A stretch of DNA of 37,600 nt from positions 1 to 37,600 of IMG/VR virus record IMGVR_UViG_3300003323_001445; one strand, 5' to 3'. Below, piece by piece: positions 1 to 37,600 of the stretch. The notes under the pieces were generated by a model, which was given only the letters and a program-made list of their open reading frames with translations, did no database searches and was not told the origin of the DNA. This DNA is from a virus. The position numbers and the translations under genes were made by a program. The first letter of the stretch is position 1, and each line of letters begins with the position of its first letter.

Positions 1-393
1 GGCGATTGTCTGCTATGGATGTGGTCGACCTGGCCACATGTCGAGGTCGCGCTGCGCGTCATGAAGGCGTGGGGGTTCACCTATAAGACCGGCGGGTCTT
101 GGACAAAGACGACGCCTGCCGGCAAGCGCGCCTTTGGGACGGGGTACATCCTCCGCTCAACGACCGAGCCTTTTCTTATCGGCACGATCGGCGATCCGGC
201 GATCGGCAGCAAGCGAGAGCGCAACCTGATCGAGGCCGTGCGCCGCGAACATAGCCGCAAGCCCGTCGAGGCGCGCCAGATGCTGGATCGCCTTTGTCCG
301 TCCGCATTCAAGGCTGACCTGTTCGCCCGCGAGCCCTGGGAGGGGCACGACGTGTGGGGCAACGAAACCACCAAATTCGAGGTGGCGGCATGA
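1..393 (+). CDS. MT-A70 family DNA adenine methyltransferase, C-terminal part
   Basis: The frame is already open at base 1 and the first in-frame ATG (position 19) is internal, so the 5' part, with the catalytic DPPW-type motif, lies upstream of the window. The visible residues show the family pattern: LLWMWSTWPHVEVALRVMKAWGF (hydrophobic strand, then a helix of the SAM-dependent fold), then RSTTEPFLIGTIG, HSRKP and a C-terminal LFAREPWEGHDVWGNE, which is typical of MT-A70 enzymes in phages. Such enzymes N6-methylate adenine; in Mu-like phages they are thought to protect phage DNA from host restriction. The stop overlaps the next start (ATGA). Family call is firm; target sequence is unknown. 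Confidence 0.85.
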   Translation, partial: GDCLLWMWSTWPHVEVALRVMKAWGFTYKTGGSWTKTTPAGKRAFGTGYILRSTTEPFLIGTIGDPAIGSKRERNLIEAVRREHSRKPVEARQMLDRLCPSAFKADLFAREPWEGHDVWGNETTKFEVAA

Positions 394-626
394 TCCTGGA
401 CGTCCACCAATTCGACCTCTTGACGGCGATCGCCGTCAATCCGGACGCGCTGATGGCCAGCGCGCTGCCAGATCATATCGCCGGCCCGGCAATGCGGCGG
501 CTTATCAGCCTCCATGTCATCGTGCCGGCTTCGGCGCCGACGGGCTGGTCGGTCACTCACTTCGGCCAGGATCTGATCAAGCTCTATTTGCCGATCGTGG
601 CGATGGCGGAGGCCCGCTATGCGTAA
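390..626 (+). CDS. Small hypothetical protein (78 aa)
   Basis: Starts at the ATG overlapping the methyltransferase stop; an earlier in-frame ATG at 354 lies inside that gene and is less likely. The sequence MILDVHQFDLLTAIAVNPDAL followed by a helical stretch (MRRLISLHVIVPA) and a WSVTHFGQDLIKLYLP segment resembles a small winged-helix layout (helices, then a short beta element and a helix), but I cannot assign a family. Tight coupling on both sides places it in the early transposition operon. Function unknown. Confidence 0.6.
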   Translation: MILDVHQFDLLTAIAVNPDALMASALPDHIAGPAMRRLISLHVIVPASAPTGWSVTHFGQDLIKLYLPIVAMAEARYA

Positions 627-1113
627 GCGCCGCCCAGCCTTCGATCCCAACCAGGGCATGTTCCATTTCGAGGCGCCGATCCTGCGCGCGCCCGAACACC
701 GGAAGATCCCGCACGTCGAAGGCCAGCTGGAAGGCCTGGACCGGCGCGTCGCGTCTGCGGTGGGGCACATCCTGGCCGAAGCCAGCAGGGCGGGTCGGAC
801 CCGCTACGACGTCGCCGGCGGCGTCTCCGAGCTGCTGGGCGACGACGTGTCAAAGATGATGCTGGACGCCTACGCCGCCGAGTCGCGCGAAGGCCACAAC
901 ATCAGCTTCGGACGGTTCCTCGCCCTGGTGGCCGAGACCCATGCCTACGGCGTGCTCAACGCTCTGCTGGCCGAGATCGGCGCCACCATCGTGGTCGGCG
1001 AGGAGATCGCTACAGTCGAGCTGGGTCACGTCCAGGCGCAGCTGCGCGACCTGAAGGCCCGCGAACAGCAACTGCTGAAGGTAGTCAAGCCCATCACGCG
1101 AGGTGGCGAATGA
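619..1113 (+). CDS. Hypothetical early phage protein (164 aa)
   Basis: The start overlaps the preceding stop by 8 bp. The protein is soluble, with no signal peptide or membrane segment. The centre (about residues 45-130) is predicted helical, with RRVASAVGHILAEASRAGRTR and a conserved-looking DVAGGVSELLGDDVSKMMLDAY segment; the C-terminus (VQAQLRDLKAREQQLLKVV) looks like a short coiled coil. The length and helical content resemble an uncharacterised protein that often sits upstream of transposase genes in alphaproteobacterial Mu-like phages, recalled from memory only. No function is proposed. Confidence 0.65.
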   Translation: MRKRRPAFDPNQGMFHFEAPILRAPEHRKIPHVEGQLEGLDRRVASAVGHILAEASRAGRTRYDVAGGVSELLGDDVSKMMLDAYAAESREGHNISFGRFLALVAETHAYGVLNALLAEIGATIVVGEEIATVELGHVQAQLRDLKAREQQLLKVVKPITRGGE

Positions 1114-1412
1114 CCAGGGTCTATCGCTCCGAAATCGAATTCCAAGGCATCCCTTGCGCCCTGGTCCTGATGTTCACCGAGACGGGACGCTTCGACGCGT
1201 TCCGGCTCGACCCACAAATCACTCTCGGCGGCTGGGCTGAAATGAGGCTTCGCCGCACCTGTCACATCTTCAGCAGGAACATCAGCGCCTGCCTGCGTAG
1301 CGGCATTTCCGCCGCGACGATGGCTGCCGAATGTCCCGAGGGCACACCGGAAAAGACGATCCTTTCGGCGATCGCGCTGGTCGACGCCAATCCAGACGGA
1401 GTCACACAATGA
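1110..1412 (+). CDS. Hypothetical early phage protein (100 aa)
   Basis: Begins with an ATGA overlap and ends with an ATGA overlap to the next gene, so it is very likely translated. MTRVYRSEIEFQGIPCALVLMF suggests an N-terminal beta hairpin; the second half (RRTCHIFSRNISACLRSGISAATMAAECPEG) is helical. No catalytic motif or membrane segment is evident and I recognise no family. Its position just upstream of the transposase suggests an early role. Confidence 0.55.
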   Translation: MTRVYRSEIEFQGIPCALVLMFTETGRFDAFRLDPQITLGGWAEMRLRRTCHIFSRNISACLRSGISAATMAAECPEGTPEKTILSAIALVDANPDGVTQ

Positions 1413-1750
1413 CCGCTGTCCATTACATCGACATTCCCGCACCGATCGACGCCCGAGCTGAAGTGTATCTGGAGGAGAACGGCCGTGTTGCCGGCTTAGT
1501 AACCCATCCCTTCAGCGCCGGCCCTGTCGAACAGCATATGGCTGTCCAGCGCGCGGCGATGTTCGCGACCTACTTGATCGGCAAGGCCGAAAGCCAAGGC
1601 ATACCAAGCGAAAACGTAGCCTTGCACCTTCGAAACATGCCGGGCTTCGAGTTGGAATGCGCGGTCGCCAAGGCCGTCACAGAGTTGCAGGCCGAGGCAA
1701 TTGCCGAAGCCACGCGGAACCTTTTCAGAAAAAAACGGGGGGCTGCATGA
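1409..1750 (+). CDS. Hypothetical early phage protein (113 aa)
   Basis: The ATG at 1409 is chosen because it overlaps the previous stop; an in-frame ATG at 1331 would overlap the upstream gene extensively. The protein begins MTAVHYIDIPAPIDARAEVYLEE (beta-rich) and ends in a basic helix, ATRNLFRKKRGAA. No family recognised. It is translationally coupled to the transposase gene, whose ATG overlaps its stop. Confidence 0.55.
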   Translation: MTAVHYIDIPAPIDARAEVYLEENGRVAGLVTHPFSAGPVEQHMAVQRAAMFATYLIGKAESQGIPSENVALHLRNMPGFELECAVAKAVTELQAEAIAEATRNLFRKKRGAA

Positions 1751-3804
1751 CGGCAAAGGCGATGCTTGAGGCCGGGGGGCCGACGTCTGTGACCAAGATG
1801 TGCTTCTCCGCTTCCGAACTGGCAGAATTGGACCTGCCGGGCCTGAGCCCAAACCGCAACCGCGTGGTTGAAATGGCCATGCAGGGCCGCTGGGCCGACC
1901 AGGTCGACGCCGCCGGCAACGCGCTGGCACAGCCGCGGGCCGGCCGCGGCGGCGGTTGGGAGTATCATTTCAGCCTTTTGCCGATCCCGGCCCAGCTGGA
2001 ACTGGTCAAAAGGGGCGCCTTAAGCCCGGCTCAAGTCGACCTTAAGGCGCCGGAAGATGCCTCCGCGGCGACCTGGTCGTGGTTCGAAAAGCAGCCGGAC
2101 AAAGTCAAGGCCGAGGCGCAAGCCAGGCTGGCCGTGCTGAACGCCGTCGAAGCCTACAACCGGTCTGGTCTGACCCTCAATGTGGCAGTGGCCATGGCGG
2201 CATCTGAAAAAGGCATCGCGCCTTCGTCGATCTGGGGTTGGAAGAAACTGGTCAAGGGCGTCTCGGCGCACGATTGGCTGCCGGCACTGGCGCCGCGGCG
2301 CAAGGGCGGCGGCGTCAAGGCCGATATCGACGAACGCATCCTGACCTATTTCAAGAGCTTCTACCTGCGCCCTTCCCCCATGGGCTTCGAGGAGTGCTAC
2401 CGCCAGACGGTCAAGGAAGCGAAGCGCCTGGGCGTGGTTTTGCCCAGCACGAAGACGCTGATCCGCCGGCTGCGGGCCGAAGTGCCTCAGGAGGTCATTC
2501 TCCTGAAGCGGCACGGCATTGACGCCGTTGTCGAGACCGTTCCGCCCCAGCGCCGCACGCGCGCGCATCTGCATGCGATGGAAGCGGTCAATATCGACGG
2601 TCACAAGTGGGACGTCTTTGTCCGCTTCCCGGAGGCCAATGGCGAACCGGAACGGGTACAGCGCCCGATCTCGGTTGTCATTCAGGACCTGTATTCCAAC
2701 AAGATCGTCGCGTGGCGTACGGGCCGGTCCGAGTCAGCGCTGATGACGCGCCTCGTCTTTGGCGACCTGTTCCGCGAGTGGGGCATTCCCAGCCGTGTCA
2801 CCCTCGATAACGGCCGCGCCTTTGCCAGCAAGTGGCTGACCGGCGGCGCCAAGACGCGCTTCCGGTTCAAGATCCGCGAGGGCGATCCGCTGGGCCTTCT
2901 GACCCAGCTGGGGGTCAAGACACACTGGGCGAGGCCGGCGCATGGCCAGGCCAAACCTATTGAGCGCACGTTCCGCGACCTGGAGCAGATCATTTGCATG
3001 GGCCCGGTGTGCCAAGGCGCTTATACGGGCCACCATCCGGATGCCAAGCCCGAGGACTACGGTTCCCGCGCCATCCCGCTCGATGTGTTCGAGTCGGAAG
3101 TCGCGCGGGGCATCTCGGAATTCAATGCCCGCCAGGGGCGCCGGGCGGACAACGCCAAGGGCCGGAGCTTCGACGAAGTCTTCTTCGCCTCCTACGCCAC
3201 CGCGCCGATTGGCAAGGCGACGGACGAGCAGCTGCGCCTGGCGCTGCTGACGGCCGATCAGATCCGCGCGCATAAGAAGACCGGCGCGGTCACGCTTTAC
3301 GGCAACACCTACTACGACCGGGCGCTCTATGCCCACGCCGGCCAGATGGTGACGGTCCGCTTCGATCCGGAAGACCTGATGAAGGAGGTCTATGTCTATC
3401 GGGACACCGGCGAGCTGATCTGTGCGGCGCCGATCCAGGCCGCCGTCGGCTTCTATGACGTCGACGCGGCCAAGGCTCGCGCCCGCCTCGAAGCCGACCT
3501 GAAGCGGAGTGTCCGCGCGGCTGCGAAGCTGCAGGGCCTGATCAGCGCCGCAGATCTCGCCGCCCAGCAGCTGGCCGCGCCGGTACCGGCGCCAACCGAC
3601 GCCCCGACCCCCTCGGTCGTCCGGCCGATCCGCACCCGCGGCGCCGGCGTCGCGGCCAAGATCGCGAGCCCCGACCGGGCCGCTTACTCCGACCGTTTCA
3701 CGGCCGCTATGGAGCGTGTCTCCGCCGCCCAGGAACGGCCGAAACTTACCCTTTTGGATGGTGGGCTAGCCCCGCAATCAGAGCCAGAACGGCCGAAAAC
3801 ATAA
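1747..3804 (+). CDS. A: Mu-type DDE transposase (MuA homologue)
   Basis: A 685-aa protein (MuA is 663 aa) that would bind the phage ends, cut at the terminal CA and join the 3' ends to target DNA. Residues about 17-90 match the MuA N-terminal DNA-binding fold (FSASELAELDLPGL, then GRGGGWEYHFSLLP). Residues 150-270 cover the end-binding region. The catalytic triad can be placed as D284 (NIDGHKWD), D354 (TLDNGRAFASKWLTGG) and E406 (GQAKPIERTF). The D-D and D-E spacings of 70 and 52 are close to MuA (67 and 56). AYTGHHPDAKPEDYG and FNARQGR follow, as in MuA, then the beta-barrel domain and a charged C-terminal tail that in MuA contacts MuB. ATG 1747 overlaps the previous stop, so longer upstream starts are rejected. 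Confidence 0.97.
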   Translation: MTAKAMLEAGGPTSVTKMCFSASELAELDLPGLSPNRNRVVEMAMQGRWADQVDAAGNALAQPRAGRGGGWEYHFSLLPIPAQLELVKRGALSPAQVDLKAPEDASAATWSWFEKQPDKVKAEAQARLAVLNAVEAYNRSGLTLNVAVAMAASEKGIAPSSIWGWKKLVKGVSAHDWLPALAPRRKGGGVKADIDERILTYFKSFYLRPSPMGFEECYRQTVKEAKRLGVVLPSTKTLIRRLRAEVPQEVILLKRHGIDAVVETVPPQRRTRAHLHAMEAVNIDGHKWDVFVRFPEANGEPERVQRPISVVIQDLYSNKIVAWRTGRSESALMTRLVFGDLFREWGIPSRVTLDNGRAFASKWLTGGAKTRFRFKIREGDPLGLLTQLGVKTHWARPAHGQAKPIERTFRDLEQIICMGPVCQGAYTGHHPDAKPEDYGSRAIPLDVFESEVARGISEFNARQGRRADNAKGRSFDEVFFASYATAPIGKATDEQLRLALLTADQIRAHKKTGAVTLYGNTYYDRALYAHAGQMVTVRFDPEDLMKEVYVYRDTGELICAAPIQAAVGFYDVDAAKARARLEADLKRSVRAAAKLQGLISAADLAAQQLAAPVPAPTDAPTPSVVRPIRTRGAGVAAKIASPDRAAYSDRFTAAMERVSAAQERPKLTLLDGGLAPQSEPERPKT

Positions 3805-3861
3805 GGCGTGGAAGGCTGCAACCTCCCACGCCCTTGAAACTGACGCCGGATGACACCCGGC
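3805..3861 (+). other. Two adjacent hairpins between transposase and ATPase genes
   Basis: Immediately after the A stop, GGCGTGG (3805-3811) pairs with CCACGCC (3826-3832), with an extra inner AGG/CCT pairing. A second hairpin pairs GCCGG (3845-3849) with CCGGC (3857-3861). Neither is followed by a T run, so these are not clear Rho-independent terminators. They could slow read-through, protect mRNA or adjust the A:B ratio. This is the only sizeable gap in the A-B operon. Confidence 0.4.
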
Positions 3862-3884
3862 CGCTTTGACACAGGAAGACTACC

Positions 3885-4847
3885 ATGACTGACGACAAAA
3901 TCAAATTCACCCAGGACGCCTTGGATGCGCTGCGCAAGCGCTGCCGAGAACAAAAGGAGGCCGGAGGTCACACCTGGAAGGCAGTAGCCGGAATGATGGG
4001 CGTGGGCGAAAGCACGCTGGAAGCCTTTGTCCGCGGCAATTACCGCGGCGACAACCAGGCGCTGGCCGAAGAGATCGCCAAATGGTTCCGCACCGAAGAA
4101 ACTCAGGAACTGTTCGGCCACCATCTCCTTATGCCGGGCTTCCAGCCCACGTCGACCGCCAAGTATATCCAGGGCATCCTGACCTTCGCCAAGCTCGGCA
4201 ACATGGCCACGATCATGGGTGAGCCCGGCGTCGGCAAGACGATGTCCCTCCAGGACTTCGCGCGCCACCACAGCCACGTCTTCATCGTTACCGCATCGCC
4301 GCTGTTCGCCAGCCCCAACGCCTTCATGGCCAAGCTCCTTGAGGCCATGAACATGTCGCTCGGCGGCCGGTCGGGCTGGCATCTGTCGGACCGTATCCGC
4401 AAGGTCCTGCGCGCACGGAAAGACCCGCTGCTCTGCATCGACGAGGCCCAGCACCTCGGCGAAAAGGTGCTGGAAGAATTGCGGTCGATCCATGACGAGA
4501 CGGGCTGCGGCATCGTCTTCGTCGGCAACCGCGAAGTCACCCGCACGATCGACGGAACCAGGACGGCCAACTTTGCCCAGCGCGCCTCGCGCATCGGCAA
4601 GCGCGGCGATCTGACAGGACCCATGGGCTACGACGTCAAGATGCTGCTCGAAGCCTGGGACGTGACGGATGCCCGCGAGGCCCAGTTCCTGACGGATATC
4701 GCCATGCGCCCCGGCGGCGGTGCCCTGCGCCAGATGTCGAAGGTGCTGGAGCAGGCCACCATCGTCGCCAACGCCGAGAAGGTGAAGCGGACCCTCGCGC
4801 ACCTGAAGGATGCGGCCGACGATCTGACGGCGGGGATTGCCGCATGA
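3885..4847 (+). CDS. B: Mu-type transposition ATPase (MuB homologue)
   Basis: A 320-aa AAA+ ATPase that in Mu coats target DNA, activates MuA and gives target immunity. The N-terminal 65 residues form a helix-turn-helix-like domain (TWKAVAGMMGVGESTLEAFVRG), as in MuB. Walker A is GEPGVGKT (112-119); Walker B is LLCIDE (182-187) followed by AQHL; a sensor-like strand IVFVGNRE follows, with an arginine-rich FAQRASRIGKRG segment. The C-terminal part is helical, like the MuB domain that contacts DNA and MuA. It directly follows A. The start has a purine-rich upstream region (caggaag). Confidence 0.95.
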   Translation: MTDDKIKFTQDALDALRKRCREQKEAGGHTWKAVAGMMGVGESTLEAFVRGNYRGDNQALAEEIAKWFRTEETQELFGHHLLMPGFQPTSTAKYIQGILTFAKLGNMATIMGEPGVGKTMSLQDFARHHSHVFIVTASPLFASPNAFMAKLLEAMNMSLGGRSGWHLSDRIRKVLRARKDPLLCIDEAQHLGEKVLEELRSIHDETGCGIVFVGNREVTRTIDGTRTANFAQRASRIGKRGDLTGPMGYDVKMLLEAWDVTDAREAQFLTDIAMRPGGGALRQMSKVLEQATIVANAEKVKRTLAHLKDAADDLTAGIAA

Positions 4848-5257
4848 TCCGCATCGTCTCCGGAAATCTGAAAGCCCTTGTCCGCTGGCTGGACCTGGTC
4901 GCCGCCTCAACTGAGGGGCGGCCGGACCAGCCGGTTCTAGGCGCCCACGTCGAAACGTGGCGCGATGTCCTCAGGCGCGCCGTTCCCGAGGTTGAAATCC
5001 TGGAACGGCAGGCCGGTTTCCTTACGGGCGGCGTCGCATTTCGCGGCGTCGACCGCCTCGATGCCGCCTATGCCGAAAACGTCCTGAAGCTGGCCCTGGA
5101 GGCGACCCAGCGCGTTGGCAGTCTGGCCCGCGCCAACGCAGATGCCGAGGCTCTGAAGCAGCTGGAAAAAGACGTCTTTTGCATCGGCGAGGCGCTGGAA
5201 ACCCTGGCCCTCGGCGTCGCACGGCCCGAATCCACAACCGATAAAGGAGCGAATTAA
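4844..5257 (+). CDS. Hypothetical early phage protein (137 aa)
   Basis: Starts at an ATGA overlap with B. Mostly helical: MIRIVSGNLKALVRWLDLV, RRAVPEVEILERQAGFL, and a long helix rich in Ala, Glu and Lys (AENVLKLALEATQRVGSLA, AEALKQLEKDVF). There is no signal peptide, metal site or nucleotide motif. Mu has several small unknown genes at this place (the semi-essential early region). No function assigned. Confidence 0.6.
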   Translation: MIRIVSGNLKALVRWLDLVAASTEGRPDQPVLGAHVETWRDVLRRAVPEVEILERQAGFLTGGVAFRGVDRLDAAYAENVLKLALEATQRVGSLARANADAEALKQLEKDVFCIGEALETLALGVARPESTTDKGAN

Positions 5258-5258
5258 C

Positions 5259-5915
5259 ATGGACGATCTATCCCAAGCCAAAGCCCTTACGGGCACCGAG
5301 GACGTCAAGGGCGTCCAATACATGCGCGATGGCAAGGGCGCCCTGATGCCCGTCCAGAACATCCCGGCGCCGAAGCTGATGCAGGATCAGACGACGCGCC
5401 GGCTTTTCGCCATGGCGGAATCCCTGTCGGCGCAAGTCCAGGCGTTCCGCTCGCAGGCCCTGGCCGATATCGACGCCTTCGTCGAGCTGCTCCGCGAGAA
5501 CTATGGCGCGCAGCGTGGCGGCCAGAAGGGCAACGTCATCCTGATGACGTATGACCAGCTCTACAAGATCGAGCGGTCGGTGGGCGAGTTCATCGACTTT
5601 GGTCCTGAGCTGGAGACGGCGAAGGTGCTGGTGACCGAGCTGCTTCAGGAATGGTCCGAGGGCGCCAACGTCAACCTGAAATCCATCGTCGAGCGCGCCT
5701 TCCAGGTCGACAAGAAGGGCAAGATTCGCCGCAACGATCTCCTGTCGCTCCTGACCCTGGAGATCGAGGACGAGCGCTGGAAGAACGCCATGAAGGCGCT
5801 TTCGGACTCGATCCTGCCGCGCGGCACGAAGGAATACGTCCGCTTCTATCGGCGCGCGACCGTCCGCGACAACTGGACGGCCGTGCCGATCGATATGGCG
5901 GCGGGAGGTGCGTAA
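5259..5915 (+). CDS. DUF3164 family early protein
   Basis: A 218-aa protein matching the general plan of DUF3164 proteins found in the early region of Mu-like phages. It has an N-terminal short beta segment (QYMRDGKGALMPVQNI), a central helix with FRSQALADIDAFVELLRENYG, then NVILMTYDQLYKIERSV and a C-terminal segment with DERWKNAMKALSDSI and TKEYVRFYRR. The role is unknown; it is often next to B and to host-nuclease inhibitor genes. No Gam-like protein is seen in this window. A plausible ribosome site (aaaggagcg) lies upstream of the ATG. Confidence 0.75.
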   Translation: MDDLSQAKALTGTEDVKGVQYMRDGKGALMPVQNIPAPKLMQDQTTRRLFAMAESLSAQVQAFRSQALADIDAFVELLRENYGAQRGGQKGNVILMTYDQLYKIERSVGEFIDFGPELETAKVLVTELLQEWSEGANVNLKSIVERAFQVDKKGKIRRNDLLSLLTLEIEDERWKNAMKALSDSILPRGTKEYVRFYRRATVRDNWTAVPIDMAAGGA

Positions 5916-6085
5916 TGGTCTCGCCGCGCACCCTCCAACGCCGGCGCCGGCGTTTCGGTCCCGTCCGCATCTGTCCGCGCCGCCTTGCCGCCTGGTCCAC
6001 CCTGGTCATTACCTGCGCCGTTATCGCGGTTGTTGTGGTCAAGGGTCTCGTCGCCCTGGCCGGCCTTCTCGCCGAGGTGCTGTGA
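5915..6085 (+). CDS. Small single-span membrane protein (56 aa)
   Basis: Starts at an ATG sharing two bases with the preceding TAA stop (taATG) and ends overlapping the next start. The N-terminal 25 residues are very basic (RTLQRRRRRFGPVRICPRR). One hydrophobic segment follows (TLVITCAVIAVVVVKGLVAL, about residues 29-48), consistent with a membrane anchor with the basic end in the cytoplasm. The early-region location argues against a holin. Function unknown. Confidence 0.55.
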   Translation: MVSPRTLQRRRRRFGPVRICPRRLAAWSTLVITCAVIAVVVVKGLVALAGLLAEVL

Positions 6086-6318
6086 TGGACACCATCCCGC
6101 TCACCGACGAGATGTACGCGCTCTCCATTCGGACCATCCAACTGGCGACAATGGCACCGGGTTTTCTGTCCCGGCACATCGCCGACACCGTGATCGAAGT
6201 CGTCGATCGCGGCCTTGAGTTCGGCCAGATGGCCTGCACCACGAACACGGAATGGGCGGTCGTCAGGACTGCCCATGACGACCTGGTCCGGCACTTCGCC
6301 CAAGACCAGGCCGCGTAG
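6085..6318 (+). CDS. Hypothetical early phage protein (77 aa)
   Basis: Starts at ATG 6085, overlapping the stop of the membrane-protein gene. The protein is helical and soluble: MDTIPLTDEMYALSIRTIQL, then GFLSRHIADTVIEVVDRGLEFG. No motif recognised. A hairpin-containing gap of 57 bp follows its stop. Confidence 0.5.
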   Translation: MDTIPLTDEMYALSIRTIQLATMAPGFLSRHIADTVIEVVDRGLEFGQMACTTNTEWAVVRTAHDDLVRHFAQDQAA

Positions 6319-6327
6319 CAGGCCGAA

Positions 6328-6360
6328 ACGCCCAGCCGGGCGTCTGACCGTGGAGCGGTC
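6328..6360 (+). other. Tandem hairpins in an early intergenic gap
   Basis: ACGCCC (6328-6333) pairs with GGGCGT (6338-6343) around a four-base loop. Just beyond it GACCG (6346-6350) pairs with CGGTC (6356-6360) around a five-base loop. No T run follows, so this is not a convincing intrinsic terminator. The arrangement resembles the double hairpin after the transposase gene. Confidence 0.35.
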
Positions 6361-6375
6361 ACTGATGAGGCCAAG

Positions 6376-6621
6376 ATGAAACCTAGACGCTTCCCTTCGA
6401 GAACGGTTCGCCTGCCGTGGATGCCTGAATGCCGGGATTTCTTCGGCCTTCCATCGGACGAGCAAGATCCCGACTCCTACACGATTACGATCACGGCAAC
6501 TCGCGCCGTGTGGAAATGCACAGCCCGCGGCGTGGGCACGTGGCGGACCGACTACGTCCGCCGTATGGAAAACCCGCTGCCTTATTTCTTGAAGGCATGT
6601 GTCGGCGAGGCCGCCCGATGA
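6376..6621 (+). CDS. Hypothetical early phage protein (81 aa)
   Basis: First gene after the hairpin gap. It contains a basic, proline-containing start (MKPRRFPSRTVRLPWMPEC) and a beta-strand pair (SYTITITATRAVWKCTARGVG), ending in a short helix. It overlaps the next gene by 4 bp (ATGA). No family recognised. Confidence 0.5.
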   Translation: MKPRRFPSRTVRLPWMPECRDFFGLPSDEQDPDSYTITITATRAVWKCTARGVGTWRTDYVRRMENPLPYFLKACVGEAAR

Positions 6622-6875
6622 CCCGGAAACTCGGCAAAATGGTCGGGTCCTTCGGGGAGTACTGTATTTTCAAGACGGAGGGTGGCTATGTCGTCCGTCT
6701 GGAGACGTTGTTCGCGAGGCGCCCGCGCCGCGGTTCCGGCCTTCGGACAATGACGCCTGGCCGCCGGTATACCGATATCAATTCGGAGCCGGTCGCGACG
6801 CTCGAGGCCGCCGATGACATCATTGCCGACGCCTTGATTGCCGACGCCTTGGCACATCCGCGGGCGCGGCAATGA
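6618..6875 (+). CDS. Hypothetical early phage protein (85 aa)
   Basis: Starts at an ATGA overlap; an upstream in-frame ATG at 6429 would lie inside the previous gene. The N-terminal half is beta-rich (GEYCIFKTEGGYVVRLETL). The C-terminal helix contains the duplicated peptide IADAL-IADAL, produced by a perfect 15-bp tandem repeat in the DNA. Function unknown. Confidence 0.5.
   Translation: MTRKLGKMVGSFGEYCIFKTEGGYVVRLETLFARRPRRGSGLRTMTPGRRYTDINSEPVATLEAADDIIADALIADALAHPRARQ
6822..6851 (+). repeat. 15-bp perfect tandem duplication
   Basis: The unit ATTGCCGACGCCTTG occurs twice with no spacer (6822-6836 and 6837-6851). It is in frame and adds five residues to the C-terminal helix of the host gene, so it looks like a recent slippage duplication. 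Confidence 0.9.
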
Positions 6876-7069
6876 CCACGAACACCACCCATATCGCGGT
6901 GAAATTTCGCGACGGCACCGAGCGCGCCTTCAGCAGCGCCGAGGGAGACCTGTCGCTGACCACCTATGGGCCGTTCGTTACAATCGTGACGGCGGACGAG
7001 CATGTCTACCTGCCACAGGAAGACGTGGCGATGATCGTCGCCAAAGCACCGACACGAGGTCGGTCATGA
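6872..7069 (+). CDS. Hypothetical early phage protein (65 aa)
   Basis: Begins with an ATGA overlap. The protein looks all-beta: THIAVKFRDGTERAF, YGPFVTIVTADEHVYLPQEDVAMIVA, suggesting a small barrel. It may be a DNA or nucleotide binder, but no key residues support this. It overlaps the next regulator gene by four bases. Confidence 0.5.
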   Translation: MTTNTTHIAVKFRDGTERAFSSAEGDLSLTTYGPFVTIVTADEHVYLPQEDVAMIVAKAPTRGRS

Positions 7070-7605
7070 CGATCTCCGCCGAAACCCGCCTCAAAAACGA
7101 GCGCGAGACGCTTGAAGCCATCCGGCGGATTAGCCACCGTGGTGAAGCGCCAAGCCTGAATAAAATCGCCGCCGAGCTTGGGCTGTCGGGTAGCGGCGCA
7201 GTGATCTACCGGGTGCAGGCCCTGGTCGACAGAGGCCTGGCGTACCGAACGGAACGGCGCACCGTCGCACTCACCGAAACCGGCGACACTGCGCGCTTCG
7301 TGGAACGGCTTGCGGCATGCGGTGTTGCTCGCACCGATGACTACGCCGATCTGAACCGGGCGATGGCCGACCGTCTGCGCGCTATCCGCGTCGACCGGAA
7401 GCTCACGGACTCCCAGGTGGCAAAAGCATTAGGCCTTCGCGTCACGCGATATCGCCGCCTCGAATGGGGCGTCGACTGGATCAATGCCGTCCACATCGCG
7501 GTTCTGGCGCGTGTCCTGGCGGTCCCTGCCGACTACTTCACCGCCGATCGCCACGCCGGCGCGGCCCTGGCGAAGATTCTCGATCTTTCGGAGGAAATGA
7601 CATGA
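7066..7605 (+). CDS. Two-domain DNA-binding regulator (winged helix plus XRE helix-turn-helix)
   Basis: A 179-aa protein. Residues about 12-75 look like a LexA-type or MarR-type winged helix: LEAIRRISHRGEAPSLNKIAAELGLSG, then VQALVDRGLAYRTERRTVALTETG. Residues about 98-158 form a Cro/C1-type (XRE) helix-turn-helix: MADRLRAIRVDRKLTDSQVAKALGL, followed by LARVLAVPADYFTA. The start is the ATG overlapping the previous stop; longer in-frame starts are rejected. It precedes gemA and the Mor-like gene, so a role in the early-to-late switch is inferred. The lysogeny repressor itself is expected upstream of the window. Confidence 0.75.
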   Translation: MTISAETRLKNERETLEAIRRISHRGEAPSLNKIAAELGLSGSGAVIYRVQALVDRGLAYRTERRTVALTETGDTARFVERLAACGVARTDDYADLNRAMADRLRAIRVDRKLTDSQVAKALGLRVTRYRRLEWGVDWINAVHIAVLARVLAVPADYFTADRHAGAALAKILDLSEEMT

Positions 7606-8219
7606 CCCGTGCCGCAATCGCTAAAGTCCAGATCGCCCGCAAAGAGCTAGGCCTGGAAGACGACGACTACCGCGCTACGCTGCAGCGCCTGACCGGGCAT
7701 GCCTCGGCGAAGGATTGCAGCGAGGCGCAGCTCGGCGTGGTGCTTGATGAGTTCAAGCGCCGCGGCTGGCAACCGCGCATCGTCACCGGCAGCAAGATCG
7801 GTGCGCCACCCGCGGGGAAGCCGGCGCAAAGCCCGGCCGCGAAGAAGGCCCGCGCCCTGTGGCTGAGCCTCTGGCATCTGGGCGCCGTTCGCGAGCGCTC
7901 GGAATCCGCGCTCGAAGCCTTCGCCAAACGCCAGCTCGGCACGGACAAGCTGGCCTGGGCCGACCAGCAGCAGATGTTCCGGCTGATCGAGGCGCTGAAA
8001 GCCATGGCCACCCGCCATGGCTGGGACCAGGACATGACGGGCATCGGGATATCTGTCCAGGTCGTCGTCCTAAAGCGCCGTCTGGTCCATGCCCAGTGCG
8101 CCCGCATCGGCTGCTCCGTGCCCTACAGCGCGCGCTCGGCCACCGAACACGAACTGGACACCATGATCCGGGAGTTCGGCGAGCTGGTCCGCGAAAAACT
8201 GCCCCTGGCGGAGGACTGA
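7602..8219 (+). CDS. gemA: GemA-type regulatory protein (Mu gp16 homologue)
   Basis: A 205-aa protein with the family signature at its start: MTRAAIAKVQIARKELGLEDD, DYRATLQRLTG and a SEAQLGVVLDEFKRRGW helix. A basic linker follows (KPAQSPAAKKARAL), then WLSLWHLGAV and LIEALKAMATRHGW, all typical of DUF1018/GemA. In Mu, GemA alters host gene expression and DNA supercoiling. It lies four bases inside the preceding regulator stop, in the same order relative to mor as in Mu. Confidence 0.9.
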   Translation: MTRAAIAKVQIARKELGLEDDDYRATLQRLTGHASAKDCSEAQLGVVLDEFKRRGWQPRIVTGSKIGAPPAGKPAQSPAAKKARALWLSLWHLGAVRERSESALEAFAKRQLGTDKLAWADQQQMFRLIEALKAMATRHGWDQDMTGIGISVQVVVLKRRLVHAQCARIGCSVPYSARSATEHELDTMIREFGELVREKLPLAED

Positions 8220-8220
8220 C

Positions 8221-8451
8221 ATGTCCAAGCCGGCCGCCCACGTACCGACGCTCTTCGAACACGCCGACATCGTCGCGGCGCGTAAGGCGGTGCGTGCGGC
8301 GGAGGACGGCCGAGACCTGGCAGAACGCAAGGTCAAATGCGCCCCTCACGGTACCCATAAGGCCCGCCTAAGGGCCTTTGCCGACGCCACCCATCAGCTG
8401 CTCCTGGCCGAAGGCCGGTTGAAGCGCTTGCTGCGGGAGAGCGGGCAGTGA
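8221..8451 (+). CDS. Hypothetical protein between gemA and mor (76 aa)
   Basis: Starts two bases after the gemA stop. It is helical, with many Arg and Ala (AARKAVRAAEDGRDLAERKV, RLRAFADATHQLLLAEGRLKRLL), suggesting a small coiled-coil protein. It overlaps the Mor-like gene through GTGA. No family recognised. Confidence 0.55.
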   Translation: MSKPAAHVPTLFEHADIVAARKAVRAAEDGRDLAERKVKCAPHGTHKARLRAFADATHQLLLAEGRLKRLLRESGQ

Positions 8452-8816
8452 TCCAGGAAGAACGCCTGATCGACCAGGTCCGCGACGTGATCGGCGCCGA
8501 CGCCATGGCGGCGTTGCTGGCGAAGCTGGGTGGGCGCCGGCTTGTTATCCCCAAGAAAATGGGCGAGCATCACCCCATCGCCGACGCGATCGGGCATGAG
8601 GCTGCGCTTCGCTTGGCCGAGGAACTGGCTGGCGCGACGCTGGATGTGCCGGTCACGGCGATGAAGCGCGCGCAGATCGCCGAGGCGCTGGCGCAGAATA
8701 TGAAGCCGGACGAAATCGTCAGGCGCTATTTGTGCTCGCGCCGATTTGTGTTTAAGGTCCAGGCCGAGCTGCGGTCGGACTCGCTTGTGCCACCGAAGCA
8801 AGGAACGCTCTTATGA
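8448..8816 (+). CDS. mor: Mor-type middle/late transcription activator
   Basis: A 122-aa protein (Mu Mor is 129 aa) beginning with GTG that overlaps the preceding stop. It has the family layout: an N-terminal dimerisation half with GGRRLVIPKKMGEHHPIAD, a helix AALRLAEELAG, then a strand LDVPV and a C-terminal helix-turn-helix (MKRAQIAEALAQNMKPDEIVRRY, recognition helix around residues 96-108). In Mu, Mor and its paralogue C activate middle and late promoters by binding imperfect dyads. Only one member is seen here, so it may do both jobs. Candidate sites are the twin palindromes at 9088 and 21472. Confidence 0.85.
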   Translation: MIQEERLIDQVRDVIGADAMAALLAKLGGRRLVIPKKMGEHHPIADAIGHEAALRLAEELAGATLDVPVTAMKRAQIAEALAQNMKPDEIVRRYLCSRRFVFKVQAELRSDSLVPPKQGTLL

Positions 8817-9085
8817 CGATGTTCATCAACCTTTTTGATCATGCGACTGGCTTTGAGATAGAAGGATTGCCGGCTCTCGAACCCATCCGGCAAATCCCAG
8901 CAGTGGGCGAGAGGTTGACTATTTGGACGGATCATCACGATCGCGATAAAAATCAGCGCTGGCATTTCGAAGTCATCCGCGTCGAGCATGACTTCCGGAT
9001 ATTTCCTGACGATCGGCAAGACCTCGTCCAAGGCGCAGCGCTCTATGTCAAAGCGATCGAGGAAGCTGCCGAACACCGCGCCTAG
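8813..9085 (+). CDS. Hypothetical protein downstream of mor (90 aa)
   Basis: Starts at an ATGA overlap with mor. It is beta-rich, with MTMFINLFDHATGFEIEGL, an acidic-histidine patch (WTDHHDRDKNQRWHFEV) and an FEVIRVEHDFRIFP segment, then a C-terminal helix. No known family recognised. It is the last gene before the first late-promoter-like palindrome. Its codon use is slightly less GC-rich than that of its neighbours, by eye. Confidence 0.55.
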   Translation: MTMFINLFDHATGFEIEGLPALEPIRQIPAVGERLTIWTDHHDRDKNQRWHFEVIRVEHDFRIFPDDRQDLVQGAALYVKAIEEAAEHRA

Positions 9086-9087
9086 AA

Positions 9088-9112
9088 GGTGCACCCGTGC
9101 ACCATAGATAGC
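9088..9112. promoter_or_regulatory. Palindromic late-operon element, copy 1 (upstream of lysis genes)
   Basis: GGTGCACCCGTGCACC (9088-9103) is a 16-bp dyad with arms GGTGCAC/GTGCACC; it is followed by ATAGATAGC (9104-9112). The same 25 bp with one base changed occurs at 21472-21496. It lies in the only gap between the middle and lysis genes, matching the position of the Mu Plys promoter, where the C activator binds a dyad. Activator binding here is inferred. Confidence 0.7.
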
Positions 9113-9140
9113 ACTTGGTGCTGCGCCCATTGTGCCCTTC

Positions 9141-9773
9141 ATGGCAAGGGACAATTCACAAATCGCGATACCGGAATATCCGATCGGGAGCCGTTACGAG
9201 ACGGTCGCCCGCGGGGTGCTGGGCATTGAAGGCGGTCTGGCGGCGCTGGGCGCCGACCACGGCGGCATCACCAATCTCGGTATATCGCTGCGCTTCCTCA
9301 TTACCGAGGGCAAGATCGACGCGAACCACGACGGATTCGCCGATTATGATCTCGACATGGATGGCGACATCGATGGCGCCGATATCCGCCTGCTCACGCC
9401 GTCCCACGCGCTGAACCTGTTCTGGCGCTGTTTCTGGCGGCGGCTCGATCTGGACCGCCTGCCGGTGCCGATCGACGGCGCCGTCTTCGACCAGGCGGTC
9501 AATGGTGGCACGTTTGCGGCCGTCAAGATGCTGCAGCTGGCGCTCAACCAGTTCCATCTCGGCATGGATCTGACCGTCGATGGCCAACTCGGCCGCATCA
9601 CGGCCGCGCGTGTCGGGCAGATCGCGCGCCAGCAGGGCGGTATGGCGCAGCTGGTGAAGCTCTATCGCGACCAGGCGGAAGCGCGGTACCGCGCCATCGT
9701 CCGCGCCGATCCCAGCCAGTCGGTGTTCCTTGACGGGTGGATCTCGCGCGCCCGGAGGCTGGGTAATGTGTGA
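9141..9773 (+). CDS. Endolysin: GH108 muramidase with peptidoglycan-binding domain
   Basis: A 210-aa cell-wall hydrolase. The N-terminal part matches the glycoside hydrolase 108 pattern VARGVLGIEGG (catalytic Glu at residue 30), followed by GADHGGITNLGIS. The C-terminal half (about 105-205: FDQAVNGGTFAAVKMLQLALN, DLTVDGQLGRITAARVGQI) matches the associated peptidoglycan-binding domain. Between them, residues 60-81 contain two D-x-N/D-x-D-G calcium-loop-like motifs. No signal peptide is seen, so release would depend on the holin next door. ATG 9141 is preferred to the in-frame GTG at 9132; neither has a clear ribosome site. Confidence 0.88.
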   Translation: MARDNSQIAIPEYPIGSRYETVARGVLGIEGGLAALGADHGGITNLGISLRFLITEGKIDANHDGFADYDLDMDGDIDGADIRLLTPSHALNLFWRCFWRRLDLDRLPVPIDGAVFDQAVNGGTFAAVKMLQLALNQFHLGMDLTVDGQLGRITAARVGQIARQQGGMAQLVKLYRDQAEARYRAIVRADPSQSVFLDGWISRARRLGNV

Positions 9774-10002
9774 TCCTCAGGCCCTGCCGCAAAGCCGCTC
9801 CGCCCGCTGGGCGCGCCCGTTCCTTGTCTATGTCATCGGCTGGATACTGCTCGTTCATTACGGGCTGCTTCCCATCGCCGAGGCACTTCTCCATGCGACG
9901 TACACCCACCTTACCGCTGTGGAGCTGGGCATCATCGTGGCGCCGGTTATCTATTATTTTTTCCAGCGCACGCGCGAAAAGGAAAAGGGGATCGCGTCGT
10001 GA
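9766..10002 (+). CDS. Putative holin (78 aa)
   Basis: Overlaps the end of the endolysin gene by 8 bp. It has a positively charged N-terminus (SRSARWARP), a first hydrophobic span (FLVYVIGWILLVHYGLLPIA), a second span (LTAVELGIIVAPVIYYFF) and a charged C-terminal tail (QRTREKEKG). Size, topology and position between endolysin and spanins fit a two-span phage holin that would permeabilise the inner membrane. It shares a look with holins of gene transfer agents in alphaproteobacteria. Membership is by topology and context only. Confidence 0.7.
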   Translation: MCDPQALPQSRSARWARPFLVYVIGWILLVHYGLLPIAEALLHATYTHLTAVELGIIVAPVIYYFFQRTREKEKGIAS

Positions 10003-10508
10003 GCGGCTTCAGCAGCATCCCCCTGTTTATCGCGATTGTCGCCGCGGCTGCCGGCGTCGGCGGTGTGTTCGCCGCCGTCAAGGAACACGACCAGGTCGTG
10101 GCGCAGCAAACCGAGATCGACCGCCAGGCGCAGTGTGTCAGAGCGCTGGGGGCGAGGGATGGCCGGGCCGTATCCCACGAATGCGACCCGGCCATCATCC
10201 TCTATTTCAACGGCGCTGAAGCCTCGTCGACCTGCGACCAGGCCCTGGTCATGGGCGGCGTGGCGCCGGAATGCTCGCCTATCGTCGCCCAACTGCAGGG
10301 CGCAACCGTCCTTCTGAAATCCCAACTCTCCGCCACGGTCGCCGAGCGTGACGCGGCGATCGCCCGTGCCGAAAAGCGCGCGGTCGACCTCAACCAAAGG
10401 AAAGTCCAAGATGCCGCTGCGCTCGCTCATGCGCCTCGCCAGCCTGACGGTCTTATTGTTTGCAACGCTGACTGCCTGCGCGCCCGCTTCGAAGCCCCTG
10501 GACCTTAA
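9999..10508 (+). CDS. Inner-membrane spanin (Rz-like)
   Basis: A 169-aa protein starting with GTG that overlaps the holin stop. One N-terminal membrane anchor (IPLFIAIVAAAAGVGGVFAAV, about residues 7-27) is followed by a periplasmic part with several cysteines and a long heptad-like helix (LLKSQLSATVAERDAAIARAE). This is the plan of i-spanins, which pair with an outer-membrane lipoprotein to fuse the two membranes. Support comes from the lipoprotein gene that starts inside it in another frame, as for lambda Rz/Rz1. Some C-terminal cysteines are unusual. Confidence 0.65.
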   Translation: MSGFSSIPLFIAIVAAAAGVGGVFAAVKEHDQVVAQQTEIDRQAQCVRALGARDGRAVSHECDPAIILYFNGAEASSTCDQALVMGGVAPECSPIVAQLQGATVLLKSQLSATVAERDAAIARAEKRAVDLNQRKVQDAAALAHAPRQPDGLIVCNADCLRARFEAPGP

Positions 10509-10719
10509 GGCGCCGCCGCCGGCCATCGTCACGCGCACGGAGACCGTGACGATCTGCCCCGCCGAGCTGAAGGCCGATCCCGGCCGTCCGCCGGCGGTAC
10601 CCGACGGCGCGGTCATCCAGGCCAACGACGCCGGCCAGGGCTGGCTTTCGGCGCTCTATGAGTATGCCAACGGCTTAAGCCGCCGTTTTACCGACGCGCA
10701 GAAGGCGTGCCCCAAATGA
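10411..10719 (+). CDS. Outer-membrane spanin lipoprotein (Rz1-like)
   Basis: A 102-aa protein that starts 98 bp inside the inner-spanin gene in a different frame, with a good ribosome site (aaaggaaag). MPLRSLMRLASLTVLLFATL-TAC is a lipoprotein signal peptide with the lipobox Cys at residue 23. After it come a proline-rich stretch (LKAPPPA) and a short periplasmic domain. Longer in-frame starts (10348) would spoil the signal peptide. Partner of the Rz-like protein in the last lysis step. Confidence 0.82.
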   Translation: MPLRSLMRLASLTVLLFATLTACAPASKPLDLKAPPPAIVTRTETVTICPAELKADPGRPPAVPDGAVIQANDAGQGWLSALYEYANGLSRRFTDAQKACPK

Positions 10720-10943
10720 CCGACTTCATGGATCGGGCGCAGGCGCTGGAACAGCGTCTGGGCGACCAAGCCCTGACCGTCACGACCGAAGGCCTGGCAC
10801 TGCCGGGCCTGACCGTTTGCGAGGACTGCGGCAATCCCATCAGTGCGGCGCGCCTTGAGGCGCTGCCGTCGGCCCGGCGATGCGTGCCGTGCCAGGACCA
10901 GGCGGAGCGTCTCGCCCGCGGATATCTTGGAAAGGGCGCGTGA
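10716..10943 (+). CDS. DksA/TraR-type C4 zinc-finger protein (75 aa)
   Basis: Starts at an ATGA overlap with the Rz1-like gene; an in-frame GTG at 10707 is less likely. A short helical N-terminus (DFMDRAQALEQRL) precedes CEDCGNPISAARL...RCVPCQ, giving cysteines 35, 38, 56 and 59 in C-x2-C-x17-C-x2-C spacing. This is the DksA/TraR zinc finger. TraR-type phage proteins bind RNA polymerase and mimic DksA with ppGpp. It lacks the long coiled coil of DksA, as TraR does. Many Mu-like phages carry one at this place. Confidence 0.85.
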   Translation: MTDFMDRAQALEQRLGDQALTVTTEGLALPGLTVCEDCGNPISAARLEALPSARRCVPCQDQAERLARGYLGKGA

Positions 10944-11308
10944 TGGGCCAGTGGCAACTTATTTTTCTCATCGCGTCATTGCTCGTCTCAACGATCGCCT
11001 TGGCTTTTTCTGCCGCGACCTTCTACCGGGCCGGGCGCTGGAAGGAGTCCGAGGACGGCAAGGAACTGGAGCGGCGTCTTAGTGCGGCAGAAAAATGGGC
11101 GGAATCGCCAGCCGCCCTGGCTCTGATCGACCTGGTCGACGAACATTCCCGGCAGCTGGCTGCGGGAGAAGAGCGCTTTGAAAATCTTGCGACCAAGGCC
11201 GACGTGGCGCGCCTTCAGGCCGAAGTAAGCGGGCTTGAAAAGGCGGTCGACCGTGTCGATGCCGGCGTCGTCCGCATTGAAAAAATCTTGATGGAGCATA
11301 ACCGGTGA
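10943..11308 (+). CDS. DUF2730 family phage protein (Mu gp25-like)
   Basis: A 121-aa protein with an N-terminal membrane span (LIFLIASLLVSTIALAFSAATF) and then a long coiled coil (ERRLSAAEKWAES, LQAEVSGLEKAVDRVDAGVVRIEKIL). This matches the DUF2730 architecture found just upstream of terminase genes in Mu-like phages. Function unknown. It shares one base with the preceding stop (TGATG arrangement) and overlaps the next gene by GTGA. Confidence 0.75.
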   Translation: MGQWQLIFLIASLLVSTIALAFSAATFYRAGRWKESEDGKELERRLSAAEKWAESPAALALIDLVDEHSRQLAAGEERFENLATKADVARLQAEVSGLEKAVDRVDAGVVRIEKILMEHNR

Positions 11309-11616
11309 CCGCCCTTTCCGATGCGATCGATCACGACCTTCGTCTTGCCATCCTGCAACTGCTTGCCGAGGAGGTCGGCTACCAGGCCAATAGCCGGGTC
11401 CTGCATAGTGGCGTGGTGTCTATGCGCTATCGGGTCAGCCTGGACAAGGTCGTCACCGAAATCGACTGGCTGGCTGAGCAGCGCCTGGTCGAGTCGGAGG
11501 ATATCGGTCGCGGCGTCATACTCGCCACCGCCACCCAGCGTGGCCGTGATGCCGCTGCCGGTTTGATCGCCGTGCGCGGTGTGTCGCAGCCGGACCCCCT
11601 GACAAAGAGGGGCTGA
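11305..11616 (+). CDS. Small winged-helix phage protein (VpaChn25_0724/Mu gp26-like)
   Basis: A 103-aa protein starting with GTG overlapping the DUF2730 stop. It has an ArsR-like winged-helix pattern: DHDLRLAILQLLAEEVGYQANSRVL, MRYRVSLDKVVTEIDWLAEQRLV, then a wing strand (GRGVILATATQRG). It fits the small phage family found between DUF2730 and the small terminase in Mu-like phages. The role is not known; DNA binding is likely from the fold. Confidence 0.65.
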   Translation: MTALSDAIDHDLRLAILQLLAEEVGYQANSRVLHSGVVSMRYRVSLDKVVTEIDWLAEQRLVESEDIGRGVILATATQRGRDAAAGLIAVRGVSQPDPLTKRG

Positions 11617-11618
11617 CT

Positions 11619-12176
11619 ATGGCAAAGCGCCCGTCCAAGATCGATGCCCTGCCCGATCACGTCAAATCGTATATCGGCGAGTTGCGCCGCAAGGGTCATA
11701 CGCTCGACTCGATCCTTGCGCACTTACGGCTGATCGAGGTCGACGACGTGTCGCGGTCAGGACTGGGCCGGCACGTACAAAAGATGGAGGTCATCAGCCA
11801 GCGAATGGCCCAGTCCCGCGACCTGGCCACATCCCTGGTCGACAAGTTCGGCGCCGAGCCGGACAACCGCCTGGCCCGGCTGAACCTCGAAATGATGCAC
11901 TCCATCATGCTCGATGTCATGACGGCCGTGCAGGTCAACCCGGAAACCGGCGAAACATCGTCGGTCAGCTTCGATGCCGAGCAGGCCATGTTCCTGGCCC
12001 GCGCCCTGCAGTCGCTTGCCTCGGCGCAAAAGACTGACCAGGACCGAGCCATCAAGATGGAGGAGGAAATCAAGAAGCAGGCCGCCAAGGCAGCGGAAGG
12101 CGTCGCGAAACGCCGTGGGCTCGATGCCGAGACCATCAAGGATATTCGCGAAACCGTCCTGGGGATGCGCGTATGA
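11619..12176 (+). CDS. Small terminase subunit (DUF3486, Mu gp27-like)
   Basis: A 185-aa protein with the DUF3486 plan: KIDALPDHVKSYIGELRRKG and TLDSILAHLRLI form the N-terminal helix-turn-helix, followed by the helical GLGRHVQKM segment and a long C-terminal helix rich in Lys/Glu (EEEIKKQAAKAAEGVAKRRG). In Mu-like phages this is the DNA-recognition subunit of the packaging motor. It overlaps the large-subunit gene by four bases. Confidence 0.88.
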   Translation: MAKRPSKIDALPDHVKSYIGELRRKGHTLDSILAHLRLIEVDDVSRSGLGRHVQKMEVISQRMAQSRDLATSLVDKFGAEPDNRLARLNLEMMHSIMLDVMTAVQVNPETGETSSVSFDAEQAMFLARALQSLASAQKTDQDRAIKMEEEIKKQAAKAAEGVAKRRGLDAETIKDIRETVLGMRV

Positions 12177-13693
12177 AGGAGGAACCGATCCTGCGGGACG
12201 AAGGTGGTCCCTTTGGCGCTTCGAAGTTCGAAATGCCGGAGGCCATGGACGAGTTGGAGACAGCCGACCTGCTACTGCCCTATCAAAAGCGCACCATCGC
12301 CACGATCCAGGTCAACAAGGTTACGTTCGTCGAAAAGTCGCGGCGGATCGGACTCACATGGGGCGTTGCCCCCGAAGCTGTCCTGGTCGGTTCGTCGGAG
12401 CGCGCTGCCGGCGGTATGAATGTTTTTTACATGGGCTACACGCTGGAGATGGCGCGCGAGTTCATCCTCTACTGTGCCCTGTGGTGCAAAGCTTACAAGA
12501 TCGCCGCCTCGGCCATCCAGGAGTTCGACGCGTCGGTCGAGTACGGCGTCGAAGAAAAGGACATCCGGGCATTTCGCATCACCCTTCCATCAGGTTTCCG
12601 GATTGAGGCCCTGCCTTGCCGGCCGGAAGTCCTGCGGGGTAAGCAGGGCCTGGTGATCTTCGACGAAGTCGCGTTCATGAAGAACGTCAAGGCCACGATT
12701 AAGGCGGCCATGGCGCTGATCATCCACGGCGGCCGCCTTGTTTTCATCTCCTCGCACAACGGGACCGACAACGCCTTCAACCAGGAGATCGACAGAATCC
12801 GGGCCGGCAAGCGCAAGGGTGCCGTCGTCACCATTACGTTCCAGGATGCGATCGCCGACGGCCTATACGAGCGTATCAAGCTTTGCACGCCGCCCGGTGA
12901 AGAGATTGCCGACAAAGAACAGTGGATCCAGGACGTCTACGACTTCTATGGCGAAGACGCCGAGGAGGAACTGGATGTTGTGCCGGCGGCCGGGTCGGGA
13001 ACGTGGATCCACGCCCAGGACATTGCGGCTTGCGAGCACCCCGAGGCCGGCAGGCCGGAGCTGTACCAGGGCGGCCTGGTCTACATCGGCTACGACGTGG
13101 CCAGGCGCAATGACGGGATCATCATCTGGGCCTTCGAACTCGTAGGCGATGTGCTGTGGCTGCGCGATCGCTGGGAAGAGCGAGGCAAGAAGTTTTCGGA
13201 GCAGTCAGCCGCGCTGGCGGATATCGTTGCCAAGCGTCGCGGCCGGGTCGCCGCAATTCGGATTGACCAGACCGGCATGGGTGAAAAGGTCGTTGAAGAC
13301 GAGGCGGCGAAGTACGGAGAAACCCTTTGCCAAGGTCGCCTGTTAACAGGACCGGAGCGCCTTAGGTTGGCCACCATTCTTCGAGACCGCTTCGAGTCGT
13401 GCAAGATTCGAATTCCGCCGGATCCGGTAATCCGCGTCGATCTCCGGGCGCTGAAGCGCGCCGGGCCCGAAGGCAAGGCTCTCGTCGAAGGCAAGGAGGT
13501 GCACCCCGATCGGTTCTGGGCGGCGGGCCTCGCATGTGAAGCGGCCGAGGAAGGCACTGTTCTCTACGACTATACGCCCGCGCGTCAGGACAACGCCCGC
13601 GATGACGACGACGATTTTCGCCGGCGATGGGGCGAGCGCGGCGATAGCGGCGGGCACACCGCTCATGGTCTCGGCCGCGGAGGGAGCTGGTAA
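12173..13693 (+). CDS. Large terminase subunit (Mu gp28-like)
   Basis: A 506-aa packaging ATPase and nuclease. The ATPase half has the Walker A-like EKSRRIGLTW (54-63), a QK motif upstream (YQKR), Walker B GLVIFDE (159-165) and a coupling motif FISSHNG. The nuclease half has YIGYDVARRNDG (D308) and AIRIDQTGMGEKV (D365), matching metal-binding acids of the RNase H-like fold. The last 25 residues are acidic then glycine-rich. Mu-like phages package headfuls starting near the left end of the integrated genome. Confidence 0.93.
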   Translation: MKEEPILRDEGGPFGASKFEMPEAMDELETADLLLPYQKRTIATIQVNKVTFVEKSRRIGLTWGVAPEAVLVGSSERAAGGMNVFYMGYTLEMAREFILYCALWCKAYKIAASAIQEFDASVEYGVEEKDIRAFRITLPSGFRIEALPCRPEVLRGKQGLVIFDEVAFMKNVKATIKAAMALIIHGGRLVFISSHNGTDNAFNQEIDRIRAGKRKGAVVTITFQDAIADGLYERIKLCTPPGEEIADKEQWIQDVYDFYGEDAEEELDVVPAAGSGTWIHAQDIAACEHPEAGRPELYQGGLVYIGYDVARRNDGIIIWAFELVGDVLWLRDRWEERGKKFSEQSAALADIVAKRRGRVAAIRIDQTGMGEKVVEDEAAKYGETLCQGRLLTGPERLRLATILRDRFESCKIRIPPDPVIRVDLRALKRAGPEGKALVEGKEVHPDRFWAAGLACEAAEEGTVLYDYTPARQDNARDDDDDFRRRWGERGDSGGHTAHGLGRGGSW

Positions 13694-15381
13694 TGGTCAA
13701 GCGTGTTTCGTCTATCCTCGGGCCTGACGGTAAGCCGATCGAATACGATGTCGACGTGCTCGGCCGGGATATTACGACGCCCGTCCTGGGCGGCGTGCGC
13801 CAGCTCATGGACGGTCACCCTGCCCAGGGACTGGACCCCGTCCGCCTGGCGCGCATCATGCGCGATGCCGAACAGGGCAATGCCCAGGCGCAGCACGAAC
13901 TGGCGGAGGAGATCGAGGAGAAGGATCTTCATTACCAGGGTGTCCTGGGAACTCGAAAGCGCGCCGTGGCCCAGCTCGACATTACGGTTGAAGCTGCGTC
14001 CGACGACGATCCCGAAGACCAGGACAATGCCGACTTTGTCCGCGCATGGCTGGATCGTGACACTCTCGAAGACGAACTCTTCGACATACTGGATGCCGTC
14101 GGCAAGGGCTTCAGTGCGACCGAGGTTATTTGGGACCTCGGTGACAAAGCCTGGCTTCCGATCGGTCTTGAGCGCGCCGACCAGCGCTTTTTCGAATTCG
14201 ATCCGATCGACGGCAAGACGCTCCGGCTGAAGGGCGGAGTCGACGGGACGGCGGGCCTGCCGGAGGAATTGAAGGCGTTCAAGTATATCATCCACGCTCA
14301 CCCGGCCAAGTCAGGCCTGGCGATCAGGGGCGGCCTCATTCGCGGTATCGCGTGGGCCTATCTGTTCAAGAACATCGCGCTGAAGGACTGGACGATCTTC
14401 GCCGAGATTTATGGTCAGCCCCTGCGCGTCGGCAAGTATGGCCCGTCATCGACGAACCAGGAGCGGGCCGCCTTGCTGCGCGCCGTCCAGGACATCGGCA
14501 CGGATGCCGCGGCAATCATTCCCGCCTCGATGATGATCGAGTTTACCAACGGCATGGCGGCCGGGAATTACGAGGTCTATTTCAAGCTCCTGACCTATCT
14601 GGACGATCTGGAGAGCAAGGCTGTCCTGGGTCAGACGGGAACGACGGACGCCAAGCCGGCCGGCCTTGGCAGTGGCCTTGGCAACGTCCACAACGAAGTC
14701 CGCGGCGACATCAAGCGGAGCGACGCCAAGAAGCTCGCGGCCACCATCAACAAGACCCTGGTGCGTTGGATCGTCGACTTCAACAAGGGGCCACCCAAGT
14801 CCGGCGCCTATCCGCGGGTGAAGATCGGCCAGTCCGATGTCTTCACCAAGGAGGACATGGACATCCTCGGCGATTTCGTCGACCGTGGCGGCGAGGTAGA
14901 GATGTCGGTCGTGAGGGACCGCATCGGCTATCCGGACCCGCCCGAGAAAGCGAAGGACGGAAAGCCCGTCAAGCTGATGAAGCCGGCGGCGAAGGCATCT
15001 CCAAATCCTGCGCCCGTGGGCCAGGCGGGGCCGGCGCCCGGCCCGGAAGGTGCGGCGGCGGCGACTTTGGCCTCAGAGGCGGGCTTACAGGGGCTTATGA
15101 GGGGCTTAAAACTCGGGCGAGCCCTGTCGATGTCACCAGGCGCGCCGGCGGACGCGATCGACGCCGCGGTGGCCGATATGGCCGACCAATGGCAACCGGT
15201 CATGGCGCCGATGTTCGATCCCCTGCAAAAGGCCTTCGACGCGGCCACCTCTTACGAGGATCTGAAGACGCGTCTGCTGGCGGCCGTCGACAAGATGGAC
15301 GTGCGCGCCATGGCGGAGCTGCTGGCGGAGGCCCAGTTCATGGCGCGCATGGCCGGGGATAGCGGCAATGCCCTCCAATAG
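13693..15381 (+). CDS. Portal protein (DUF935, Mu gp29-like)
   Basis: A 562-aa protein. The N-terminal and central parts match the DUF935 portal family: HPAQGLDPVRLARIMRDAEQG, QHELAEEIEEKDLHYQGVLGTRKRAV, then IIHAHPAKSGLAIRGGLIRG, DWTIFAEIYGQPLRVGKYG and GTTDAKPAGLGSGLGNVHNEVR. After about residue 430 an Ala/Pro-rich linker leads to a helical C-terminal part (LQGLMRGLKLG). It would form the dodecameric DNA channel and connector of the head. The GGGGCTTA-like triplet in the linker DNA simply encodes repeated Gly-Leu. Confidence 0.93.
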   Translation: MVKRVSSILGPDGKPIEYDVDVLGRDITTPVLGGVRQLMDGHPAQGLDPVRLARIMRDAEQGNAQAQHELAEEIEEKDLHYQGVLGTRKRAVAQLDITVEAASDDDPEDQDNADFVRAWLDRDTLEDELFDILDAVGKGFSATEVIWDLGDKAWLPIGLERADQRFFEFDPIDGKTLRLKGGVDGTAGLPEELKAFKYIIHAHPAKSGLAIRGGLIRGIAWAYLFKNIALKDWTIFAEIYGQPLRVGKYGPSSTNQERAALLRAVQDIGTDAAAIIPASMMIEFTNGMAAGNYEVYFKLLTYLDDLESKAVLGQTGTTDAKPAGLGSGLGNVHNEVRGDIKRSDAKKLAATINKTLVRWIVDFNKGPPKSGAYPRVKIGQSDVFTKEDMDILGDFVDRGGEVEMSVVRDRIGYPDPPEKAKDGKPVKLMKPAAKASPNPAPVGQAGPAPGPEGAAAATLASEAGLQGLMRGLKLGRALSMSPGAPADAIDAAVADMADQWQPVMAPMFDPLQKAFDAATSYEDLKTRLLAAVDKMDVRAMAELLAEAQFMARMAGDSGNALQ

Positions 15382-15880
15382 CGGAACCTTTGCCGAGCTG
15401 TTCGCCTTCAGCCGGGCCCGGACAGCCCAGTATGTGGACTCCGCCGGCGCCACACAGACGGCGCCGATCGACACACCCCGGCTGGACCACGATCTGGATG
15501 GCGCGGTCCTGGGCCTGCTGGTCGAAGGCCGGCCGACGACATTGAAGCCCGACCAGGTCGCCCTGCAGGCGGATCTGCCCGACGCGCCGATATTAGGCAC
15601 GGTCCTTCACGACTACATCGACGCCGGCGGCGATCGCTGGCGGCGCGCCATCTATACGCGCTCGCCGCGCGCCACGGTCGAAGGCTGCCTGGCCATTCAG
15701 GGGTGGCATCGGCGAATCGGCTTTTTCCCCGCGCTTCTGCCGCGTTCCGAGGATCACGGCCCGACCCGGCCGGTCCGGTATGAGGGCGAGTCCTGGGAGA
15801 TGTGCGGCCTCCTGGTCGATATCGACGGCAAGGCCCTCGATATCGGCGACGGTTTTCATTCGCTTCTAATCGAGAGTTAA
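15368..15880 (+). CDS. Hypothetical protein after portal (170 aa)
   Basis: Starts 14 bp inside the portal gene and stops 3 bp before the fibre-like gene, so it is probably co-translated with both. It is beta-rich and soluble: TAQYVDSAGATQTAPIDTPRLDHD, then GHRR-poor segments ending in GESWEMCGLLVDIDGKALDIGDGFHSLL. It has no signal peptide or catalytic motif that I can name. Its position suggests a head-linked or fibre-linked structural or anchoring protein. Not recognised. Confidence 0.6.
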   Translation: MPSNSGTFAELFAFSRARTAQYVDSAGATQTAPIDTPRLDHDLDGAVLGLLVEGRPTTLKPDQVALQADLPDAPILGTVLHDYIDAGGDRWRRAIYTRSPRATVEGCLAIQGWHRRIGFFPALLPRSEDHGPTRPVRYEGESWEMCGLLVDIDGKALDIGDGFHSLLIES

Positions 15881-15883
15881 GCC

Positions 15884-18800
15884 ATGGCTGATGCCAGCGA
15901 TATTATAACGAAGACCGGAAGCCAGCTTGGCGACCTTACCGACTTGGCCGATGGCGACAAGATCGTCGTCGTGCGTGACGGCGTGCCCCTTGGGACCATC
16001 GACGCCACCACGCTGATCGATGCGGTGGCCGCAGGGTATACCGGCGAGGTCAGCGACCTGGCCGCGCAAATCTCGGCTGATGCCGACCAGGTCGCCAGCG
16101 ACAAGTCGGCGGCACAGACCGCAAAGACTGGCGCAGACACGGCGAAGGCCGGAGCTGATACTGCAAAGGCCGGCGCCGACGCATCGGCCTTGACTGCGCA
16201 AACCTATGCCGCACAGGCGCAGGCTGTCATTTCTTCGCTGAACGACCTGGGCACGATCGGCCGGCCGACGAACCCTGTCACCGGTACCGGAACAAGCGCG
16301 GTCACGGCGGTTCTGCTGTCCAGCGACACGACCAGGTCGCGCGAGGTCTACCAAGTCCGCGCCTACAACAATTCCGGCTCGAACAAGACGATCAACCTTC
16401 GCCGCTTCTCAGGCACGGTCGGCGCCCTGGTCAAGCAAGGCAGCGACGTGCCGGTCGTATTGCCGCCCGGCCTCAACACGATCGTGCTTGGTACAACGAT
16501 CACGGTTCAGCCGGGCGAGTATCTGGGCTTCCAGACGCCGGCGAATGCCTACACCTATCTCGGCTCGACAGCCGCCGACGTTTCAGCCGTATGGGATAAC
16601 GGCGACGTCTCGACCGTTGTCAGCACGTCCGTCCAGACGACGACCCAGCTGCAGATCGGCTTCGACTGGCGTTTCCAGGCCGTCAACAAGACGGACTTCG
16701 CCGCAGTGAAGGCGCAGGCTTCAACGGCCTATTCCGCCGCAACCCAGGCGAACAACACGGCCACCGCTCTCTACGACTACGGCACGATCGGCCACGTCGG
16801 CGCCCTGGCAGCCGGTACCGGCAACGTTTCGGCCAATACCTACGTTTTTGCGGACGCGGCCACTACGCTGCGCGAGATCTACCAAATTCGTGCCTACAAC
16901 AACACCGGCGTGGACAAGGTCATCAAGCTACGTCGGTTTGGCGGCAGCATCGGCGCCCTGGCGCAGAACGGTTCAGACGTCCTGGTCACGATCCCGGCCG
17001 GCAGTACCGGCGCCACGCCGATTGCGCTTTCGACGACCGTGACCCTGCAGATCGGCGAGCGCCTGGGCTATTACACGCCGCTCGGTGGCCATACCTATCT
17101 TACCGGTGGCGGCGGCGACAGCGGGGGCATCTATACCGGCGCCGGCGACGTGACGTCGGTCACCTCCACGACGGCCGACACGACCACGCTGATGGAGATC
17201 GGCTTTGACTGGCGCTATCAGCGCGTCAATTCCACGGACATGAGAACGCTGCAGAACAGCGCCAGCAACACCGCCTTGCTCGCAGCCGCTTACGTCAACC
17301 AGAAAACGGTCGGCGCCTCGACGACGCCGGTCACCGGTTCAAGCCTTTCGACCTCGACCTTCTGTCTGAATGATGCGGCGCCAGCTGACATGCTGCTCTA
17401 CAGCATTACCTACTATGCGCGAAACACAACGACCTGGGCGGCCAAGGTCTTCAGCAAGTCGGGTTCCAATTTCACCCAGGTCGGCGGCGATATGCTGATC
17501 ACGCCGCCGGCGACAGGGCTTCAGACCTACACCTTCCCGTCGCCGATCTTCGTTGCCAAGGGCAATTACCTGGGCCTGCACGGCGGCGGCACGAGCACTT
17601 CCAACCAGGCCATCGGCTTCAATGCTGCACCTGGGGCGGACAATCCGTTCTGGGGCTCGGGCGCCGGCAACGTGACCAGCTTTACCAATGCGGCCAATCC
17701 GACGACCGGAAACCGCTTCGAGGTGCAGTTCAACTGCCAATATTACAAGGCCAGCACCGCCTCGTTCACCGTCACGCTGGCGACCTCGGACAAGGTGGGT
17801 GTGGTCGGCGACTCGCTGTCGGAGGGCTTTCCTTCCCTGGAAGGCAAGGCTTGGATACACAAGGTTTCGGCCGGGACGAAGCACCTCTTCCTTAACTGGT
17901 CCCGCTCGGGGGCGAGCCTGGCGGACAACGGCACTCAAAACCTGCCTCAGTTGCGCGTGGGAACCACGCGGTTCCATGGGACGCTGTCGTACAAAGACTA
18001 TGGCTGCACGCAAGCCTACGTCATGTCGATCGGCAACGACTACAACAGCGGCGCCGGCATCACCGCCGCGCGATATCAACAGCGCATGCGCGAAATGGCC
18101 GAGACACTCTATGGCCTCGGCGCGCAAAAGGTCATCTTCGGGTCCGAGCAGCTCGACTATTACGGCCCGGCCGACGAACTGCTCGTCCAGCAGGGCGCCG
18201 AGCAGAACCGTTGCGACTTCATCAACTGCAAGGCCTACGCAAAGGTGGTAGGTAAGCAGTCGTCCGGTTCCGGCGACGCCGGCTTCTGGAATGGCGTACA
18301 CCCCGGCGTCAGGACAAACGGCATCTTCGGCGTGCCGATCGAGCGCTATTTCCGTGCCAGGCCGCCGCGTTCGTCGGTCAAGTTCTTCCGGCCGCGCCAG
18401 GGCTGGACCGTCACGACGACGGCCGACCTGTTCTATCAGCCTGACGATCGCTATTACTCGCGGCGCCAACGCTGGAGGGAAATCCGCATCGGCGCCTGGC
18501 GCTTCAATTCCGGCCAGGAGAAGTACTATGACGAACTGGCCAGCGTGACGGGCACCCAGGGGGCCGGCTACTCGGACACGGCGTCCTGCGAATATCTTCA
18601 GCTCCTGGGCGGCGCTTCGGTCGCCTTCACCAACTACGCGCTGATGAACCTGGTCCTGCCGGCGCTTCCGCCGCACGTTCTCTCCGCGACGATCCTGGTC
18701 GATTCGTCGGTCGGCGCGAACGTCTATGTTCCCGACAACTACGTCGGTACCCTGGCCGACGACACACCGGTCGGGGCCTGGGTCCAGGTAGCCGGGAGCG

Positions 18801-19477
18801 GCGGCCGCTACCCAGTCTCGCTGACGGTGCTGAAACGCGCGATCCAGGACGGCGACGAATTGCCCGTTTTGATCGAGAAGTCCGGCAGCTTCAGCCTGAC
18901 CTCGGCGTGCGGCATCGAGCTGGTGACCGATGGCGTGGCTAAAGTGATGCCGGCGCCCGACCCCTATGCGGACGTTCGGCCGACCGGTTCGGAACTGCTC
19001 GCCAACACCAACTTCCCGACCTCCGGCGCGCCCACAGGCTGGACAGTGACCGGAACGGTTACCGGCGCGGCATCTCCAGACGGTAATGTTCCGCTCGGCG
19101 GCAACGGCATCGTGACGGTCGACAACGCCAACTATGTCCAGCAGGCGACAGTAACGTTCGCGGCCGACAACTACCAGTCCAGGCGCGCCCGCATCTATGT
19201 CACGGGCCGCCGCTGGGTCCCGAAGTTCGTATCTTCGACGGATACCTATCCGGACTCGACCAAGATCACGTCGGATACCTTCGACCTGGCGCAGCTATAT
19301 GTCGGAGTCCTGATGGGCGGGTCGAACATCAGTTTCCAATGGAAGGCGATCGACGTGGGCTGGGAGGAGCGGATGTTCGACATCTTCATTCCGTCGGGCG
19401 TCACGTCTTTGACTATCGTCATTCGCGGTGGCACCACGGCTATCCAGGTCGCCACCGCCAGCCTGAAGATGTTCTAG
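15884..19477 (+). CDS. Large repeat-containing fibre-like protein with SGNH/GDSL esterase domain
   Basis: 1197 aa, the largest gene in the window. Residues 1-60 (DIITKTGSQLGDLTDLADGD) look like a fibre N-terminus; 60-115 form an Ala-rich helix with repeated TAKAGAD units. Two clear tandem beta-rich modules follow at about 121-283 and 298-463, sharing GTIG, YQ(V/I)RAYNN, LRRF, GSDV and IGFDWR; a divergent third runs to about 630. An SGNH hydrolase domain follows: GDSLSEG (Ser644), SIGNDYN (Asn718) and NGVHPG (His806). The C-terminal 350 residues are beta-rich. It probably deacylates or cuts surface polysaccharide. The position between portal and MuF is unusual for a fibre. Domain reading is confident; its place on the virion is inferred. 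Confidence 0.85.
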   Translation: MADASDIITKTGSQLGDLTDLADGDKIVVVRDGVPLGTIDATTLIDAVAAGYTGEVSDLAAQISADADQVASDKSAAQTAKTGADTAKAGADTAKAGADASALTAQTYAAQAQAVISSLNDLGTIGRPTNPVTGTGTSAVTAVLLSSDTTRSREVYQVRAYNNSGSNKTINLRRFSGTVGALVKQGSDVPVVLPPGLNTIVLGTTITVQPGEYLGFQTPANAYTYLGSTAADVSAVWDNGDVSTVVSTSVQTTTQLQIGFDWRFQAVNKTDFAAVKAQASTAYSAATQANNTATALYDYGTIGHVGALAAGTGNVSANTYVFADAATTLREIYQIRAYNNTGVDKVIKLRRFGGSIGALAQNGSDVLVTIPAGSTGATPIALSTTVTLQIGERLGYYTPLGGHTYLTGGGGDSGGIYTGAGDVTSVTSTTADTTTLMEIGFDWRYQRVNSTDMRTLQNSASNTALLAAAYVNQKTVGASTTPVTGSSLSTSTFCLNDAAPADMLLYSITYYARNTTTWAAKVFSKSGSNFTQVGGDMLITPPATGLQTYTFPSPIFVAKGNYLGLHGGGTSTSNQAIGFNAAPGADNPFWGSGAGNVTSFTNAANPTTGNRFEVQFNCQYYKASTASFTVTLATSDKVGVVGDSLSEGFPSLEGKAWIHKVSAGTKHLFLNWSRSGASLADNGTQNLPQLRVGTTRFHGTLSYKDYGCTQAYVMSIGNDYNSGAGITAARYQQRMREMAETLYGLGAQKVIFGSEQLDYYGPADELLVQQGAEQNRCDFINCKAYAKVVGKQSSGSGDAGFWNGVHPGVRTNGIFGVPIERYFRARPPRSSVKFFRPRQGWTVTTTADLFYQPDDRYYSRRQRWREIRIGAWRFNSGQEKYYDELASVTGTQGAGYSDTASCEYLQLLGGASVAFTNYALMNLVLPALPPHVLSATILVDSSVGANVYVPDNYVGTLADDTPVGAWVQVAGSGGRYPVSLTVLKRAIQDGDELPVLIEKSGSFSLTSACGIELVTDGVAKVMPAPDPYADVRPTGSELLANTNFPTSGAPTGWTVTGTVTGAASPDGNVPLGGNGIVTVDNANYVQQATVTFAADNYQSRRARIYVTGRRWVPKFVSSTDTYPDSTKITSDTFDLAQLYVGVLMGGSNISFQWKAIDVGWEERMFDIFIPSGVTSLTIVIRGGTTAIQVATASLKMF
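16244..17273 (+). repeat. Two tandem coding modules (about 177-residue period) in the fibre gene
   Basis: Module 1 (starting near 16244) and module 2 (starting near 16775) encode related beta-rich segments offset by 177 residues (531 bp). Shared short peptides in the same order are GTIG, RAYNN, LRRF, GAL, GSDV, GE-LG, YTYL, and IGFDWR. DNA identity is only partial, so this is an old internal duplication and not a recent copy. Confidence 0.85.
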
Positions 19478-19486
19478 GAGAGGACA

Positions 19487-19663
19487 ATGGAAAAAACGGA
19501 ATTGGCCGCGTTGCTGAAAGAGGCCCTGATCAATGAGGGCGGAGCGGCTTACATGCACCGGGACGCAGACCCTAGCGACTTCGTCATCGACGGAGCCGTG
19601 GATCTCGAAATCGTCGCGCAATATCTGATTGACCGGCTGTCGATCGAGCGTAAGCCCGGCTGA
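19487..19663 (+). CDS. Small hypothetical protein between fibre and MuF genes (58 aa)
   Basis: An open frame with a strong ribosome site (aggagagga) six bases upstream of its ATG. The product begins MEKTELAALLKEALINEGG, continues with AYMHRDADPSDFVIDGAVDLE and ends VAQYLIDRLSIERKPG. It is acidic and helical, without membrane segments. Nine bases separate its stop from the MuF start. It could be a fibre chaperone, a structural linker or an immunity factor for the nuclease-like tail of MuF; nothing visible decides between these. Confidence 0.6.
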   Translation: MEKTELAALLKEALINEGGAAYMHRDADPSDFVIDGAVDLEIVAQYLIDRLSIERKPG

Positions 19664-19671
19664 CTTTCGCC

Positions 19672-21459
19672 ATGACCGTTTCCCTCAGCCCCTTGAAGCC
19701 GAAAGACGCGCTGGCCTACTTCCGGCAGAAGGGGCTGAGGACCAGCTTTGCCTATCAGGACGTTTGGCAAGACGAACATGCCAAGGCGTTCACCGTTGCC
19801 AAGGCCATGTCGATGGATATCCTGACGGACATTCGCGACGCGCTCGATACCGCCATGGCCGAGGGCAAGACTTTCGAGCAGTTCAGGAAGGAACTGGCGC
19901 CGATCCTTCAGGCCAAGGGTTGGTGGGGCCGCAAGGAGATGGTCGATCCGTTGACCGGCGAGAAGAAGCTGGTCCAGCTGGGCTCCGATCGCCGGCTGCG
20001 CGTCATCTTCAACACCAATATGCGGACGGCGTACAACGTCGGCAACTGGCAACGCAGCTGGGCTACGCGGGCCAGCTTCCCCTATCTGATCTACCATCAC
20101 GCGGACGGCCTGCGCTTCCCGCGCCCGGAGCACCAGGCCTGGGACGGCGTCTGCCTGCCGATCGAGCACCCGTTCTGGAAGACGCATTACCCGCAGTGCG
20201 CCTGGGGCTGTAAGTGTTCGACGGAATCGGTCTCGAAGCAGATGCTGATCGACCGCAAGCTGTCGGTTACCAAGGATGCCGATATCGCTCGCTTCCCCAT
20301 GAAGGAGTACGTCAATCCTAGGACCGGGGAGGTCAGCCAGGTCGAGCAGGGCATCGACCCGGCCTGGAACTACAACCCGGGCCAATCGCCGCTGAAGGGC
20401 CTGACGCCACGGCCGGCGCCACCGACGCCCGGTGCGCCGCCGCCGGCCGTGCCGCCTCAGCCGCCCGCGGATCTCGCCAAGCCGTCGACCACGCCGGCGC
20501 CGGCGACAAAGCCGGCAGAGACGGCTGCGCCGGCGGCCGAGGTCCAACCTGCGGCCAAGCCGATCGAGACGGCGGTCGACGGCTTCCTTAAGGTCTTCGA
20601 CGCCGCCGCCCAGGACAAGATCGTCACCGACCGGACGGGCTGGCCCCTGCCGATCGGGCGCGACCTCTTCACGACCACGGACGGCCGGCTGCGTTCGCCG
20701 CAGTCCGCCCTGGTCCCGTGGCTGCCTGTGGTGGGCCGGGCGCTGAAGGAGTACGACCAGGTCGCGTGGCACTGGCGCCCGCCGGCGGTCCCGAGCTTTC
20801 AGCCGGCCGAGATCCGCGCGGTGCTGGATGACGCGCAGAGGGGCGTCGATTCGCGTCTGGTGGCCCGTTTCGGCAAGGTCCAGGACTGGCTGGTCAAGGT
20901 CGCCAAGGAACACGGCCAGGCGCTCCAGGACTTCGACTACTCGCTGCCGGCATCCGAGGCGCGGCATATCCTCCTGCGCCACGGTGACGCGGTACTGGAG
21001 GCCGGGCGCAAGCAGGTCGCGGTGACGCCGGCAGACATCGAGGGACTGCCGGATCTCGTGACCCGGGCGAGCCATGTCATCTTCGGCCGCGTGACGAACA
21101 AGGGCCTGCCGGCCGTGATCTTCATCACGCAGAAGGCCGACCTGGTCTATCTGGTTGTCATGGAGGTTCGCGCTCGGCGCTGGCAGCTGGCTGCGAAGAC
21201 GATGCGTAAGTACCCCGCCATAGCCGATGTTAACCGAGCGATCGGTTCCGTCGGCCCCAACGTCCTAAACGGTGGCGGGGCTGATGACGGTATAGTCGAT
21301 ATCGCCGCCCTCGGCAAGGCAGTGACCAAGCTGCCACGCGAAGAGTTGGTCCGCCGCTACAGCAAGCGGCTTGACAAGTTCCTGATCACCGTCGATTTTG
21401 CCCGCGACACTTGGACCTACGATGTCCAGCCCGCTAAGGCGCCGTTAAAGCGGCCTTAA
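19672..21459 (+). CDS. F: MuF head-morphogenesis protein with C-terminal BECR-type toxin-like extension
   Basis: 595 aa, longer than a plain MuF protein. Residues 1-240 hold the MuF domain: ALAYFRQKGLRTSF, FNTNMRTAYNVGNWQR, and the His/Cys-rich core from His154 (EHQAWDG) through HPFWKTHYPQCAWGCKC (Cys180, Cys182). Residues 243-300 are a Pro/Ala/Thr linker. Residues about 318-370 (GWPLPIGRDLF, LPVVGRALKEYDQVAWHW) resemble the start of a phage BECR nuclease of the PBECR2 type, cut short. Residues about 430-520 (RHILLRHGD with His432 and His437, VTPADIEGLPDLV, AVIFITQKADLVYLVVMEVR, LAAKTMRKY) look like a second BECR-type domain. MuF proteins can carry toxins injected with phage DNA. The MuF call is firm; the nuclease call is from pattern only. 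Confidence 0.85.
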   Translation: MTVSLSPLKPKDALAYFRQKGLRTSFAYQDVWQDEHAKAFTVAKAMSMDILTDIRDALDTAMAEGKTFEQFRKELAPILQAKGWWGRKEMVDPLTGEKKLVQLGSDRRLRVIFNTNMRTAYNVGNWQRSWATRASFPYLIYHHADGLRFPRPEHQAWDGVCLPIEHPFWKTHYPQCAWGCKCSTESVSKQMLIDRKLSVTKDADIARFPMKEYVNPRTGEVSQVEQGIDPAWNYNPGQSPLKGLTPRPAPPTPGAPPPAVPPQPPADLAKPSTTPAPATKPAETAAPAAEVQPAAKPIETAVDGFLKVFDAAAQDKIVTDRTGWPLPIGRDLFTTTDGRLRSPQSALVPWLPVVGRALKEYDQVAWHWRPPAVPSFQPAEIRAVLDDAQRGVDSRLVARFGKVQDWLVKVAKEHGQALQDFDYSLPASEARHILLRHGDAVLEAGRKQVAVTPADIEGLPDLVTRASHVIFGRVTNKGLPAVIFITQKADLVYLVVMEVRARRWQLAAKTMRKYPAIADVNRAIGSVGPNVLNGGGADDGIVDIAALGKAVTKLPREELVRRYSKRLDKFLITVDFARDTWTYDVQPAKAPLKRP

Positions 21460-21471
21460 GCCCGGCCTGAT

Positions 21472-21496
21472 GGTGCACCGGTGCACCATAGATAGC
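21472..21496. promoter_or_regulatory. Palindromic late-operon element, copy 2 (upstream of protease gene)
   Basis: GGTGCACCGGTGCACC (21472-21487) is a perfect 16-bp palindrome followed by ATAGATAGC (21488-21496). It differs in one base from copy 1 at 9088-9112. It sits in the 95-bp gap between MuF and the protease/scaffold gene, the place of the Mu PI promoter. A weak -10-like TAACTT occurs at 21512-21517, about 33 bp from the dyad centre, a spacing that would suit a Mor/C-type promoter. Confidence 0.7.
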
Positions 21497-21554
21497 CCTC
21501 GCCTCCCCCCGTAACTTGGCCTCCTCTCAACTGAGCTAGGGGCTTTGAGCACTC

Positions 21555-22679
21555 GTGACCAAGGGGGCATCCCATGTAATAGCGGCACTCGCGTCCAAGG
21601 GCGGCGCGGAAATGACCGCGTTCGCTTCGGTGATCGAGGCGCAGGCCGGCGACGCTCAAGGTGTCCGCCTGCGCCTTCTTCCTCTCGGCCAGTTCAAGCC
21701 GCGCGATGCGCGGATCGCGTCGTTCCGGATCGAGGACGAGGCGCACGGCAAACAGGTCATCGCCGCCAGCCAGGCGCTTGCCGGCGCCCAGGACATCCCC
21801 ATCGATTACGACCATCAGTCTGTCTACAGCGCCGTCCAGGGCGTTGGTGGCACCGCGCCGGCGGCCGGATGGATCGATCCCAAATCGCTCGCCGTCGAAA
21901 ACGGCACCTCCGGCCTGGGCATCTACGGGACGGTCAAATGGACCTCCAAGGCCCGCGATGCCATCCGCGGCGGAGAATACCGGTACCTGAGCCCGGTGAT
22001 CAATCATGACGACACCGGCCGCGTTTCGCGGCTCATCAATGTCGGGCTGACAAATTCGCCCGCCGTCGACGGCCTGGCACGCCTGGCCGCCAGTATCCAA
22101 CCCTCCAACCAGGACCCTGAAATGGACTTGACCGCACTCGCGGCGATCTATGGCTTGCCCGCTGATGCGACGCTGGCCCAGATCGAAGCCGCAGCGAAAG
22201 CCCGGCAGACGGCCCTCAGCACTGCTGAAGGCAACCTGACCGCCCTTCGCACGGCCGCCGGCGTTGCCGCCGACGCCGACCACACGGCCGCCCTTTCCGC
22301 CGTCGCCACCCTGAAAACGGTGAGCGCCAGCGACCAAGCGACCGCCACCCTTATGGCCAACATGCAGGCCGACATCGTCCGCCTGACCGGCGAGCGCCAC
22401 GAGCGCATCGTCGACGATGCCACCAAGGCCGGCAAGATCCTGCCCGCGCAGCGCCAGGACTTCCTCGACCTGCTGAAGACGAACGAGGCCTCGGCCCTGT
22501 CCATCATCAGCAAGGCCAAGGCCGTCCTCACGCCCGGCCAGGACATTACGACCCAACCGGAAGACGGCAAGGTCACGGCCCTGTCGGTCGAGCAAAAGGC
22601 CGCCGCCCGCGCCATCGGCGTCAGCGAGGAAGCTTACCTCGCCACGTTGAAGGCCGAAGCTGAAGGAGCCGTTCAATGA
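21555..22679 (+). CDS. I: Head maturation protease with scaffold domain (Mu gpI-like)
   Basis: A 374-aa protein starting at GTG 21555 (ATG 21612 is an alternative). The N-terminal two-thirds follow the Mu gpI protease pattern: VRLRLLPLGQFKPRD, IPIDYDHQS (a likely catalytic His in the DHQ motif), AAGWIDPKSL, GLGIYGTVKWTSKARDAIRGGEYRYLSPV and a short LTNSPAVDGL strand. From about residue 190 the sequence becomes helical and scaffold-like. In Mu the protease trims the scaffold and the capsid precursor. It is the first gene after the second palindromic element. Confidence 0.92.
   Translation: MTKGASHVIAALASKGGAEMTAFASVIEAQAGDAQGVRLRLLPLGQFKPRDARIASFRIEDEAHGKQVIAASQALAGAQDIPIDYDHQSVYSAVQGVGGTAPAAGWIDPKSLAVENGTSGLGIYGTVKWTSKARDAIRGGEYRYLSPVINHDDTGRVSRLINVGLTNSPAVDGLARLAASIQPSNQDPEMDLTALAAIYGLPADATLAQIEAAAKARQTALSTAEGNLTALRTAAGVAADADHTAALSAVATLKTVSASDQATATLMANMQADIVRLTGERHERIVDDATKAGKILPAQRQDFLDLLKTNEASALSIISKAKAVLTPGQDITTQPEDGKVTALSVEQKAAARAIGVSEEAYLATLKAEAEGAVQ
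22122..22679 (+). CDS. Z: Nested in-frame scaffold protein (Mu gpZ-like), candidate
   Basis: An internal ATG (22122) in the same frame as the protease gene would give a 185-aa protein starting MDLTALAAIYGLPADATL, just after the protease domain ends. In Mu the scaffold Z is made from an internal start inside I. The residues are Ala/Lys/Glu-rich and helical, as expected for a scaffold. The upstream region (aggaccctgaa) has a modest purine run. Whether translation really starts here is not shown by the sequence alone. Confidence 0.5.
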   Translation: MDLTALAAIYGLPADATLAQIEAAAKARQTALSTAEGNLTALRTAAGVAADADHTAALSAVATLKTVSASDQATATLMANMQADIVRLTGERHERIVDDATKAGKILPAQRQDFLDLLKTNEASALSIISKAKAVLTPGQDITTQPEDGKVTALSVEQKAAARAIGVSEEAYLATLKAEAEGAVQ

Positions 22680-23122
22680 CCGCTCTCGCTGCAGGTCGCA
22701 AGATTGCCCGCCGTGGATCGCCGGTCAATCACTACGGCTACCCGGTGAAGGCCAGTGCCGTCATCTTCCAAGGCGGCCTCGTCCTGCTCGCAGCCGGCAA
22801 TGCGATCGCCGGCAAAACGGGCGCCGACTCGACCGAAGCTGGCACTTTCCAGTGCGTCGGCATTTCGACCGAGACCGTTACGGGCGGTGCCGCAAACGGC
22901 GACAAGACGGTCACCGTCGAAGAGGGCCAATTCCCCTTCTTCAACTCCTCGGCTGGCGATCAGATCACCACGTCCGATATCGGCAAGGTCTGCTACGTCG
23001 TCGACGATCAGACCGTCGCCAAAACTTCCAACACCAACGTCCGCGCCATCGCGGGCCGTATCACGGGCGTGGATAGCGACGGCACCGTCTGGGTGCGTGT
23101 CGGTCCCGGCCTGGCCGCTTAA
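22676..23122 (+). CDS. Head decoration/cement-like protein
   Basis: A 148-aa protein starting at an ATGA overlap with the protease gene. It is beta-rich: YPVKASAVIFQGGLVLLAAGNA, GTFQCVGISTETVTG, DKTVTVEEGQFPFFNSS, ending in VWVRVGPGLAA. The composition and position between scaffold and major head protein match capsid-stabilising proteins of the DUF2190 type and Mu gp33/35 neighbours. It would sit on the outer capsid surface. Family name uncertain, structural role likely. Confidence 0.7.
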   Translation: MTALAAGRKIARRGSPVNHYGYPVKASAVIFQGGLVLLAAGNAIAGKTGADSTEAGTFQCVGISTETVTGGAANGDKTVTVEEGQFPFFNSSAGDQITTSDIGKVCYVVDDQTVAKTSNTNVRAIAGRITGVDSDGTVWVRVGPGLAA

Positions 23123-23133
23123 GGAGGGCCTCC

Positions 23134-24015
23134 ATGATCATCACCGTTGCCGCGCTGGAAGCCCTCCGGACCGGCTTTAAGACCAACTTCCAGGCCGGCC
23201 TGGGCACGGCGGGCGCCGTCGCTGAGCAGATTTCGACCGAAGTCCCGTCCACGACCAAGATCGAGACGTACGGCTTCCTGGGCGACATGCCGATCTTCCG
23301 GAAGTGGCTGGGCGAAAAGCGCATCAAGTCGATGCAGGAGAAGGCTTATCAGCTCCAGAACGACGACTTCGAAGCCACGCTCGGCATCCACAAGAACAAG
23401 ATCGCGGACGACAACCTCGGTCTTTACGGCCCCATCGTCACCGGCTGGGGCCAGGAAGCCGGCAACCTGAAGGACCGTCTGTGCTTCGACGCGCTGAAGG
23501 TCGGTCATCAGTCGCTTTGCTACGACGGCCAGTACTTCTTCGACACCGACCACGTCGTCAATGGCGTGACCTATTCGAACATCGACACGACCGGGGCCGT
23601 CCAGCCGTGGTATCTGATGTGCCTGTCGAAGCCGCTGAAGCCGATCCTCTACCAGAAGCGTCAGGCGCCGTCGTTCGACATGATCACGGACCCGAAGTCC
23701 GACCATGTGTTCAAGACCGGCGAATACCTGATGGGCGCTGAAGCGCGCGGCGGCGCCGGCTACACCTACTGGCAGCTGGCCTATCGGTCGACGGCCACGC
23801 TGAACGCCGCCAACTACGAGCTGGCAAAGCAGGCCATGTATGCTGTGACGAACGACGAGGGCGAACCCCTTGCCATCCGGCCGACCCACATCGTCGTCGG
23901 TTCGTCCAACCAGTCGGCGGCCAAGGCTCTGTTCGCCAAGCCCAATCTGGTGGGCGGCGAAAGCAACACCTACGACAAGGAGCTCGTGATCATCGAAGCT
24001 CCGCGCCTGCCGTAA
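23134..24015 (+). CDS. T: Major head (capsid) protein, Mu gpT-like
   Basis: A 293-aa protein (Mu gpT is 296 aa). It shows the family run of motifs: LEALRTGFKTNFQAGL, TYGFLGDMPIFRKWLGEK, AYQLQNDDFEATLGIHKNKIADDNLG, and QYFFDTDHVV. The C-terminal part has YELAKQAMYAVTNDEG, PTHIVVGSS, AKALF and NTYDKELVIIEAPRL. A good ribosome site (aaggaggg) lies upstream of the ATG. It forms the icosahedral shell with the HK97-type fold. Likely the most highly expressed gene of the set. Confidence 0.95.
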   Translation: MIITVAALEALRTGFKTNFQAGLGTAGAVAEQISTEVPSTTKIETYGFLGDMPIFRKWLGEKRIKSMQEKAYQLQNDDFEATLGIHKNKIADDNLGLYGPIVTGWGQEAGNLKDRLCFDALKVGHQSLCYDGQYFFDTDHVVNGVTYSNIDTTGAVQPWYLMCLSKPLKPILYQKRQAPSFDMITDPKSDHVFKTGEYLMGAEARGGAGYTYWQLAYRSTATLNAANYELAKQAMYAVTNDEGEPLAIRPTHIVVGSSNQSAAKALFAKPNLVGGESNTYDKELVIIEAPRLP

Positions 24016-24025
24016 CGGAGCTGGC

Positions 24026-24667
24026 ATGGAACCGATCGACATCACGCTCCGCGTCAAATCCTCAGGCCCGCTTCGCCGGGCGGGCCTGAACCTTGCTCCG
24101 GTTGGCGCTTGGCATATCTGCGGAATGCAACGGACGCCCCAAGGCGCGCAGACGGCGCTGGCGCTGGTGCTCGACCCTAACATTCAGGTGCAGGTTGGTG
24201 AGCCTGATGGCCAGGACGAGAAGGGCGAGAACCGCTTTATCTGGCACCCAGCACCGAACGCGGATGACCTTCGCGCTTACATCGCGGACGCCGAACGGGC
24301 CGAGAAGGACCTGACCGGCGCCTGGATGCAGGACCTGGACCTGGACGACGCCGGCAAGATGCCGCCCGTCGACCCCATGCTTGAGCGTGAACCCGATACC
24401 CCAGCCCCGGTGGCCACCGTGGGCTCGGCCGCTGAAGAAGTTCAGCAGCCCGCGCCGGGCGCCCAGGAAGAAACTCCTGGTCCCGGCGCTGATCAGAATA
24501 ACCCCAGCGGAAGCGAAGCGGGGCCGACAGAAGGGGCGGCCGACGCGGGGGCAGGGTCCGAAGAAGGTCGCGACCCGCCCCCGGCCGAAGAGGGTACCTC
24601 CACTGAGACGCCTTCGCCGGCGCCGCAGTCGGCCAAGAGCAAGGCGAAAGCCAAGCCCGAGGCCTGA
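24026..24667 (+). CDS. Head-region accessory protein with disordered acidic tail (213 aa)
   Basis: Starts 10 bp after the major head gene (ribosome site ggagctgg). Residues 1-100 are ordered and include LNLAPVGAWHICGMQ, ALALVLDPN and DDLRAYIADAERAEKDL. From about residue 115 the sequence is rich in Pro, Ala, Gly and Glu and ends basic (SAKSKAKAKPEA), a low-complexity tail. The first half resembles a protein found just after the major head gene in Mu-like prophages of the FluMu type, a match I recall only loosely. Function unknown. Confidence 0.6.
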   Translation: MEPIDITLRVKSSGPLRRAGLNLAPVGAWHICGMQRTPQGAQTALALVLDPNIQVQVGEPDGQDEKGENRFIWHPAPNADDLRAYIADAERAEKDLTGAWMQDLDLDDAGKMPPVDPMLEREPDTPAPVATVGSAAEEVQQPAPGAQEETPGPGADQNNPSGSEAGPTEGAADAGAGSEEGRDPPPAEEGTSTETPSPAPQSAKSKAKAKPEA

Positions 24668-24688
24668 GTTCTTCCTGACTATGCAACT

Positions 24689-24717
24689 GGCGGCGGTTTC
24701 GGCCGTCGCCTCTTTTC
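24689..24717 (+). terminator. Probable intrinsic terminator after the head genes
   Basis: GGCGGCGG (24689-24696) pairs with CCGTCGCC (24703-24710) with one G-T wobble and a six-base loop, followed at once by TCTTTTCT. This is a good Rho-independent shape. It would reduce transcription into the next small gene. Confidence 0.55.
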
Positions 24718-24735
24718 TCACTTCAAGGTTCTAAC

Positions 24736-24948
24736 ATGACCACTGCCGTCAAAATCCAGTCCCACAACTTTCCGGTTCGCGTTCGTGTTCTTGACGTCGA
24801 TCCGGCGGGAGAACCCGACACCCTCAAGGTCACGGAGGAGCGCGTTCTGACGCCCGAAGACGGTGAAGTCACCTTCTACTGCACGACGACCCGCAAGATC
24901 GAAGCAGTGGACATCGACTACCCCGCCGCCGAAGCCGGCGACGAGTAG
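24736..24948 (+). CDS. Small hypothetical protein (70 aa)
   Basis: Flanked by two terminator-like hairpins. The protein is all-beta and acidic (HNFPVRVRVLDVDPAG, RVLTPEDGEVTFYCTTTRKIEAVDI). The size and position are like those of small decoration or connector proteins near the head/tail boundary, but I recognise no family. It has a weak ribosome site (caaggttct). Confidence 0.55.
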   Translation: MTTAVKIQSHNFPVRVRVLDVDPAGEPDTLKVTEERVLTPEDGEVTFYCTTTRKIEAVDIDYPAAEAGDE

Positions 24949-24975
24949 GCCTAATCGACCTAGTGATTTGACCCG

Positions 24976-25009
24976 AGGCGGGCGCCGGCCAGACCGCCGC
25001 CCGCCTTTT
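24976..25009 (+). terminator. Intrinsic terminator at the head/tail boundary
   Basis: AGGCGGGC (24976-24983) pairs perfectly with GCCCGCCT (24999-25006) around a GC-rich loop, followed by TTTTG. This is the clearest intrinsic terminator in the window. It lies between the head genes and the connector and tail genes. Confidence 0.75.
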
Positions 25010-25020
25010 GTATAGGACCC

Positions 25021-25437
25021 ATGATGTACGCCACTGTTTCCGACATGTCCTCGCGCTTCAAGGCCAGTGAACTGACCCAGCTCACGGACGAAGCCGGCAC
25101 GGGCAACATGGACGAGGCGCGCATCGAGACGGCCCTGACCAGCGCATCGACCCTGATCGACAGCTACCTGGCCGCCGTCTACGATTTGCCGCTCACGACG
25201 ACGCCGGCAATCCTGGTCGACCAGGCGTGCGAGATCGCGCGCTACAAACTTTATGGCGACGCCGCGCCCGAGGGTGTCAAGGCGCGCTACGACGACGTCA
25301 TGGACTGGCTGAAGCTGGTCGCCAAGGGCACCGTCAAGCTCGATGTCGCCGGCGCCGAGCCGCCGCCTGCCGAAAACACCATCCTGACGACCGGCCAGGA
25401 CCGCGTCTTCAGCCGCACCTCCTTGAGGGGTTACTGA
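25021..25437 (+). CDS. DUF1320 connector protein (Mu gp36-like)
   Basis: A 138-aa protein with the DUF1320 pattern: YATVSDMSSRF, a run of helices beginning EARIETALTSASTLIDSYLAAVY, then PLTTTPAILVDQACEIARYKLY and a DVMDWLKLVAKG segment, ending with FSRTSLRGY. Such proteins form a ring between portal and tail. There are two adjacent ATGs (25021, 25024); the first is used here. The stop shares a base with the next ATG (TGATG). Confidence 0.88.
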   Translation: MMYATVSDMSSRFKASELTQLTDEAGTGNMDEARIETALTSASTLIDSYLAAVYDLPLTTTPAILVDQACEIARYKLYGDAAPEGVKARYDDVMDWLKLVAKGTVKLDVAGAEPPPAENTILTTGQDRVFSRTSLRGY

Positions 25438-26054
25438 TGGCCGGCACGTCCCTCAACTTCGACATCAGCGGCCTTTCCGACGTCCAGCAGATGCTGGGCT
25501 ACATGATCGAGCGCGACGAGAACACCGAGCCGCTCATGCAGGCGATCGGCCACGAAGGCATGCAGCAAACCCTGCGGCGCTTTGACGCCCAGGTCGATCC
25601 GCAGGGCATTCCGTGGGTGCCGTCCAAGGCCGCCCTGAAGGCCGGCCGCAAGACGCTGATCGACACGCGGCATTTCCGCGACGAGACCTTCAGCTCCGAG
25701 GCGACCCGCACCGAGGCGACGTGGGGAACGAACGCCGTCCAGGGCCGGATTTTCCAACTCGGCGGCGACATCAAGATGCCGGCGCGCGAAGGGAAGATCC
25801 GGCTGCGCACTAATCGTGACGGCTCCTTGTTGCGTCAGGCCGACATCGCCCGCATGGGGCCGCCCACCAAGCGCCAGTTGTCCCTGGCGGTCTTCGCCAA
25901 GGCGACCCACAAGCTGGCCAAGGCCGTCGACTTCAAGTCGTCGGCTTTCACCATCCACGTCGTCGCCCGCTCTTTCCTGGGCGTGAATGCCAGCGACCAG
26001 CGCACCTTCACCGATCTTGTCCATGACTATTTCGGACCCAGAGGTGCGGCATGA
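25437..26054 (+). CDS. G: Virion morphogenesis protein (Mu gpG family)
   Basis: A 205-aa protein starting at an ATG that shares a base with the previous stop. The N-terminus GTSLNFDISGLSDVQQML, the middle DPQGIPWVPSKAALKAGRK and LIDTRHFRDETF, and the C-terminal RSFLGVNASDQRTF are typical of the tail-completion protein family (phage virion morphogenesis, PF05069). In Mu, gpG lies earlier, beside gpF; here it sits between gp36 and gp37 homologues. A longer in-frame start at 25227 overlaps the upstream gene and is rejected. Confidence 0.88.
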   Translation: MAGTSLNFDISGLSDVQQMLGYMIERDENTEPLMQAIGHEGMQQTLRRFDAQVDPQGIPWVPSKAALKAGRKTLIDTRHFRDETFSSEATRTEATWGTNAVQGRIFQLGGDIKMPAREGKIRLRTNRDGSLLRQADIARMGPPTKRQLSLAVFAKATHKLAKAVDFKSSAFTIHVVARSFLGVNASDQRTFTDLVHDYFGPRGAA

Positions 26055-26683
26055 TCCTGGGATTGATCGAAACCGCCATGCTCGAGCGCGCCCGCCTCGC
26101 CGGCGACGCCGGCATTCTCGGCTACAAGTTCCTGACGCGCGAAGCCTATCCGGACGACTGGGAGCAGCGCCTGATCAGCCTCAAGGAGAATTTTCCGGCG
26201 CTGTTCGTCACCTTCACCAGCTTTACGGCCGTCGACCAGACGCGCGCCGGCGCCAAGATCCAGGCGGCGTTCGGCGCCGTCGTCGCCGCCCAGTACCGGG
26301 ACAACAAGACCAGGGCGCGGCATGGCCTGACGCCGACCGACCCGGCCAACCCTGCCGTGCCGGGCTCGCTGCAGCTGATGGAAGACTTCATCGGTCTGAT
26401 GCAGGGGCAGACCTTCGGCCTGGAGATCGGCGGCCTGGAGCTGGTGGCCGGCCAGGCCCCCGAACTGAGCGATGAAGTGGTCAAGGCCGGCATCTCGCTG
26501 ATGGCGGTTCAGTTCCGCACCACCTTCGTCTTCGGAATCGCGCCCGAGGGCCAGTCGATCGACGGCCGCGCCCTGGGCGACTTCGTCACCTTCAACACCC
26601 AATGGAATGCACCGCCGTTCGGCGATGACGACCAGCCGTCCCTCGATCTGGAGACGACGGTAACCCTGCCACAGGAGTCCTGA
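26051..26683 (+). CDS. DUF1834 tail-terminator-like protein (Mu gp37-like)
   Basis: A 210-aa protein beginning at an ATGA overlap. It has the DUF1834 layout: ILGLIETAMLERARLA at the start, then TFTSFTAVDQTRAGAK, QLMEDFIGLMQGQTFGL and VQFRTTFVFGIAPE. Mu-like phages place this gene between the connector and the sheath genes, and it is thought to be a tail terminator or head-tail joining protein. Confidence 0.85.
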   Translation: MILGLIETAMLERARLAGDAGILGYKFLTREAYPDDWEQRLISLKENFPALFVTFTSFTAVDQTRAGAKIQAAFGAVVAAQYRDNKTRARHGLTPTDPANPAVPGSLQLMEDFIGLMQGQTFGLEIGGLELVAGQAPELSDEVVKAGISLMAVQFRTTFVFGIAPEGQSIDGRALGDFVTFNTQWNAPPFGDDDQPSLDLETTVTLPQES

Positions 26684-26684
26684 C

Positions 26685-26924
26685 GTGGAACGTCTCTTCC
26701 TCAAGCCCGCCGAGGGCCTCGTTATTCCTTCGCCGGACCACGGCAAGGCCCCGCTGCCGATCGAAGGCAGCTGGGTCCAGTCGTCGTCCTACTGGTCGAA
26801 ACGCCTGGCCGAACTGGACGTGACCGACGATACCGAGGCCCAGCTTGAACGCGAAGCGGCCGAAGAAAAGGCCGCCGAGGCTGAAGCCGGCGGCAAGGGC
26901 AAGAAAAAGGACACGGCTCAATGA
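26685..26924 (+). CDS. DUF2635 protein (Mu gp38-like)
   Basis: A 79-aa protein starting at GTG just after the previous stop. It has the family pattern LFLKPAEGLVIPSPDHG, LPIEGSWVQSSSYWSKRLAELDV, followed by an acidic then basic tail (AEEKAAEAEAGGKGKKK). Such small proteins always precede the sheath gene in Mu-like phages. Function unknown. It overlaps the sheath start by four bases. Confidence 0.85.
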   Translation: MERLFLKPAEGLVIPSPDHGKAPLPIEGSWVQSSSYWSKRLAELDVTDDTEAQLEREAAEEKAAEAEAGGKGKKKDTAQ

Positions 26925-28393
26925 TCTCGTTCAACCAGATCCCGCTCACCCTTTTGACGCCGGGCACGTTCGTCGAACTCGACACGTCGCGCATGCAGTT
27001 CGGCCTGCCTCAGGCGCGCACGCGCTCGCTCATCGTCGGCCAGAAGCTCGGCACCGGTACGGCCGTGGCCAATACGCTCTACCGCGTCCTCAGCGCCCAG
27101 CATGCCAAGACGCTGTTCGGCCAGGGTTCCATGCTGGCGGACATGTTCATCGGCTATTTCGCCAACGACGCCACCACGGAAGTCTGGGGCATGGGCCTGG
27201 CCGATAATGGCGCCGGCACGGCCGCGACCGGCACGATCGCCTTCACCGGCCCCGCTACCGCTGCCGGCATCGTCGAGCTGATGGTGTGCGATACCCGCGT
27301 CCAGGTGGCCGTGACGTCCGGCATGACGGCCACGCAGATCGGCACGGCCGCGGCGGCCGCCATCAACGGATACGCGGATCTTCCGGTCACGGCCGGCGCC
27401 GCCAGCGGCACCGTCACCCTGACGGCTCGCCACAAGGGCCTCGAGTCGAACGGCCTTTACCTGGCGCTCAATTATCACCAGGGCGACGTAACGCCGGCCG
27501 GCGTCGGCGTGACGATCACGGCGATCGGCGGCGTTGTCGCCGGCGCCGGCAATCCGGACGCCAGCCAGGTCTTCACCGCCCTGGGCGACCAGGCCTTCCA
27601 AACGATCGTCCATCCTTGGAACGACGCCACGAATATGGGCATCATCGAAGCCGCCCTGGCCGACCGCGCCACCGCGCTGAAGATGAACTATTCCGAGGCG
27701 TACGCCCACAATCCGGGCACCTTCTCGGCCCTGACAACGGCCGCCGCCAGCCGCAACAGCCCCTACGCGCCCTTCACCGGCATGAAAGGCATCCCGTCCG
27801 CGCCCTGGAAGGTGGCGGCGGCTTACGCGGCCCAGATCGCTTTCAGCGCCCGCACCGATCCCGGCCGGCCGTTCAATACGCTAGTCCTGAAGGGCATCCT
27901 GCCGCCGCTGCCGTCCGACCAGTTCACCCGCCAGGAGCGCGAGCTGCTCCTCGAGGCCGGCGTGGCGACCCTGATGGTCAATGCGAACTCCGAGGTTTGC
28001 ATCGAGCGCATGGTCACCACCTACAAGACCAGCCCGCAAGGTTTCGCCGATACCGGCCTGCGTGACCTGAATCCGATCCTGCTGCTGTACTATCTCAGCT
28101 GGTCACAGCAGGCCCGTATCACGACGCGCTACCCCCGCTACAAGTTGGGCAACGACGGCGGCAACTATGCGCCGGGCCAGCCCATCGTGACGCCGAAGCA
28201 GATCCGCGCGGAACTGGTAGGCCTGGCCAAGGAGTGGGAGTCGGCCGGGCTGATCGAGAACATCGACCAGTACATCGCCGACCTGCGTGTCGAACGCGAC
28301 GCCAACGACCCCAACCGCCTCAACAGCTTCCAGCGTCCGGACCTGATCAACGGGTTCCAGGTACTGGCGGCGCTCATCCAACCCATTGCCTAA
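26921..28393 (+). CDS. L: Tail sheath protein (Mu gpL-like)
   Basis: A 490-aa protein (Mu gpL is 495 aa). It begins ISFNQIPLTLLTPGTFVELD, has a hypervariable middle domain with GTAATGTIAFTGPATAAG, and conserved late motifs FNTLVLKGILPP, REL-LLEAGVATL and QGFADTGLRDLNPILLLYYL. The C-terminus (RLNSFQRPDLINGFQVLAALIQPIA) is typical of sheath proteins. It shows the phage is a contractile-tailed myovirus. Confidence 0.95.
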   Translation: MISFNQIPLTLLTPGTFVELDTSRMQFGLPQARTRSLIVGQKLGTGTAVANTLYRVLSAQHAKTLFGQGSMLADMFIGYFANDATTEVWGMGLADNGAGTAATGTIAFTGPATAAGIVELMVCDTRVQVAVTSGMTATQIGTAAAAAINGYADLPVTAGAASGTVTLTARHKGLESNGLYLALNYHQGDVTPAGVGVTITAIGGVVAGAGNPDASQVFTALGDQAFQTIVHPWNDATNMGIIEAALADRATALKMNYSEAYAHNPGTFSALTTAAASRNSPYAPFTGMKGIPSAPWKVAAAYAAQIAFSARTDPGRPFNTLVLKGILPPLPSDQFTRQERELLLEAGVATLMVNANSEVCIERMVTTYKTSPQGFADTGLRDLNPILLLYYLSWSQQARITTRYPRYKLGNDGGNYAPGQPIVTPKQIRAELVGLAKEWESAGLIENIDQYIADLRVERDANDPNRLNSFQRPDLINGFQVLAALIQPIA

Positions 28394-28402
28394 GGAGTTC
28401 CC

Positions 28403-28753
28403 ATGGCTCAGACGACTGGTATCGCCAAGGTGACGGTGAACGGCAAGTTCATCGATACCTTCAAGGGCGTAACCTTCAATCCCGGCGGCAAGAAGCGCAC
28501 GCCGCAGGTTTCCGCCCACCGCGTCAATTATAGCGAGGAACTGGCGCCCTCCACGCTGGAGTTCGACAAGTCGCAGGTGCGCGGCGACTCAATCGCGGAT
28601 CTCGATGTTGCCAACGCCACCATCCAGGTCGAGTTCGACACGGGCCAGACCTACGTCATGCCCAACGCCTTCCGCCTCGACCCGGCCGACATCACCGATG
28701 AAGGCAAGTCGAAATACACGTTCAACGGCGATGTCGCGCAGGAGATCATGTGA
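28403..28753 (+). CDS. M: Tail tube protein (Mu gpM-like)
   Basis: A 116-aa protein with a strong ribosome site (aaggagttc) upstream of its ATG. It follows the tube family: GIAKVTVNGKFIDTFKGVTFNPGG, RTPQVSAHRVNYSEE, TLEFDKSQVRGDSI and QVEFDTGQTYVMPNAF. It forms the inner tube within the sheath. It overlaps the chaperone gene by four bases. Confidence 0.93.
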   Translation: MAQTTGIAKVTVNGKFIDTFKGVTFNPGGKKRTPQVSAHRVNYSEELAPSTLEFDKSQVRGDSIADLDVANATIQVEFDTGQTYVMPNAFRLDPADITDEGKSKYTFNGDVAQEIM

Positions 28754-29055
28754 TGGCCGAGATTACCAACACCATGTACCCGCTGCTACACCCGATCACA
28801 CGCACCAAGAAGGTCGGTGACGAAATCGTCACCGAGACCATCACCGAGGTGCCGTTCCGCAAGCTCAAGCCGAAAGACCTGCGCTGCACCGACGGCCACC
28901 AGGGCGAAGTCGCCAAGTCGATCGCTGCGGTCGCCTACATGACCGGCCTGACCATCAAGGAAGTCGACAACATGGATATCGAGGATTTCAACAACCTCGG
29001 CCCTTTGTCGCAGGGGCTTTCGCTCGATGGCCTCAAGACTGGGAGCGATGTCTAG
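28750..29055 (+). CDS. Tail assembly chaperone, unshifted product (Mu gp41-like)
   Basis: A 101-aa protein with ITNTMYPLLHPITRTKKV, TITEVPFRKLKPKDLRC and KSIAAVAYMTGLTIKEVDNMDIEDFNNL, matching the gpE/Mu gp41 family. Two adjacent ATGs (28750, 28753) are possible. It lies between tube and tape measure, the standard place. The slippery heptamer near its end implies a longer, shifted form. Confidence 0.9.
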   Translation: MMAEITNTMYPLLHPITRTKKVGDEIVTETITEVPFRKLKPKDLRCTDGHQGEVAKSIAAVAYMTGLTIKEVDNMDIEDFNNLGPLSQGLSLDGLKTGSDV

Positions 29056-29168
29056 CGGACATAGCCCAGTTCTTTCCGGGGACGTTCAATAAGGACCAAC
29101 TCTACGACCTGACCCTCGAAGAGTTCCAATTCTGGCATGGTGAAGTGGTAACCCGAAATGGCAAATAA
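28750..29168 (+). CDS. Tail assembly chaperone, -1 frameshift fusion product
   Basis: Reading through a -1 shift at CCCTTTG (29001-29007) joins the first 86 codons to a second frame that runs to the TAA at 29166-29168, giving about 139 aa. The extension reads LADIAQFFPGTFN, DQLYDLTLEEFQFWHGEV, a pattern like the downstream part of chaperones in P2 and Mu (helical, acidic, with F-W). The same device is known in Mu and other long-tailed phages, where the longer form helps wrap the tape measure. The heptamer is in the right phase. The shift itself is inferred. Confidence 0.75.
29001..29007 (+). other. Programmed -1 ribosomal frameshift site
   Basis: CCCTTTG fits X-XXY-YYZ with the reading phase GGC-CCT-TTG. 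After a -1 slip the pairings become CCC and TTT, which need only wobble mismatches. It is 49 bp before the zero-frame stop, and the shifted frame is open to 29168. Confidence 0.75.
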
Positions 29169-30942
29169 CTGGACGGTCAGCGTCCTGTTCAAATGGATCT
29201 CGAAGGCGGCCGCTCCGATGAAGAGCGATGCCGCCGGCGTGGCCAAGCTTGGACAGGTCGCCAAGGCGTCGACCGTGCCGGTCCTGAAGCTGGCCACCGA
29301 TGTTGCCAAGGCCGGAGACGCCGCCAAGGCGTCGACCGCCCCGATCAAGGATATGGGGCATGCCATGGGCTCGACGGTCCAGCCGGCCAACGATGCCGCC
29401 AAGGCCACGAAGAACCTTGGCGACCAGGCCGCCGGCACCGAGTCCAAGTTCCAGAAGCTGATCCGGACCAAAATGCCCGGCTGGATGTCGAACGTGGCGC
29501 GCGCCGGCATCGTCGCCGGCGGCGCCATGCTGACCTTCTACACGGTGACCGCCGGCCTGGTCGTGGCGGGCGCCAACTTCGTCCATACCCAGACGCAGGC
29601 GGCCGAAGCCATCACAAAAGCCGCATCGGCCGCCGGCATCACGACGAGAGCCTACCAGCGCCTTCAGTACACCTTTGACGGGGCCAACCTGCAAGGCGGC
29701 GCCCTGGACAACGTCCTCGGCCACATTAACCGCCAGCTGATCGCCGCTCGCGCCGGCGTAAAGTCGGCCGAACGCCCCTTTAAGGCGCTCGGAATCTCCG
29801 TCCGTGACACGGCCGGTCATACGAAGAAGGCCGATGTGATTCTGAGCGAGGTGGCCGACAAGTTCGCCAAAATAAAGGATGGCGCCCGCAAGGCTGCGCT
29901 GGCCCAGATGTTGTTCGGGGAGTCCGGGGCCGACCTCATTCCGCTTCTGAACGGCGGAGCAAAGGGCCTCAAGGATGCCGGCGACGAGGCGGAGCGCTTA
30001 GGTGCGGTCGTGAGCGACCAAACCCTGGCTGCCGCCAAAGCTCTCAATGACAAATGGGACCATCTGAAGAATTCCACCACGGGACTGACCAATGCGATTT
30101 GGATTGGCCTGATACCGAGCGTGGTCAAGCTTATCGACTATTTTCAGACCCTGCTCGACCAAAATCGGGGTGAAATGCTCAAGGGCATTATGAGCGGCAT
30201 TGCTTGGGTAACCAACCACATGCCTCAAATTCTCAAAGGGATCGGCACCTTTGTATATCTGCTGAAAACCATCATCTCGATCGGCGGCGGTGTCATTAAG
30301 ACGGTCGGCGGCATCGGAAACATCTTCGATGCGTTCGCCGTGCTCATGATCGGCCGGGTAGGGTTCGCGATCGGCTCGGCTATCGTGCAGATATGGGGCT
30401 TAAACGCCGCACTCTATGGCTGCCCGATCGTGTGGATCATCGCCGGTATCACGGCAATCGCCGTGGCGGCCTATCTGATCATTCGCCACTGGGGCGCGGT
30501 AAAGAAGTTCTTCGCCGGACTATGGAACTGGATGAAGACCAACTGGCAGGTCATTCCCATCGTCGGCCCGATGATTCATGCCGTCGACGTTATCATCAGC
30601 CACTGGAGCCAGATCACGAAGTGGTTTGCGGAAGAGCCGAAGAAGTGGTGGAACTCGCTGCCGGCGTGGCTGCGTGGCCTTATCCAGGGCGCCTGGAACC
30701 TCAGCATTCCGGGCATGGTGGTGAATGGGGTTTCGAGCCTTCTTAAGGGCGCCTCAAACCAGGCCGTGACGTCGGCGCCGGCGCAGAGCCTGGCCGCCCA
30801 GGGCGTCAGTCCCGCTCAGAAGATCAGCGGCTCGATCGGCCTGACGGTTCAGTCCCAGGTGCCGGTCCGTGTCGACCGAATGGATTTCTCGCCGGGCGTC
30901 GATGGCTACCTCGATCGCGGCAGCCTCCTGGGAGGCAACTGA
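29158..30942 (+). CDS. Tail tape measure protein (Mu gp42-like)
   Basis: A 594-aa protein that sets tail length. Residues 1-110 are Ala/Lys-rich helix with a repeated VAKASTxPxxK-type unit. A hydrophobic segment is at about 115-139 (AGIVAGGAMLTFYTVTAGL). Middle residues form long amphipathic helices (QTQAAEAITKAASAAG, QMLFGESGADLIPLLNGG). A second hydrophobic cluster occurs at about 393-441 (AVLMIGRVGFAIGSAIV, IIAGITAIAVAAYLII). The C-terminus is beta-rich. It starts 11 bp before the end of the frameshifted chaperone. By the usual 1.5 angstrom per residue it would suit a tail near 90 nm. Confidence 0.9.
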   Translation: MANNWTVSVLFKWISKAAAPMKSDAAGVAKLGQVAKASTVPVLKLATDVAKAGDAAKASTAPIKDMGHAMGSTVQPANDAAKATKNLGDQAAGTESKFQKLIRTKMPGWMSNVARAGIVAGGAMLTFYTVTAGLVVAGANFVHTQTQAAEAITKAASAAGITTRAYQRLQYTFDGANLQGGALDNVLGHINRQLIAARAGVKSAERPFKALGISVRDTAGHTKKADVILSEVADKFAKIKDGARKAALAQMLFGESGADLIPLLNGGAKGLKDAGDEAERLGAVVSDQTLAAAKALNDKWDHLKNSTTGLTNAIWIGLIPSVVKLIDYFQTLLDQNRGEMLKGIMSGIAWVTNHMPQILKGIGTFVYLLKTIISIGGGVIKTVGGIGNIFDAFAVLMIGRVGFAIGSAIVQIWGLNAALYGCPIVWIIAGITAIAVAAYLIIRHWGAVKKFFAGLWNWMKTNWQVIPIVGPMIHAVDVIISHWSQITKWFAEEPKKWWNSLPAWLRGLIQGAWNLSIPGMVVNGVSSLLKGASNQAVTSAPAQSLAAQGVSPAQKISGSIGLTVQSQVPVRVDRMDFSPGVDGYLDRGSLLGGN

Positions 30943-32159
30943 TGGCGTGGCGCGACCAGCTCCGTGAAGCCAGCTTCCGCGGCATCGTGTTCGAATGCAC
31001 AAGCCACGAGCGCGAGCTGGGCCGCAATGTCGCCTGGCATGACTTCCCGTTCCGCGACTTCGGCCAGGGCGAGGATCTCGGCCTGAAGGCCGGCGACATC
31101 TCGATCGACGCCTTCATTATCGGCGACGACTACATGACGGCGCGGGACGCCTTCGAGAAGGCGCTGAACACGCCCGGTACCGGCGTCCTGATCACGCCAT
31201 GGCACGGCCAGGCGACGGTTCGCCTGATGGCCGCCCGGGCGCGGGAGACCTCCAAGGAGCTGGGCATGGTCTGGTACCAGCTCGGCTTCCGGCCCGAGAC
31301 CTTGGCCCCGCTGCCGGCCGCGTCGATCGACACCGGCGTCAAGGCGAACGCGGCGGCCGACACCCTGCAAACGCAGGCTCAGACCGCCTTCGTCGCCAAG
31401 TTCAATGCCTCGTCCAAGCCCAACTTCGTGGCCGACGAAGCCGCGGCCGTGATCGGCAAGCTGTCGGACCAGTTCGACAGCCTGACGGCGCCGCTGAAGG
31501 CGGAAAGCACCGCGCTTGCCGGCTTCGTCGCCCAGGGACAAAAGCTGCGCGCCGATGTGTTGACGCTGGTCACCAAGCCGCTGTCCCTGGCCTCGCAGAT
31601 CTCGGGCCTGATCCAGGGCATCCGCACGATCGCCGCGACGCCGGCGGACGCGCTCAACGTGCTGAAGGGGCTGCTGTCGTTCGGCTCCAGCCTGGCGCCG
31701 GTCCATGGTTCCACGGCGGGCCGGGTGACCCAGGCGGACAACCAGGCGGCGCTGGTCTCCTATGTCCGCGCCTCGGCGGCGGCCGAAGCCGTCCGCGCCG
31801 TCGCCGATATCGACTTCGTGGCGTACCAGGACGCGATCGCCACGCGCGACGGCCTGGCCGAGCTGATCGACGCCGCCGAGACGGCCGAGGGTGACGGCGG
31901 CAATGTCGAGACCTGGAAGGCGCTCGGCGCCGCCCGCCGCGCCATGGTCCAGGACGTCAATGCCCGTGGCGGGTCGCTCGCCCGGCTCTATACCTACACG
32001 CCGCCGGTCACCATGCCGGCCGTGGTCCTGGCCTATAAGCTTTACGACGACATGTCGCGCCTGGAAGAGCGTTACGACGACATCGTGGCGCGCAACCGCA
32101 TAACCCATCCCGGTTTCGTGCGCGGCGGCCTGCCGCTGGAGGTCTTGAGTGACTCCTGA
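30942..32159 (+). CDS. N: DNA circularisation/tail protein (Mu gpN-like, gp43)
   Basis: A 405-aa protein whose N-terminus (WRDQLREASFRGIVFECTSH, ELGRNVAWHDFPFRDFG) matches the DNA_circ_N family, with EDLGLKAGDISIDAFIIG and ATVRLMAARARE further on. The middle is helical and Ala-rich; the end is YTPPVTMPAVVLAYKLYDDMSRLEERYDDIVARN. In Mu this is a tail protein placed between tape measure and baseplate hub. It ends 11 bp inside the next gene. Confidence 0.9.
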   Translation: MAWRDQLREASFRGIVFECTSHERELGRNVAWHDFPFRDFGQGEDLGLKAGDISIDAFIIGDDYMTARDAFEKALNTPGTGVLITPWHGQATVRLMAARARETSKELGMVWYQLGFRPETLAPLPAASIDTGVKANAAADTLQTQAQTAFVAKFNASSKPNFVADEAAAVIGKLSDQFDSLTAPLKAESTALAGFVAQGQKLRADVLTLVTKPLSLASQISGLIQGIRTIAATPADALNVLKGLLSFGSSLAPVHGSTAGRVTQADNQAALVSYVRASAAAEAVRAVADIDFVAYQDAIATRDGLAELIDAAETAEGDGGNVETWKALGAARRAMVQDVNARGGSLARLYTYTPPVTMPAVVLAYKLYDDMSRLEERYDDIVARNRITHPGFVRGGLPLEVLSDS

Positions 32160-33234
32160 AGCCGTGACCTTGAAGATCGACGGGGAAGAGTTCAGTTCGT
32201 GGGAGGCCGTTTCGGTCTCCTCGTCGATCGACAGCCTGTGCGCCAGCTTCCGCCTGCGCCTGACCGATAACCAGCCCGGCCGAGTCGACCGGTCCGTCAT
32301 CCGCGACCAAGCGGCCTGTGAATTGTGGCTGGGCAAGACGCTGTTCCTGACCGGCTACATCAACGACGTCGATGACGATCTGTCGGAGTCGTCGCATACC
32401 CTGACGGTTTCCGGCCGCGACAAGACCGGCGACCTGGTCGACTGCTCGGCCGTGCATTCGCCGGGCACCTTCAAGAACCAGAAGCTCGAAGGGATCGCCA
32501 CGCACCTTCTGGCGCCGTTCGGCCTGAAGCTGCGGGTCGATGCCAGCACCGGCGTGCCCTTCGCCAGCTTTGCCCTGGAGCAGGGCGAGAAGGTTCTGGA
32601 TGCGATCACGCGGCTCTGCCGGATGCGCGGGGTCATGCTGAAGACCGACCGCGACGCCACGGTCGTCATATTCAAGCCTGCCGCCGCCAAGCCGAAGGCC
32701 ACGCTGGAACTGGGCCGCAACGTCAAGCGCCGGCGCTTTCACTCGACCTCGGCCGAGCGCTTCTCGCAGTACATCGTCAAGGGGCAGCATCAGGGCGGAA
32801 ACTACGTGGAAGCCAAGGATGCCGCGCAGCCGAAAGGCACGGCGAGGGATGCCGCGATCACGCGCTACCGGCCGCTGATCATCATCTCCGACGAACAGGC
32901 GACCGCCGGCGGCCTGAAGACGCGGGCGCAGTGGGAAGCGACGGTGCGCATGGGCAGGGCGCTCGACCTCAACGTCGATGTCGCCGGCTGGCGGGACGAC
33001 AACGGCGACCTCTACACGCCTGGCGATCGCGTCCGGTACCTGTCATCGAAAGACGGGCCGGAACTGATTATGATGATCACGGCCGTCGATTTCGACCTGT
33101 CGAACGGTACGACGTCAAGGCTGACCCTAGCCCGCCCTGAGGCCTTCACCACCGAAGCCATTCTCGAGCCCAAAAAGAAGAAGGGAAAGAAAGATGTAGA
33201 GGCGGGCCAACTCGAAGCCCTGAGGAACGACTGA
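32149..33234 (+). CDS. P: Baseplate hub protein (Mu gpP-like, gp44)
   Basis: A 361-aa protein starting with GTG 32149, inside the end of gpN. It has the hub family pattern: VTLKIDGEEFSSWEAVSVSSSIDSL, FLTGYINDVDDDLSESSHTLTVSGRDKTGDLVDCS, GTFKNQKLEGIATHLLAPFGLKL and a FSQYIVKGQ segment. This is the gp27-like hub holding the spike. The C-terminus is lysine-rich (EPKKKKGKKDVE). It overlaps the spike gene start by 1 bp. Confidence 0.92.
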   Translation: MTPEAVTLKIDGEEFSSWEAVSVSSSIDSLCASFRLRLTDNQPGRVDRSVIRDQAACELWLGKTLFLTGYINDVDDDLSESSHTLTVSGRDKTGDLVDCSAVHSPGTFKNQKLEGIATHLLAPFGLKLRVDASTGVPFASFALEQGEKVLDAITRLCRMRGVMLKTDRDATVVIFKPAAAKPKATLELGRNVKRRRFHSTSAERFSQYIVKGQHQGGNYVEAKDAAQPKGTARDAAITRYRPLIIISDEQATAGGLKTRAQWEATVRMGRALDLNVDVAGWRDDNGDLYTPGDRVRYLSSKDGPELIMMITAVDFDLSNGTTSRLTLARPEAFTTEAILEPKKKKGKKDVEAGQLEALRND

Positions 33235-33782
33235 TGTCCAAGCTTCACGCGCTTCAGAAAGCTATCGACCTGGTCGGCCTCCGCGTCCGCCTGCTGGCCG
33301 GCCGCGCCATCATCAACCTGGTCAACGACACCGGCAGCTTCCAGCTCGTGCAGGTCGACCGGCTGGCCGACGAGACCGACGACGGGCTTGAGCGCTTCGC
33401 CGAATACGGGCTGGCCTCCAACCCGCCGGCCGGCGCCGAGGCGGTCGTCATTAGCCTGGGCGGCGTGCGTTCGCATGGCGTTGTCATCGCCACCGGGCAT
33501 CGACGGTACCGGCTGAAGGGCCTGGCCAATGGTGAAGTCGCGCTCTACGACGATAAGAGCCAGGTCATTAAACTGGGCGCGGATGGGATCTCGATCACGA
33601 CGCCTCTGCCGGCGTCGATCGAGGCCGCATCCCTGACGATTACGGCCGATACGACGATCGACGGCACGCTCACCGTTGCGGGCGATCTGACTGTCGCTGG
33701 CAATTCCGACCTTGGTGGCGCCGGTAGCCTGCCGGTCAAGCGTTCCGACGATTCCGCAGCGACGAAGGTCAAAGCGAAATGA
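33234..33782 (+). CDS. Baseplate spike protein (Mu gp45-like)
   Basis: A 182-aa protein beginning with a helix then an OB-like part (LHALQKAIDLVGLRVRL, GSFQLVQVDRLADETDDGLERF, EAVVISLGGVRSHGVVIATGHRRYRLK). The C-terminus is a repetitive beta-prism (SLTITADTTIDGTLTVAGDLTVAGNS) typical of membrane-piercing spikes. It is shorter than Mu gp45 (197 aa) but has the same plan. Overlaps the next start by four bases. Confidence 0.9.
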   Translation: MSKLHALQKAIDLVGLRVRLLAGRAIINLVNDTGSFQLVQVDRLADETDDGLERFAEYGLASNPPAGAEAVVISLGGVRSHGVVIATGHRRYRLKGLANGEVALYDDKSQVIKLGADGISITTPLPASIEAASLTITADTTIDGTLTVAGDLTVAGNSDLGGAGSLPVKRSDDSAATKVKAK

Positions 33783-34228
33783 CCGATATCGCCTTACCCT
33801 GGAATAACCTCACCCAGTCGGCCGACATTGCCGTCGCCGCCGGCGACCTGGCGCGCGAAGACGGATTCGCCACCGCCATCACCCTGTCGCTGTTCACCGA
33901 TCGGCGGGCGTCCCTGGATGACGTCCTGCCCGATGGCAGCGGCGACCGGCGCGGCTGGTGGGGCGATGCCTTCGCCGTCGTCGAAGGCGACCAGATCGGC
34001 TCCAAGCTCTGGCTGCTGGAGCGCAGCAAGCTGACGCCGGAGACCCTGCGCCGGGTCAAGGAACACGCCCAGGATGCCCTGGCCTGGATGGTCACCGACA
34101 AGATTGCCAGTGCCGTCGAGGTGATGGTCGAACGCCGGGCCGAAGACCAGGTCGCCGTGCAGGTCAGAATCACGAAGCCGGACGGCAATACCGGCCAATA
34201 CGACTATCTTTGGAACACGCTGAAATGA
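33779..34228 (+). CDS. Baseplate wedge protein (Mu gp46-like)
   Basis: A 149-aa protein with the gp46/GP25-like pattern: AREDGFATAITLSLFTDRRA, DRRGWWGDAFAVVEGDQIGSKLWLLERSKLTPETLRR, HAQDALAWMV and IASAVEVMVERR. In Mu it is part of the baseplate wedge. It starts at an ATGA overlap and shares four bases with the gp47-like gene. Confidence 0.9.
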   Translation: MTDIALPWNNLTQSADIAVAAGDLAREDGFATAITLSLFTDRRASLDDVLPDGSGDRRGWWGDAFAVVEGDQIGSKLWLLERSKLTPETLRRVKEHAQDALAWMVTDKIASAVEVMVERRAEDQVAVQVRITKPDGNTGQYDYLWNTLK

Positions 34229-35280
34229 GCGAATTCACCACGCCCACCCTGGCACAGTGCATCGAGCAGGCCCGCAATGATCTCAGCGGCCGAATGAGCG
34301 GCGTAGACCCCTACATTCGCCGAACGCTGATCGGCGTGTGCGCTATCGTCTGGGGCGGCGTCATGTTCATGCTGTACGGGTCCCTTGTGACGTTGGCGAA
34401 CGAGATGATGGTCGACACGGCTCAAGACTGGCTTAAACGCCATGCCGCGATCTGGGGCATTACGGCCGCGGCGCCCAAATATGCCGCCGGGCCCGTGACG
34501 CTTACCGGCACGGCCGATGCCTTCGTGCCTGCCGGCACCATTCTCCAGCGTGCCGACCAGGTCAGCTACATCATTGCGGACGAGACCACCTTCACCGGCA
34601 CCTCCGCCACCGTCCAGGTCACCTGTCAAACCGTCGGCGCCACCGGCGATGCGATCGCGGGGACGGGTTTGAGCTTCGTGTCGCCTGTCTCCAACGTGTC
34701 GTCGGCCGCCGTCGTGGCGGCGCCGGGCATTACAGGCGGCAGCGACGAGGAAGACAAGGAGGTTTTGCGCGCTCGTGTCCTCGACCGTATCCAGAAGCCG
34801 CCGCGCGGCGGCGCCGATTCTGACTATGAACGTTGGGTCAATGAGGTCTTTCCGGCTGCCAAAGTGTGGGTTTATCCGCTCTGGATGGGTGCCGGGACTG
34901 TCGGCGTGGCCTTCATTCATCCCGACCGCGACGACGTCATTCCGACCTCGGCCGAGGTCGATCAGGTCGCGGCCTACATCGAGGATGGCCGGCGGCCGGT
35001 CACCGCCAATGTCTACGTCTTCGCGCCGATCGCCGACCCGATAGCCTATCAGATCCACCTGGTGCCGGCGACCGATGCCGTCAAGGCGGCCGTCATCGCG
35101 CAGCTGAAGGACATGCTTATCCGTGACGCCCAGCCGGGCGGCACCGAGCTGCTAAGCCGGATCAACGAGGCGATCTCGCTGGCCGATGGCGAAACCGACC
35201 ACGCCCTTGTGGCGCCCGTCGCATCCGTGACCCATTCGCCGGGCCACATCGCCGTCTACGCCGATCCGACGTGGGTGTAG
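34225..35280 (+). CDS. Baseplate J protein (Mu gp47-like)
   Basis: A 351-aa protein starting at the ATG overlapping the gp46 stop. It has the baseplate J layout: LAQCIEQARNDLSGRM, TPE-type wedge helices (LVTLANEMMVDTAQDWLKRHAAIWG), beta-sandwich VTLTGTADAFVPAGTIL and GGSDEEDKEVLRARVLDRIQKPPRGG, followed by the C-terminal DRDDVIPTSAEVDQVAAYIEDGRRPVTAN. Long upstream in-frame starts lie inside the gp46 gene and are rejected. Confidence 0.93.
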   Translation: MSEFTTPTLAQCIEQARNDLSGRMSGVDPYIRRTLIGVCAIVWGGVMFMLYGSLVTLANEMMVDTAQDWLKRHAAIWGITAAAPKYAAGPVTLTGTADAFVPAGTILQRADQVSYIIADETTFTGTSATVQVTCQTVGATGDAIAGTGLSFVSPVSNVSSAAVVAAPGITGGSDEEDKEVLRARVLDRIQKPPRGGADSDYERWVNEVFPAAKVWVYPLWMGAGTVGVAFIHPDRDDVIPTSAEVDQVAAYIEDGRRPVTANVYVFAPIADPIAYQIHLVPATDAVKAAVIAQLKDMLIRDAQPGGTELLSRINEAISLADGETDHALVAPVASVTHSPGHIAVYADPTWV

Positions 35281-35281
35281 C

Positions 35282-35932
35282 ATGGACGCCCAGGGATACC
35301 TCGACCAGCAACTGAAGATGCTCCCGCCCGGCCGGGGGCTCGACACGTCGCCCGGCTCGATGTTGAGCCAGCTCTTCCTGGCCTTCGCCGACGGCGCCGC
35401 GCGCCTGGATGCCCGCGCCATGGCGCTCCTGGAAGAGGCGGACCCGCGCACGGCACTGGAGCTACTGGCGCATTGGGAAGCCATCGTGGGCCTTCCCGAC
35501 CCGTGCACCGGCCAGCCCAACAACGTGGCCGAACGGCGCGTCGCCCTGTGGCAGAAGTACACTCAGTCTGCCGGCCAGGCGCCGGCCGACTATATCGCCA
35601 TGGCTGCACAGCTCGGCTATCGCGTGACGATCGACGAGCTGCGCACCTTCACTTGCGAGTCGACTTGCGAGGATTTCGTCAATACGCCCGAGTGGGCGTA
35701 CGCATGGCGCGTCAATATCTGGTCGCCAGACGACGACACCATTGGCACGCCGCTGCCGAAGATGGCGGTTTTTACCTGCGAGAGTTTCTGCGACGAATTT
35801 CTTGAAGGCTACGGAAATCTCAACATCCAGTGCCTCGTCCTTCGTTCGAAGCCCAGTCACACGGTCCCACTTTTCGCTTTTCCGCCAGCGCCGGTACCGA
35901 CGCTGTATTTCGACTTCACCACAGGACTCTGA
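35282..35932 (+). CDS. DUF2313 baseplate/tail protein (Mu gp48-like)
   Basis: A 216-aa protein with the YmfQ/DUF2313 pattern: YLDQQLKMLPPGRGLD, SQLFLAFADGAARLDARAMALLEEADPRTA, LLAHWEAIVGLPDPC and ERRVALWQKYTQSAGQ. It joins the baseplate wedge to the tail fibres in Mu-like phages. The C-terminal part is Cys- and Trp-rich (TCESTCEDFV, TCESFCDEF), a repeated element that may bind metal. Confidence 0.9.
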   Translation: MDAQGYLDQQLKMLPPGRGLDTSPGSMLSQLFLAFADGAARLDARAMALLEEADPRTALELLAHWEAIVGLPDPCTGQPNNVAERRVALWQKYTQSAGQAPADYIAMAAQLGYRVTIDELRTFTCESTCEDFVNTPEWAYAWRVNIWSPDDDTIGTPLPKMAVFTCESFCDEFLEGYGNLNIQCLVLRSKPSHTVPLFAFPPAPVPTLYFDFTTGL

Positions 35933-35935
35933 TTC

Positions 35936-36658
35936 ATGAAGCGCATCGACACGCCCACGGCCGTTGGAAACAGGTTCGTCCACAGTAGCCCTCAGACCGG
36001 CCAACTCGCGACCCAGGTGAGTCCGGAATGGTGTAACAGCGTCCAGGAGACGATCTGCAAGGTCATCGAGGATGCCGGCATCACGATCGACCCGGACGCC
36101 GACGACGTTGTCGCGAACCTGAAGACCGCGATCGCCACGATGGTCACCGCCGGCGTCAATGCCGCGATCGGGCCGCATATAACCCAGCTGGGCGAAGGCA
36201 AGTGGATGCACGCCGCGACCTACGACGCGACCTACTACAAAGTGCCGGACGGGACCACCCTCAGCCGCACCACCTATGCCGCACTTTGGACGGCCGTCCA
36301 GGCATCCGGCATGCTGGCGGCCGACGCCACGGACAAGACGAATAACCCCGGCAAATGGGGCCGCGGCGATGGCGCTACGACCTTCCAGCTTCCCGACCTG
36401 CGCGACCAGTTCCTTCGTATCTACAAAGGCGCCAAGGCCGGCGCCCTCGGCCCGGCCCTGGGCGGCTTCAAGGCCAACCAGAACAAGCAGCACAACCACA
36501 CCGTCGCCCAAGCGCCCAGCCTGGCCTCGACCGGCAGCATCACGTCGGGCGACGACTTCTCGAACACCGTCGACCATACCATCAACACCGGCGATTCCGG
36601 CGGCGATGAGGCGGTGCCCGACCACACCTCGGTCATCTACGTCATTCGCGTTCTCTAA
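35936..36658 (+). CDS. Short tail fibre with collar domain
   Basis: A 240-aa protein, much shorter than the Mu S fibre. The N-terminal 80 residues (IDTPTAVGNRFVHSSPQTGQLATQVSPEWCNSVQETI) are of the kind used to dock on the baseplate. The middle holds a phage collar-type segment: TYYKVPDGTTLSRTTYAALW, GRGDGATTFQLPDLRDQFLR. The end contains NKQHNHTVAQAPS and HTSVIYVIRVL, with His-rich collar features. It may be the receptor-binding tip. No fibre chaperone (U) gene follows. Confidence 0.85.
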   Translation: MKRIDTPTAVGNRFVHSSPQTGQLATQVSPEWCNSVQETICKVIEDAGITIDPDADDVVANLKTAIATMVTAGVNAAIGPHITQLGEGKWMHAATYDATYYKVPDGTTLSRTTYAALWTAVQASGMLAADATDKTNNPGKWGRGDGATTFQLPDLRDQFLRIYKGAKAGALGPALGGFKANQNKQHNHTVAQAPSLASTGSITSGDDFSNTVDHTINTGDSGGDEAVPDHTSVIYVIRVL

Positions 36659-36673
36659 CCAAAAGGAACTACT

Positions 36674-36931
36674 ATGGAAAACGGCAACACCGTCTACGAG
36701 GGCAAGCCAGACGCCCGCCAGTCCGATAGCGTGAGCGAAAAGGTCTCGCGCTTCCGCCCGCGCTATCGTGGCCTCACCAGCGAGGAGAAGGCCCTGCACG
36801 ACCAGCTGAAGGACAAAGCGGCCGAACTGGAAGCTCTGTATGAGCAGGTTAAGCCCGGCCGCTACAACGCGCTCGCGATGACCGCTCTCGAGGAGTCGGT
36901 TATGTGGATCGTCAAGGAATTGACGTCGTAG
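36674..36931 (+). CDS. Acb2/Tad1-type cyclic-nucleotide sponge (anti-CBASS/Thoeris), probable
   Basis: An 85-aa protein with a good ribosome site (aaaggaact). The C-terminal 60 residues form the helical-hairpin pattern of the Acb2/Tad1 family: RPRYRGLTSEEKALHDQLKDKAAELEALYEQ, then a turn (KPGRY) and NALAMTALEESVMWIVKEL. Tyr31, Arg32 and Lys46/Lys48 are at places where family members use Tyr and Lys to hold cyclic nucleotides. Known members sequester cGAS-like signals (Acb2) or gcADPR (Tad1) and so silence defence. The assignment is by pattern; binding is not shown. It sits where Mu has fibre assembly genes. Confidence 0.65.
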   Translation: MENGNTVYEGKPDARQSDSVSEKVSRFRPRYRGLTSEEKALHDQLKDKAAELEALYEQVKPGRYNALAMTALEESVMWIVKELTS

Positions 36932-36950
36932 TCGGTTGGCGGGGCTGAGA

Positions 36951-36988
36951 GCCGCCTTAGCGAAGCCTTAGGGCGCCGTTAAGGCGGC
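36951..36988. repeat. Inverted repeat between the last two genes
   Basis: GCCGCCTTA (36951-36959) is the reverse complement of TAAGGCGGC (36980-36988), with a 20-base loop that also contains CTTAGGGCGCC. No T run follows. It could be a hairpin in the transcript or a binding site; the 72-bp gap holds nothing else that I recognise. Confidence 0.55.
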
Positions 36989-37003
36989 GATTGCGAGGAT
37001 AAA

Positions 37004-37267
37004 ATGTCGGCGCCAAACAATTGCTGCATACCGTTTTGCAGGGCCCGGACGCGGCGATTTGAGAACTGCGAATGGATATGCTCGAAGCACTGGGCTTTGG
37101 TACCTAAGGCGCTGAAGCGGCGGAGGTCGAAAGTAATCCGGATGCTCCGGAAGAGGGGCGAATGTCGGTCCAGTAGTGACAAACGCTATATTCATTTTAT
37201 GACGCCTCGGGCGAACCGCCTTGAGGACGCGATATGGGAGCGAATGAAGAGGGCCTGTCTCCCGTGA
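37004..37267 (+). CDS. Cys-rich small phage protein near the right end (87 aa)
   Basis: Starts at the ATG after gcgaggata. It has a compact Cys/His set: Cys7, Cys8, Cys12, Cys22, Cys26 and His29 (NNCCIPFC, NCEWICSKHW), likely zinc-binding, then a strongly basic region (LKRRRSKVIRMLRKRG). It looks like a small conserved unknown protein common in alphaproteobacterial prophages (pattern C-x3-C, WIC-x2-HW), which I recall but cannot check. It occupies the place of com/mom in Mu, near the right end, but does not resemble Com. Confidence 0.7.
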   Translation: MSAPNNCCIPFCRARTRRFENCEWICSKHWALVPKALKRRRSKVIRMLRKRGECRSSSDKRYIHFMTPRANRLEDAIWERMKRACLP

Positions 37268-37311
37268 CGGGAATCCGGCTCCGGCGTTGCAGCTACGATT
37301 TTGCTCTAAAA

Positions 37312-37350
37312 GCTCTTGTCCCGCACTTCAAACGCTTTTGTCCCGCTACA
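37312..37350 (+). mobile_element. Probable phage right end with two transposase-binding repeats
   Basis: GCTCTTGTCCCGC (37312-37324) and GCTTTTGTCCCGC (37334-37346) are direct repeats at an exact 22-bp period, the size and spacing of MuA R1/R2 sites. Four bases after the second comes TACA, ending with CA at 37349-37350, the dinucleotide expected at a Mu-type 3' end. Read inward from the end, the complement begins TGTAGCGGGACAAAAGC, similar in style to Tn7/Mu-family ends. The exact end is inferred, not shown, because the left end is not in the window. Confidence 0.65.
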
Positions 37351-37376
37351 ACCTAAAAGCCGTATTCTTTCAATCG

Positions 37377-37391
37377 TTAACCAAATCTTAA
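37377..37391. promoter_or_regulatory. CtrA-type box in the right flank
   Basis: TTAA-CCAAATC-TTAA is an exact TTAA-N7-TTAA site, the consensus of the alphaproteobacterial cell-cycle regulator CtrA. It lies about 30 bp outside the inferred phage end. It supports an alphaproteobacterial host but does not show CtrA acts here. Confidence 0.55.
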
Positions 37392-37393
37392 CG

Positions 37394-37442
37394 CCATCCA
37401 CAGATGTTAGCGATTTGTTAACTTGTCCACATATGTGGACAC
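37394..37442. promoter_or_regulatory. Cluster of DnaA-box-like sequences and an 18-bp palindrome
   Basis: CCATCCACA (37394-37402) and TTGTCCACA (37423-37431) each resemble the DnaA box TTATCCACA, the second differing at one base. The complement of TGTGGACAC (37434-37442) is GTGTCCACA. The last two form TGTCCACATATGTGGACA (37424-37441), a perfect 18-bp palindrome. Together with the CtrA box and AT-rich surroundings, this suggests a replication origin or a regulated promoter. Confidence 0.5.
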
Positions 37443-37451
37443 TTTGCCTAC

Positions 37452-37481
37452 CATATCTAGATTAGGTGTGCATATCTCGAT
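37452..37481 (+). repeat. Short direct repeats CATATCT(A/C)GAT
   Basis: CATATCTAGAT (37452-37462) and CATATCTCGAT (37471-37481) differ at one base and start 19 bp apart, about two helical turns. They may be iteron-like or operator-like; two copies are too few to be sure. Confidence 0.5.
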
Positions 37482-37542
37482 TTCCCTCCACACCATATAT
37501 TGCGTCCGTGAACTTTTCGTTTACCATTGCTTGAGGGTAAGG

Positions 37543-37600
37543 ATGGCAATCCCCCGGGGCACATCTATATATTGTGGTTCGTTTGCTTGCGAATTGCAAT
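37543..37600 (+). CDS. Possible host coding start, running off the window
   Basis: An ATG with a purine-rich upstream run (gagggtaagg) opens a frame that stays open for all 19 visible codons (MAIPRGTSIYCGSF...). The piece is too short to recognise. Codon use cannot be judged. Listed only because the ribosome site is good and it lies just beyond the AT-rich control-like region. Confidence 0.25.
   Translation, partial: MAIPRGTSIYCGSFACELQ

Follow-up and report, generated by a model that had tools for sequence, protein, structure and literature searches.

Our comparison supports the ideas that a 1,197-aa fiber-like protein (p1197), encoded between the portal and MuF genes of this virus, is its main receptor protein and that the 170-aa protein encoded just before it (p170) is its partner. 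The window (the whole stretch of 37,600 nucleotides that was analyzed) belongs to a 38,070-base IMG/VR record with a Mu-like gene order, and the insert is probably a cassette for receptor binding in a Mu-like, contractile-tailed phage of Caulobacter-type bacteria (Caulobacteraceae), an explanation that as a whole we hold with reasonable but far from full confidence. p1197 would be an elongated fiber with three beta modules as its shaft; these modules and the C-terminal domain may bind a surface polysaccharide (cell-surface glycan), from which the SGNH-like domain would most likely remove ester (acetyl) groups. p170 would act as an adaptor that is bound by the docking domain of p1197, and the fiber would take the role of the large baseplate fiber in other Mu-like phages. 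Recombination beyond the docking domain would exchange the fiber body and thereby alter which surface polymer is recognized. The presence of the protein in the virion, its esterase activity and substrate, and its binding to p170 are predictions from sequence.

The three ORFs between portal and MuF that had been described in the first-pass annotation (170, 1,197, and 58 aa) are real, with the coordinates given in Table 1. The p170 ORF overlaps the end of the portal gene by 14 bases, the gaps after p170, p1197, and the 58-aa protein (p58) are 3, 9, and 8 bases, and all genes lie on the plus strand, which indicates that the insert belongs to the head operon. Base composition is unchanged across the insert. 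Portal and MuF adjoin in most relatives without an insert, the distance from portal match to MuF match being 15 to 105 bases in L002 to L007, L016, L018, L019, and L023 to L025. The junction takes other insertions too, as seen in L017, where a Dam-like methylase gene (positions 5198 to 5989) lies between portal and MuF. In L020 (positions 1404 to 6667), the portal forms the start of an 858-aa ORF, after which come three fiber-like genes (154, 340, and 328 aa) and then the protease; a separate MuF was not detected in this locus.

Table 1. Features of the portal-MuF region and of the tail end in the window
Feature	Coordinates	Strand	Basis
Mu-type portal, upstream boundary	13693..15381	+	PF06074, E 3e-90
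p170, portal-adjacent partner protein, putative fiber adaptor	15368..15880	+	homologs always directly after portal
p1197, esterase-bearing fiber (predicted)	15884..19477	+	ORF, 1,197 aa, plus domain evidence
p1197, putative N-terminal docking domain, residues 1-52	15884..16039	+	kept in L026 and L044; bodies unrelated
p1197, predicted coiled coil, residues 53-121	16040..16246	+	Ala-rich heptad-like sequence
p1197, three tandem beta modules, residues 119-622	16238..17749	+	shuffle z-scores; DNA repeat family D1
p1197, SGNH-like esterase domain, residues 622-952	17747..18739	+	homology to phage tail proteins, weak PDB profile hits
p1197, S644, N718, and H806 of the SGNH-like domain	codons 17813, 18035, and 18299	+	
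p1197, C-terminal beta domain, residues 962-1180	18767..19423	+	27% identity to C terminus of phage P2559S protein (E 2e-10)
p58, small protein of unknown function	19487..19663	+	weak phrog_14080 match, E 5e-4
MuF, downstream boundary, C-terminal PBECR3 nuclease-like domain	19672..21459	+	PF04233 (E 5e-15), PF18812
Tail-collar protein, 240 aa, own different N-terminal domain	35936..36658	+	PF07484

p1197 has the layout of a fiber. Its N terminus reads MADASDIITKTG, and residues 53 to 121 are modeled by AlphaFold2, at low confidence (pLDDT 40; too poor for a fold search), as a single long helix. The tandem beta modules noticed at first reading are three in number (residues 119 to 296, 297 to 472, and 473 to 622) and are significant against shuffled sequences, with z-scores of 46.8, 9.0, and 9.8. 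Pattern scans of p1197 over the viral and genome contigs revealed no relatives.

The domain that follows is well supported as a relative of the SGNH hydrolases with an incomplete classical triad. In SGNH hydrolases, the Asn forms the oxyanion hole and is not part of the triad, and an Asp usually lies three residues before the His. In p1197 the motifs are GDS (residues 642 to 644), SG (675 and 676), GN (717 and 718), and HP (806 and 807), so that Ser644 stands in a block I GDS, and Gly676 (block II) and Asn718 (block III) occupy oxyanion-hole positions; Ser644, Gly676, Asn718, and His806 are invariant in 5 to 6 homologs of the domain. The Asp of the block V motif DxxH is absent, the sequence being N803-G-V-H806, and the homologs also have a residue other than Asp at that position. 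The "SGNH esterase triad Ser644, Asn718, His806" that had been proposed therefore holds as far as the residues are present and invariant in a small family, but the word triad is a misnomer, as Asn718 corresponds to the oxyanion hole and the block V Asp is missing.

The best Pfam model, Lipase_GDSL_2, falls below its cut-off (E 0.025; 15.5 bits versus 32.9), the best PDB matches of the domain profile are mostly GDSL/SGNH hydrolases, each of them weak (E 0.02 to 1), and an hhalign comparison of this domain with the SGNH bodies of the other fibers gives a weak score (probability 11). Alternating strands and helices appear around residues 637 to 790 in the low-confidence model. The domain is homologous to tail proteins encoded after the tape measure gene in Croceibacter, Bacteroides, and Alistipes phages, among them P2559S gp25, which its depositors labeled as SGNH containing. 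The proteins of Croceibacter phages P2559Y and P2559S (1,248 and 1,257 aa) share both the esterase and the C-terminal domain with p1197 (25 to 27% identity) and have the same Ser, Gly, Asn, and His; their N termini, however, are unrelated, and their genes lie after the tape measure gene in the tail module.

The first-pass annotation had proposed a check of relatives for variation of the insert, and this check came out in its favor: p170 and the start of the fiber are kept, and the body is exchanged for another SGNH-like body. Homologs of p170 are 78% identical in L026 (an uncultured Asticcacaulis MAG) and 51% identical in L044 (another Caulobacteraceae genome), and the start of the fiber is 65% identical to p1197 over residues 1 to 52 in L026 and 45% identical over residues 1 to 65 in L044. 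The fiber bodies of L026/G001 and L044/G139 (828 and 673 aa) are unrelated to that of p1197, and their SGNH-like domains belong to different subfamilies. A conserved N terminus joined to an exchanged body is found in the window, in L026, and in L044, as well as in fibers encoded upstream of terS in L010, L011, and L022. Since a constant adaptor and docking domain with a variable body are the hallmark of receptor-binding proteins, this pattern suggests that the p1197 cassette is modular and functions in host recognition.

What follows the fiber also differs among the relatives, and no counterpart of p58 is present in L026 or L044. The fiber of L026 is followed by a small protein and by a 479-aa SGNH protein with a signal peptide-like start (positions 13427 to 14866); this GDSL esterase, which has a TTG start and lies in the virion operon, is a paralog of the SGNH-like domain of the neighboring fiber (E 3e-16). 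In L044 a 318-aa laminin-G-like protein follows. In L044 (positions 9302 to 11560), a change of frame within a GGGGG run puts portal and p170 into a single ORF; sequencing error, true fusion, and frameshifting are all possible causes. This join was dropped as proof of contact between the two proteins, as it consists of a one-base frame change and p170 keeps its own Shine-Dalgarno sequence and ATG.

Homologs of p170 with 33 to 43% identity are present in sphingomonad phages, directly after the portal every time; with p170 alone as the query, none was found in viral contigs or in annotated phages. In L010, L011, L022 and its identical prophage copy L027, L045, and L046 (Sphingomonadaceae and related viral contigs), p170 is the sole gene separating portal from MuF, and a fiber of 630 to 828 aa is encoded upstream of terS. 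These fibers have an N terminus of about 118 residues in common and exchanged bodies, which are GDSL proteins by Pfam in L011 and L027, contain GDS in L010 and L045, and resemble a beta-helix by eye in L046. The SGNH domains of L022 (upstream of terS) and L044 (in the insert) are homologous (E 8e-25), with L027 hitting Pfam GDSL, so the two positions hold the same kind of protein. The docking domains of the two types gave a match that is no more than suggestive (probability 31, E 5e-4), and only residues 58 to 104 or so of the sphingomonad-type fibers are common to tail fibers of other phages.

A head-side fiber (630 to 1,197 aa), located either here or upstream of terS, is present in all 8 p170-positive phages with enough flanking sequence and in 2 of the 24 p170-negative relatives (Fisher P = 4e-6). 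The comparison was repeated for contractile phages only (8/8 versus 2/6, P = 0.015), as the p170-negative phages are mostly siphovirus-like and tail type is a partial confounder; both P values are optimistic, because the genomes are related and independence is overstated. The co-occurrence supports the proposal that the 170-aa protein is a partner of the fiber. The two exceptions, L067 and L068, are prophages of one Caulobacteraceae genome, with fibers of 1,046 and 928 aa encoded directly after the portal without p170. The two share a different, unrelated N terminus of 170 aa, which has no known relatives among annotated phages; homology of p170 to this N terminus was considered and rejected (hhalign probability 0.3). 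By eye, the two bodies are esterase-like (CDSLT and GQSDSEG motifs) and differ from each other.

At the other end of the genome, the 240-aa gene had been taken for a very short tail-fiber gene, but its product is a normal collar-domain protein and not a truncated long fiber. It is 91% identical in the G001 prophage and shares its N-terminal domain with 8 relatives, and among the p170-positive phages whose tail end is visible, gp48 is followed by the gene for a short protein (about 220 to 245 aa), these proteins having an N-terminal domain in common. Judged by sequence, the gene of the window is a collar gene, and what is absent beside it is a large fiber. In the Mu-like Burkholderia phage KS10, a 742-aa tail fiber (gp48) follows the equivalent collar protein (gp47) and has its N-terminal 74 residues in common with it (49%), and large proteins are also found at the tail ends of POA1180 and G1057. 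The argument from a short tail fiber to p1197 as the main one is weak, because L005 and G877 have only short tail-end fibers and no head-side fiber. The proposal that the large protein is an esterase-type receptor-binding protein gains from the body swaps and from the SGNH-like domain in all three fibers concerned.

The position of p1197, between portal and MuF, is not that of a Mu-type tail fiber, which directly follows the gp48/collar genes. A profile of 9 collar N termini matched p1197 only at E 0.8 to 1.4, versus 2e-13 for L005 and 0.003 for KS10 gp48, and found no collar-type N terminus in the head-side fibers. This suggests that p1197 docks at another site. KS10 gp48 is similarly a large fiber of a Mu-like contractile phage and shares a linker module with the sphingomonad head-side fibers (query residues 58 to 99, 50%), but it is encoded at the tail end, just behind the collar gene, it shares the collar N terminus, and no p170 is present.

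For the site of attachment, we slightly and tentatively favor the head or neck over the baseplate; any other site appears improbable. A serious competitor, though one we would not bet on, is that p1197 is a baseplate tail fiber whose gene happens to lie in the head operon, with p170 as a hinge or assembly factor. Wherever the tail end of a p170-positive phage is visible, the phage is contractile, and the large fiber that is missing beside the collar gene would then be the head-side one. Homologous bodies or modules occur in true tail fibers (Mae-JY28, KS10 gp48 residues 101 to 142, and the Croceibacter tail proteins), and the putative tail fiber gp102 of Agrobacterium phage 7-7-1 is numbered between terS (orf100) and terL (orf112) (PMC3517404). 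Against these points stand the N terminus of p1197, which is unlike the baseplate domain of collar proteins and large fibers, and the tail modules of the p170-positive phages, none of which (0/8) contains this fiber gene.

The mosaic structure of the genomes bears on the same question. In a comparison with G001, identity is 82 to 100% for most early and most tail genes of the window but 33 to 78% for TerS, TerL, portal, p170, docking domain, protease, and capsid. p170 and the docking domain hence belong to the exchanged head block, although gene linkage alone could explain this. Tail genes are mostly 88 to 100% identical, versus 78% for p170 and 65% for the docking domain, which speaks against a baseplate fiber. 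The divergence of p170 correlates with that of the portal (0.73) and with that of gp48 (0.80), in 5 phages only. MuF is 94% identical, though most other head genes are at 33 to 65%; this protein carries the PBECR3 nuclease-like (toxin) domain and seems to travel separately.

A more specific form of head attachment, in which p170 pentamers would be the base and p1197 the fiber of a capsid-vertex spike like that of RcGTA, is possible but somewhat doubtful. RcGTA has capsid-borne glycan-binding fibers composed of the base Rcc01079 and the fiber Rcc01080, which docks to the base through residues 2 to 10 (PMC7296036), and capsid fibers are also found in phiCbK and 7-7-1, phages of related hosts (PMC12796354). 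The position of the gene, the presence of p170 beside the portal in all p170-positive loci, and a docking domain that differs from that of the tail are consistent with such a spike. The only PDB match of p170, however, is to a stretch of about 55 residues of the fiber Rcc01080 (residues 42 to 97, E 5e-5), and neither p170 nor its profile matched the base Rcc01079 in the PDB set. As this stretch lies outside the docking peptide and the motif recurs in proteins that bear a phage-tail annotation, the match is no evidence for a head position, and p170 as an RcGTA-like spike base was rejected, the match being to a common motif of the fiber. The AlphaFold2 model of p170 (pLDDT 43) was too poor for a fold search. 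The (Ile/Leu)-Gly repeat of the RcGTA docking peptide is absent from the N terminus of p1197. The two systems are alike in the two-protein idea, the alphaproteobacterial host, and the motif common to p170 and Rcc01080; they differ in that the window has no detected base homolog and no Leu-Gly docking peptide and that no enzyme is reported for RcGTA.

That p1197 is a nonvirion protein, either a moron or an enzyme secreted from the late operon, is very improbable: the junction does take nonstructural genes such as the methylase of L017, and L026 has its extra 479-aa SGNH protein with a signal peptide-like start at this place, but p1197 has a fiber architecture and no signal peptide, and the coupling to p170 and the conserved docking N termini point to assembly.

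Phage 7-7-1 is also a contractile phage of an alphaproteobacterium and has receptor-contacting fibers on its head, but its capsid-fiber gene has not been identified (PMC12796354), so that sequence comparison is impossible. For temperate Klebsiella phages, the esterase activity of SGNH receptor-binding proteins has been confirmed (PMC13123978). These prophage fibers and gp63.1 of coliphage G7C (cited there) resemble p1197 in their exchangeable SGNH-type domain and predicted polysaccharide deacetylation; they are described as tail fibers, whereas here the gene lies in the head operon and the protein has a p170 partner, another N terminus, and no block V Asp. One possibility, which we put forward tentatively, is that in Mu-like contractile phages of Caulobacterales and Sphingomonadales the main receptor enzyme sits on the head or neck via p170, a dedicated adaptor encoded beside the portal, and trims glycans from the head side, with the body as a swap cassette and a short collar protein as all that the baseplate retains.

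If the fiber is on the head, these phages would join the few whose receptor protein is enzymatic, swappable, and not on the tail, and p170 would serve as a sequence handle for finding others. Capsid fibers have been seen without a known gene, for example in 7-7-1 (PMC12796354), and the signature of p170 and docking domain would make the question of the gene testable. Even with the fiber on the baseplate, annotators whose search for receptor proteins is confined to the tail module would overlook the main one here.

At the right end of the window, positions 36674 to 36931 encode an 85-aa protein that matches the Acb2/Tad1 hairpin domain (PF24729, E 3e-14) and is thus a candidate anti-CBASS/anti-Thoeris protein; it did not turn up in those regions of the G001 prophage that were compared. 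Proteins of 415 to 467 aa are encoded in three sphingomonad genomes (L047, L048, and L049) outside any recognized Mu-like prophage, and those of L047 and L049 have LGLGLG-like N termini that resemble the docking peptide of the RcGTA head spike.
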